Assembly (NCBI GenBank): GCA_021108395.1
Contig: JAIOQZ010000037.1
Span: 1 to 44,061, forward strand
Origin: Candidatus Cloacimonadota bacterium
GTDB lineage: Bacteria > Cloacimonadota > Cloacimonadia > Cloacimonadales > JAIOQZ01
Direction of reading: 5' to 3'
DNA: 44,061 nt
This document shows positions 1 through 44,061 of this stretch, one piece after another (position 1 is the first letter of the stretch; each line of letters opens with the position of its first letter). The notes beneath the pieces are model-generated. The model was not told where the DNA came from and did no database searches. It saw only the letters and a program-made list of their open reading frames with translations. Position numbers and translations under genes: made by a program.

Positions 1-2
1 CG

Positions 3-122
3 CAGAAGGCGGGTGAACATAGCGTCACCTGGACAGCCGAAGGCTGTGCATCGGGGGTGTATTTCTATCGCCTGTCCAGTGACGGTCGCACCCAAGTGCG
101 CAAGATGTTATTGATGAAATAG
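3..122 (+). CDS. C-terminal tail of a secreted protein with a FlgD-Ig/T9SS-like sorting domain (5' end outside the window)
   Basis: Only the last 39 codons are in the window, read in frame 3 and ending in TAG at 120-122. The peptide contains SGVYFYRL, followed by a short charged stretch and the ending RKMLLMK. This is the typical end of the FlgD-Ig-like or Por-secretion-type C-terminal domain, and it closely resembles the ends of the proteins at 7003-8652 and 35602-38595. By family knowledge such domains target secreted proteins to the cell surface in FCB-group bacteria. The function of the missing N-terminal part cannot be told. Confidence 0.75.
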   Translation, partial: QKAGEHSVTWTAEGCASGVYFYRLSSDGRTQVRKMLLMK

Positions 123-473
123 TACCCCAAGTTTTTGTCCTTAAGGAAAAATTGCAATCACTTGCAGGTTTTGTAAGTCATTGAAAAATCAGCATAATTA
201 TCAGAGACTACGCTCAGAATAAAATGCCAGCATGTTTTCCATAAGGAAGAATTGCCGTCACTGGAAGTGGATGAAATGGAAAAATTGCCGTCACTTGCAG
301 TTTCCAAGAACGACTGCATCTAAACGACGAGGTATGAAAGAGATAAAGCCGTTCTTTGTCCATTCAACAAGTGGAAGTAGTGAAATCATGCTGTCACAAA
401 ATGAAAACATAGGTGTCACTTTGCAAGAAGGATGTCGTATGTGTATGGCTATCAATGGCATATGATATGAAAA
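123..473. other. Gene-poor stretch of 350 bp, AT-richer than its surroundings
   Basis: No convincing gene is visible. A 77-codon open frame on the plus strand (232-465) has no good ribosome binding site, and its only regularity is the translation of the short repeats at 245-300, so I do not call it. The stretch has more A and T than the neighbouring genes and holds three copies of a 23-bp repeat, listed separately. It lies between the end of a plus-strand gene and the 3' end of a minus-strand tRNA gene, so any terminators for both could lie here. I see no strong hairpin plus T-run. Confidence 0.6.
145..300 (+). repeat. Three copies of a 23-bp repeat (145-167, 245-267, 278-300)
   Basis: The copies share the pattern GGAARAATTGC, two variable bases, TCACT, then TGCAG or GGAAG. 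Copies 1 and 3 differ at two positions in the middle (CAA versus CCG after TTG). Copy 2 differs from copy 3 at three positions. Start-to-start spacing is 100 and 33 bp, so this is not a regular array. A weaker echo, GTCACTTTGCAAG, lies near 413-425. The role is unknown: protein binding sites or remains of a small repeat element are both possible. Confidence 0.6.
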
Positions 474-551
474 TGGTCGGGATGACAGGATTTGAACCTG
501 CGACCGCTCGAACCCCATTCGAGTACGCTAGCCGGACTGCGCTACATCCCG
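474..551 (-). tRNA. tRNA-Pro, anticodon GGG
   Basis: Read on the minus strand, a 7-bp acceptor stem (CGGGATG, 551-545, with CATCCCG, 484-478) closes a full cloverleaf. The D arm carries AGTCCGGCTAGC. The anticodon stem CTCGA/TCGAG encloses the loop ATGGGGT, which gives anticodon GGG (proline). The T arm carries GGTTCAAATCC. The discriminator base is A, and CCA is encoded directly after it (complement of 474-476). The gene lies about 48 bp beyond the 3' end of uvrC on the same strand. Confidence 0.95.
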
Positions 552-599
552 ACGCAGGTGGACAAATGTGCTGTGCCGCACTTTATTGGCAAGAACTAT

Positions 600-2459
600 T
601 TAGGTTTCTTCGCCCTCGGTTCCCCCAGCCGGTTCGGACGGGTGCTCGCGCAGCCAGTCGAGGATGTGCCGCGCCGTCTTGAGTCCGATGCCAGGCGTCT
701 GCGCCAGCTCCACCACCGTCGCCTCCCGAATGCGTTCGACGCTGCCCAGCGCCTTGAGCATGGCGAACTTCTTTTCCCTGCCCACGCCGGGAATGGCGTC
801 CAGCTCACTGGCCAGAGTGCGGGCGCTACGCCGCTTGCGATGAAAAGTGATGGCGAAGCGGTGTGCCTCGTCGCGGATGCGCACCAACAGCCGCAGTGAC
901 GACGAATTGCGCGGCAACAGGATACCATCGCGGCGGCCGGGCAGAAAGACCTCCTCGACGCGCTTGGCCAGCGAGATCATCTCGATGTTTTCCACCTCGT
1001 GCTTGCGAACGATGTCCCAGGCGCGGTTGAGCTGCCCCTTGCCGCCGTCGATGACCAGCAGGTCGGCGCGCTCGTGCTTGTCGGGGGCAGTGAGATAGCG
1101 TTCGAGCGTCTCGGCCATGCTGGCAAAGTCGTCCTGGCCGGCCACCGTCTGCATGATGAAGTGGCGGTAGTGCTTCTTCTTCGGTTTGCCGTTCTCGAAA
1201 AACACCATCGAAGCGACCGTGTCTGTGCCCTGGATGGTGGAAATGTCGAAGCAGGCCATGCGGCGCGGTAGACGCACCAAGCCAAGCTTGTCCTTCAGCT
1301 CCTGCACCGGAAACACCGTGCGGGCGCTCTTGCGCATGTGGCGCAGCTTCCGCTCCTCGACGTGATTAAAGGCGTTCTCGCGGGCGATGAGGATGAGCCG
1401 CCGGTTGTCGCCCCGCTGAGGCAGGCGCAGCTTGTGGCCCAGCCATTCGTTCAGCAGGTCGAGGTCGTCGGGCTGCTCCTGTAGCAGAATGCGGTGGGGC
1501 AGGCGGTCGAGGCGCGAGGCGTAGTATTGCTTGAGAAAAGCGGCCATCATGACGGGGGTCGATTCACCGGCGGTGTTGTCGAGGTCGTAGGCCTCGCGGT
1601 GCAGCAGCTTGCCGGCCAGGATGCGCAGCACGGTCACGGCGGCTATGTCACCCTCGCGGTAGAATCCGACCACGTCGCGGTCGCGTCCGTCGGCAAAGAA
1701 AACGTTCTGCGAACGCATCATCCGCCTGATAGCCTCGATGCGGTCACGCAGTCCGGCGGCCTTCTCGAATTCGAGCCTCGCCGCCGCCTCGTCCATCCGC
1801 CGCTGCAAGTCCTCGATCACCTCCTCGCTGCGACCCTGAAGAAAGCGTACCACCTGCTTCACCGTGACGGCGTACTCCTCTTGGCCCACCGCCCCGATGC
1901 ACGGCCCGCTGCACTTGCCCAACTGGTAGTTCATGCAGGCGCGGTCATAGCGCTCGCCGTCGGTGGAGATAACACGCTTGCACGAGCGTAGCGGAAACAT
2001 CCACGAGATGGCGCGCAGGGTGCGGCGCACGGAGCCGGAATCGGTGTAGGGACCGAAGTAGCGCGAGCCGTCACGAACCATGTCGCGGGTGACTTCGATG
2101 CACGGAAAGGTGTCGCCGGTGATGCGGATGAAGGGATACTTCTTGTCGTCTTTCAGCATCACGTTATAGCGCGGTTTGTATTCCTTTATGAGGTTGGCCT
2201 CGAGCACCAGCGCCTCGTGTTCGTGCGTGGTGATGATGTACTCGAAGTCGCGGATGGCGGCCACCAGACGTTCGGTCTTGGCGTCGGGCAGGCTCTTGCC
2301 AAAGTACGAGCGCACCCGGTGCTTGAGGCTCCGCGCCTTGCCCACATAGATGACTTCACCGTCGGCGGCGTGCATGAGGTAAACGCCCGGTTTGGCGGGC
2401 AGCAGGGCGAGTTTTTTTTGTATCGCTGTGCGATTTATCGCCGTGCGATCTTGCGCCAC
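600..2459 (-). CDS. uvrC: Excinuclease ABC subunit C (UvrC)
   Basis: UvrC makes the dual incisions of nucleotide excision repair in complex with UvrB. The N-terminus carries the GIY-YIG nuclease domain (PGVYLM near residue 24 and VIYVGKARSLKHR near 36-48). A UVR domain for UvrB contact follows (around DEAAARLEFEKAAGLRDRI), then the RNase-H-like C-terminal nuclease, and two helix-hairpin-helix motifs at the end (AIPGVGREKK and QTPGIGLKTARHIL). I chose a GTG start at 2459-2457, giving 619 residues, close to the family's roughly 610. The frame stays open to 3104, but the extra part lies inside murJ and does not look like UvrC. The start overlaps the end of murJ by 25 bases, which suggests translational coupling. 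Confidence 0.93.
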   Translation of the reverse strand: MAQDRTAINRTAIQKKLALLPAKPGVYLMHAADGEVIYVGKARSLKHRVRSYFGKSLPDAKTERLVAAIRDFEYIITTHEHEALVLEANLIKEYKPRYNVMLKDDKKYPFIRITGDTFPCIEVTRDMVRDGSRYFGPYTDSGSVRRTLRAISWMFPLRSCKRVISTDGERYDRACMNYQLGKCSGPCIGAVGQEEYAVTVKQVVRFLQGRSEEVIEDLQRRMDEAAARLEFEKAAGLRDRIEAIRRMMRSQNVFFADGRDRDVVGFYREGDIAAVTVLRILAGKLLHREAYDLDNTAGESTPVMMAAFLKQYYASRLDRLPHRILLQEQPDDLDLLNEWLGHKLRLPQRGDNRRLILIARENAFNHVEERKLRHMRKSARTVFPVQELKDKLGLVRLPRRMACFDISTIQGTDTVASMVFFENGKPKKKHYRHFIMQTVAGQDDFASMAETLERYLTAPDKHERADLLVIDGGKGQLNRAWDIVRKHEVENIEMISLAKRVEEVFLPGRRDGILLPRNSSSLRLLVRIRDEAHRFAITFHRKRRSARTLASELDAIPGVGREKKFAMLKALGSVERIREATVVELAQTPGIGLKTARHILDWLREHPSEPAGGTEGEET

Positions 2460-4000
2460 AGCGTCCTCCCCACCTCGCGGCTCGACTCGACGCCCAGCAA
2501 CATCGCTCCACCGGCCGAGAGCGCCGCCCAGGCTGCAATCAGCGTCACCGTGCGCACCGCCAGCATAGCGAATCCAGCCGCCGACCACAGGCTTTCGCCC
2601 AGACACAGCAAAATATACAGCGCCAGCGACAGGACAAGCACCTTGCCCACCTGCCGCGATATGCTGCCTGGGCGAACATGCTCCAGGCGACGACGCATGG
2701 CGGCCAGCAGCAACACGGTCTGCAACATGGCGGCCAGGGCGGTGCCCAGAGCCAACCCGGCATGAGCCAGGAACTGCATGAGGATGAGGTCGAGGACGAT
2801 GTTGGCGGCGGCAGTGATGATGGAAATTTTCACCGGCGTTCGGGTGTCGCCGTGAGCGTAAAACACAGGCACGAGCACGCGGTTGAGGCTGAAGAAGACC
2901 AGTCCGACAGAGTAGCACAGCAGAGCGAGATAGCTCATTTCGAGGGCGCGCATGTCGAACGCGCCGCGCAGGAATAGCAGTTGGATGAACGAGTGCCCCT
3001 GGGCCGCGATGAGCGCCGTCACCGGCAGCATCAGCAGCACCATCGAGAGCATCGAGAAGCGCAGCTTGCGATTCAACTGCGGCCAGTCCTTTGTGGAAAC
3101 GCAACGCGAGAAGTGCGGAACGGCGGCAGTGCCCAGCGCCACGCCAAAGATGCCCAGTGGAAGCTGCATCAGCCGAAAGCCGTAGGTCAGCGCCGAGATA
3201 CTGCCCACCGCCAGCAGCGAGGCCAGCATGCGGTCAACAACAGCGTTCACCTGCCACACGGCGATGCCCAGCACGCCCGGCAGGAATCGCTGCCACAGCG
3301 CTCGCATCGCCTCGCCGCGCCACTCGAAGATCACCTTCAGTCGGTAGCCCACCCGACGCAGCAGCGGCCAGTTGACCGCCGCCTGCAACACGCCTCCGCC
3401 CAGCACGCCCAGCGAAAGCGCCACAGCAAGCTGTGGCGTGGTGGCGCCGGGCTCGAGCAGGGCAAACACGCCCAGCCCGGCAATCATGCCGATATTGAGA
3501 AAGGCGGAACTGAGCCCGGGAATGAAGTAGTAGTCGTGCGAGTTGAGAATGGCGATGAACGTCGAGGACATGCCCACGAGGAACAGATAGGGAAACATGA
3601 TACGAGTGAGCCGCATGGCCAGTTCGCTCGTTTCCGGCTCGAAGCCGGGGGCCATCAATCGCACCAGCAGCGGCGCCAGCAATACTCCCAGCGCACACAG
3701 CGCCGCCAGCAAACCGCTCAACAGACTCAACACCTTGAGTCCGAAGCGCAACTGCGCCGCCCGCCCCTGCTTGATGCCGATGTCCTGATAGATGGGCACA
3801 AACGCTGCCGCCAGCGCGCCCTCGCCAAACAGCCGCCGCAGCAGGTTGGGGATAATGAACGCCAGGTTGAAGGCGTCGGCGGCCCAGGTTGCGCCAAAGT
3901 AGAAGGCGAAAACGAGATCGCGGGCAAGGCCCAGCACACGGCTCATCATCACCGCCAGCGACATCGAGCCGGCGTGCGCGGCCAGGCGGTTACGACTCAT
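2435..4000 (-). CDS. murJ: Lipid II flippase MurJ (MviN family)
   Basis: This 521-residue polytopic membrane protein flips the peptidoglycan precursor lipid II across the inner membrane. The N-terminus has the family signature: AHAGSMSLAVMMSRVLGLARD, with the segment FYFGATWAADAFNLAFIIPNLLRRLFGEG spanning about residues 33-61. About 14 hydrophobic segments follow, as expected for the MOP exporter superfamily. The charged R-x-x-G-x-x-R/D pattern in helix 1 is present. The ATG start lies inside the last codons of the upstream nitroreductase gene (11-base overlap), and the 3' end overlaps uvrC. The gene therefore sits in the middle of a tightly packed minus-strand unit. Confidence 0.95.
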   Translation of the reverse strand: MSRNRLAAHAGSMSLAVMMSRVLGLARDLVFAFYFGATWAADAFNLAFIIPNLLRRLFGEGALAAAFVPIYQDIGIKQGRAAQLRFGLKVLSLLSGLLAALCALGVLLAPLLVRLMAPGFEPETSELAMRLTRIMFPYLFLVGMSSTFIAILNSHDYYFIPGLSSAFLNIGMIAGLGVFALLEPGATTPQLAVALSLGVLGGGVLQAAVNWPLLRRVGYRLKVIFEWRGEAMRALWQRFLPGVLGIAVWQVNAVVDRMLASLLAVGSISALTYGFRLMQLPLGIFGVALGTAAVPHFSRCVSTKDWPQLNRKLRFSMLSMVLLMLPVTALIAAQGHSFIQLLFLRGAFDMRALEMSYLALLCYSVGLVFFSLNRVLVPVFYAHGDTRTPVKISIITAAANIVLDLILMQFLAHAGLALGTALAAMLQTVLLLAAMRRRLEHVRPGSISRQVGKVLVLSLALYILLCLGESLWSAAGFAMLAVRTVTLIAAWAALSAGGAMLLGVESSREVGRTLWRKIARR

Positions 4001-4790
4001 CGGCGGGGGTGTCCTCGAGGTCGCTGCGGGGCGTTGTCAGCTCGAATCCGCAGGCCTCGAACTGCCGCAGCAGCTCGGCAGGGTCGGCGGCCCAGAGGCC
4101 GATCTTGCGGCAGATGTGCTCTGTCCACGAGTAGTTGTCGAGGTCGAAGGTTTCGTCCATGCCCTCGGGCAGCTTTATCATGGCGTTGAGTTTGCGGTAA
4201 TAATCCTGCGCCAGGTAGCCCTCGTCCATCACGCAGGCCGCTTCGTCGAGCTGCTCGTCGGTGAAGTCGGGATAGCGCCCCTCGAACAGCGTGAACGACA
4301 GCGGGAAGCGTGGCCGCGGCGGGGGTGTCTCGTCGGGGTAGCCCATTGTGAGCCCCACCAACGGAAACACGCGCGACGGCAGCTTCCAGCGCTCGCGCAA
4401 AGCCTTCGCCTGCATGGGCACAAAGCCAATGAAACATGTTCCCATGCCCAGCGCTTCAGCCGCCTGAACCATATTCTGAGCGCAATAGGCGGCATCCTGC
4501 GCGCCAAGTAGGAAACGAAAGAGATCGTTCAGCACAGGCTTCCAACCTCGACGCTGCATGATGCGGTCGAACTTGTGAAAATCGACGCAAACGATGAAGT
4601 AGAGCGGCGCATTGAACGGATGCCGCTCCGGCTCGCGGGACAGCAGCACAGAGTAGCTCTGTGTGGCGAACGGCGCCTGTCTGCCGGCGAGCGCCACCGC
4701 CTCGATGACGTCATCGGCAGGAACGGCGGGCTTGTAGCGGCGCACCGAGGCGCGGCTAAGCATTGCTTCGATGCAGGGGTGGTCATTCAT
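3990..4790 (-). CDS. Nitroreductase family protein (FMN-dependent)
   Basis: The 266-residue protein starts with the nitroreductase-type segment LSRASVRRYKPAVPADD, where conserved Arg residues bind FMN phosphate. It contains AQNMVQAAEALGMGTCFIG, the conserved helix and glycine turn of the family, and a later VGLTMGYPDE. The overall pattern resembles NfsA/NfsB-like NAD(P)H oxidoreductases, with a C-terminal extension (about residues 170-266) reminiscent of the NfsA branch. The substrate cannot be told. The start overlaps the end of the MATE gene by four bases (ATGA), and the end overlaps murJ, so it is part of the same operon. Confidence 0.88.
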   Translation of the reverse strand: MNDHPCIEAMLSRASVRRYKPAVPADDVIEAVALAGRQAPFATQSYSVLLSREPERHPFNAPLYFIVCVDFHKFDRIMQRRGWKPVLNDLFRFLLGAQDAAYCAQNMVQAAEALGMGTCFIGFVPMQAKALRERWKLPSRVFPLVGLTMGYPDETPPPRPRFPLSFTLFEGRYPDFTDEQLDEAACVMDEGYLAQDYYRKLNAMIKLPEGMDETFDLDNYSWTEHICRKIGLWAADPAELLRQFEACGFELTTPRSDLEDTPADES

Positions 4791-6169
4791 GATGCAACCT
4801 CCTGAGCCTGGGTCATGCGGTCAAACTGCCGCATCTGGCGAAAGAAAAAGATGCCAGTAATCAGCGCAGTGAGAGCGTCTGAGACGGGGAATGCCAGCCA
4901 GATGCCATCCAACTGAAACATCCTCGCAAAGACAAACACCAGCGGCAGCAGGAACAACACCTGCCGCGAGAGCGTCAACACCAGTGATTTCACCGGCTTG
5001 CCGATGGCCTGAAACAGACTGGCGCCCAATACCTGAAATCCAGCCACCGGCAGCATGAGCGACATCATGCGCAGGGCGTAGGCCGCCTGTCGGCGCAGTT
5101 CGGGATCGGTCGTGAAAATGCCGATTAGTTGATGCGCCAGCAATTGCACAACAATGAAACCGATGGTGGTGAGCGAGACTGCCGCCAACGCCGCCAGTTT
5201 GGCGGCGCGCTGAGTGAGATGGTAACGCCTGGCGCCAAAGTTGAACCCGGCCACAGGCTGCAATCCCTGCGCCACCCCGAATACAGACATGAAAATGAAC
5301 ATCATGATGCGGTGCACCAACCCAAACGCGGCGAGGGACATGGCACCACCGAGACTTCGCAGGGTTCGATTGAGCGTCACGAACAGCAGAATGCCTCCGA
5401 GCTGGCGGATTACTCCCGAGCTGCCTATGGCCAGCATTTCTGCCATTATGCGCCTGTCGGGGCGAAGATTGGACAGGCGCAAGTGTAGCACACTGTGCTT
5501 GCGCAAAAAGAACCGCAGCACCCACAGGGCCATGGCAGTCTGCGCGATGACCGTTGCCCATGCCGCGCCACGCACCCCCATGTGGAAACCGAAGATAAAT
5601 ATGGGATCGAGGATGATGTTGAGTCCCGCCGAGATGAGCATGGTAATCATGGCGAACTTGGCGCGGCCTTCGGAGCGGATGATGTTGTTCGAGGCGATGG
5701 CGAAGGTGAAAACGACGCTGCCCAGCAAAATGATGCGCCCATAGGCCATCGACTGTGGCAGGATCGATTCCGTTGCGCCGAAAAGCCGCATGATGGGTTC
5801 GAGATACAGCGAGCCGACCACTGCGAACAACCCGCTCAACACCAGCACGGTGAACATCGCGTTGCCCAGGGCGCGCTCGGCGCGAGGTATGTCGTTTGCG
5901 CCCAGCGCCCTCGATATGATGGACGAGCTGCCAATGCCTACCAAAACGCCCACTGCCAGCAGTGTCAGGTGGATGGGCATGGCCACCGAGATGGCCGCCA
6001 GAGCCAGCTTGCCCACGCCGCGACCCACAAAGATTGCATCGACTACGTTGTAGAGCGCCTGCACGACCATGCCGATGAAAGCCGGCAGAGAAAGGCGAAA
6101 GAGCAATGTGCCGACGTGCGGATCGGCCAGCACATGCCCGTTGAGGTTCTGGCGCGGCGTGTCGCCCAC
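4787..6169 (-). CDS. MATE family efflux transporter
   Basis: This 460-residue protein has about 12 hydrophobic segments and belongs to the MATE branch of the MOP superfamily, which exports cationic drugs or metabolites using Na+ or H+ gradients. Family features are LSLPAFIGMVVQALYNVVDAIFVG (residues 27-50), IGSSSIISRALGAND with the conserved GA-x-N/D turn, and a second, internally related half starting near residue 235. The start is GTG at 6169-6167, which shares one base with the TAG stop of the upstream gene. The next gene starts four bases before its stop. The substrate is unknown. Confidence 0.9.
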   Translation of the reverse strand: MGDTPRQNLNGHVLADPHVGTLLFRLSLPAFIGMVVQALYNVVDAIFVGRGVGKLALAAISVAMPIHLTLLAVGVLVGIGSSSIISRALGANDIPRAERALGNAMFTVLVLSGLFAVVGSLYLEPIMRLFGATESILPQSMAYGRIILLGSVVFTFAIASNNIIRSEGRAKFAMITMLISAGLNIILDPIFIFGFHMGVRGAAWATVIAQTAMALWVLRFFLRKHSVLHLRLSNLRPDRRIMAEMLAIGSSGVIRQLGGILLFVTLNRTLRSLGGAMSLAAFGLVHRIMMFIFMSVFGVAQGLQPVAGFNFGARRYHLTQRAAKLAALAAVSLTTIGFIVVQLLAHQLIGIFTTDPELRRQAAYALRMMSLMLPVAGFQVLGASLFQAIGKPVKSLVLTLSRQVLFLLPLVFVFARMFQLDGIWLAFPVSDALTALITGIFFFRQMRQFDRMTQAQEVAS

Positions 6170-6912
6170 TATCCGTCAATCTCCCAGAATTCGCGCAGCA
6201 CGATGTCGTCTCGTCGAGGCATCAGCTCGTGAAGAAGATAGCGGTGCTCCACGCCCACCACAACGGCGAGGCGTTTGCCCTTGAAGGCTTCCGCCACCTG
6301 GATGATGTGGTCGATCATGGCGCGATTGCGGTCGTACCAGAACTGGTGATAGGCGTTCCAGAACTGCACCAGTCCTGCGTAATTGGGATTGTCTTTCAGG
6401 ATGTCTGGGAACAGGTCGTGCCAGATGTTGTGGCGCATCCGCACAATGCGGTCAAAGCCTTCGCCATTGAGCGTAAACGCTCCGCTGTGCCGCACAAAGA
6501 AACGCTGGATGCCGCCCAGCTCATAGGCCATCGACATAACCTTCAGGAATGGCGATTCGCTCTCTCTCTGCTCGAGGTGAGTGCGCCACGTCTGTAGCTT
6601 CTCGTTGGCGTCGTCCTTGTGGCGGTTCACCTCGTCAAAGCGATTGGCGAAATCGGCCATGTCGATGGGAACGACACCGACACCCAACTGGTGTGCAGCA
6701 TCGAGCACGGCGCCAAACTCTGGGCGCACATCGCGCTCGAGCACAACCGACGGCAGCCAGCCGTCAGTCCCTGCCAGGTCAACCGGCAGATCCATCAGGA
6801 TCGCTTTTGGCGCGATGCCCGCAAGAATTTTGGTGATCTGCTCTGCCGGATATAGCGTGTTATCGGCGTGCCGATTGTGCAGTGTGCCTACAAGAATAAT
6901 GTCGGTGCTCAT
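6169..6912 (-). CDS. TraB/ChaN-superfamily-like protein of unknown function
   Basis: The 247-residue product starts MSTDIILVGTLHNRHADN at an ATG with GGGAG about 7 bases upstream. The frame continues to 7011, but the extra residues look unlike protein and have no ribosome binding site. The N-terminal VGTLHNRH, the central DLPVDLAG and VVPIDMADFANRFDE segments, and the late LAVVVGVEHRYLLHEL with a conserved GxEHR-type end recall the EreA/ChaN/TraB (Tiki) fold, in which a His and acidic residues sit at strand ends. There is no signal peptide, so it is probably cytoplasmic. It leads the operon with the MATE, nitroreductase, murJ and uvrC genes. The superfamily assignment is an inference from motif layout. 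Confidence 0.6.
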   Translation of the reverse strand: MSTDIILVGTLHNRHADNTLYPAEQITKILAGIAPKAILMDLPVDLAGTDGWLPSVVLERDVRPEFGAVLDAAHQLGVGVVPIDMADFANRFDEVNRHKDDANEKLQTWRTHLEQRESESPFLKVMSMAYELGGIQRFFVRHSGAFTLNGEGFDRIVRMRHNIWHDLFPDILKDNPNYAGLVQFWNAYHQFWYDRNRAMIDHIIQVAEAFKGKRLAVVVGVEHRYLLHELMPRRDDIVLREFWEIDG

Positions 6913-6942
6913 GACGCTTCTCCCAATCTTGCAATATTTCCT

Positions 6943-6972
6943 TTGACAGCAAAGGTGAGGTTGCGATACATT
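6943..6972 (+). promoter_or_regulatory. Candidate sigma-70-type promoter for the gene at 7003
   Basis: TTGACA at 6943-6948 matches the -35 consensus fully. TACATT at 6967-6972, 18 bp later, matches 4 of 6 positions of the -10 consensus. A transcript would begin near 6979, shortly before the AAGGAG ribosome binding site of the gene starting at 7003. It lies in the only divergent gap of this region. It is a sequence match only, and some FCB bacteria use other promoter forms. Confidence 0.4.
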
Positions 6973-7002
6973 TCCGTCAATAAGGAAACTTAAGGAGTTA
7001 AC

Positions 7003-8652
7003 ATGAAACACGCATCCTGCATTCTTCTTGTATTGTTTTTGGGAACGCAGTTAGTGGCCGATTTGGGGCCATTCCAGTCCATCCTGCGAGACATCCACCG
7101 CCAGTCGGCTCAATTCCAGAACAGCCACGAACACCAGGAGATACGCTCCACGCGAGACCGCGAATACGGCGTCGGCGACCAGGACACATTCTGGCGCTGG
7201 AACCTCACCGTGATGCCACCGGCGTGGGAAACGGAAATCGCCACCTGCCGCGCAGTGGGCGAGCACTGCTATGTCTTCGTCGCCGATAGCGAGTGGGACC
7301 TGCACATGGACCAGGACGATGTCGATCTGGTGCTGGGCTATCTCGAAGACGAGACCATGGCCGGCGACGACTTCGGCGCTATCGAAATGGACACGCTCGC
7401 CTTCGGGCCCATCCCCGACGAGCTTGACAACGATCCGCGCCTAATCGTCTATTACACCGCGCTCGGCAGTTTTAACGGCACTTCTTTCGACGGCTACTTC
7501 AGCTCCTACAACCAAGTCACCGAGGCCCAGGCGCAAATGATGAACCCCTCGGGCCACTCGAACGAGTGCGAGATGATTTATATGACCTGCCACCCGCTCA
7601 ATCCCACCGATCCCATCCGCATCTCGGTGCTGGCGCACGAACTGCAGCACCTCATCCACTGGGGCGGCGACATCAACGAGGATACATGGGTGGACGAAGG
7701 CTGCGCCGAGCTGGCTATGGTGCTGTTTGGCATGCCAGACCCCATCACCAGCTTCAACAGCAACCCCGACAACGACCTCACCAACTGGGACAACACAACC
7801 TTCGCCAGCTACGTCAAGGTGATGCTGTTCTTCACCTACCTCAACGAGCAATATGGTGGCGGCGACTTCATCAAGGACATCGTGAGTGAGCCATTGAACG
7901 GCATCAACGGCCTTCAGGCGCAGCTCGAGGCTTACCACCCCGGTACCTTGTTCGACGACGTATTCTTCGACTGGACAATCGCCAACTACCTCGACGATAC
8001 ATCCATCGACCAGGGACAGTATGGCTACACCGCCCTCGATCTGCCTGGCTTTCATGTGCAGAACCAGAATTCATCCTTTCCGGCTACCGGCAGTGGCAAC
8101 ATGCAGCAATGGGCCTCCGAATACTCTCGCCTGATGCCCCAGCAAAGCATGTCGCTCGCAGGTTGGGCAGAAGCCGACACAGATTTCAACCTGGCGCTGC
8201 TGACTGTCGGTGACGCCGGCATCGACACAACCGTCGAGAAGTTCACTGACGACACTTCCTACTACATCGAAACAGAGTTCTGGGAAGACCTGCACAGCAA
8301 TATCGTCCTGGTGTTCTCCGGCCTCGACAACGATATTGCCTACGAGTACGATATCGTGGACAACACCAGCGTTGACGACGAGACCGTACCCGTTGCGCCG
8401 TTGCGACTGAGCGTGGGGCCCAACCCGTTCCGTGCCACCTCGACGGTGCGTTTCTCGCTCAACCAGGCTGTTGCTGACATGCAAGTGAGCCTGTATGACA
8501 TTCGTGGCCGCCTGGTGCGGGAGCTTCCCGCCGGAATCACCGAGTGGAACGGCTGCGACGCTGAGGGACGCACAGCGCCTTCAGGCGTCTATCTCTATCG
8601 CGTTGAAGCTGATGGCGAGAGCTTTGCCGGCAAACTGCTGTTGACGAGGTAG
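7003..8652 (+). CDS. Secreted HExxH metallopeptidase-like protein with FlgD-Ig/T9SS-like C-terminal domain
   Basis: The 549-residue protein begins with a signal peptide (MKHASCILLVLFLGTQLVA) at an ATG preceded by AAGGAG. Residues 211-234 contain AHELQHLIHW followed by EDTWVDEGCAELA. This is a HExxH zinc site at 212-216 with a downstream conserved glutamate (E232), arranged as in M30 (hyicolysin-like) and related gluzincin peptidases. Residues about 465-549 form a FlgD-Ig-like sorting domain, with VGPNPF, LYDIRGRLVREL and SGVYLYRVEADG. Such proteins are exported and anchored or released at the surface. The ChaN-like gene follows after two bases. The natural substrate is unknown. Confidence 0.8.
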   Translation: MKHASCILLVLFLGTQLVADLGPFQSILRDIHRQSAQFQNSHEHQEIRSTRDREYGVGDQDTFWRWNLTVMPPAWETEIATCRAVGEHCYVFVADSEWDLHMDQDDVDLVLGYLEDETMAGDDFGAIEMDTLAFGPIPDELDNDPRLIVYYTALGSFNGTSFDGYFSSYNQVTEAQAQMMNPSGHSNECEMIYMTCHPLNPTDPIRISVLAHELQHLIHWGGDINEDTWVDEGCAELAMVLFGMPDPITSFNSNPDNDLTNWDNTTFASYVKVMLFFTYLNEQYGGGDFIKDIVSEPLNGINGLQAQLEAYHPGTLFDDVFFDWTIANYLDDTSIDQGQYGYTALDLPGFHVQNQNSSFPATGSGNMQQWASEYSRLMPQQSMSLAGWAEADTDFNLALLTVGDAGIDTTVEKFTDDTSYYIETEFWEDLHSNIVLVFSGLDNDIAYEYDIVDNTSVDDETVPVAPLRLSVGPNPFRATSTVRFSLNQAVADMQVSLYDIRGRLVRELPAGITEWNGCDAEGRTAPSGVYLYRVEADGESFAGKLLLTR

Positions 8653-8654
8653 GC

Positions 8655-9584
8655 TTGCGCCGCCTGCTGATACCGCTTGCGCTGTTAATATTGATCGCAC
8701 CTCTGGTCGCCAAGTCATGGCCGGAGGTGCGCATCTATTCGGCTGATGGCGAAGAACTCTCGTTGGCCGAACTGACCAGCCGCCTGCAAGCCTGCGACGT
8801 CGTATTCTTCGGTGAATGGCACGGCCACCCCTCCATCCAGGCGTTGCAGGTGGATGTGTTTGACAGCCTGGCGCAAGGGAACGGCCCGCTGACGCTATCG
8901 CTCGAGATGTTCGAGCGCGACCAGCAGGGCCGCCTCGACTCGCTTCGCGCCGGCGCCTGGGACTACGATACATTCGCCGCCCTGCCCCGCACCTGGTCTT
9001 CGCTGAATCACCCGCTCATGCGCCATGCGCTCGAAGAAGGCAGCTATATCATCGCCGCCAACGTGCCGCGCCGACTGGCCTCTCGCGTAGCCCACGAGGG
9101 CACCGCCTGGCTGGACAGCCTGCAAGCGCCCGAAAGCCACTGGGTGGCCGACACGCTGCATGTGTGGGACAATGACTACCAGCGCCGTTTTTTCGAGACA
9201 ATGACCGGCGCGCCGGAACTCGCTGACGATATGCCGCCGGAGTCACGCGCACGGATACGGAACATCTACGCCGCGCAATGCCTCAAGGACGACACCATGG
9301 CCTGGAGCATAGCGACGCACATGCTGCTCAGTTCGCACTCGCGTCCGCGTGTACTGCACATCTGCGGAGATTTTCATTCGCGGGCTGGGCTGGGCACTGT
9401 GTCGCGGTTAAGGCAAAGGTTGCCGCATCTCAAGATAGCGATCATCGCGCCAATAGCGGTAGAGGATGAAGAACTGAACCTGCCGGAGTCGGCGAAGAGC
9501 GAGGGGGACTTCCTGCTCGTGCTGCCGCCGCCCGAACCATACGAGGACGCTCCCCGCCGTCGCCCGATGCCAGGGATGAACTGA
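8655..9584 (+). CDS. ChaN-family protein (haem-binding uptake, Tiki-like fold)
   Basis: The 309-residue protein starts at TTG (8655), two bases after the previous stop, with GAGG just upstream. It opens with a hydrophobic signal sequence (RRLLIPLALLILIAPLVA). The conserved core is VVFFGEWHGHPSIQ (about residues 50-63), LSLEMFERDQQ, LNHPLMRHAL and LHICGDFHSRAGLG (about 234-247), matching the ChaN/PF04187 pattern in which the GE.H and G..H segments form the ligand pocket. Known members are outer-membrane lipoproteins that bind haem. This one lacks a clear lipobox, so it may be periplasmic or held by its N-terminal helix. It is probably co-transcribed with the upstream peptidase-like gene. Confidence 0.8.
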   Translation: MRRLLIPLALLILIAPLVAKSWPEVRIYSADGEELSLAELTSRLQACDVVFFGEWHGHPSIQALQVDVFDSLAQGNGPLTLSLEMFERDQQGRLDSLRAGAWDYDTFAALPRTWSSLNHPLMRHALEEGSYIIAANVPRRLASRVAHEGTAWLDSLQAPESHWVADTLHVWDNDYQRRFFETMTGAPELADDMPPESRARIRNIYAAQCLKDDTMAWSIATHMLLSSHSRPRVLHICGDFHSRAGLGTVSRLRQRLPHLKIAIIAPIAVEDEELNLPESAKSEGDFLLVLPPPEPYEDAPRRRPMPGMN

Positions 9585-9593
9585 TAACGAAGA

Positions 9594-9807
9594 CAGGGGT
9601 TTCACCCCTGAAGCTTCAGAAGGCTCACTCCGCTTCGCTACGCGACAAGCTCGCTTTTTGTAAAAAGCGAGACCAAAAACTTCTAACGGATGCTAACGCA
9701 TCCTTGTGTCATAAGAATTATTTTTGTACATAGGATACGCAGTATCCGCAAGAGTTTTTGATCAAACTTTTTGCAAAAAGTTTGTGGGATTCAGGGGCGA
9801 AGCCCCT
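9594..9807. repeat. Composite inverted structured repeat, copy A
   Basis: Two half-units face each other. Left half: H0 at 9594-9610 (CAGGGG/CCCCTG), a CGCTTCGCTACGCG box, H1 at 9650-9671 (stem CTCGCTTTTT, loop GT), linker ACCAAAAACTTCTAAC, and H2 at 9688-9703 (stem GGATGC, loop TAAC). Right half, read on the other strand: H0 at 9793-9807 (AGGGGC/GCCCCT), H1 at 9763-9784 (stem CAAACTTTTT, loop GC), linker ATCAAAAACTCTTGC, and H2 at 9733-9747 (stem GGATAC). The middle 9704-9732 is AT-rich. The element fills the gap between two convergent genes. The right H0 overlaps the last codons and stop of the mechanosensitive channel gene. The same design recurs at 38589-38852 and 43539-43743. Confidence 0.85.
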
Positions 9808-11017
9808 CGATGCCCTGAAGGATGTCGCTGCCGGTGGGCTGCTGATAGACGCGCAAACCGAAGAACGGCACGATAGACAGCACATGGTCAAAAATGTGCG
9901 CCTGGATGTCTTCGTACTCGCCCCACACGGTGGTGTCGGCGAACACATATATCTCGATGGGCAGTCCCTCGCCGGAGGGCTTCAGTTGCCGCACGAGAAA
10001 GGTCATGTCCTTGCGGATGCGCGGGTGATTCTGCAACCAGGCGATGAGATAGGCGCGAAAGGTGCCGATGTTTGTGAGCCTGCGGGCATTGACGAAGTCC
10101 GACTGCTCGACGCCGAGGCGGCTGTTGTGCTCGTTCACTTCCTCGATGCGCTCACGCATGTAATCATCGAGTATCTTCACCTGGCCAAAGCTCTTCAACA
10201 TCTTCTCGTCGCAGAAGCGGATGGAGTTCATGTCGATGATGACCGACCGCATGATGCGTCGTCCGCCCGATTTCTGCATCCCCCGCCAGTTCTTGAACGA
10301 CCCTTCCATCAGCTTGTAGGTGGGGATGATGGTGATGGTCATGTCCCAGTTCTGAATCTGTACGGAGTACAGCGCAACGTCGATGACCAGGCCGTCGGCG
10401 CCATACTGCGGCACCTCGAGCCAGTCGCCGATCTGCACGAGGTTGTTGAGCGAGAGCTGCAGCCCGGCCACAAACCCGAGGATGGTATCCTTGAACACCA
10501 GCAGCAGAACGGCCGTCATGGCGCCCAGTCCGCTTAGCAGGTAGATGGGCGACTGCCGCACCAGCACGCTGATGCCGATGATGATGGCGGTGAGGTAGAT
10601 GAGTATCTTGACGATCTGAATAACGCCCTTGATGGGCCGTGCGCGGGAGATGTCCCGCTTGTTGTAGATCGCATCGACCGCGCTCAGGAAGCCGTCGAGC
10701 GTGGTGACGCACACAAGCGTGGCATACAGCATGCAGAAGCGCACGATGTAGAACTGCGCCTGCGGAAACAACGTCGAGAAGTAATAGATGACCAACAGCG
10801 GAAACACATGCAAGGCGCGTTGCGGCACATTTTTGGCCATCAGTATATCGTCCCAGTCGGTGCGGGTGCTGCGCACTACACGATACAGCACATGAAGCAG
10901 CAACAGCCTGGCGACGACATACGCCAGCGCCGCCGCAACGAGCACCAGCCCGGCGGCAAACCAGACAGCCGAGGTTGGCCCGACGTGGAACCACTCCTGC
11001 ACATGAGCCAGGGTCAT
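9791..11017 (-). CDS. Mechanosensitive ion channel of the MscS superfamily, YbdG/MscM-like
   Basis: The 408-residue membrane protein has four to five N-terminal hydrophobic segments. The MscS core follows: the pore helix region with LSGLGAMTAVLLLVFKDTILGFVAG, then a beta domain with NNLVQIGDWLEV. The length, the RTDWDDIL segment after the first helices, and the extended cytoplasmic domain resemble E. coli YbdG (415 residues), which takes part in osmotic adaptation. I chose the ATG at 11017, whose first bases overlap the pyrG stop (ATGA). The longer open frame has no support. The last residues (GLRP and stop) are encoded by the outer hairpin of repeat copy A, so the C-terminus may have been reshaped by the repeat. 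Confidence 0.88.
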   Translation of the reverse strand: MTLAHVQEWFHVGPTSAVWFAAGLVLVAAALAYVVARLLLLHVLYRVVRSTRTDWDDILMAKNVPQRALHVFPLLVIYYFSTLFPQAQFYIVRFCMLYATLVCVTTLDGFLSAVDAIYNKRDISRARPIKGVIQIVKILIYLTAIIIGISVLVRQSPIYLLSGLGAMTAVLLLVFKDTILGFVAGLQLSLNNLVQIGDWLEVPQYGADGLVIDVALYSVQIQNWDMTITIIPTYKLMEGSFKNWRGMQKSGGRRIMRSVIIDMNSIRFCDEKMLKSFGQVKILDDYMRERIEEVNEHNSRLGVEQSDFVNARRLTNIGTFRAYLIAWLQNHPRIRKDMTFLVRQLKPSGEGLPIEIYVFADTTVWGEYEDIQAHIFDHVLSIVPFFGLRVYQQPTGSDILQGIEGLRP

Positions 11018-12639
11018 GCTTTTGCCTCCGGCTTCGCAGTGTGTGTCGTGTGCGCAATGGCCGCGCCCACGAAGCTGCAAAAAATCGGGTGGGGGCGATT
11101 GGGACGCGAGCGGAACTCTGGATGAAATTGCACTCCAATAAAGAACGGATGCCCTGGCAGCTCGGTAATCTCGACCAGCAGGTCATCTGGCGTGGTACCG
11201 CTGATGCGCATCCCGTGTTTTTCGATAACCTGGCGATATTCGTTGTTGAATTCGTAGCGATGGCGGTGGCGCTCGGCGATTTCGGGCTCGCCGTAGATGT
11301 CTCTCGCCAGGCTGCCCTCGCGCAGTGCGCATGGATATGCGCCCAGACGCATGGTGCCGCCAACCATTTCCTCGTAGCGCTGGTCTTCCATCAGGTTGAT
11401 GACCGGATGCGCGCAGATTTCATCGAATTCGAGGCTGTAGGCGCCTTCGAGACGGCAGACGTTCTTGGCATACTCGATGACGGCCACCTGCATACCCAGA
11501 CAGATACCGAGATAGGGAATGGCATTGGTGCGGGCGTATTTCACGATGGCGATTTTGCCTTCGATGCCGCGCACCCCGAAACCACCGGGAATGAGGATGC
11601 CATCCACGCCGGCGAGCGCTTCGCTGATGTCGGCTTCCTTCCAGATTTTCTCGCTGTCCACCCAGCGGATGTTGAGCTTGCTGCTGTGGTGCGCCGCAGC
11701 GTGAATCAACGCCTCGACCACGCTCTTGTAGGCATCCTGATGCTCGACATACTTGCCGCATACGGCAATGGTGACCGGATTCTCGCTCGATTTGTTACGC
11801 TGCACGAATTCATCCCAATCGGCCAGGTCAAGCTCGCGCTGGTCCAACCGCAGATGCTGGCAGATTATCTCGTGCAGGCCGGCTTCACGGAACACCATCG
11901 GCACTTCGTAGATGCTTTTTACATCGAAAGCGTTGATGACCTTGTGCTTCTTCACATTGGTGAAGAGCGCGATCTTGGCGCGGATGTCATCGCCGAATGG
12001 TTTTTCGGAACGGCAGAGCAGCACGTCCGGCTGAATGCCTATCTCACGAAGCTTGTAGGTACTGTGCTGTGTGGGCTTGGTTTTTATTTCCCCGGCGGCG
12101 CGCACATAGGGCACATAGGTGAGAAACACGTTCATGCTGTCCTCGTAGCCCACATCCAGCCGTATCTGACGGACAGCCTCGAGAAACGGCAGGCTCTCGA
12201 TGTCGCCGATGGTGCCGCCAACCTCGCACAGAACGATGTCGTTGTCGGCCTCGATCCTGCGGATGGTGGCAATGATCTCGTTGGTCACATGAGGTATCAC
12301 CTGCACTGTTTTGCCCAGATATTTGCCCATGCGTTCCTTGCGCAGCACACTTTCATATATCTGGCCGGAGGTTGTGTTCGAGTGTCGCCCCATGTTCTTG
12401 TCGATGAAGCGCTCATAGTGCCCTAGGTCGAGGTCGGTTTCGGCGCCGTCTTCCGTCACGAACACCTCGCCATGCTGAAACGGGCTCATCGTCCCCGGAT
12501 CGACGTTGAGATATGGATCGAGCTTGATGATGCCAACGTTGTAGCCCATGCTCTTGAGCAGCAACCCGATGGAGGAACAGGCAATGCCCTTGCCCAACGA
12601 CGAAACCACACCGCCCATCACGAAAATGAACTTAGCCAT
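11014..12639 (-). CDS. pyrG: CTP synthase
   Basis: CTP synthase aminates UTP to CTP with glutamine and ATP, the last step of pyrimidine nucleotide synthesis. The 541-residue length is typical. The N-terminal amidoligase domain has FVMGGVVSSLGKGI at residues 5-18 and KLDPYLNVDPGTMSPFQHGEVFV. The C-terminal class I glutaminase has LIPGGFGVRG, the nucleophile motif YLGICLGMQ, and a late GVQFHPEFRSRP that supplies the His-Glu pair. It overlaps the M29-like gene upstream by 8 bases and the channel gene downstream by 4 bases, so the genes are probably translated in a coupled way. Confidence 0.98.
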   Translation of the reverse strand: MAKFIFVMGGVVSSLGKGIACSSIGLLLKSMGYNVGIIKLDPYLNVDPGTMSPFQHGEVFVTEDGAETDLDLGHYERFIDKNMGRHSNTTSGQIYESVLRKERMGKYLGKTVQVIPHVTNEIIATIRRIEADNDIVLCEVGGTIGDIESLPFLEAVRQIRLDVGYEDSMNVFLTYVPYVRAAGEIKTKPTQHSTYKLREIGIQPDVLLCRSEKPFGDDIRAKIALFTNVKKHKVINAFDVKSIYEVPMVFREAGLHEIICQHLRLDQRELDLADWDEFVQRNKSSENPVTIAVCGKYVEHQDAYKSVVEALIHAAAHHSSKLNIRWVDSEKIWKEADISEALAGVDGILIPGGFGVRGIEGKIAIVKYARTNAIPYLGICLGMQVAVIEYAKNVCRLEGAYSLEFDEICAHPVINLMEDQRYEEMVGGTMRLGAYPCALREGSLARDIYGEPEIAERHRHRYEFNNEYRQVIEKHGMRISGTTPDDLLVEITELPGHPFFIGVQFHPEFRSRPNRPHPIFCSFVGAAIAHTTHTAKPEAKA

Positions 12640-13723
12640 AGAGTACCTCTCCCAGGATATTATCGTCCCGTCCCGTCAGCAGCCTCGCTTGAGACGCCGC
12701 CAGAAGGATCGAACTGTTTTCCGGATCATTGAACCGCAAGGTTGGCAAGCCGCGCTGCGTTTCGTCGAACAGACTGTAGCCGCAGGGCGACTTTATGTTT
12801 TCGTTGATGCCTATCCCCAACCATACAGAGGCGCGGTGGTTCAACAGGCCGTTGCGCAGGTGGGTTAGATCGATGCCGTCAGGCCCGGTTACCTCCACGC
12901 AACGTCCATTCTCGAAGCGGCACTCGAGGCCTTGCCACTGACGGCGGCCATAGTAAACATGCCGCAAGCTCAACCGCCCTTGCAGGCTGCCGGGCTTTAT
13001 CTTGCAGGAAACCAGCCCCGCCGGCAACGTCATGAAGCGGCCATCCGCCAGACGTGTATGCTCAGTGTCGGGCTCGGTCAGTTCGAGTTCGAGCGTCTGC
13101 TCGTCTGCCCCTGGATGGGACGCGCTGTACAGGGCGAACGTTTCGGCGGCGGGGAGGTCTTTGCACAGGGACTGTCCGGCTTTTTGCAGTCGGTGATAAT
13201 CGCAGTTGAGCGCGGTGTTATAGGCGGCGCGCAGGGCGTCGGCATCCAGGCCATAGTAACGTGCCAGACTTTGCGAGGGGCAACCCAGAAACACCATGCG
13301 CTTTGCGTGACGCATGATGGCCTGCCGCACGGCGCGGGTACTGGCCTCGATGCGCTCATATGTTTTGTCGCTGATGCCCTCGAAGAGGTGAGGGCTTGTG
13401 CGCCAACCCACGTCGATGTGGTGGTCGATGCCCTCGGCCCAGCGAGTGTACCAGTCGATTGGCATGTCGAAGATTTCCTGGGGCATCTCGCTCAGGAAAC
13501 GGCGACGCAGGTTTTCGGTGCTCATCTCGATAACAGGAAACGCGCCCTTCTTGCGAACCGCCAGAGCCAGCTCCTCGATGAGCGGCACCTGCGCCAGCGC
13601 GAAGGCATATGCGCCATCGTCCGGGGCGTTGTGAATCTCGCCCTGGATGGAAACGACCTGGCCTTTCTGCACTCCCAGCACCTGGCCCACAATCTTGTAG
13701 GCAATCACCGGCAGGTGGTTCAT
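12632..13723 (-). CDS. M29-like (thermophilic) aminopeptidase family protein, metal site uncertain
   Basis: The 363-residue protein follows the M29 pattern: IVGQVLGVQKGQVVSIQGE near the N-terminus, LIEELALAVRKKGAFPVIEMSTENL at about 47-71, and a C-terminal domain with LGIGINENIK and SLFDETQRGLPTL. M29 enzymes are cytoplasmic two-metal aminopeptidases. In typical members the stretch after the DE pair reads like GT-x-H-x-A-x-G. Here it is RGLPTLRFND, so a usual histidine ligand appears to be missing, and a non-peptidase role or a changed specificity is possible. It starts on the murI stop (ATGA overlap) and overlaps pyrG by 8 bases. Confidence 0.7.
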   Translation of the reverse strand: MNHLPVIAYKIVGQVLGVQKGQVVSIQGEIHNAPDDGAYAFALAQVPLIEELALAVRKKGAFPVIEMSTENLRRRFLSEMPQEIFDMPIDWYTRWAEGIDHHIDVGWRTSPHLFEGISDKTYERIEASTRAVRQAIMRHAKRMVFLGCPSQSLARYYGLDADALRAAYNTALNCDYHRLQKAGQSLCKDLPAAETFALYSASHPGADEQTLELELTEPDTEHTRLADGRFMTLPAGLVSCKIKPGSLQGRLSLRHVYYGRRQWQGLECRFENGRCVEVTGPDGIDLTHLRNGLLNHRASVWLGIGINENIKSPCGYSLFDETQRGLPTLRFNDPENSSILLAASQARLLTGRDDNILGEVLYG

Positions 13724-14553
13724 GCGCGCTCCTCAGGGGTTATCGGGTGCTCGACGTACCATGTCTCGCCCAGACTCACCTGCTGCAACCTGTCCACTTC
13801 GGAGTCGAGAATGCGAGAGGCGAGGCGGCGGAACTTCTCTTCGTTATCGCTCACAAAAAATTCATCTCGGCCCACGCCCTCGCTTTCGGAATGGGGCAGC
13901 ATATCCACCAGCCAGGTCGAGACGGCCTCGGCGCTGTCCACCAGCGCGATGTGGTCGCCTACGACCTGGCGCAAGGTTTGCTTGAGAATGGGATAATGCG
14001 TGCAGCCCAGCACCAGCGTGTCGATGTCCGCTTCGAGCAGCGGGGCGAGGTACTCGGCGGCAATCTGGCGGGCGACAGGGTGCTCTTCCCAGCCTTCTTC
14101 GGCCAGCGGCACGAACAGCGGGCACGGCTGGGCAATCACCTCGGCGGCGGGATAGAGCCGCTGGATGGCCTTCTGGTAGGCCCCGCTGCGAATGGTGCCC
14201 TCGGTACCAATGACACCGATGCGGTGACGGCGCGTCAGCTTCTCGGCGGCCAGAGCGCCCGGCTCGATGACGCCGATGACCGGTACGTCGAAGCTGCGTT
14301 CGAGCGTGGGAAGCGCAACGCTGGCGGCAGTGTTGCAGGCCACCACGATAATCTTTGCGCCCTGCTGCCGCAGAAAGCGGGCATTCTGCACCGAGTAGTC
14401 GATGACGGTACCGCGGCTCTTGGGACCATATGGTACGCGGGCTGTGTCGCCAAAATAGACGATGTCCTCGTGAGGAAAGCGGCGGCGAATCTCGCGGAAA
14501 ACCGTGAGACCGCCCACGCCGGAATCGAAGATGCCGATTGGCCGCCTGCTCAC
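13720..14553 (-). CDS. murI: Glutamate racemase
   Basis: MurI converts L-glutamate to D-glutamate for the peptidoglycan stem peptide. The 277-residue protein has GIFDSGVGGLTV at 7-18, YFGDTARVPYG at 33-43, the first catalytic cysteine in VVACNTAAS (C73) and the second in LVLGCTHYPIL (about C184). These are the acid/base pair of the cofactor-independent racemases. It overlaps both neighbours by four bases: the M42 peptidase upstream and the M29-like protein downstream. Confidence 0.97.
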   Translation of the reverse strand: MSRRPIGIFDSGVGGLTVFREIRRRFPHEDIVYFGDTARVPYGPKSRGTVIDYSVQNARFLRQQGAKIIVVACNTAASVALPTLERSFDVPVIGVIEPGALAAEKLTRRHRIGVIGTEGTIRSGAYQKAIQRLYPAAEVIAQPCPLFVPLAEEGWEEHPVARQIAAEYLAPLLEADIDTLVLGCTHYPILKQTLRQVVGDHIALVDSAEAVSTWLVDMLPHSESEGVGRDEFFVSDNEEKFRRLASRILDSEVDRLQQVSLGETWYVEHPITPEERA

Positions 14554-15608
14554 CCCAGAATCCTTTGCAGCATGGCTTTGTCTAATGTGGCAGCGATGTG
14601 CACCAGCAGGCTGATGAGGTTGTCGTAGTCGTCGAGGCTGATGAGGCCGTGATGGCTGTGGGCATAGCGCACGGGCACACCCAGCACAATCGAGGGAACA
14701 CCGCTGTGCGCCAGGTGAACGCGGCCGCCATCGGTGCCGCCGCGACGTCGCACGGTAATCTGCACGGAAATGTCGTGTTCGGCGGCGAGACCGGCCACCC
14801 AGTCCTTCAGCTCGCGGCGCACCAACATGCCAGGGTCATAGGCGCGCAGGTGCACGCCCTTGCCCACACATGCCTGCGGACGGGACAGGCCAAGCGTATC
14901 GTCGGCGGGCGGGCCTTCGATGATGAAGGCGACGTCTGGCTGCACCAGGCTGGTGATGACCTGCGCGCCCCGCAGGCCCACCTCCTCCTGCACGCTGCCA
15001 CCGCAATAGACGGTGTTGGGGTGCTCACGTTCGGCCAGAGTGCGGGTGAGTTCGAGAATGGCGCCCAGTCCGGCGCGGTCGTCGAAGGCCTTCGAGAAGA
15101 GCCTGCGCTTGTCGGGGACGGTGTGCGTGAAGCATTTGGGCACGATTGCATCGCCCAGACAGATGCCGAAGTCGTTCAGTGCCTCGTCGTAACTTGCGGC
15201 GCCAATATCGACGAACAGGTCTTTGATTTCGAGCTTGGATTTATCGGCCAGAAAGTGCATCGGCACCGAACCGAACACGCCGAAGTGACAGCGCCCGTCG
15301 CTGGTGAACACCTCGACCGCGCCGGCCATGAGGGTGCGCGGGTCCCAGCCGCCGATGTTCTGCACCTTCAGCATGCCCGCCGCGGTGATGTCGGCGACGA
15401 TGAAGCCCACTTCATCCATGTGGGCGAGAAAGAGGATGGCCGGTTTGTCGTCGTCGCCGCGATGACGCCAGAGCACCTGGCCCATGTTGTCGTGCAGAAG
15501 GTCGCCGCCGTCGCCGGTTTCCGCCTCGAAGTAACGGCGCACGAGGGATTCGTTTCCAGAGATGCCGGGGGTCTCGCACAAGGTTTGCAAGCGGTCGTAA
15601 CGGTTCAT
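14550..15608 (-). CDS. M42 family metallo-aminopeptidase
   Basis: The 352-residue protein has the full set of M42 (PepA/TET/FrvX-type) motifs: FLAHMDEVGF with the first metal ligands, KAFDDRAGLGAIL with the bridging aspartate, SVQEEVGLRGAQ with the catalytic glutamate pair, a later IIEGPPADDTLG, RRRGGTDGGRVHLA, and a final RYAHSHHG with a His ligand. Members form large self-compartmentalised complexes in the cytoplasm that trim peptides. The gene is the first of the minus-strand unit that continues into murI. A second M42 member is at 33400-34518. The start ATG at 15608 lies next to a purine-rich GGAAGGGG. Confidence 0.92.
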   Translation of the reverse strand: MNRYDRLQTLCETPGISGNESLVRRYFEAETGDGGDLLHDNMGQVLWRHRGDDDKPAILFLAHMDEVGFIVADITAAGMLKVQNIGGWDPRTLMAGAVEVFTSDGRCHFGVFGSVPMHFLADKSKLEIKDLFVDIGAASYDEALNDFGICLGDAIVPKCFTHTVPDKRRLFSKAFDDRAGLGAILELTRTLAEREHPNTVYCGGSVQEEVGLRGAQVITSLVQPDVAFIIEGPPADDTLGLSRPQACVGKGVHLRAYDPGMLVRRELKDWVAGLAAEHDISVQITVRRRGGTDGGRVHLAHSGVPSIVLGVPVRYAHSHHGLISLDDYDNLISLLVHIAATLDKAMLQRILG

Positions 15609-15829
15609 TTTGCCCCTTCCTGACTGCAGGTTGTTTTGACTGAAAGAAAGGATGACGCCAGCCTGAGCCGACAGCGCATTTTTGTCAATCTGAGCGGGGC
15701 AGTTGAATTGTCAAGTCAAAAGCGGATGCGCGGGATTGCCTCAGGGCGATAACACATTGACGATTTATTTGCTTGACGCAGAATCCGTTCATAGTGCATG
15801 GTTTCAGAAATTCACCTACGGAGTGAAGC
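15609..15829. other. Divergent intergenic region between the M42 peptidase and the envelope cluster
   Basis: This 221-bp gap must hold the promoters of both the minus-strand peptidase operon and the plus-strand envelope cluster. Several TTGACA-like blocks are visible: TTGACG at 15757-15762 and 15773-15778 on the plus strand, and two overlapping TTGAC blocks on the minus strand near 15697-15712. None has a good -10 match at normal spacing, so I name no promoter. GGAGTG at 15821-15826 is the likely ribosome binding site for 15830. Confidence 0.4.
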
Positions 15830-18703
15830 ATGGCATCTCGTAAGACAGAACCTCGACTCGTTGCAACGGTTCCAGACACCATCGACATAACGCTGTTGCG
15901 GCCTCACGACATCGTCCCGCATCGCACCAATCTGCTCATCGCCCTGGGCGTGTTCATCGTCACACTGGCGGTATATATGCTCACACAGGCGCTTTCGCTG
16001 TCGTTCTGGGACGCCGGCGAATACATCACCTCATCAAGCATACTGGGCGTGCCGCATCCGCCCGGCAACCCATTCTACATCATTCTGGGCCGCGTGTTCT
16101 GCATACTGGGATTCGGCCTGTCCCACGCCACCATCGTCAATTTCGTCTCCGGCCTGATGAGCGCAATGGCTGTGGCGCTGCTGTATCTCATCACCACCAA
16201 GCTGGTGAGCATGTTCGAGAAGAACCCGCTGCTGATAGTGTTCACCGGACTGCTGGCGGCGTTCTATTGCGCCTTCTCCTACACCTACTGGACAAACGCC
16301 ATCGAGGCGGAGGTGTATGCCGGGCTGGCGCTCACGCTCAATCTGGTGATGTATCTCACGCTGGTGTGGGTGCAAAAGCAGCGCGATTTCTCGCACCAGA
16401 ACCTGCTGCTGCTCATCGTCTATATCTTTTTCCTGGGTTTCTGCATCCACCAAACCTCGCTGCAGATTGCCCCGGCAGTGCTGTTCATCGCGGTTTACCC
16501 GATGCTGCTGAAGCACATCAAGACGTTCAACTTCTGGATGCGCACCGGCATATACTTCATCATTCTCATCGCCATGTACGCCATCATCGACCCTATCGGC
16601 AAAGGCATACGCCTGCCCGACCTTTCCAAGCTGTTCATGTTCGTCGCCGTTGTGGGGCTTATCATGTGGCACATGCGCGACAAAGTGAAAGGCCGCACCT
16701 GGTGGCTGGCGCTGATATTTCTGCTGCTGGGGCTCACACCGCACATTTACCTGATGGTGCGTGCAGCGCAACGTCCGTTCATGAACGAGGGCATCCCCTC
16801 GAACCTGAAGATGTTCGGCGACTATGTGCTGCGCCGCCAGTACGGCGTAACCAGTTTCTTCCAGCGGCGTTTCCTGATAGAACCACACGGCCAGAACACA
16901 CCGTTCATGATCGGTCTGTTCGGCCAGTTCCGCCAGTTCCTCGAATACTTTGGCTGGCAGTTCTTTCACGCCGAGACGCTGTCCCGCTGGTTCTCGACAC
17001 CGGCGCAGGTGTTCCGTTTCCTGGGCAACCTGGTGATGGTGGGCGCTGGCGTGGGCGGCCTGGTGGTGCATTTCCGCCGCAACAGGCACAGTTGGGCATA
17101 CCTCGCCATGCTTTTCTTCTGGAGCAGCCTCGCCATGGTGGCGGTGATGAACATCTCTCACGCCGAGCCGCGCCCGCGTGATTACTTCTATGTGAACGCC
17201 TACTACCTGTGGGGCGTGTGGATGGCCATCGGCTTTGTGGCGCTGGTGCGCCAGGCGCTGAACTACCGCAAGGCGCTGGGCTATGCCGTCGCAGCGCTGA
17301 TGACGCTGCTGTGCGTGCTCAACGCGGCCAGTATGTGGCATATTCACGACCGCACCCGCGAGGTGGTGGCGCTTGACTACGGCCAGAACTTCCTCAACAG
17401 CCTCGAAGAAAACGCCATCGTCTTCACCAACGGCGACAACGACACCTTCCCCCTGTGGTACGTTCAGGCTGTGGCCGATCCGCTGGCGCACGAAAACATC
17501 TGGCCGGCGCGAAACATCTACCCCACCGAGCACACAAACCAGATCATTTTCGAGGCGCTCGAATACAAGATCAGCGAGTGCAACGGCATTCGCCTCGATG
17601 TGACAATCGCCAACCTCAGCCTGCTCAACACTGGCTGGTACATTCGCCAGTTGCGCGATAAAGAGGGCATCGAGTTCAACATCGCCGACTCGCTCATCAC
17701 GCCCGACGTCTTTGGCACCGTGCTGGCGCAGCAGCGCATCCGGCGCGATCTGCGCATCAGCGAGCGGTCGCCTGCCGGCCACCTGCGCACCAACGTGATC
17801 CCGGTAAACACCATCCTCAACACCGCCGACCTCGCCACTCTGCGCCTCGTAAAGGACAACTGGGGCAAGCGCCCCATCTACTTCGCCGTCACCATTCCCG
17901 ACGGCGTCATCCGGCGGCTCGGCCTCGAGCCCTTCCTGCGCAACGAGGGCATGGTTGACCGCCTGGTGGCGCAGCCCGGCCAGGATGCCGACATCGAGCG
18001 CCTGCTGGCCAATATCGATGAGATATACAGCTATCGCGGTATCGGCGACGACAGCGTCTTTAAGGACGACAACTCCACCCGTCTGCTGGGCAACTATGGC
18101 CACGCCTACATCATCGTCGCCTCGAAACACTTCCTCGATATCGGCGACTATGACAACGCCATCTACTATATGGAAGAAGGCCTGAAGTTCGTGAAGGACA
18201 ATGAACGCCTGCTGCCTGGCCTGGCGCAGATATATATGCGCGCCGACCGCCCCGATGAGGCGCACGAGATAGCCCGGCGCGCAATTGAGTATAGTGACCG
18301 CGACCTTGTGGCGCTCTATCTCGAACTATCGCAGACATATACCGATCTTGGGCAACCAGACAAGGGCATCGAGGTCATCGAGGAGGCAGTGGCCATGCAA
18401 CCAGACAATGCGACATTGCAGGTGCAGTGTGGCTATGTCTATCTTGACAACGAAGACCCTGAAACTGCCTTCGAGCGATTCAACGAAGCTGTGCGACTGA
18501 AACCCCACGACAACTCGCTGCCGCAGATTCTGTTCAACGCAACCCTCGAAGCAGGGCGCTACGACCTCGGCATCGCCGCGCTGCAAAGCATACGCGTCAT
18601 GCGCAACGCCCCTGCCGCCGATGACGCCAGCGACCAGATTTCGCGCTTCATCCGGCAGCTCGAGCGCCTGCAAACCACCGCCGACAGCATCCTGCCGGAG
18701 TAA
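15830..18703 (+). CDS. DUF2723 membrane protein with C-terminal TPR repeats (glycosyltransferase-like)
   Basis: The 957-residue protein has an N-terminal DUF2723 region starting near residue 40. It shows the family hallmark LSFWDAGEYITSSSILGVPHPPGNPFY, whose Asp-Glu sits in the first luminal loop as in protein O-mannosyltransferase-like GT-C enzymes. About ten hydrophobic segments follow up to about residue 500. A soluble domain then carries FTNGDNDTFPLWY, and TPR-like helical repeats occupy about 770-930. DUF2723 is common in Bacteroidetes and related phyla. The sugar donor and acceptor are unknown. It is followed after two bases by the TagF-like gene, then by lipid A genes, which suggests a role in surface glycan assembly. 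Confidence 0.85.
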   Translation: MASRKTEPRLVATVPDTIDITLLRPHDIVPHRTNLLIALGVFIVTLAVYMLTQALSLSFWDAGEYITSSSILGVPHPPGNPFYIILGRVFCILGFGLSHATIVNFVSGLMSAMAVALLYLITTKLVSMFEKNPLLIVFTGLLAAFYCAFSYTYWTNAIEAEVYAGLALTLNLVMYLTLVWVQKQRDFSHQNLLLLIVYIFFLGFCIHQTSLQIAPAVLFIAVYPMLLKHIKTFNFWMRTGIYFIILIAMYAIIDPIGKGIRLPDLSKLFMFVAVVGLIMWHMRDKVKGRTWWLALIFLLLGLTPHIYLMVRAAQRPFMNEGIPSNLKMFGDYVLRRQYGVTSFFQRRFLIEPHGQNTPFMIGLFGQFRQFLEYFGWQFFHAETLSRWFSTPAQVFRFLGNLVMVGAGVGGLVVHFRRNRHSWAYLAMLFFWSSLAMVAVMNISHAEPRPRDYFYVNAYYLWGVWMAIGFVALVRQALNYRKALGYAVAALMTLLCVLNAASMWHIHDRTREVVALDYGQNFLNSLEENAIVFTNGDNDTFPLWYVQAVADPLAHENIWPARNIYPTEHTNQIIFEALEYKISECNGIRLDVTIANLSLLNTGWYIRQLRDKEGIEFNIADSLITPDVFGTVLAQQRIRRDLRISERSPAGHLRTNVIPVNTILNTADLATLRLVKDNWGKRPIYFAVTIPDGVIRRLGLEPFLRNEGMVDRLVAQPGQDADIERLLANIDEIYSYRGIGDDSVFKDDNSTRLLGNYGHAYIIVASKHFLDIGDYDNAIYYMEEGLKFVKDNERLLPGLAQIYMRADRPDEAHEIARRAIEYSDRDLVALYLELSQTYTDLGQPDKGIEVIEEAVAMQPDNATLQVQCGYVYLDNEDPETAFERFNEAVRLKPHDNSLPQILFNATLEAGRYDLGIAALQSIRVMRNAPAADDASDQISRFIRQLERLQTTADSILPE

Positions 18704-18705
18704 CC

Positions 18706-21234
18706 ATGCGGCTGCTCTTCTTTCTCGAACGTGAGCTGCACCTGCCCGTGCTGGCTCCATTGATGCACGAGGCACATCGGCGTGGGCTGGGTGAGATCGG
18801 CATCTACTCGGTTTCCTATGTGGCCTCGACGGAAGGCGTTCCTGGTCGCGGACTGCGACAAAGCGTGGTCGAGCAGATGGTGAACGTGCCCTTTCAACTC
18901 GTGTCAGACCCGCACCAGTGGCGCCCGGACATCACCTTCATGGCCGATTTCAGCTATCAGTTCGTCGAGGGGCTGGGCAAGCTGGTAAACGTGGGACACG
19001 GCACCATCGGCAAGGGCTGGTTCTTCTCGCGGCAGCTCATCAGTCGGCGTGAAAACTGCGCCGACCTGCTGTGCGTTCCGGGCGAGATTCACGCCGAGGC
19101 GTTGAGCGACCAAGTGTTCATCCCGATTGCCGTCACCGGCATGCCCAAGCTCGACGCGGTGTTTCGCGGCGACTACAACCGCGAGGACATCCTGCGCCGT
19201 CACGGCCTCGACCCCGGCAATAAAACGGCGCTGTTCGCCCCCACGTTCAACAGCGAGCTCTCCATCGTGCCGCACATCGGCCACGACCTGCGCCGCTACA
19301 TCCCCGACTATCTCAACATCTTCATCAAGCTGCACGGCGCCGCGCCCGAAGACCAGAAACGCGCCTACCGCGCCTTTGCCGAGTCGCACCCCAACGTTGC
19401 CTGTAGCGAGGAGATGGACATCGGCCCGGCCTTTGCCGCCTGCGACGTTCTGCTCACCGATGTCAGCTCGGTTATCTACGAGTTCCTGGCGCTGGGCAAG
19501 CCGGTGGTGCTGTTCGACAGCCCCACCATGGCCAACTATGCCGGTTATGACGAGAATGACCTCGAACACCGCTACCGCGACGCCGGTTGCCGCTTTTCCG
19601 ACATGCAGCGCCTGCCCGATTGCCTTTCGCGCAGCCTGCTCTCGCCCATCAGCGAGCCGCTGCGCCAGCTTGGCCGCCGCTTTGTGAGCAAGCAGGACGG
19701 CAACAGCGCCGGCCTTGTGCTGGACGCCGCGCTCGAACTGCACGAGCAGCCGCGAGCCTCAATTATCATCCGTGACAGCGGTGGCGAGAACCTGCCACGC
19801 CTGCTGTCCTTGTGGAGCGACCGCTATCAACTGCTGGTGAGTAGTCCACAGCAAGACAGAGCCGACGGCGCGGTGTGGCTGCAGCCCACCGACAGCGCCT
19901 TCGAGATATTGCAGAAGGCCATGCCGCATGTGAATACAGACAAGATTATCTATTTCGACAGCGCCTGGCTGCCCTCGCCCCTGCTGCCCGACTTTCTTCT
20001 CATGCACCTGCGCTTCGACGAGACCGCCGGCATCGTGTATCCTCTGCGGCAGGGCAGCGACTATAACGGCATCCAGAGTCTGGGGCTGCATGTGCGCTTT
20101 CAGCAGAATGTCTCCCCCGATGTCATGGGATGGCAGCTTACCTACAGCATGACAGGCCGCGCCAAGCCGGTTGATGTGCTCGATTCACCGGTGTTCGCTT
20201 TGCGCCCCGAAGCCTGGTGCGACCAGCTCACCAACCCCGCCGACGAACGCCTGAGTTGGCTTGAACTGCTGCGCCATGCCCACATGAATGGCCTCGGCCC
20301 CCGCCTCGCCCTCGACACCTGCGTCCGTCCCGACCAGGCGACGGCTTTGCCGCAGAGCGCACAGCGCTGCCAAACCAGCCACAATGAGCCGCCGGCCGGC
20401 GAGCAGAAAGATGCCAGCGAAGATGATGAATCAACCCGGCTGCTGCAAGCCATCGAGGACGACCCATCCGATACAAACGCCCTCAAGAGGTTCATCCGCC
20501 ACTGCTTCAAACTGGGCAAATGGGATATGGTGGATGTGTATGCCGCCATGTTGCCCGCAGATGCCGAGGCGACACTGCTGCACGCTCGCTCGCTGATGCA
20601 GCAGGACTTGGGCGACCATGCCCTTGTTGTGCTCGAAAAGATTGATACCCTGAGCATCACTGACGGTGGCCTGCTGTTCGAGATATTGAACGAACGTGGC
20701 CGCTTGCTGGTAAAGACCCAGCGCCTGGACGAAGCAAGGCATCACCTCGAAGAGGCGTTGCGGCTGCGCCCCGACGCCACGCGGGCGCTGGTGAACCTGG
20801 GCACCTGCCTGCTGGTGTGCAACCTCCCCAGCGAAGCCGCCGAGCATTTCGAGGACGCGCTGCGTCACGACTCGGCGCACATCGACGCACGCTTCGGCCT
20901 GGGGTTGGCAAACCATGCACAACAACGCTTTGATGAAGCCGAAAGCTGCTTTGGCCGCATCCTCGACCTCGAGCCCAGCCACATGAAAACACTGAACACG
21001 ATGCTACAGTTCGCCTACGAAAGCCGTCGCTTCGCCTCGGTGGAGCAACGGTTGCAGTGCCACCTCGACCGCAATCCCGCGGATGACAACATGCGCTTCG
21101 TGCTGGCCGGCGTGCTCTATGAGCAAGAAAAGCCGACACAGGCCCTCGAGGCGGTGGAGCGCGTACTGCAAAGCGACCCCGACTTCCGTGGCGGCGCCGA
21201 ACTGCGCGACCGCATAAACAACAAAACGCATTGA
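18706..21234 (+). CDS. Three-part protein: TagF-like glycerophosphotransferase, glycosyltransferase-like middle, TPR tail
   Basis: Residues about 80-345 resemble the CDP-glycerol glycerophosphotransferase family (TagF/TarF): VNVGHGTIGKGWFFS, VTGMPKLDAVF, LFAPTFNSEL, FIKLHGAAPED, and the donor-site segment LLTDVSSVIYEFLALGKPVVLFD. Residues about 350-560 (IIIRDSGGENLPRLLSLW and onwards) look like a degenerate glycosyltransferase-type fold but lack a clear DxD. Residues about 590-842 are TPR repeats. In Gram-positives TagF builds teichoic acid; in a lipid A cluster of a Gram-negative it more likely transfers a polyol phosphate or sugar to a surface glycan. The 842-residue size makes this an unusual fusion. 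Confidence 0.78.
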   Translation: MRLLFFLERELHLPVLAPLMHEAHRRGLGEIGIYSVSYVASTEGVPGRGLRQSVVEQMVNVPFQLVSDPHQWRPDITFMADFSYQFVEGLGKLVNVGHGTIGKGWFFSRQLISRRENCADLLCVPGEIHAEALSDQVFIPIAVTGMPKLDAVFRGDYNREDILRRHGLDPGNKTALFAPTFNSELSIVPHIGHDLRRYIPDYLNIFIKLHGAAPEDQKRAYRAFAESHPNVACSEEMDIGPAFAACDVLLTDVSSVIYEFLALGKPVVLFDSPTMANYAGYDENDLEHRYRDAGCRFSDMQRLPDCLSRSLLSPISEPLRQLGRRFVSKQDGNSAGLVLDAALELHEQPRASIIIRDSGGENLPRLLSLWSDRYQLLVSSPQQDRADGAVWLQPTDSAFEILQKAMPHVNTDKIIYFDSAWLPSPLLPDFLLMHLRFDETAGIVYPLRQGSDYNGIQSLGLHVRFQQNVSPDVMGWQLTYSMTGRAKPVDVLDSPVFALRPEAWCDQLTNPADERLSWLELLRHAHMNGLGPRLALDTCVRPDQATALPQSAQRCQTSHNEPPAGEQKDASEDDESTRLLQAIEDDPSDTNALKRFIRHCFKLGKWDMVDVYAAMLPADAEATLLHARSLMQQDLGDHALVVLEKIDTLSITDGGLLFEILNERGRLLVKTQRLDEARHHLEEALRLRPDATRALVNLGTCLLVCNLPSEAAEHFEDALRHDSAHIDARFGLGLANHAQQRFDEAESCFGRILDLEPSHMKTLNTMLQFAYESRRFASVEQRLQCHLDRNPADDNMRFVLAGVLYEQEKPTQALEAVERVLQSDPDFRGGAELRDRINNKTH

Positions 21235-21279
21235 AGAGTAATCGTCTGTTGCAACCAACAGCTTAGACACGGAGGATAT

Positions 21280-21828
21280 ATGTATAGACTCGCCTTCATC
21301 GCCCTGCTGCTTCTGGCCGTCGTTGGCCTCAGCGCCGCGAAGTCAACCCTGGGCTACATCGACAGCGAACGCATCCTGAATGAAAGCGACGACGCCAGGG
21401 AAGCGCAAAAGCTGTTTGAAACCGAGATGGATGCCTGGGAAGCTCAGATTGGCGAACTCGAAGCCGAAATCGAGTTGCTCAAAATCGAGTATGAAAACAA
21501 GCGGCTGGTGCTTACCGAAGCAGGCCACACAGAAGCCCAGGACGCCATCGCCGCCGCAGAAGACGAACTCGATCAGGTCATTGAGAACATCTATGGAGAG
21601 AACGGGGAAGCAGCGCGCGCAAACAGCGAACTGCTGGAACCAGTGATGACCAAGCTGACCGAAGCAATCAAGAGGGTGGCGGACGAGAACGACCTCGAGA
21701 TGATTCTGGACGCCGCTGCCGGAGGGCTGCTCTACGCAATCCCCGACCTCGACTATACCGACTTCGTTCTCGAGCAGATGAACACCAGCTCTGTCGCGCC
21801 GGATTTTCCGGCAAGTGACGAGGAATGA
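21280..21828 (+). CDS. skp: OmpH/Skp-family periplasmic chaperone
   Basis: The 182-residue protein has a cleavable signal peptide ending near LSAAKS, then GYIDSERILNES, the conserved start of the OmpH/Skp family. A long charged coiled-coil helix follows (about residues 45-125, rich in E, L, K and A). Skp trimers hold unfolded outer-membrane proteins in the periplasm. The position directly before lpxD is conserved in many Gram-negatives. A GGAGG ribosome binding site precedes the ATG. The last about 25 residues are acidic and extend beyond the usual core. The stop overlaps the lpxD start (ATGA). Confidence 0.85.
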   Translation: MYRLAFIALLLLAVVGLSAAKSTLGYIDSERILNESDDAREAQKLFETEMDAWEAQIGELEAEIELLKIEYENKRLVLTEAGHTEAQDAIAAAEDELDQVIENIYGENGEAARANSELLEPVMTKLTEAIKRVADENDLEMILDAAAGGLLYAIPDLDYTDFVLEQMNTSSVAPDFPASDEE

Positions 21829-22868
21829 AACAGTTTCGGCAGCGACTGACTGTCGGCGAGATTTCTCGGCGACTGGGCACCACTGCGACAATCCGGTTCG
21901 AGACGGCGCTGGACAACGTTGCCGAGCTGCACGAGGCCAACGAGCGTTCCATTTGCTTTCTTGAAAGCCCCGCCTACATCGAGAAGGCGAAGACATCGCT
22001 GCCGGGGTTGCTCATTGTACCGGCAGAGACTGATATTGACGGCTTTCCGCGACACAACCTTCTGCCTGTTCCGCAACCGTACGTGGCTTTCATGCTGCTG
22101 GTGCGAGGGTGGCTGGCCACCGAGGACTCCCACCTGCCGCACAGCGTCCATCCCACTGCAATCGTGCATGAAAGCGCCCGCCTGGGTGACAACGTGCATG
22201 TGGGCCCATACGCCGTCATTGGCGCTAACTGCGCAGTTGGCGAAAACACCGTCATCGGCCCGCACTGTGTACTGCAATGCAACGTGACGATAGGCAAAGA
22301 CTGCCGGCTCATCGCCCGCGTTACGCTCTATGACGACACCGAGCTGGGCGAGAGGGTCATCGTGCACGCCGGTGCGGTATTGGGCGCCGATGGCTTTGGC
22401 TATCTGTTCCACGATGGCCGCCAGGAAAAGATCCCTCAGGTTGGCCGCGTGGTAGTGGGCAACGACGTCGAGATTGGCGCCGGCAGCTGCATCGACCGTG
22501 CCACGCTGGGCATAACACACATCGCCGATGGCGTAAAAATCGACAACCTGGTGCAGGTGGGGCACAACTGCAATGTAGGCAAACACACCGTATTGTGCGC
22601 CCAGGTGGGCCTTGCCGGCGGCACAAACATCGGCAAACGCTGCTATCTCGCCGGACAGGTAGGCACCGGCGGGCACCTCACCATCGGCGACGACGTCCTG
22701 GTGGGCGGGCAGTCGGGGGTTTCCGGCGACATCCCAAGCGGCGCAAAATACTTCGGCTCACCAGCCCTGGAAGCTAACCATACAAAGCGTATGTTCATGT
22801 CACTGAAGCAACTGCCCGACATCCTCAAGCCACTGAAAAAGCTGATAAAAGAACAAAACAAACGATAA
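21825..22868 (+). CDS. lpxD: UDP-3-O-acylglucosamine N-acyltransferase
   Basis: LpxD adds the N-linked acyl chain in the third step of lipid A synthesis. The 347-residue protein has the N-terminal uridine-binding domain (about 1-100), a left-handed beta-helix of hexapeptide repeats (about 105-310, for example HPTAIVHESARLG and NVHVGPYAVIG), and the catalytic histidine in VQVGHNCNVG (H247). A C-terminal helix (KQLPDILKPLKKLIKEQ) closes the trimer. The start overlaps the skp stop by four bases, and the lpxC/fabZ gene follows after 10 bases. Confidence 0.95.
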   Translation: MKQFRQRLTVGEISRRLGTTATIRFETALDNVAELHEANERSICFLESPAYIEKAKTSLPGLLIVPAETDIDGFPRHNLLPVPQPYVAFMLLVRGWLATEDSHLPHSVHPTAIVHESARLGDNVHVGPYAVIGANCAVGENTVIGPHCVLQCNVTIGKDCRLIARVTLYDDTELGERVIVHAGAVLGADGFGYLFHDGRQEKIPQVGRVVVGNDVEIGAGSCIDRATLGITHIADGVKIDNLVQVGHNCNVGKHTVLCAQVGLAGGTNIGKRCYLAGQVGTGGHLTIGDDVLVGGQSGVSGDIPSGAKYFGSPALEANHTKRMFMSLKQLPDILKPLKKLIKEQNKR

Positions 22869-22878
22869 GGGTTGTCCA

Positions 22879-24270
22879 ATGAAAGAGATGAAAAAAACCA
22901 TCGCCGGACAGACAAGCTATACCGGCATTGGCCTGCACTACGGCCAGATTGCCACGATCACGTTCCGTCCCGCCGGCGAGAACGACGGAATCATCATTGT
23001 GCGCACCGACCTGCCCGGCAAGCCCGAAATTCCCGCCGACATCGATCATGTGACCGACATCTCACGTGGTACCACCATCGGCATCAAAGACGCCACAGTG
23101 GCTACGGTGGAGCATGTGCTGGCGGCCATCAAAGGCCTCGACATCGACAACATCCGCATCGAGATCAACGGTCCCGAGGCCCCCGTTGCCGACGGCAGCG
23201 CACTGGTCTTTCTCGAACTGCTCGAAGAAGTGGGCGTGGTCGAGCAGAACGTCGAGCGCGAGTACTTCGAACTTACCGAGCCCATCAATTTCAGTGCGCC
23301 AGAGGATAACGTCGATATCGTCATCGTCCCCTCGAACGAGCTGAAGGTCACCTTCATGGTTGACTACAAGCAGCCGTCGATGGGTACGCAATATACCTGG
23401 CTGCCGTCGATGAAGTCGTTCAAAAAGGAGTTTGCTCCGGCGCGCACGTTCTGCTTCCTGCATGAGATTGTCATGCTCAAGGAGAAAGGCCTCATCAAGG
23501 GCGGCTCGCTGGATAACGCCATCGTTTTCGCCGATGTGGAAACCAACGCCGAAGAGCTTGAGCGGGTGAAAGATATGTTTGACTACCGCGACACCATCAC
23601 CATTGACAAGGATGGATTTCTCAATCAAACGCCCCTGCGCTTTCGCAATGAACCGGTGCGTCACAAAGTGCTCGACCTCATCGGCGACATCGCCTTGTTG
23701 GGCGTACCCATCAAGGGACATATCCTGGCGGCGCGTAGCGGACACAAAACCAACGTGGCGCTGGTAAAAAAGCTGCGCCAAATGCACGAGACCCAGAAGC
23801 TGCAAAAAGCCTTTCAGGACAAGAAACTGAAGAACGTGGTGTTCGACATCAACGCCATCATGCGCATCCTGCCGCATCGCTACCCGTTCCTGCTGGTGGA
23901 CAAGATTATCGAGTTCGAGGGCGGCAAGCGCATCACCGGCATCAAGAACGTCACCATCAACGAACCGTTTTTTCAGGGGCATTTCCCCGGCCATCCAGTC
24001 ATGCCGGGTGTGCTCATTGTCGAGGCCATGGCCCAGACAGGCGGCATAATGCTGCTGAACACCTACTCGGAACCCGAAAAATATCTCGCCTACTTCGCCA
24101 GCATCGACAAGGTGAAATTCCGCAAGCCGGTGATGCCTGGCGACACTCTGCGCTTCGAGCTCGAGGTTATCTCGCTCAAACGCAGCATTGCAAAGATGCA
24201 CGGTGACGCTTTTGTAGGCCAGACCAAGGTGTGTGAGTGTGACCTGATGGCAAAAGTGGTGAAAAAGTAA
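22879..24270 (+). CDS. lpxC/fabZ: Bifunctional LpxC deacetylase / FabZ dehydratase
   Basis: The 463-residue protein joins two enzymes. Residues 1-305 are LpxC, the zinc-dependent UDP-3-O-acyl-GlcNAc deacetylase that commits to lipid A. The zinc ligands are H79 (TVEHVLAAI), H262 and D266 (RHKVLDLIGD), and NGPEAPVADGSA lies near 97-108. Residues about 315-463 are FabZ, the 3-hydroxyacyl-ACP dehydratase, with LPHRYPFLLVDKI and FQGHFPGHPVMPGVLIVEAMAQ (365-386) holding the catalytic His and Glu. The fusion is well known in Bacteroidetes, Chlorobi and relatives. It links the supply of hydroxyacyl chains to lipid A synthesis. Confidence 0.97.
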   Translation: MKEMKKTIAGQTSYTGIGLHYGQIATITFRPAGENDGIIIVRTDLPGKPEIPADIDHVTDISRGTTIGIKDATVATVEHVLAAIKGLDIDNIRIEINGPEAPVADGSALVFLELLEEVGVVEQNVEREYFELTEPINFSAPEDNVDIVIVPSNELKVTFMVDYKQPSMGTQYTWLPSMKSFKKEFAPARTFCFLHEIVMLKEKGLIKGGSLDNAIVFADVETNAEELERVKDMFDYRDTITIDKDGFLNQTPLRFRNEPVRHKVLDLIGDIALLGVPIKGHILAARSGHKTNVALVKKLRQMHETQKLQKAFQDKKLKNVVFDINAIMRILPHRYPFLLVDKIIEFEGGKRITGIKNVTINEPFFQGHFPGHPVMPGVLIVEAMAQTGGIMLLNTYSEPEKYLAYFASIDKVKFRKPVMPGDTLRFELEVISLKRSIAKMHGDAFVGQTKVCECDLMAKVVKK

Positions 24271-24283
24271 CGGGGAGGGAACT

Positions 24284-25066
24284 ATGAGCCACATCCACCC
24301 CACCGCAATCGTACACGAGGACGCCCAACTGGGCAACAACGTCAAGATTGGCCCCTGGTGCATAGTGGGCGGGAACGTCAAGATTGGCGACGACTCCATC
24401 CTCTACTCGAACGTTGTCGTTGACGGCGATACCGAAATCGGTGAGAACAACCGCATCTTCCATTCCGCTGTGCTGGGCACCGAGCCGCAGGACTTGAAAT
24501 ACCAGGGCGACCCGACGCGCCTCGTCATCGGCAGCAATAACAGCATCCGCGAATTCGTCACCATCAACCGTTCCGCCACCCTCGACGAACCCGTCACCGT
24601 AGGCGACGGCAGCCTGCTGATGGCCTACTGCCACGTCGCCCACAATTGCCACATCGGCAACGGGGTCATCATCGCCAACGCCGTGAACCTGGCAGGCCAT
24701 GTCCACATTGGCGACTCCGTCATCATCGGTGGCATGACCGCCGTGCACCAGTTCGTCAAAATTGGCCGCTATGCCTTTGTGGGCGGCGCTTCCGGCGTGA
24801 AGAAAGACGTGCCGCCGTTCACGCGGGGCGAGGGCATGCCCTACCGCGTTGTCGGGCTGAACAGCGTGGGCCTGCAACGCAGGGGATTTTCTACCGCGCA
24901 GATTGACTCTGTCCGCGAGATTTACAAGCACTTTTACCAGAGCGGGCACAATGTGAGCGACGCTCTGGACGCTGTGAGCGAACTGGGCGAGCTGACAGCC
25001 GAGCAGCAGGCTTTTGTCGATTTCATCCGCGCCGCCGACAGGGGAATCTGTCGCGCGAGGGGGTGA
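24284..25066 (+). CDS. lpxA: UDP-N-acetylglucosamine acyltransferase
   Basis: LpxA performs the first step of lipid A synthesis, moving a hydroxyacyl chain from ACP to the 3-OH of UDP-GlcNAc. The 260-residue length is standard. Hexapeptide repeats form a left-handed beta-helix from residue 4. The catalytic His is in CHVAHNCHIGN (H120), and the acyl-ruler and UDP-binding region follows with GGMTAVHQFVKIG. The helical C-terminus (AEQQAFVDFI) is present. A GGGAGGG ribosome binding site precedes the ATG. It closes the lipid A gene set. Confidence 0.97.
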   Translation: MSHIHPTAIVHEDAQLGNNVKIGPWCIVGGNVKIGDDSILYSNVVVDGDTEIGENNRIFHSAVLGTEPQDLKYQGDPTRLVIGSNNSIREFVTINRSATLDEPVTVGDGSLLMAYCHVAHNCHIGNGVIIANAVNLAGHVHIGDSVIIGGMTAVHQFVKIGRYAFVGGASGVKKDVPPFTRGEGMPYRVVGLNSVGLQRRGFSTAQIDSVREIYKHFYQSGHNVSDALDAVSELGELTAEQQAFVDFIRAADRGICRARG

Positions 25067-25124
25067 CACGCAGGGCGCTGTCGCGTTCTGTCACCAAAGC
25101 TGCTTACAATAATGGAGGGGACAC

Positions 25125-25790
25125 ATGAAGAAACTGCTATGGTTTGCGATACCCATGCTGACGCTTCTGCTCACCGGCTGCTCGGAGGATGGCGAGATCA
25201 GTGTCACCAACGGCACACAGGGCTGGATGAACGTCACAATCGATGGAGACGGGCCAATCGAGCTCGCTCCCGATGAAACCGTTTCAAAATCCTGGAGCCT
25301 GGCCACATCCATCTTTGGCGACGACAGCCAAGATATCGATTTGCACTACACAGGGCTGTTCATTTTCAGTGGTATGCGTTCCTATTCAATCAAGGCCGGC
25401 TATCACAAATACGTTACCCTCGATGCCGACGGCGGCGCTATTCGTGTATTCAACACCTCAGCTGCCTACACCATCACCGAGGTGTATATCTCACCCAACT
25501 CCGACACTGAATGGGGCGACAACGATCTCAGCGGCGACATTGGGCCCGGCGGCAGCGCCACCTGGACGGTCTCGCCGGGAATCTGGGACATCAGAGTGGT
25601 GGACAACCTGAACGAAGAATACACCCTTTTTGGACTGAACATCATCCTCGGCAGCATATTCTCCTACTACTATCCAGGTTTTGGCGCCATCAGCGGGCTA
25701 GAAGACATCAAGTCCGCGGCGCAACCGAGCGCACTGAACCTCACGCCCCGCGTTCAGCAGATATACGACCCATCGCCGCCGGCTCGCTGA
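25125..25790 (+). CDS. Lipoprotein of unknown function
   Basis: The 221-residue protein starts with a lipoprotein signal peptide: MKKLLWFAIPMLTLLLTGCSED, with lipobox LTGC and the modified cysteine at residue 19. The mature part is rich in Gly, Ser, Thr and aromatic residues and predicts mainly beta strands. I do not recognise a family. A strong GGAGGGG ribosome binding site lies before the ATG. It follows lpxA on the same strand after 58 bases and may be the last gene of the envelope cluster. Confidence 0.75.
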   Translation: MKKLLWFAIPMLTLLLTGCSEDGEISVTNGTQGWMNVTIDGDGPIELAPDETVSKSWSLATSIFGDDSQDIDLHYTGLFIFSGMRSYSIKAGYHKYVTLDADGGAIRVFNTSAAYTITEVYISPNSDTEWGDNDLSGDIGPGGSATWTVSPGIWDIRVVDNLNEEYTLFGLNIILGSIFSYYYPGFGAISGLEDIKSAAQPSALNLTPRVQQIYDPSPPAR

Positions 25791-25821
25791 GGATTTCCGC
25801 GCACCGTTTTGAAAGAACTTG

Positions 25822-25851
25822 TTGACAAAAGCGCTCATTGTATGATATTTC
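25822..25851 (+). promoter_or_regulatory. Candidate promoter for the REC-PAS-GGDEF gene
   Basis: TTGACA at 25822-25827 is a full -35 match. It is followed by an AT-rich stretch at 25841-25851 with possible -10 forms GATATT (spacing 16) or TATTTC (spacing 18). It lies 40-70 bases before the ATG at 25891, in the only gap between this gene and the lipoprotein. The -10 choice is uncertain. Confidence 0.4.
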
Positions 25852-25890
25852 TTTTCGAGATTCGTAAATCGCGATATTGAGGTATCCCCC

Positions 25891-27951
25891 ATGCCCAAAA
25901 TCCTGTGCATAGACGACGATCCGGCGATGCTGGAGGTTCTGAAATCTCTCATCTCGCACTATCTTCCGCAGATGTCCGTTTTGATGGCCTCAGATGGCAC
26001 ATCGGGCATGCAAATGACCTTCGACGAGCTGCCCGATGTCATCCTTCTCGACCTCATGCTCCCCGACACCAGTGGCTGGGAAATCTGCAAACGGCTCAAG
26101 AACGACCCGATCACGCAGAATATCTCCATCATCATCATCACCGGGCTGGACTCGACAGATTCGCTGAAGACCCGTTCACTCGACGCCGGCGCCGATGCCT
26201 TCCTCAAGAAGCCATTCGAGAGCCACGAGCTGGTGGCGCAGATCAAGGCAATGCAACGCCTTGCCGAGGCGCAGAAAGTTCTGACCCGCCAGCGCGATAG
26301 TCTCGAAGATGACCTGCGAACCGAAAACGGCCGCCTGCACCGTAGCGAAGAACGCTGGCAGTTGCTGCTGCAAAGCACGAACGACGGCATATGGGACTGG
26401 GACATCACCAAGAAAGAAGTGTGGTTCTCGCCGCACTGGGAGCATGTTCTGGGATACTCTCCGGGCGAAATACCCGGCACCATTCGCGGCCTGATGCGCC
26501 TGATTTCATCAGAAGACAGGTCACATGTCATCAAGGATATTCGCAAACACCTGAACCATGAAACAAACACATTCCAGACAGAGCTGCGTATGCGCCGCAA
26601 AGACGGCCATTACCGCTGGTTTCTCTATCGCGGACAGGCAGTGTGGAACGAGCAGGGCAAGCCAGTGCGCATCGTGGGCACTCAGGCCGACATCCACGAA
26701 CGCAAGATTTTCGAGCGCAAGCTCGTTCACATCGCACACCACGATACTCTCACCGGCCTTCCCAATCGCACACTCTACATCGACCGCCTCTCTCAAAGCA
26801 TGGCTCGCGCCGCTCGAGTCAAGTCTCACATCGGCGTTCTGTTCCTCGATCTCGACGGCTTTAAGGGGATTAATGACAGCTATGGACACGATGCAGGCGA
26901 CCTGCTGTTGCAACAAGTGACCAAACGGTTGCTCGTGTGTGTGCGCAAAGTCGATACCGTCGCTCGTTTCGGCGGGGATGAATTCATGATCATTCTGGCC
27001 GACATCAAAAGCTCCGACGACTCCGGCCTGGTTTCAAACCGCATCGTACGCGACATCAGCCAACCATACATCATCCACGGTCACGAAATGCGGATCTCGA
27101 TCAGCGTTGGAGTGAGCCTATTCCCCGAACACAGCCACGATGAAGAAACGCTCATCAAGTACGCCGACATCGCCATGTATAACGCGAAGCATGGCGGCAA
27201 GAACCAGTATCGCATGTACGACCCGCAACTCGCCGGGGAATCAACGCACCTGCCGCTGACACGCACCGAGTTCGCCGGCGCAATCGAACGGGACGAAATT
27301 GAACTGACAATAACCGCCATCAAGCCGGTGCGCGAAGACATGCAGCCACTCTATCAGGCCGGTTTGCACTGGCTTCAGCACAGCACAAACAGCTTCGCCT
27401 TTGAGAAGCTGATAAACCTTTCGGAAGAAGCTGACAGCGATCACCTGCTTTTCGATGTACTTCTGCGAAAAGTGTGTCAACATATGCAAAAGGAAAAGGA
27501 AGGCCTCTACATCATACCTGTCTCTGCGCGCCAGTTCTATCGTCCTGAGTTCGCCAGTGAACTGATTGACTGGCTGGAGGAGCACCAGCTCGAAGGCGCC
27601 CGCCTGGCTCTTTCACTGGGCGAAAACACGATCCTTCAGGACATTGACTACACTACGGAGCTTTTCGCACGGCTGTCACATGCTCGCATTCGCCTCATGC
27701 TCGACCACTTCGGAACCGGTTACATCTCTCTGCAACACTTCTGCTACCTCTCGCTCGACTACCTCAAGTTCGACCCCTATTTCGTACGCGAATTCAACGA
27801 GGATGGAAAGGCGGCTATTATCGTGCGCACCATGCTCGAGTTCGCTCACGGTATGAATATGCAGGTTGTAGCCACGGGTGTTGCAATTCCAGAGGTAGAA
27901 GAATGGCTGCACAGGATTGGCTGCGACTATATCCAATCCGCTGAAGACTGA
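25891..27951 (+). CDS. REC-PAS-GGDEF response regulator with a decayed, truncated EAL domain
   Basis: The 686-residue protein starts with a receiver domain: acidic pocket DDD at 8-10, phospho-acceptor D54 in LLDLMLP, and lysine in FLKKPF. A linker coiled coil and a PAS/PAC domain follow (about 150-275, ending WNEQGKPVRIVGTQADIHERK). The GGDEF domain (about 285-440) has an intact active site FGGDEF and an RxxD (RKVD) inhibitory site just before it, so diguanylate cyclase activity is likely. The C-terminal EAL-like part has lost the EAL motif (YQAGLHW). DDFGTG has become DHFGTG, and the domain stops at GCDYIQSAED before the usual end. This part probably does not hydrolyse c-di-GMP. Confidence 0.9.
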   Translation: MPKILCIDDDPAMLEVLKSLISHYLPQMSVLMASDGTSGMQMTFDELPDVILLDLMLPDTSGWEICKRLKNDPITQNISIIIITGLDSTDSLKTRSLDAGADAFLKKPFESHELVAQIKAMQRLAEAQKVLTRQRDSLEDDLRTENGRLHRSEERWQLLLQSTNDGIWDWDITKKEVWFSPHWEHVLGYSPGEIPGTIRGLMRLISSEDRSHVIKDIRKHLNHETNTFQTELRMRRKDGHYRWFLYRGQAVWNEQGKPVRIVGTQADIHERKIFERKLVHIAHHDTLTGLPNRTLYIDRLSQSMARAARVKSHIGVLFLDLDGFKGINDSYGHDAGDLLLQQVTKRLLVCVRKVDTVARFGGDEFMIILADIKSSDDSGLVSNRIVRDISQPYIIHGHEMRISISVGVSLFPEHSHDEETLIKYADIAMYNAKHGGKNQYRMYDPQLAGESTHLPLTRTEFAGAIERDEIELTITAIKPVREDMQPLYQAGLHWLQHSTNSFAFEKLINLSEEADSDHLLFDVLLRKVCQHMQKEKEGLYIIPVSARQFYRPEFASELIDWLEEHQLEGARLALSLGENTILQDIDYTTELFARLSHARIRLMLDHFGTGYISLQHFCYLSLDYLKFDPYFVREFNEDGKAAIIVRTMLEFAHGMNMQVVATGVAIPEVEEWLHRIGCDYIQSAED

Positions 27952-28005
27952 TTCAGCGTACTGCGGTTACGCATCCACTCTCAGTTAGTGACCCCATCCC
28001 CGGCT

Positions 28006-28025
28006 CTTCCCCTGCCTAAGGGAAG
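28006..28025. repeat. Short hairpin between convergent genes
   Basis: CTTCCC at 28006-28011 pairs with GGGAAG at 28020-28025 around an 8-nt loop. It lies in the 91-bp gap between the convergent genes ending at 27951 and 28043. The surrounding text (CCCCATCCCCGGCTC before, GGGAG after) looks like the short GC-rich intergenic repeats common in many genomes. There is no T-run, so a standard intrinsic terminator is not obvious. Confidence 0.45.
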
Positions 28026-28042
28026 GGAGTAAGAACTGTCTT

Positions 28043-28942
28043 TCACCGGCTTTCCCATTCGCGGAGCCAATCCTCCATCTCCCGTTCGAGCTCTGCGAGG
28101 CGCTCCTGCAGGTCTTCGTTGTTCAGCGTGCCCGGGTAGTCCGGCACAACGGTACGCAACCAGTTGTCCATCATTTCCATATCGACAACAGGCATGGCGT
28201 CAACGTCAGGGCCGAACAGCACCACGCGCTCGCCGCTCTCGTTGGTGAGACTGAACTCCTGCGTCCATGCCCCGGCGCGATCGACAGGCACTTCGATGGC
28301 CATATGCTGTCCAGAGCGGCACACCACCACCGACACCGCCTCGTTACCCGATTCACTGAACAGCAGCGTGGTGACCTCCTGTAGGTTGCGCACTGGTTTG
28401 CCGCCCACCTGGCACAGAACGTCACCGGCGCGGATACCGGCCTCGTGGGCTGCGCCGTCGGCGTCCACCTGCTTCACCAGCACGCCTTCCTCTGCACCGA
28501 AGTAGGCGCACAATTGCGGGGTGAGTTCTTCTAGCTGTGCGCCCAGGGCGACACCGGCGCTCCAGTGCAGGCTGAACTTGTTCACCGGCTGCCCGTCATT
28601 GCGACGATCTGCCAGCACGACCTTGAAGTCGTGCAGAGCGTTGTCACGCCAAACCGTGCAGACGAGTGTCTGTCCGGGTTCGCCGGTTGAAAGAACGTCC
28701 GAAATGGCCGCATCGTTTTGCGTCCGTTGTCCATCCAGCGCCAACAGCAGATCGCCCTCGATGAGTCCGGCGCGGTCGGCTGGAGAGCCGGGCGAAACCG
28801 ACGCGATGCGCATACCGAAGCGTTGCTCGCCGTCACATACAATGCTTGCAGGGTCTGCCTCAACATATATGCCGAGAAAAACGTTTGATGCCTGAATACC
28901 CACAGCGCAGGTGAGCAACAGAAGCAGGGCTGCCTGGCGCAT
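28043..28942 (-). CDS. Secreted protein with two PDZ domains
   Basis: The 299-residue protein has a signal peptide (RQAALLLLLTCAVGIQAS). The first PDZ-like domain lies at about 40-110 (RIASVSPGSPADRAGLIEGDLLLALDGQ), and a second at about 130-205 (GVLVKQVDADGAAHEAGIRAGDVLCQVGGKPVRNL). There is no protease domain. The C-terminus is an acidic helix (LAELEREMEDWLREWE). It follows the anti-sigma-like gene after 9 bases, so it may be a sensor or scaffold for envelope stress signals, as PDZ proteins are in RseP/DegS-type pathways. That role is inference from position. Confidence 0.78.
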   Translation of the reverse strand: MRQAALLLLLTCAVGIQASNVFLGIYVEADPASIVCDGEQRFGMRIASVSPGSPADRAGLIEGDLLLALDGQRTQNDAAISDVLSTGEPGQTLVCTVWRDNALHDFKVVLADRRNDGQPVNKFSLHWSAGVALGAQLEELTPQLCAYFGAEEGVLVKQVDADGAAHEAGIRAGDVLCQVGGKPVRNLQEVTTLLFSESGNEAVSVVVCRSGQHMAIEVPVDRAGAWTQEFSLTNESGERVVLFGPDVDAMPVVDMEMMDNWLRTVVPDYPGTLNNEDLQERLAELEREMEDWLREWESR

Positions 28943-28951
28943 AAACAGCTC

Positions 28952-29419
28952 CTAATACATCTTCGGGCGCGACCTTACCTCGCTCACGAAGTAGATGTTG
29001 CGGTCGCTGTCGTCGGTAGTGCGGCGAATGAGGTACGACTTGTCGGGGTCGAGGTCTTGAAGGTCGCGGACGTGGATGGCGGGAGAACGGCTGTCGTTGG
29101 ACATAGTCTGCAAACGAGCGACCGTCTGGCTATATTCTTCGTCGGAGAGGAACTGACGGTTGCCGGTTTCCGTCGCCACACTCTGCTCGATTTGCTGCGG
29201 CGCGAAGGCGAAATGCACCTGGTCGGCAAGGTCTGGCTGCACGATGACGGTAATCAGCAGCACGAGCATGATGGCCGCCGCCACTGCTGAGGCCATCGGG
29301 AACCACGACCTTCCGCGGTCGAAGAATTCCTTTTTCAGCTCATACTTGAGACGCACCGAGAACGGCCCGGGGGGCGCTTCCGGCGCTTTTATAGATTCAA
29401 GATACTTTCTCATAGACAT
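28952..29419 (-). CDS. Single-pass membrane protein, probable anti-sigma factor
   Basis: The 155-residue protein has a short N-terminal cytoplasmic part (1-40, with LKYELKKEFFDRG), one hydrophobic segment (about 42-62, MASAVAAAIMLVLLITVIV) and a periplasmic tail. Size, topology and position directly after an ECF sigma gene point to an anti-sigma factor. I see no ZAS zinc motif (H-x3-C-x2-C), so it would be a non-zinc type. The ATG at 29419 has GGAGG about 9 bases upstream and overlaps the sigma gene by 23 bases, which supports coupled translation. Confidence 0.6.
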   Translation of the reverse strand: MSMRKYLESIKAPEAPPGPFSVRLKYELKKEFFDRGRSWFPMASAVAAAIMLVLLITVIVQPDLADQVHFAFAPQQIEQSVATETGNRQFLSDEEYSQTVARLQTMSNDSRSPAIHVRDLQDLDPDKSYLIRRTTDDSDRNIYFVSEVRSRPKMY

Positions 29420-29942
29420 CGTCCAACACCTCCCCTGGGATTAGCGATTCAAGCTTCTTGAGCGCACGGTGCAGGTTGACCCGCAGGGTGTTCTCTTTCT
29501 TGCCTGTCATCTCGGCGATTTGTGTAAAACTGAATTTTTCAAAATAGCGCAGCACGATGATATCCTGATCGTTATGCGGCAGTTGTTTCATGTAGTGGTG
29601 GATGAAATCGTAGCTCATCGGCTCTTCTTCAGAGGGGATTTCCAGCTCCACCCTCACCTTATCGACAATAACGCCACCCCGCTTGCGTTTGCGATAGTAG
29701 TTGCTGATCTCGTTGGCGGCGATGCGATAGAGCCACGCCGAAAACGGGATCGAGCGCCAGCGAAACATGTGCAGCTTGTTCATCGCCTTATAGAACACGT
29801 TCGAGACAACCTCCTCGGCTACGTCGCGGTTGTTCACCCGCATCAGCACATAGCGAAAAATCTTCTGGAAGTGCATCTCATATATCTGGTCGAAGGCAGA
29901 AATGTCCTTCTTGGCGCGCATTACCAGCTCTTTTTCCGTCAT
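29397..29942 (-). CDS. ECF-type RNA polymerase sigma factor (sigma-70 family, RpoE-like)
   Basis: The 181-residue protein has sigma region 2 at about 17-85 (FDQIYEMHFQKIFRYVLMR, the conserved core-binding helix, then EEVVSNVFYKAM and WLYRIAANEISNYYRKRKR) and region 4 at about 120-170 (LPHNDQDIIVLRYFEKFSF, then the helix-turn-helix TQIAEMTGKKENTLRVNLHRALKKL). Region 3 is absent, as expected for ECF sigma factors. It leads the three-gene unit with the anti-sigma-like and PDZ genes. A GGGAGA ribosome binding site precedes the ATG. Confidence 0.92.
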   Translation of the reverse strand: MTEKELVMRAKKDISAFDQIYEMHFQKIFRYVLMRVNNRDVAEEVVSNVFYKAMNKLHMFRWRSIPFSAWLYRIAANEISNYYRKRKRGGVIVDKVRVELEIPSEEEPMSYDFIHHYMKQLPHNDQDIIVLRYFEKFSFTQIAEMTGKKENTLRVNLHRALKKLESLIPGEVLDDVYEKVS

Positions 29943-30017
29943 AGCGTCTCCCTACGATGCTTTCGTGCATCTCCTCAAGATGTCGTTTCGCATCTATCAC
30001 ACTAACGTTGTTCTCAC

Positions 30018-30047
30018 AGTGTAGTTACAAGAAAAGGCCCTGGTCAA
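30018..30047 (-). promoter_or_regulatory. Candidate promoter upstream of the ECF sigma gene
   Basis: On the minus strand, TTGACC (30047-30042) and TACACT (30023-30018) are 18 bp apart and match 5 of 6 and 4 of 6 consensus bases. Transcription would start near 30011 and give a leader of about 70 nt before the ATG at 29942. The leader contains two short inverted repeats built on GATGC/GCATC (29956-29971) and GATG/CATC (29979-29994). This is a sequence match only; autoregulated ECF promoters often look different. Confidence 0.4.
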
Positions 30048-30075
30048 CAGATTCCGGTGGGTACAAGCCGCTTCT

Positions 30076-31101
30076 TCAGCCTGAAGTATCCTTTGGATAC
30101 CCCTGCGGGTTTTGCAGTTGCCAGCGCCAGGCATCGGCGCACATGGCATCGAGATTTCGTGTGGCCTGCCAGCCGAGTTCACGCCGGGCCTTGCCGGGGT
30201 CTGCCCAGCTTGTGGGGATATCGCCTGCTCTGCGCGAGGCTATGCGATAGGCAATCCTGCGTCCGCTGGCGCTCTCGAAGGCGGCAATGACTTCGAGCAC
30301 GCTATAGCCGCGACCGGTACCCAGACTATGGATGTGTAGCCCGGTGTTGTCTGCCAGAAAGTTCAGCGCGGCGGCGTGGCCATCGGCGAGGTCCATCACA
30401 TGGATGTAATCACGCACGCCGGTGCCGTCTGGCGTTGGCCAGTCATCGCCAAAAACGGATAGTTCTTCGCGTCTGCCCACCGCTACCTGCGCGATGAACG
30501 GCAAAAGGTTGTTGGGAGGGCCGTCAGGGGCCTCGCCGATGCGGCCGCTGAGGTGCGCTCCCACCGGATTGAAATAGCGCAGCAGGCTGACGCGCCACGA
30601 GGGGTCGGCAGCGACCAGATCGATACAGATGCGCTCGATCATCAGTTTGGTGCGCCCATATGGATTGGCAGGATTCAGCGGGGCGTCCTCGGTGATGGGA
30701 AAAGTGTCCGGCTCGCCATAAACGGTGGCCGATGAACTGAACACCAGCGTGCGTACGTTGTAGTCCTGCATAGCCTGTAGCAGGTTCAGCGTTCCTGTCA
30801 CGTTGTTGCGATAATACAGCAGCGGCTGTTCGACAGACTCGCCCACCGCCTTGCGTCCAGCGAAGTGAATCACGCCATCGGGTTGCTCAATGGCCATCAC
30901 GTTGCGCACGGCTTGCTCGTCGAGCAAGTCCACCTGGTGAAAGGCGACAGCCTTGCCGGCGAGTTCCTCTACACGACGCACAGCCTCGCGGCTGCTGTTT
31001 GACAGGTCATCGAGAATGGCGATGTCGTGGCCGGCTTCGAGCAGCACAACGCAGGTGTGGCTGCCGATGTATCCGGCGCCGCCGGTAATTAATAATTTCA
31101 T
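30076..31101 (-). CDS. galE: UDP-glucose 4-epimerase
   Basis: The 341-residue short-chain dehydrogenase-type enzyme interconverts UDP-glucose and UDP-galactose using bound NAD. It has the N-terminal Rossmann motif LLITGGAGYIGSHT (3-16), LDDLSNSS, FAGRKAVGESVE, the serine motif VFSSSATVYGEP, the catalytic YxxxK in NPYGRTKLMIE, and YFNPVGAHLSGRIGE, which is diagnostic of GalE. It is the last gene of the minus-strand heptose cluster and overlaps hddC by four bases. It probably supplies galactose for the same surface glycan. Confidence 0.95.
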   Translation of the reverse strand: MKLLITGGAGYIGSHTCVVLLEAGHDIAILDDLSNSSREAVRRVEELAGKAVAFHQVDLLDEQAVRNVMAIEQPDGVIHFAGRKAVGESVEQPLLYYRNNVTGTLNLLQAMQDYNVRTLVFSSSATVYGEPDTFPITEDAPLNPANPYGRTKLMIERICIDLVAADPSWRVSLLRYFNPVGAHLSGRIGEAPDGPPNNLLPFIAQVAVGRREELSVFGDDWPTPDGTGVRDYIHVMDLADGHAAALNFLADNTGLHIHSLGTGRGYSVLEVIAAFESASGRRIAYRIASRRAGDIPTSWADPGKARRELGWQATRNLDAMCADAWRWQLQNPQGYPKDTSG

Positions 31102-31808
31102 CGTTGCTCCTTCGGTTCAGGCAATATTTGCTCGGCGCGCTGTAAATCTTCGGGCACGCCAATGTCGAGAAAGGTGGTGTGCGTGTTGAACGCAAACAGC
31201 CGCAGGTGCGCCGCTTCCGCCTGCAATATGTCGCGTTCCAGCGAGAACGCCTCGCCTGCCCTGCGCCCCGCCAGCGCTTCTCGCTCGATGGCATACACTC
31301 CGCCGTTGATGAGGCCCTCGCCCTGCTCGCCCTTTTCGGCAAACCCCAGCACCTGGCCGTCTGCGCCGAGGCGCAATGCGCCGTAACGGAATGTATCGTT
31401 CACTCGGGCGGCAGACAGCGTGATGTCGGCGCGGGTGTGGCGGTGATGCCGCAGCAGCGCTGCAATGTCGATGGGGAACCAGGTGTCGCCGTTGACCACG
31501 CACACGGTGTCGGCGGTGGTGTGTTCGAGCGCCAGCCGCACAGCGCCGCCAGTGCCCAGCGGTGTTTCTTCGACGCTGTAGCTCACAGGCGTGCCGCGCC
31601 AGTGGTGGCCCACGAAGTCAACTATCGGGCCGCGCAAGTGGCTCACGGCGAGGATAATGCGCGGCGCCTGCTGGGCAACGAGCCAGTCCAGCACATAGGC
31701 CAGAAACGGCCTGCCGTGCACCGGCGCCATTGCCTTGGGCAGGTTGGGCAAAACACCTTGCAGGCGGGTACCCAGTCCGCCGGCCAGCACGATTGTCTCA
31801 GCGGTCAT
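31098..31808 (-). CDS. hddC: Nucleotidyltransferase, probable D-glycero-alpha-D-manno-heptose 1-phosphate guanylyltransferase
   Basis: The 236-residue protein has the sugar-nucleotidyltransferase start IVLAGGLGTRLQG, followed by NLPKAMAPVHGRPFL, then EETPLGTGGAV and the metal-binding VVNGDTWFPID. Together with the adjacent gmhA and hddA it fits HddC, which makes GDP-D-glycero-alpha-D-manno-heptose for S-layer glycans or lipopolysaccharide. Other sugar-1-phosphate transferases look similar, so the substrate rests on the neighbours. It overlaps gmhA by 11 bases and galE by 4. Confidence 0.85.
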   Translation of the reverse strand: MTAETIVLAGGLGTRLQGVLPNLPKAMAPVHGRPFLAYVLDWLVAQQAPRIILAVSHLRGPIVDFVGHHWRGTPVSYSVEETPLGTGGAVRLALEHTTADTVCVVNGDTWFPIDIAALLRHHRHTRADITLSAARVNDTFRYGALRLGADGQVLGFAEKGEQGEGLINGGVYAIEREALAGRRAGEAFSLERDILQAEAAHLRLFAFNTHTTFLDIGVPEDLQRAEQILPEPKEQR

Positions 31809-32385
31809 CGCGGGGGAAAAGCTCGCACTCCACCAGTTCGCACAGAATGTGCCCCAGCGTGATGTGAAGCTCCTGAATGCGTGGCGTGGCAGCGCTGGGC
31901 GCGTTCAGCAGGATGTCGCAGGCGTCCTTCATTTTGCCGCCGCTGTGGCCGGTGAACGCCACGATACTCATGCCAATGTCGCGGGCGGTCTGCATGGCTC
32001 GCAGCACATTGGGCGAGTTGCCCGAAGTGGAGAGGCACACCAGCACATCGCCGGGCTTGCCGATGCCGCGCACCATGCGCGCAAACACCTCGTCATAGCC
32101 ATAGTCGTTGGCCACGGCGGTAAGGTAACTGGTGTTCACGTGAAGCGCCTCGGCAGGCAAGGGTGGACGGTCATACAAAAAGCGCCCGCTGAGCTCGGCG
32201 GCGAGGTGCTGGGCATCGGCGGCGCTACCGCCATTGCCGCAGAACAGCGCCTTGCCGTCGGCGCGAAGGCTGTCGCACAGCAGGCGGGCAGCCGACTCTA
32301 CGCGCTCGAGCAGGGCGTCGTCGTTCAGTACAAGGCGCTTCACCTCGATCGAGGCTTCGAGCGCCTCCCGTATTCGTTGTCTCAT
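31798..32385 (-). CDS. gmhA: Sedoheptulose 7-phosphate isomerase
   Basis: GmhA turns sedoheptulose 7-phosphate into D-glycero-D-manno-heptose 7-phosphate, the first step of heptose synthesis. The 195-residue SIS-domain protein has GNGGSAADAQHLAAELSGR, the conserved substrate loop with the metal-site His and Glu, VCLSTSGNSPNVL (the phosphate-binding SxSGxS type loop), and a late LHITLGHILCELVE with the second His. It lies between hddA and hddC and overlaps both. Confidence 0.95.
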   Translation of the reverse strand: MRQRIREALEASIEVKRLVLNDDALLERVESAARLLCDSLRADGKALFCGNGGSAADAQHLAAELSGRFLYDRPPLPAEALHVNTSYLTAVANDYGYDEVFARMVRGIGKPGDVLVCLSTSGNSPNVLRAMQTARDIGMSIVAFTGHSGGKMKDACDILLNAPSAATPRIQELHITLGHILCELVECELFPRDDR

Positions 32386-33389
32386 TGCACAGGCTCCTTT
32401 TGCGTCGGCTCATAAAAGATAATCTGGCTGCCAATGCGCACTGGCTTTACAGGCACGTGAAGCAGGTCGTGCAGGCTTTCGCGGATGGCCGCGTGGCACT
32501 GGGGCGGCGCCAGAAACAGCATGAATCCACCACCACCGGCGCCGATGAGCTTGCCGCCTGTAGCCCCTGCGGACAGTGCTGTATTGTAGATGTTGTCGAT
32601 GTGCGCGTTGCTGATGGCTCCGGTGAGACTGCGCTTGAGCAGCCAGCCCTCGTGCAGCAGGCGGCCAAAGGCTTCGATGTCGCTGTGCTCGTCTATCAGC
32701 ACCGCCATGCCTTCGTCAACCAGTTCGCGCATACGGTGCAGCTCGTTCTGTCGCAGCGGAGTCTGCTTGATCTGCTCTGCGGCCACCACCGAGGCGAAAC
32801 GTTGCACGCCGGTGTAGAAAAAAAGCAGGTGGTCGCTCAGTTCGTTCATGCGCTGCGGCGGCAGAATGAGCGGCTGCACCTCGAAGCTGCCGTCGCGGTT
32901 AAACAGGATACGGTTCAGTCCGCCATATGCCGCGGCCACCTGATCCTGCGAGCCGACATTCTCGGCGATGCGCTCCTGTTCGATCTCGATGGCCTGCCGC
33001 GCAAGCTGCGCTTTGTCGCTCATGCGGCCCAGCAGCGCACGGAGCGCATTGAGCAGCCCCACAGTGAAGGCGGACGACGACCCCAGGCCAGACCGTGCGG
33101 GGAGATCGGCGTCATGATGTATCTCGACGCCGTCTGTGATGCCGAGATAGCGCATGGTCTCGCGCACCGATGGATGCTCTATCTCGTCCACACACATCAC
33201 GTTCTCGCTGCGAGAATACACGATGCGATGCTTGTGGTCGAAGTACGGCGGCAGCCAGCGCAGGCTTATGTAGCAATACTTGTCGATAGTGCTGGAAAGC
33301 ACGGCGCCGCCATGCTCGCGATACCAGACAGGGTAGTCTGTTCCACCACCCAGAAACGAGATGCGAAAGGGCGTTCGGCTGATTACCAT
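32382..33389 (-). CDS. hddA: D-glycero-alpha-D-manno-heptose 7-phosphate kinase
   Basis: The 335-residue GHMP-family kinase starts MVISRTPFRISFLGGGTDYP at an ATG preceded by AAGGAGT; an upstream in-frame start at 33434 has no such support. The ATP-binding motif is LPARSGLGSSSAF (about 107-119), and the third GHMP motif is KLIGAGGGGFMLFL near 290. The pattern matches HddA, which phosphorylates heptose 7-phosphate at C1 before the guanylyl transfer. GmhB, the phosphatase between HddA and HddC, is not in this window. Confidence 0.92.
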   Translation of the reverse strand: MVISRTPFRISFLGGGTDYPVWYREHGGAVLSSTIDKYCYISLRWLPPYFDHKHRIVYSRSENVMCVDEIEHPSVRETMRYLGITDGVEIHHDADLPARSGLGSSSAFTVGLLNALRALLGRMSDKAQLARQAIEIEQERIAENVGSQDQVAAAYGGLNRILFNRDGSFEVQPLILPPQRMNELSDHLLFFYTGVQRFASVVAAEQIKQTPLRQNELHRMRELVDEGMAVLIDEHSDIEAFGRLLHEGWLLKRSLTGAISNAHIDNIYNTALSAGATGGKLIGAGGGGFMLFLAPPQCHAAIRESLHDLLHVPVKPVRIGSQIIFYEPTQKEPVQ

Positions 33390-33399
33390 AGATACTCCT

Positions 33400-34518
33400 T
33401 CAGGGCAGGGGACGGAAATCGGCAGTGTCATCAAGCGCTTTTATGAAAGCAACGGTGAGTTGCACGGCTTGTTGCAGGTCGCGCCAGCAGATTACCTCGC
33501 TGGGAGTGTGCATATAGCGATTGGGAATGCTGATGAGTCCGCAGGGGATGCCGGAACGGGTGATTTGAATCATGTCGGCGTCGGTGCGGGATAAGCCGGG
33601 TTCGGTCTCGATCTGCACCGGGATGTCGAGCTCTGCGGCGGCTTCTTGCAGTCGGCGCACCACCACCGGGTTCATCGTGGCGCCCACGGCCACGGACGGG
33701 CCTTTGCCCAGCGCGACGTCGCCCTGTTTTTTCTTGTCGCAGCCGGGTACGTCGGAGGTGTTGCCCACATCGACGGCCAGGGCAACGTCCGGCTCAATGC
33801 CGTAGGCGCTGGTGCGTGCGCCGCGTTGGCCGACCTCCTCCATCGTCGAGGAAACGGCGTAAACGCTGGCTGCTATGGACTGTCCGTGCAGCTCCTTCAG
33901 CAACGCGCCCGCAAGATACACGCCGCATTTATCGTCGGTGGCTTTGCTGAGAAGGTATTCCTCGCCCAGCAGCTCGAGGCCGCGAGGGAAGGTAATCACA
34001 TCGCCAACACTCACCATTTTCGCCGCTTCTTCACGGTTGGCCACGCCAATATCGACCCAGAGGTCTGTGAGCTTGGGCGCTTTGTCGCGCTCGGAGCTTT
34101 CGAGGATGTGAATGGCTTTGCGACCAATGACGCCGAGCACGACGTCGCCCTCGTGGTGAATCTCGACACGCAGCCCGGGCAGGACGACAGGATCGACGCC
34201 GCCGATGGCCGCCACGAACAGAAAGCCGTCGTCGTCTATGTGGCGCACCATGAGGCCGATTTCGTCGGCGTGGCCCACCACCATCACCTTCAGTCTGCCG
34301 GCGCCGCGCTTCACGGCAATCACGTTGCCGTGCACATCGGTATGTACCTCATCGGCATATCGAGTTACAAAGTCGCGAAAGACGCGCTGGGCGGCAACCT
34401 CAAAGCCCGATGGCCCCGGCGCTTGCACAAGGTCACGAAAGAACCGCAGGTTGGCGGCCTCGGGCAGGGTGTCCATTCCCTGAAACAGTTGGCGAAGGGT
34501 TGGTTCGTTTGTGTTCAT
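33400..34518 (-). CDS. M42 family metallopeptidase (second copy)
   Basis: The 372-residue protein carries M42 motifs: VVGHADEIGLMV with the first His-Asp ligands, KATDDKCGVYLAG with the bridging aspartate, SSTMEEVGQRGA with the catalytic Glu pair, ALAVDVGNTSDVPG, SRTDADMIQ, and PNRYMHTPSEV with the final His. I chose the ATG at 34518; the open frame runs to a TTG at 34554 that would overlap the cupin gene by 29 bases and lacks a ribosome binding site. It sits 7 bases after the cupin gene and 10 bases before hddA. It is distinct in sequence from the M42 protein at 14550-15608. Confidence 0.9.
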   Translation of the reverse strand: MNTNEPTLRQLFQGMDTLPEAANLRFFRDLVQAPGPSGFEVAAQRVFRDFVTRYADEVHTDVHGNVIAVKRGAGRLKVMVVGHADEIGLMVRHIDDDGFLFVAAIGGVDPVVLPGLRVEIHHEGDVVLGVIGRKAIHILESSERDKAPKLTDLWVDIGVANREEAAKMVSVGDVITFPRGLELLGEEYLLSKATDDKCGVYLAGALLKELHGQSIAASVYAVSSTMEEVGQRGARTSAYGIEPDVALAVDVGNTSDVPGCDKKKQGDVALGKGPSVAVGATMNPVVVRRLQEAAAELDIPVQIETEPGLSRTDADMIQITRSGIPCGLISIPNRYMHTPSEVICWRDLQQAVQLTVAFIKALDDTADFRPLP

Positions 34519-34525
34519 AGAGGAC

Positions 34526-34924
34526 TCAGCAATTGTTGGCCCTGCCGGCGGCAAAGGGGTTCACAGGTTTCTTTTTCTTTTCCGCCTGCTGGTGGGGCAC
34601 AACGCAAAGGAAGCGCAGTATCGTGTCGCCGGTATTGCGAAACTGGTGTTTCATTTCGGGGTCGGCAAAAATGACGTCGCCAGCCTTGAACGGGATGTCT
34701 TTTTCCTCGGTGACAAAGGCCCCCTCGCCCTCGACCACGAACACCTCATGCTCCCATACATGGTTGTGGTAAGGCGTGAATCCGCCCGGCTCAACCTCGA
34801 ACATGCGCATGGCGAAATTGGGCGCTTTGTCGTTGTGAGAGATGAGCCAGCGGATGCCTACATTCCGTGCACCCTCTACGTTGACTTCCTCCAGCTTGAC
34901 GGTGGTGAATGGTACAACCTTCAT
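34526..34924 (-). CDS. Small cupin-domain protein
   Basis: The 132-residue protein is a single conserved-barrel cupin: motif 1 is PGGFTPYHNHVWEHEVFVVEGEG (about 47-69), with the G-x5-H-x-H-x4-E metal-binding pattern, and motif 2 is GDVIFADPEMKHQFRNTG (about 82-99). A basic KKKK tail follows. Such proteins bind a metal and act as isomerases, dioxygenases or sensors. The substrate is unknown. AAGGAG precedes the ATG. It is the first gene of the unit that continues with the M42 peptidase and heptose genes. Confidence 0.85.
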   Translation of the reverse strand: MKVVPFTTVKLEEVNVEGARNVGIRWLISHNDKAPNFAMRMFEVEPGGFTPYHNHVWEHEVFVVEGEGAFVTEEKDIPFKAGDVIFADPEMKHQFRNTGDTILRFLCVVPHQQAEKKKKPVNPFAAGRANNC

Positions 34925-34979
34925 CGTTGTCTCCTTCTGTTTGTTTCAGGTCATTCAGACGTGGATTGCGGCGTTGTCA

Positions 34980-35029
34980 ACCGAATTCGGTGATTGATGA
35001 GCGCATCTCGCGCCTCGGCGAGGGTTTTT
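34980..35029. promoter_or_regulatory. Divergent control region: 12-bp palindrome and small hairpin
   Basis: The 163-bp gap 34925-35087 separates the divergent cupin and DUF3795 genes. ACCGAATTCGGT at 34980-34991 is a perfect 12-bp palindrome. It adjoins a minus-strand TTGACA (34980-34975) that could be the -35 of the cupin operon, although I see no good -10. CTCGC/GCGAG at 35007-35022, followed by GGTTTTTA to 35029, looks like a weak terminator in plus orientation. TTGACA at 35031-35036 may be the -35 for the gene at 35088. An operator role for the palindrome is inference. Confidence 0.35.
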
Positions 35030-35087
35030 ATTGACACACTTCCAATGAAAAGTAGCCTTAGCGTATCATCAATATCAGGGAGGCGTC

Positions 35088-35441
35088 ATGGAAAAGCTTA
35101 TTGCCTACTGCGGACTGCGCTGCGACCAATGCCCCGCCTACGAAATCACTCTGGCCGACGACGACGCCAGGCGCGCCAAGCTGGCCGTCGAGTGGTCACG
35201 CGAATTCAAGGCCGACATCAAGCCGGAGCACATCAACTGCCTGGGCTGCACCGCAGACACTGACGTCCACTTCCCGCACTGGCACGAGTGCCCTCTCAGA
35301 CGCTGTGCCCAGGAACGAGATCTGGCCACCTGCGCTCACTGCCCCGATTACTCCTGCGATAATCTCGAACAGTTCTTCGGCTTCGTGCCGACGGCAAAGG
35401 AAACGCTCGACACTGTGCGCAAAGAAATCGAGGGTAGCTGA
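35088..35441 (+). CDS. DUF3795-like cysteine-rich protein
   Basis: The 117-residue protein starts AYCGLRCDQCPAYE (about 6-19), the typical opening of DUF3795. Further cysteines lie in NCLGCTAD, HECPLRRCAQERDLATCAHCPDYSCDNL. About twelve Cys in a short chain suggest a zinc or iron-sulfur site. The function of the family is unknown; members are common in anaerobes. GGGAGG precedes the ATG. It stands alone between the divergent cupin unit and a repeat region. Confidence 0.82.
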   Translation: MEKLIAYCGLRCDQCPAYEITLADDDARRAKLAVEWSREFKADIKPEHINCLGCTADTDVHFPHWHECPLRRCAQERDLATCAHCPDYSCDNLEQFFGFVPTAKETLDTVRKEIEGS

Positions 35442-35450
35442 CACAAGCAT

Positions 35451-35546
35451 TGCGGCGGCCTGTGGCCGTGCGGCCTGTGCGACAGGCACAGCAGGCTTCG
35501 CCTGTTTTGGCGTGGCCGAGACTGCGGCGGCCTGTGGCCGTGCGGC
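35451..35546 (+). repeat. 24-bp direct repeats flanking small hairpins
   Basis: The same 24 bases, starting TGCGGCGGCCTGTGG, occur at 35451-35474 and 35523-35546, 72 bp apart. Between them lie CTGTGC/GCACAG-type and CAGGC/GCCTG (loop TTC) inverted repeats. The block lies in the gap after the DUF3795 gene, is very GC-rich and looks unlike coding sequence. It is a different type from the composite repeats A, B and C. It may help end transcription or be a remnant of a mobile repeat. Confidence 0.6.
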
Positions 35547-35601
35547 TTAATTGTTTGCGCGGGAATGAATTTTGCATGTCAACGCTATACGGGGAGGAGC
35601 C

Positions 35602-38595
35602 ATGAAACCACTTGCCATCTGCACCTTTTTACTGCTACTCTGTCTCAGCGCCTTTGCCAATGATCGCGCCGTCACCATCGAGGACTTCGAGAGTGGCCAG
35701 ATCGAGCTATACTCGTATCTGGACGAGGATGAAGACCCCGACGCATGGGAACTCGATTCATTGCTCACCTATAACGACAGCGACTACGCCCTGCGCCTGT
35801 TCGGCAACACCTGGAAGGTCGAGGACATCGGCCCGGACACGCTGAGCGAAGGCGATGTCTGGCACCTCGCCTGTTTCATAGAAACCAAAGGCGAGATTCA
35901 CGGCTTTGGCCTCACAGACTCGCTCCACACGCTGTTCTATTCTCTCGACGGCAGAGAGTGCCTGGACATCGAAGAGTGGGTCACCACCGGACAGGGCGCC
36001 TTCCCGGAAGGGCAGTGGGTTCTGCACCAGTTGCCCGTGGCCGCCGACTTCCTCGCCCGTTTCGACTACCTTCCCACCATCACCAGCATCGTCTTTGTGA
36101 ACGACTGCGACAACGCCCCCATCGGCGACTGCTCGTTCGACCTCGTGCAGGACATCACCGAAGACCTGCCGGCAGCGCCCCAAGTGGCTGTCTGGACCGA
36201 CGTGCAGCCGCCCGTTCGCCATGCAGACGGCTCGCGTACGGTGGATGTTCAGTTCATGAGCGAAGTGATTGACCCCGACAGTGATACGCACACCTACTTC
36301 TGGCAGTTCGGCGACGGCGAAACCAGCGACGAAGCCGAGCCGATGCACACCTATACAGTCGAAGACGACCACGCCTATACAGCCACGCTCACAGTGAACG
36401 ACGATACCGACATGTGGGGGTTCGCTTCCTGCACCGTCGAGGTGGACGATGGCGATAGCAGCCTGCCGCTCACCGTCAACTTCACGGGTGACATCATGCT
36501 GGCGCGCCACTACGAAGAAGCCGGCGGCATCATCCCCACCCTGGGTGTCGAGGCTATCTTCGAGCCTACGCGCCACATGCTCAATGACGCCGATCTCACC
36601 GTGGTCAACCTCGAATGCCCGCTTACCACCTACAATCAACACCACCCCACCAAGACAATCTACTTTAAGGGCAACCCAAACAACGTCGTCGGGCTCACCT
36701 TTGCGGGGGTGGACATGGCGTGCCTGGCCAACAACCATGTGATGGACTACATGCTGCCCGGCATTGAGGAAACGCAGCAGGTGCTCACCGACGCCGGCAT
36801 TCTGCACGGCGGCGCCGGAGCAAATTCCTACGAGGCATACCTTCCCACCTTCTGGAACGACAAAGGCATCAGCCTGGCCATGCTCTTCTCCAGTGATCGC
36901 ACCGGACAATACAACAACTATCAGCCCTATCTCAACGCCGGGTTCAACAACCCTGGCTTCGCCTACCTCACCCCCTGGTACAGCCTGCAACAGATGTTAG
37001 AGGTACAGGACGTGGCCGACGTGGTGGTGATGAACTGGCACTGCGGCAGCGAATACAGCACAGGCCCCGGCGCCGACTACGACGGCCCCGGCGGTGACTG
37101 GAACGATCCCGACGGCGACGAAGGCTACGATCCGCTTCTCGACGTGCCGCATGTGTGGGATCGCGAGCTGCGCTGGCTCGCCATCGACAACGGCGCCGAT
37201 GCCGTCATCTGTCACCATCCGCACATCATCCAGGGTATCGAGGTCTATGAGGGCAAGCTCATCGCCCACTCGCTGGGCAACTACGCATTCGACCTTTATT
37301 ACCCCGAAACCATGCCCACCATGATTCTCAAGGGCGAGATTGGCGAAGAGGGTTTCGAGCGCTGGTCCATCCGCCCTGTCTTTCTCGACGACTACATCCC
37401 CCAGCCGGCCACCGGCGAAATGGGCTTGCACATCCTCGACCAGGTCGCCCACCGCTCGCGCCTGCTCGACACCATCGTGCGCGTTCACCGCGACAGCCTC
37501 TACCTCTACGCCGATATCCCCCTCGACACCGACATGATCGAGCCGGAGGATGTTATCATCGACACCACACTGATTATGAACGCACGCGACGGCTGGTGGG
37601 TAAGCGACCCGACGCGGCTGGAACGTGTGGGCGACATCTCGTCGGTAAGCGAAGTGACCCCCTGGGGGCAGTATGAAGTGCGTGTTGGCCGCGAGATTAT
37701 CTGGTGGGGCAACATGGAGGACGAGGGCTGCTCGCTGTGGCACCTCAACAGCAACTATGAGGACTACAACGAGGACGAGGCATATCGCGGCCTGCGCTCG
37801 ATGAAACACCAGAACTGGACAGGCTCCGACGGCATTACCACCAACATGGAAGCGCGGCTGAAATGCTATGCCGACAGCATGGATCACACCATACAGGGCT
37901 GGATTAAAACCGAGAACGCCGAGTTGTCCACCATTCGCGTCCGCTTCTACCAAAGCCGCACCGGCGGTTACTATCTCGACCAGCAAGACATCGGCCTCGA
38001 ACTGTCCGGTACGCACGACTGGGGTTTCTACTGGAACGACCTCGACCTGCCGGCAAACACCAACTACTTCGACCCATACATCTTCAGCGAATTCGACAAT
38101 ATGCAACCAGGCCCCAGTTGGTTCGACGACATCAGCCTGGTGCAATGGTCGGATTGGCAGCCACGTTCCGCATATAACCAGATCGACCACCCCAACGACT
38201 GGTACTGGGTGCAGATACGCACCGACACTCAGCTCGCCGAAGCCACCCTGACCTACACCGAGACCACCTGGGACGACATAATCGTGAGCCACGACAATAA
38301 CGACGCGCCATCAGTCAGGGCCACCCTCGAACGCAACCGCCCCAACCCGTTCAACCCCGAAACGACATTCGCCTTCAGCATGGCACAGCCAGGACGCGCC
38401 ACGCTCAAGCTCTACAATGTGCGCGGACGGCTCGTGCGCACACTGTCCGACGAAAGCCTGCCCGTCGGCCAGCACGAAGTTCTCTGGAACGGCCATGACA
38501 ACAACGGCCGACCCGTCGCCACCGGCGTCTATTTCTACCGCCTGCAAATCAACGGACACACCATCGCTACACGCAAATGCCTGCTGCTGAAATAA
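35602..38595 (+). CDS. Large secreted CapA-like protein with PKD-like and FlgD-Ig/T9SS-like domains
   Basis: The 997-residue protein starts at an ATG with GGAGGAG upstream and has a signal peptide (KPLAICTFLLLLCLSAFA). A beta-rich N-terminal region and a PKD-like domain (about 200-285: DSDTHTYFWQFGDGETSD) come first. The CapA/PGA_cap metallophosphatase-like domain follows (about 290-590), with NFTGDIMLARH (293-303), VVNLECPLT, ACLANNHVMDY, NWHCGSEYS and CHHPHIIQG (537-545), so all metal motifs are present. A second beta-rich region (about 690-860) may bind carbohydrate. The end is a FlgD-Ig-like sorting domain (NRPNPFNPETTF and TGVYFYRLQ). CapA proteins act in polyglutamate capsule export; the substrate here is unknown. 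The stop lies inside repeat copy B. Confidence 0.85.
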   Translation: MKPLAICTFLLLLCLSAFANDRAVTIEDFESGQIELYSYLDEDEDPDAWELDSLLTYNDSDYALRLFGNTWKVEDIGPDTLSEGDVWHLACFIETKGEIHGFGLTDSLHTLFYSLDGRECLDIEEWVTTGQGAFPEGQWVLHQLPVAADFLARFDYLPTITSIVFVNDCDNAPIGDCSFDLVQDITEDLPAAPQVAVWTDVQPPVRHADGSRTVDVQFMSEVIDPDSDTHTYFWQFGDGETSDEAEPMHTYTVEDDHAYTATLTVNDDTDMWGFASCTVEVDDGDSSLPLTVNFTGDIMLARHYEEAGGIIPTLGVEAIFEPTRHMLNDADLTVVNLECPLTTYNQHHPTKTIYFKGNPNNVVGLTFAGVDMACLANNHVMDYMLPGIEETQQVLTDAGILHGGAGANSYEAYLPTFWNDKGISLAMLFSSDRTGQYNNYQPYLNAGFNNPGFAYLTPWYSLQQMLEVQDVADVVVMNWHCGSEYSTGPGADYDGPGGDWNDPDGDEGYDPLLDVPHVWDRELRWLAIDNGADAVICHHPHIIQGIEVYEGKLIAHSLGNYAFDLYYPETMPTMILKGEIGEEGFERWSIRPVFLDDYIPQPATGEMGLHILDQVAHRSRLLDTIVRVHRDSLYLYADIPLDTDMIEPEDVIIDTTLIMNARDGWWVSDPTRLERVGDISSVSEVTPWGQYEVRVGREIIWWGNMEDEGCSLWHLNSNYEDYNEDEAYRGLRSMKHQNWTGSDGITTNMEARLKCYADSMDHTIQGWIKTENAELSTIRVRFYQSRTGGYYLDQQDIGLELSGTHDWGFYWNDLDLPANTNYFDPYIFSEFDNMQPGPSWFDDISLVQWSDWQPRSAYNQIDHPNDWYWVQIRTDTQLAEATLTYTETTWDDIIVSHDNNDAPSVRATLERNRPNPFNPETTFAFSMAQPGRATLKLYNVRGRLVRTLSDESLPVGQHEVLWNGHDNNGRPVATGVYFYRLQINGHTIATRKCLLLK

Positions 38596-38852
38596 CAAGA
38601 CTGTAAGATACAGAGGGGAAGAAAGTACACCACCTTTTCGTGAAAAGGTGGAACCAAAAGCTTTTGACAGATACTTCGTATCTTAGGTACAATAACTTGG
38701 TGAAAACAGCGGGGGCGCCTGTAAGACGCCCCCGCTGTTTTCATAATGTCATTAGATCAAGGATGCGTAGCATCCGTTAGAAGTTTTTGGTCTCGCTTTT
38801 TTCAAAAAGCGAGGTATCTTTCCCTTCTGTAATCTTACAGTCTTGTTATTTC
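38589..38852. repeat. Composite inverted structured repeat, copy B, with 21-bp terminal inverted repeats
   Basis: The outer ends are identical inverted 21-mers (38589-38609 and 38832-38852, beginning GAAATAACAAGACTG); similarity continues inward as a purine-rich stretch. Left half: H1 at 38630-38651 (stem CCACCTTTTC, loop GT), linker AACCAAAAGCTTTTGAC, H2 at 38669-38683 (stem AGATAC). Right half on the other strand: H1 at 38792-38813 (stem CTCGCTTTTT, loop GA), linker ACCAAAAACTTCTAAC, H2 at 38761-38775 (stem GGATGC). A 17-bp hairpin sits in the centre. The ends provide the final Lys and stop of the plus-strand gene and the last five codons (EITRL) and stop of the minus-strand gene. No H0 hairpin and no open frame are present. 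Confidence 0.85.
38701..38743. terminator. Strong bidirectional hairpin between convergent genes
   Basis: TGAAAACAGCGGGGGCG at 38701-38717 pairs perfectly with 38727-38743 over 17 bp around a 9-nt loop. The GC-rich core is flanked by AAAA on one side and TTTT on the other. That is the form of a bidirectional intrinsic terminator, suited to the convergent genes ending at 38595 and 38835. It lies at the exact middle of repeat copy B; copies A and C lack it, so it may be a separate element now enclosed by the repeat. Confidence 0.8.
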
Positions 38853-39572
38853 CTGCACGATTTCGCCGGTGTCGGCATCGAGGAAATAGACTGTGTGGAC
38901 GCCGTAGAGGTCGAGGATATAGCATTGTCGCAGATCGCCGATAGCGCGTTCCACCCCGCTCCCTTCGATGTTCAGCGGACTAATCCGCATCATCATGAGC
39001 GGGTTGTCGCGGGGTTGCCAGTCACCGTTCTCGCGTGACTGTGCTTCGGCGCGGCGCGATGCTTCCCACACATCGGAGTGAGCGTCTGCAAAGACGGAAA
39101 ACGCTTCGTTGGCGTTCAGTTCAGCCACAGGATAACCACTCAGGCTGGAGATGCAACTGTTGTTGAATGTGATGATGCGCTGCTCTTTGATGAAAATGAT
39201 AAGCTGTCCGTGCGGCTGCACCTGGATGCCACCGAGATACTGCTTGAAAAAGATGTTGTACTGGTCGAATTCGGGGATATAGCCAATCTTGTGCAGGCGA
39301 AGTTCGGACGAGCCGAGGTTGAGCAGCGAGGCGGCGTCTTCCACAGCGCGCCTGCCTATTTCGCGGGCATGAAGGGTGTCGCGGATGGTTTCGTACATAT
39401 AGGGTCCTTTCACCTGCTTCACCGCGTCTTCCCACTTGAACCACCAGAACTGGCCCTCGAAGCCGGTGCGCTGACGGTAGGCCTGCTCTATGTCGGCGCG
39501 GTCGCGTGGGACTTCCTGAGCCGCCACTGCAACGGCAATGGCGAGCAGGCAAGCTATAACCAACGGGCGCAT
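38835..39572 (-). CDS. Secreted FTP/PepSY-like propeptide-domain protein of unknown function
   Basis: The 245-residue protein has a signal peptide (RPLVIACLLAIAVAVAA). The region about 95-165 (IPEFDQYNIFFKQYLGGIQVQPHGQLIIFIKEQRIITFNNS) resembles the FTP domain of thermolysin/fungalysin propeptides, and DADTGEIV near the end fits a PepSY-like hairpin. No protease domain follows, so it may be a stand-alone inhibitor or chaperone for a secreted peptidase. The assignment rests on pattern only. The last codons EITRL and the stop are supplied by the end of repeat copy B, so the native C-terminus may have been replaced. It starts one base after the trpS stop. Confidence 0.6.
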   Translation of the reverse strand: MRPLVIACLLAIAVAVAAQEVPRDRADIEQAYRQRTGFEGQFWWFKWEDAVKQVKGPYMYETIRDTLHAREIGRRAVEDAASLLNLGSSELRLHKIGYIPEFDQYNIFFKQYLGGIQVQPHGQLIIFIKEQRIITFNNSCISSLSGYPVAELNANEAFSVFADAHSDVWEASRRAEAQSRENGDWQPRDNPLMMMRISPLNIEGSGVERAIGDLRQCYILDLYGVHTVYFLDADTGEIVQEITRL

Positions 39573-39573
39573 A

Positions 39574-40566
39574 CTACACTATCCCCACGGCCTTGCGCAG
39601 CTTGGCCAGCAAACTGGCAGCCTGTGGGCGCACCTGCTCGGCGCCGTCTGCGAGGATGCGATCGATGGCTGGTTTGTCGGCCATGAATGCGTCGTAGCGC
39701 TCGCGGTATGGTGTCAGCACGTCGTTCATCTTCTCGAACAGCGTCTGCTTTGCATCGCCCCAGCCCATTCCGCCGGCGCGATAGCGTTCGGCCAGCGCAT
39801 TCCGCTCGTCTTCGGTGGCGAACAGCTTGTAGATGGCGAACACGTTGCAGGTGTCGGGGTCTTTGGGTTCTTCGACAACCTGCGAGTTCGTGACGATGCG
39901 CATGACCTGCTTGCGCAACTGTTTGGGCGGCAGGAACAGCAGTATCGTGTTGCCGTAGCTCTTGCTCATCTTGCGGCCATCGAGGCCGGTGACGGTCTGG
40001 GTTTGCTCGCGGATGAGCGGTTGTGGAACCTTGAGCAGTTCACAGCCATAGACGTAGTTGAACGCCTGGGCGATGTCCTGCGCCATCTCGATGTGCTGCG
40101 CCTGGTCACGGCCAACGGGAACCACGTCTGCGCAGAAGAGCATGATGTCGGCCGCCATCAGTACAGGATAGGTGAACAGCCCCATATTGACGCCGTCATC
40201 GGGGACGCGGCCCAGCTCACGGTTGGTTTGCAGCATGGCTTTGTAGGCGTGGGCGCGATTCATCAGGCCTTTGGCGGTGAAGCACATCAGGATGGTGGAC
40301 AGCTCGAATGTCTCCGGCACCTGTGACTGACGATAGATGGCCGATTGCGCGGGGTCGAGGCCGCAGGCGAGCCACGTTGCCGCCACTTCATAGCAGTTCT
40401 GCTTCAGTTCTTTGGGGTCGCGGATGAAGTTGAGCGCGTGGTAGTCGGCGATGAAATAGAAGCAGCGGTAGTCGCGAGTCAGTTCGAGCGCCGGGCGGAT
40501 GGCGCCCATATAGTTGCCGATGTGCGGTACGCCTGTCGGTTTGATGCCTGTGAGGGCGGTTTTCAT
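39574..40566 (-). CDS. trpS: Tryptophanyl-tRNA synthetase
   Basis: TrpS attaches tryptophan to its tRNA. The 330-residue class I synthetase has TGIKPTGVPHIGNYMGA (6-22), where HIGN is the HIGH motif, and GRKMSKSYGN near 195-205, the KMSKS motif. The tryptophan-pocket segment ADIMLFCADVVPVGRDQAQHIE follows the bacterial type. GGAGGCAAC precedes the ATG. The downstream FTP-like gene begins after a single base. Confidence 0.97.
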   Translation of the reverse strand: MKTALTGIKPTGVPHIGNYMGAIRPALELTRDYRCFYFIADYHALNFIRDPKELKQNCYEVAATWLACGLDPAQSAIYRQSQVPETFELSTILMCFTAKGLMNRAHAYKAMLQTNRELGRVPDDGVNMGLFTYPVLMAADIMLFCADVVPVGRDQAQHIEMAQDIAQAFNYVYGCELLKVPQPLIREQTQTVTGLDGRKMSKSYGNTILLFLPPKQLRKQVMRIVTNSQVVEEPKDPDTCNVFAIYKLFATEDERNALAERYRAGGMGWGDAKQTLFEKMNDVLTPYRERYDAFMADKPAIDRILADGAEQVRPQAASLLAKLRKAVGIV

Positions 40567-40659
40567 GTTGCCTCCGGTGGGAAAACGTTTTTGATGGGAG
40601 CGCGTTTCAGGCTGCGCTATCGGCCCATCGCGAGAAATTTTGCACCGGTGGTGAAATTG

Positions 40660-41184
40660 TCAACGATTTCTCTCGTGCGGATTCTTCAGAACTGAGAGGA
40701 TGAAATCAGATTTGCCCTCGGTATATACAGGCCGGTCATCGGCATAATCCCGCGCCAGGTCGCGCTTGAGCTCTTCGTAGTCGCGGCGAACCTGCTCATG
40801 GCTGCGCAGATAGTCTCGAAAGCGGATGTGATCGTGCCAGAAGGCGCTGTCGAACACACACAGATGCAGGTAATGCGTTCGCGAAATCTCGGGACCCTTC
40901 ACATGGAACCACCAGCCGGGCTCGGGGGCGCGACTGAAGTGATAGCCCAGCTCTTCGAGCATGAGGTTGCAGGTGGCGAAGTCGTCCAGGGTGGGCGCGC
41001 CGAGCAGGATGTCGAGAACTGGCTTGGCCTCGAGGTCGGGAACGGCTGTGCTGCCAACGTGCTCTATACCGGGGGCATACTCCCCGAGCGCAAGCTGCAA
41101 GCGCCGCAGTTCCTGTTCAAACGCCTGCTGCCACGCCGGATTGTGCGGCACAAGCCTGACTGTTCCTTTCTGCAAACCGAGCAT
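40660..41184 (-). CDS. GrpB/UPF0157 family protein
   Basis: The 174-residue protein matches the GrpB family, a branch of the nucleotidyltransferase fold. It has VRLVPHNPAWQQAFEQE near the N-terminus, IEHVGSTAVPDLEAKPVLDILLG (about 39-61) with the conserved GSTAVP loop and metal-type aspartate, and HLCVFDSAFWHDHIRFRDYLRSH (about 108-130). The ATG at 41184 has AGAGGAAG upstream. Fused to a CoA kinase in some organisms, the family often stands alone with no proven reaction. The 93-bp gap to trpS shows no clear promoter. Confidence 0.85.
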   Translation of the reverse strand: MLGLQKGTVRLVPHNPAWQQAFEQELRRLQLALGEYAPGIEHVGSTAVPDLEAKPVLDILLGAPTLDDFATCNLMLEELGYHFSRAPEPGWWFHVKGPEISRTHYLHLCVFDSAFWHDHIRFRDYLRSHEQVRRDYEELKRDLARDYADDRPVYTEGKSDFILSVLKNPHERNR

Positions 41185-41250
41185 ATTGGCTTCCTCTTAT
41201 TGACGCTCAATGCCGGAGTATAACCAACGACACGGGTTTGTCAATAAGAT

Positions 41251-41279
41251 TTGACAGGTTTGGTGACAATGGGTAGATT
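41251..41279 (+). promoter_or_regulatory. Candidate promoter for iorAB
   Basis: TTGACA at 41251-41256 is followed 17 bp later by TAGATT at 41274-41279 (4 of 6 consensus bases). Transcription would start near 41286, giving an AT-rich leader of about 75 nt before the AAGGAGA ribosome binding site and the ATG at 41361. It lies in the divergent gap between the grpB-like gene and iorA. It is a sequence match only. Confidence 0.45.
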
Positions 41280-41360
41280 GTAACACACTCGGGCGCTTGT
41301 GGCTGAGGGTTATGCTAACATATTAATTGTCATACAAATAGACCACTGAAAGGAGACCGC

Positions 41361-42959
41361 ATGAAGAAACTTCTTTTACTCGGGGACGAGGCTATTGCCC
41401 AGGGCGCGCTTGACGCGGGCCTGTCGGGATTCTATGGCTATCCCGGAACGCCATCCACCGAAATTGGCGAGTATATCCAAGACTCGGAGCAGGCGAAGAA
41501 ACGAGCCATTCCGCGCACCTGGAGCGCCAACGAAAAAACCGCGATGGAATCGGCGATGGGCATGTCCTATGCCGGCAAACGAGCCATCGTCACCATGAAG
41601 CACGTGGGACTGAACGTCGCAGCCGACCCCTACATGAACGCCGCGCTCACCGGCGCCAACGGCGGACTCATCGTCGCCGTGGCCGACGACCCCTCGATGC
41701 ACTCGTCTCAGAATGAGCAGGACAGCCGCTACTATGCGCGCTTTTCTCTGATGCCTGCCCTCGAACCATGCGACCAGCAGGAAGCATACGACATGGTGGC
41801 TCACGCCTTCGACCTTTCCGAACGCTATCATCTGCCTGTGATGATGCGGGTTACAACCCGTCTCTGCCACTCCCGCGCCGGTGTGACGCGCACCGCCGAA
41901 CGTGCTGAGAACGAGATGTGCAAGCCGAGCGATCCCAACCAGTTCATGCTGCTGCCGGCTTTCGCCCGCAAGAAATACATCAAGCTGCTGGAGATACAGG
42001 CCGACCTCGAACGCGAGTCCGAGAAGTCGCCATTCAACAGTTTCACCGACGGCAACGACAAAAGCCGCGGCATCATCGCCTGTGGCCTCGCATACAACTA
42101 CCTCATGGAAAACTACCCCGACGGCTGCCCACATCCAGTGCTCAAGATCGGGCAATACCCGGTACCCCGTAAGGCCATCGCCGCTATGGCCGACAGTTGC
42201 GACGAACTGCTCGTGCTCGAAGAGGGCATGCCGCTGGTAGAAGATTCACTGCGTGGCCTGCTGAACCGCAGCCTGAAGGTGCGTGGCCGCCTGGACGGTA
42301 CGCTGTTCCAGTATGGCGAGCTCAATCCGGCCATCGTCCGCCAGGCGCTGGGGATGCCCAAGCTTCCCTCCCGCGAGCTACCGGAGGTTGTCACTGGCCG
42401 TCCGCCGGCCCTCTGCGTGGGTTGCCCGCACATCGATTCCTATCAAGCGTTGAACGAGGCGCTCGAACCCTGGGGAAAGGGCCATGTGTTTTCCGACATC
42501 GGCTGCTACACTCTCGGCTTCATGCCGCCATATCATGCCATCAGCAGCTGCGTTGACATGGGCGCTTCGATTACTATGGCCATCGGCGCGGCGGACGCCG
42601 GTTTCTACCCCGCCGTCGCCACCATCGGCGACTCGACCTTCGGGCACTCCGGCCTCACCGGCCTGCTCGACGCCGTCGAGAAAAACGCCAACGTGGTCGT
42701 CATCATCCTCGACAACGACACCACCGCCATGACCGGAATGCAGGACTCGGTGGTTACAGGCCGCATCGAGCAGATATGTATGGGGCTGGGCGTTCCCGAA
42801 GAGCACATTCGGGTCATCAACCCGCTGAAGCGCCAGCACGACGAGAACGTCAAGGTCTTCCGCGAGGAGATCGAGTACGAGGGCGTGTCGGTTGTCATTC
42901 CGCGCCGTCCCTGCATCCATCTGCACGGCAAGAAGAAAACATCGGGAGGCGCCAAGTGA
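41361..42959 (+). CDS. iorA: Indolepyruvate (arylpyruvate) ferredoxin oxidoreductase, alpha subunit, without ferredoxin domain
   Basis: IorA with IorB oxidises aryl-2-oxoacids from Trp, Phe and Tyr to aryl-acetyl-CoA and reduces ferredoxin in anaerobic amino-acid fermentation. The 532-residue protein has the pyrimidine-binding start LLLGDEAIAQGALDAG and GYPGTPSTEIGEY, the central segment, and the TPP-binding segment IGDSTFGHSGLTGLLDAV followed by VVIILDNDTTAMTGMQ. Typical IorA proteins are about 600 residues and end with a two-[4Fe-4S] ferredoxin domain. This one stops after VVIPRRPCIHLHGKKK, so that domain is missing, and electrons must leave through another partner. The stop overlaps the iorB start. 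Confidence 0.9.
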   Translation: MKKLLLLGDEAIAQGALDAGLSGFYGYPGTPSTEIGEYIQDSEQAKKRAIPRTWSANEKTAMESAMGMSYAGKRAIVTMKHVGLNVAADPYMNAALTGANGGLIVAVADDPSMHSSQNEQDSRYYARFSLMPALEPCDQQEAYDMVAHAFDLSERYHLPVMMRVTTRLCHSRAGVTRTAERAENEMCKPSDPNQFMLLPAFARKKYIKLLEIQADLERESEKSPFNSFTDGNDKSRGIIACGLAYNYLMENYPDGCPHPVLKIGQYPVPRKAIAAMADSCDELLVLEEGMPLVEDSLRGLLNRSLKVRGRLDGTLFQYGELNPAIVRQALGMPKLPSRELPEVVTGRPPALCVGCPHIDSYQALNEALEPWGKGHVFSDIGCYTLGFMPPYHAISSCVDMGASITMAIGAADAGFYPAVATIGDSTFGHSGLTGLLDAVEKNANVVVIILDNDTTAMTGMQDSVVTGRIEQICMGLGVPEEHIRVINPLKRQHDENVKVFREEIEYEGVSVVIPRRPCIHLHGKKKTSGGAK

Positions 42960-43537
42960 AGAAAGATATAATACTCGCCGGCGTGGGCGGACAGGGCATC
43001 CTGTCCATCGCCGCCATCATTGGATATGCGGCAGTGGAAAGCGGCATGCACCTGAAACAGGCCGAGGTTCACGGTATGAGTCAGCGCGGTGGCGATGTGC
43101 AGTCACACCTGCGCATCAGCGACGACCCCATCCACTCCGACCTCGTGGCCCTGGGCGGCGCCGACATGATTCTGTCCGTCGAGCCGATGGAAGGCCTGCG
43201 CTACAATCCCTACCTGTCCGAGGCAGGCTGGTTCATCACCAACACCACGCCGTTCGTCAATATCCCAAACTACCCAGACATCGAAGCTGTGCTGTCCGAG
43301 GTGAAAGCGCATGAACGTCGCGTCATGCTCGACGCCGACAGCATCGCCAAAGAACTGGGCAACGCCCGTGGCATGAACATGGTGATGCTGGGCGCCGCCA
43401 GCCAGTTCATCGACCTGCCGCAGCAGAAGTTCGAGGACGGCGTTCGCTTCCTGTTCGGTCGCAAGGGCGACAAGATTGTGAACCTGAACCTGGATGCCTT
43501 CCGCAAAGGCCGCGCCCTCGCCGCCGAAGTCGGCTGA
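42956..43537 (+). CDS. iorB: Indolepyruvate ferredoxin oxidoreductase, beta (gamma-like) subunit
   Basis: The 193-residue subunit starts at a GTG (42956) that overlaps the iorA stop (GTGA), with GGGAGG upstream; the longer open frame reaching back into iorA is not supported. It carries DIILAGVGGQGILSIAAIIG (about 4-23), the CoA/nucleotide-type glycine loop of the 2-oxoacid oxidoreductase gamma family, and EVHGMSQRGGDVQSHLR (about 40-56), diagnostic of the family. It pairs with IorA. Repeat copy C begins two bases after its stop. Confidence 0.93.
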   Translation: MKKDIILAGVGGQGILSIAAIIGYAAVESGMHLKQAEVHGMSQRGGDVQSHLRISDDPIHSDLVALGGADMILSVEPMEGLRYNPYLSEAGWFITNTTPFVNIPNYPDIEAVLSEVKAHERRVMLDADSIAKELGNARGMNMVMLGAASQFIDLPQQKFEDGVRFLFGRKGDKIVNLNLDAFRKGRALAAEVG

Positions 43538-43538
43538 T

Positions 43539-43743
43539 TTACCTTTTTTAAAAAAGGTAAAACCAAAAAACTTTTGCGGAAACTGCGTTTCCTACGTACA
43601 GTGGATAATTATCTTGTATATAGGATGCGTTAGCATCCGTTAAAAGTTTTCGGTCTCGCCTTTTACAAAAGGCGAGCGGGGTTCTGTCGCGTAGCTATGT
43701 CACGTAGCGAAGCGTAGTGAGCTTTCAAGGGGGGCAGCGCCCC
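43539..43743. repeat. Composite inverted structured repeat, copy C
   Basis: Left half: H1 at 43539-43560 (stem TTACCTTTTT, loop TA), linker AAACCAAAAAACTTTTGC, H2 at 43578-43592 (stem GGAAAC, loop TGC). Right half, read on the other strand: H0 at 43731-43743 (GGGGC/GCCCC), a CGCTTCGCTACGTGAC box, H1 at 43655-43676 (stem CTCGCCTTTT, loop GT), linker ACCGAAAACTTTTAAC, H2 at 43623-43638 (stem GGATGC). The middle is AT-rich. It lies between two genes on the same strand, unlike copies A and B. The next gene's ribosome binding site starts 8 bases after the right end. Confidence 0.85.
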
Positions 43744-43762
43744 TGATTCTTAGGAGGCTGTT

Positions 43763-44061
43763 ATGTTTGTCGTCAGCCAGGCGCCCGACAGTTGGCGTCA
43801 GGTGGCCCGCGTCGTGGAGCGTGAATTGCCGCGCCTCGAAGTGGCGGCGCTGGTGGTGCATGCGCATAGCGAGGAGCAAATGGCGGCCTTCCTGTTCGAG
43901 GGTGTGCGCACTGTCTTTGTGTGCGACGAAGAATCGGCCCGCGAAGCTTGGAGCCGGCGCTTCCCCGATGCGTTATGCATCGGCAAACCGCACAAAACGC
44001 CGCCGTTGGCGCCGGCCTCGCCATTCCCCCTCGAGTTTCTCAAGATTTCATCGGAGATGTT
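43763..44061 (+). CDS. Unidentified protein, N-terminal part only (runs off the window)
   Basis: The ATG at 43763 has TAGGAGG six bases upstream, and the frame is open to the end of the window (99 codons). The translation begins MFVVSQAPDSWRQVARVVE and contains LVVHAHSEEQMAAFLFEGVRTVFVCDEESAREAW, which looks like alternating strands and helices of an alpha/beta domain. There is no signal peptide. I do not recognise a family from this part. Confidence 0.6.
   Translation, partial: MFVVSQAPDSWRQVARVVERELPRLEVAALVVHAHSEEQMAAFLFEGVRTVFVCDEESAREAWSRRFPDALCIGKPHKTPPLAPASPFPLEFLKISSEM

Follow-up and report, generated by a model that had tools for sequence, protein, structure and literature searches.

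A TagF-like glycosyltransferase-fold protein with a degenerate GT-A domain and a TPR tail, encoded beside lipid A genes in a Cloacimonadota genome

TagF-like enzymes are a known kind, and they include TPR-bearing forms in Gram-negative bacteria. The wall teichoic acid polymerase TagF is represented by the S. epidermidis structures 3l7i–3l7m, and TagF-like domains are described as capable of transferring glycerol- or hexose-phosphate (both from PMC5974469, which also names five active-site motifs for TagF-like enzymes). The TagF-like capsule polymerases Cps3D (8qoy) and Cps7D combine a TagF-like domain, a second glycosyltransferase-type domain and TPRs in one chain (PMC5974469 and PMC11666461), and TPRs are present in most TagF-like capsule polymerases. 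TPR truncations of Cps3D and Cps7D lose poly(Gro3P) elongation and still elongate capsule fragments (PMC11666461), and the Cps1B TPR mediates oligomerisation and is dispensable for activity (PMC5974469). Cps7A, a TagF-like transition transferase, moves glycerol-phosphate from CDP-glycerol onto Kdo; the accessible sections of the same source make no mention of a GT-A or TPR fusion in this enzyme (PMC11666461).

We analyzed a 44,061-nucleotide stretch of DNA (positions 1 to 44,061 of contig JAIOQZ010000037.1, hereafter the window) from a Candidatus Cloacimonadota genome (GCA_021108395.1, G000 below). A first-pass annotation made from the letters alone had placed a TagF-like protein with a TPR tail (TagF-TPR) after a DUF2723-TPR gene and before skp-lpxD-lpxC/fabZ-lpxA, and Pfam, TIGR and NF matches together with the coordinates confirm this order (Table 1). 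PF11028 (TMEM260-like) is presumably the family formerly named DUF2723. The DUF2723 stop and the TagF-TPR start are 2 nt apart, and the same-strand gaps on the 3' side of TagF-TPR are 45 (skp), -4 (lpxD), 10 (lpxC/fabZ) and 13 nt (lpxA). This spacing would suit a single transcription unit from DUF2723 through lpxA; the window holds no excess of promoter-like or terminator-like sites over shuffled sequence. An M42 peptidase gene also lies nearby, and no capsule gene cluster was met among these neighbors (M42 peptidase, DUF2723, skp, lpxD, lpxC/fabZ and lpxA). The protein thus differs from Cps3D and Cps7D in sitting outside any capsule cluster, and from TagF – part of a Gram-positive teichoic acid locus – in sitting beside lipid A genes in a Gram-negative-type genome.

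Table 1. Coordinates of the TagF-TPR gene, its domains and its neighbors in the window
Feature	Position	Strand	Basis
DUF2723/TMEM260-like membrane protein with C-terminal TPR, 957 aa	15830..18703	+	Pfam PF11028, 127.1 bits (cut-off 24.2)
TagF-TPR ORF	18706..21234	+	842 aa
TagF-like GT-B polyol-phosphate transferase domain, aa 1–350	18706..19755	+	Pfam PF04464; AlphaFold model; histidine conservation
Degenerate GT-A (GT2-like) domain, about aa 346–547 (assigned from sequence)	19741..20346	+	hhalign against GT2; DxD rows
TPR superhelix, about aa 568–842	20407..21231	+	Pfam TPR families; fold match
OmpH/Skp-like periplasmic chaperone (skp)	21280..21828	+	Pfam PF03938, 90.8 bits
lpxD	21825..22868	+	TIGR01853, 349.1 bits
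lpxC/fabZ fusion	22879..24270	+	NF009667, 640.7 bits
lpxA	24284..25066	+	TIGR01852, 340.4 bits

The same annotation had read TagF-TPR as a single 842-residue fusion of a TagF-like domain, a transferase-like middle and a TPR tail, and the ORF, Pfam, the structure models and, for the middle, profile comparison agree on this. Its N-terminal, teichoic-acid-type assignment is upheld by a Glyphos_transf (PF04464) match at aa 119–279 (54.3 bits, cut-off 22.1) and by fold comparison. A first AlphaFold model, of the whole protein with 7 alignment rows, had a mean pLDDT of 69.9, was poor beyond the TPR and gave fold searches swamped by TPR matches; outside the TPR we used in its place a second model (mc297c6e72131) of aa 1–547, built from a 40-row alignment (mean pLDDT 93.3, pTM 0.92). 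The top fold match of this predicted structure was TagF (3l7l; Z 26.4 over 326 residues, rmsd 3.8, 15% identity), covering aa 1–352 from residue 1 on, and the second was Cps3D (8qoy, Z 24.8). TarL (8va1, Z 23.6), the capsule multienzyme 8a0c (presumably Bcs3; Z 23.2) and the 2-epimerase NeuC (5zlr, Z 22.6) followed, mutually tied.

Conserved donor-site residues were the feature by which the first-pass annotation proposed to judge the N-terminal domain, and the two family histidines are both present. H98 (GHG motif; 18997–18999) is conserved in 33 of the 33 rows of the 40-row alignment that cover it and H210 (KLHG motif; 19333–19335) in 39 of 39. Judged by motif, these are probably the pair of catalytic histidines known from TagF-type enzymes, reportedly the subject of mutagenesis in Schertzer 2005. 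Both histidines, D252, S254–V256 and Y258–F260 – TagF-type residues – are invariant among seven full-length proteins. The window protein shares the predicted GT-B fold and the conserved histidines with TagF and differs from it in the extra degenerate GT-A and TPR parts.

For the middle domain, aa 346–547 of the window protein, Pfam returned no family within an E limit of 0.5. Aligned in 18 rows, the middle region matched a five-row GT2 profile with an hhalign probability of 96.2% (E 2.7e-9), against a maximum of 0.2% for ten column-shuffled alignments; within that profile L061 is Pfam-confirmed as GT2 and the other four rows were picked by eye. Searched singly, five of the 18 members matched Glycos_transf_2 at E up to 0.5 (best 1.9e-7). 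A PDB sequence search gave weak glycosyltransferase matches (best E 0.0013), and the fold-match list of the aa 1–547 model barely probes this domain. The DxD metal site reads DSA at aa 418–420 in the window protein, and D-x-D is present in 5 of 18 covering rows. Because the region matches a GT2 profile and its DxD is not conserved, the middle domain is, on the evidence of sequence profiles, of GT-A type with a metal site that is not conserved. The original description of a degenerate transferase-like middle was thus right in kind. The second glycosyltransferase domain of Cps3D and Cps7D is active (PMC5974469 and PMC11666461), whereas that of the window protein appears degenerate.

Many TPR families matched the C-terminal third of the protein in Pfam, and this part resembles the OGT TPR superhelix (1w3b, Z 21.6; model mdf5e31196b8f). 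TagF-TPR in this respect resembles the TagF-like capsule polymerases, but its TPR is C-terminal and that of Cps3D is N-terminal. From its first residue to its last, the window protein can be aligned with six other full-length homologues, which are 34–39% identical to it. Since seven full-length proteins align in this way, the three-part architecture, as read from sequence, is beyond what chance would give. The conserved joining of a GT-B domain that appears live to a degenerate GT-A domain allows the idea of a pseudo-glycosyltransferase retained as a platform to be tested. A catalytically inactive TPR adaptor, with the GT-B and dead GT-A domains kept only to recruit envelope enzymes, would also account for the degenerate middle domain and for TPRs, which are binding modules. 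We consider this very improbable: had the protein become nothing but a scaffold, the TagF-type residues should have decayed as the DxD of the middle domain did, yet these residues, both histidines included, do not vary among the seven full-length proteins.

The CDP-donors on which TagF-type enzymes draw are cytoplasmic. Hydropathy shows no clear membrane segment in TagF-TPR (the best 19-residue value is 1.5), and the model of the protein opens directly with the first GT-B strand. For these reasons the protein should act in the cytoplasm, at the membrane.

We surveyed 106 genomes of the order and 124 of the phylum for TagF-TPR. The three-part protein was found in nine of the 124 phylum genomes, and likewise in nine of the 106 order genomes: G000 (the window), G001, G003, G004, G007, G009, G016, G020 and G023, with the G001 copy being a C-terminal fragment. 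These carriers fall in families f1, f3, f4, f7 and f9; families f8 and f10, among the genomes listed, have distant single-domain TagF-like matches or none. A separate scan with two short peptide patterns found at least 13 loci, among them six full-length homologues. The named loci are Candidatus Cloacimonadota, and the six full-length homologues are those of G003, G004, G007, G009, G020 and G023 rather than extra examples. A tree built from 30 TagF domains unites the eight TPR-type proteins, though weakly (0.61); support is 0.95 for a cluster of three shorter, TPR-less paralogues and 1.0 for one of N-terminal domains from six tandem proteins. Among domains of the C-terminal type, a Bacteroidota sequence sits among Cloacimonadota ones.

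In a second, large protein, TagF-like domains are joined, where seen, to other glycosyltransferases. It occurs in eight of the 124 genomes, with two TagF-like domains in G000 (2,522 aa), G001, G003, G004, G007 and G011 and one in the visible parts of the G009 and G020 proteins; the large proteins of G000 and G011 were scanned against Pfam, and that of G011 showed just two TagF-like domains. The large protein is present in seven of the nine TagF-TPR carriers versus one of 115 non-carriers (7 both, 2 TagF-TPR only, 1 large protein only, 114 neither; Fisher p 3.8e-9, a value inflated by shared ancestry, with G023 only 64% complete).

We examined how far the link to LPS genes extends beyond the window. 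lpxD was found in 37 of 39 genomes and occurs without TagF-TPR in 29 of the 39; at E 1e-30 it was not found in the carrier G004 (97% complete). Of 25 fetched lpxD loci, 24 carry skp and lpxC/fabZ alongside and the other stops at a contig edge. TagF-TPR precedes skp-lpxD in only two of the 25, G000 and G001, which belong to one family. G009 and G020, of one genus, have TagF-TPR after kdsC-lptC-lptA and before a DUF6754 protein (LptC, LptA-type and DUF6754 assigned by Pfam in G020; kdsC, and all G009 genes, by eye). The gene after TagF-TPR in G016 and G023 is, by eye, the same as in G009 and G020, but lptA is absent. TagF-TPR adjoins HDOD-domain genes in G003 and G007, and the carriers without LPS linkage have it beside HDOD, DUF1232, DUF6754-like or unrelated genes. 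Linkage of TagF-TPR to LPS genes therefore amounts to four of nine carriers, in two lineages (G000/G001 and G009/G020). A surface-glycan system linked to lipid A export, as first suggested, keeps these plausible links to surface-glycan and LPS genes and loses DUF2723 as a conserved part.

We searched for the source of a CDP-activated donor with the TagD profile TIGR01518. Although 17 of 18 Cloacimonadota genomes have some match, none of the 18 has one over the cut-off of 165.4, a strict value that was exceeded in 2 of 14 control genomes. HldE C-terminal domains account for five of the six best matches among the 18 genomes. The other one, a free-standing 136-aa protein in the carrier G009, is ambiguous (84.8 bits for TagD versus 78.2 for the HldE C-terminal domain). 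The only match in G000 is likewise an HldE C-terminal domain, which rejects it as a TagD-based CDP-glycerol supply, and the window's genome yielded no clear CDP-glycerol synthase.

Relatives in other phyla have glycerol-phosphate-type neighbors. In L061, a Bacteroidota MAG, a TagF-like relative occurs with a glycerol-3-phosphate dehydrogenase (GpsA) and a nucleotidyltransferase; in L065, a Pseudomonadales MAG, a TagD-like gene (TIGR01518, 113.5 bits, below 165.4) lies directly upstream of one. The L061 nucleotidyltransferase has a close match in seven of the nine carriers, which in G000 (C9:73627–74325) adjoins a PilT-like gene. With matches in 44 of 124 genomes at E 1e-15, it is not specific enough to be put forward as the missing CDP-polyol synthase and is a lead only. 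Distant paralogues of it lie beside single-domain TagF-like genes in G080, G113, G114, G115 and G123. CDP-glycerol is our leading guess for the donor.

A TagF-like transferase could instead move ribitol-phosphate, hexose-phosphate or phosphocholine onto capsule or O-antigen, its adjacency to lipid A genes being accidental. The result of no TagD over the cut-off in 18 genomes fits this, as do the five of nine carriers without adjacent LPS genes, the close fold match to CDP-ribitol-bound TarL (Z 23.6) and the described transfer of hexose- as well as glycerol-phosphate by TagF-like domains (PMC5974469). TagF is nearer in fold than TarL, however (26.4 versus 23.6), and the relatives in two other phyla adjoin glycerol-phosphate-type genes; we regard this alternative as possible but on balance doubtful.

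The reading we prefer, to which we give about an even chance, is that TagF-TPR is a cytoplasmic TagF-like polyol-phosphate transferase, likely for glycerol-phosphate, that acts on the LPS core or another envelope glycolipid. The N-terminal GT-B domain would take a polyol-phosphate, most likely glycerol-phosphate, from its bound CDP-activated form and place it on a glycolipid on the cytoplasmic side of the inner membrane; the acceptor would most likely be the Kdo/core end of LPS, or otherwise another lipid-linked surface glycan. The GT-A-like middle, its metal site lost in most homologues, may serve as a scaffold or acceptor platform, and the TPR tail may dimerise the enzyme or pass the acceptor to another protein, for which the large TagF-like multi-glycosyltransferase protein of most carriers is a possible candidate. 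By analogy with Cps7A, TagF-TPR would decorate or prime an LPS-core or lipid-linked acceptor. The likeness to Cps7A would lie in the TagF-like glycerol-phosphate-to-Kdo step (PMC11666461).

The computed support comprises the predicted fold, the conserved histidines, the DxD loss, the TPR, the conservation of the protein and the co-occurrence. Points in favor of the preferred reading are TagF as top fold match, the histidines, the second TagF-like protein, the L061 and L065 contexts, LPS genes in two lineages and the Cps7A precedent. Points against it are the lack of a TagD match over the cut-off, LPS linkage in four of nine carriers, a co-occurrence confounded by ancestry, a candidate alternative nucleotidyltransferase that also turns up in many genomes lacking TagF-TPR, the 29 of 39 genomes with lpxD and no TagF-TPR, and the carrier G004, in which lpxD was not found at E 1e-30.

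Should the preferred reading hold, teichoic-acid-type chemistry would reach into the outer membrane of a candidate phylum, and Cps7A would be joined by a second case of a TagF-like enzyme placing polyol-phosphate on a Kdo glycolipid. An extension of it, which we think rather unlikely, is a teichoic-acid-like polyol-phosphate polymer on the LPS Kdo/core, primed by TagF-TPR as a transition transferase whose gene accompanies lipid A or LPS-export genes, and polymerised by the second, often tandem, TagF protein; if true, some Cloacimonadota would have a Gram-negative LPS-anchored analogue of teichoic acid. Envelope features described for Cloacimonadota are poly-gamma-glutamate and a halomucin-like protein (PMC8542988); the terms lipopolysaccharide, teichoic and lipid A are absent from the main text of that source, and lipopolysaccharide from that of PMC13082233. 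Within the accessible part of the open-licence literature, we found no report of a Cloacimonadota protein that joins a TagF-like domain to a degenerate GT-A domain and a C-terminal TPR and is encoded next to lipid A or LPS-export genes.

The DUF2723 gene had been proposed to form a system with TagF-TPR, and a survey of their adjacency does not show a conserved pairing. DUF2723 was found in 33 of 39 genomes searched, the window's included, and in the loci we read it adjoins varied genes. It is not adjacent to TagF-TPR in seven of the eight other carriers and was not found at all in one of these, G023 (64% complete). In the remaining carrier, G001, contig edges cut both genes off from each other: the DUF2723 contig ends 20 nt past its stop, and the TagF-TPR contig begins inside the TagF-TPR gene. 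Adjacency within the window's family is therefore possible via G001. What stands is the closely spaced pair of the window, nearly unique to its genome; as a general rule, a conserved gene pair is rejected.

The suggestion that the two TPR tails dock on each other also fares poorly. The DUF2723 protein, a separate protein that is not conserved as a neighbor of TagF-TPR, resembles the TMEM260-like family in its PF11028 score (127.1 bits) and in a C-terminal TPR as described for TMEM260; in human TMEM260, the tail that carries the TPRs is reported to be ER-luminal (PMC11292533). A crude hydropathy scan predicts 11 hydrophobic segments, a count that is uncertain, and if the N-terminus is inside, the TPR tail is probably outside, in the periplasm. 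Docking of one tail on the other is unlikely because the DUF2723 tail is probably periplasmic and TagF-TPR cytoplasmic, on opposite sides of the membrane.

These results bear on whether DUF2723 and TagF-TPR belong to a single system of envelope glycosylation, in which DUF2723 would attach, on the far side of the membrane, a glycan that the TagF enzyme builds or modifies. The 2-nt spacing in the window genome and the G001 contig ends are in keeping with it. So is the gene 5' of the large TagF-like protein, which in three of the four genomes where it is visible (G000, G011 and G020) encodes a multi-membrane-segment protein with C-terminal TPRs, the G020 match being 26.0 bits, just below the cut-off of 27. 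We nonetheless consider a single system quite improbable, given the separation of the genes in seven of eight other carriers, the presence of DUF2723 in 33 of 39 genomes versus TagF-TPR in 9 of 106 of the order, the probable placement of the two tails across the membrane from each other and the lack of a profile alignment between the membrane part of DUF2723 and that of the other kind of TPR protein.

The profile match between those upstream proteins and DUF2723 (80.7%) covers the C-terminal, TPR-bearing part only and excludes the membrane part, leaving a common GT-C fold unsupported. An asparagine-synthase-like gene, assigned by eye, lies upstream of the large protein in G004, and contig ends cut the upstream gene in the other four genomes. 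A membrane protein with a TPR tail beside a TagF-like protein is thus an arrangement that recurs at a second locus.

At three loci (L049, L052 and G000 contig C13), the gene before the second TagF-like gene codes for a protein with multiple membrane segments that carries a DDGN motif early in its sequence and TPRs at its C-terminus. In the genome that holds the window (G000), the second TagF-like protein spans 2,522 amino acids, and further glycosyltransferase genes and asparagine-synthase genes lie near its gene. One carrier of the TagF-TPR protein, genome G009, encodes a stand-alone cytidylyltransferase-like protein that scored slightly higher against TagD (the CDP-glycerol synthase family) than against the C-terminal domain of HldE.

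Within the window, a row of four consecutive genes looks, from its family-model matches, like a GDP-D-glycero-manno-heptose pathway – though the matches to the HddA, HddC and GmhA models do not reach curated cut-offs. The ORF that follows lpxA returned no match in Pfam (E up to 1) or NCBIfam (E up to 0.01). Two further products, judged by the sequence of their C-terminal ends, are candidate type IX secretion cargo; their CHU_C and Por_Secre_tail matches fall under the cut-off. Two M42 aminopeptidase genes are also present within this one 44-kb window.

Positions of the features discussed (L, locus; C, contig)
Feature	Position	Strand	Basis
GalE, HddC-like nucleotidyltransferase, GmhA, HddA-like kinase	window 30076-33434	-	family models
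221-aa ORF, 3' of lpxA	window 25125-25790	+	
PGA_cap/PKD protein, FlgD_ig/CHU_C-like tail	window 35572-38595	+	domain matches
Second protein, FlgD_ig/Por_Secre_tail-like end	window 7003-8652	+	domain matches
M42 aminopeptidase	window 14550-15608	-	
M42 aminopeptidase	window 33400-34554	-	
2,522-aa protein: methyltransferase-like, GT2, GT4, two TagF-like domains	L044:10632-18200, G000 C13		
Multi-membrane-segment/TPR proteins	L049:6484-8715; L052:11213-13312; G000 C13, upstream of 2,522-aa gene		
Cytidylyltransferase-like protein, 136 aa	L176:214-624, G009 C230
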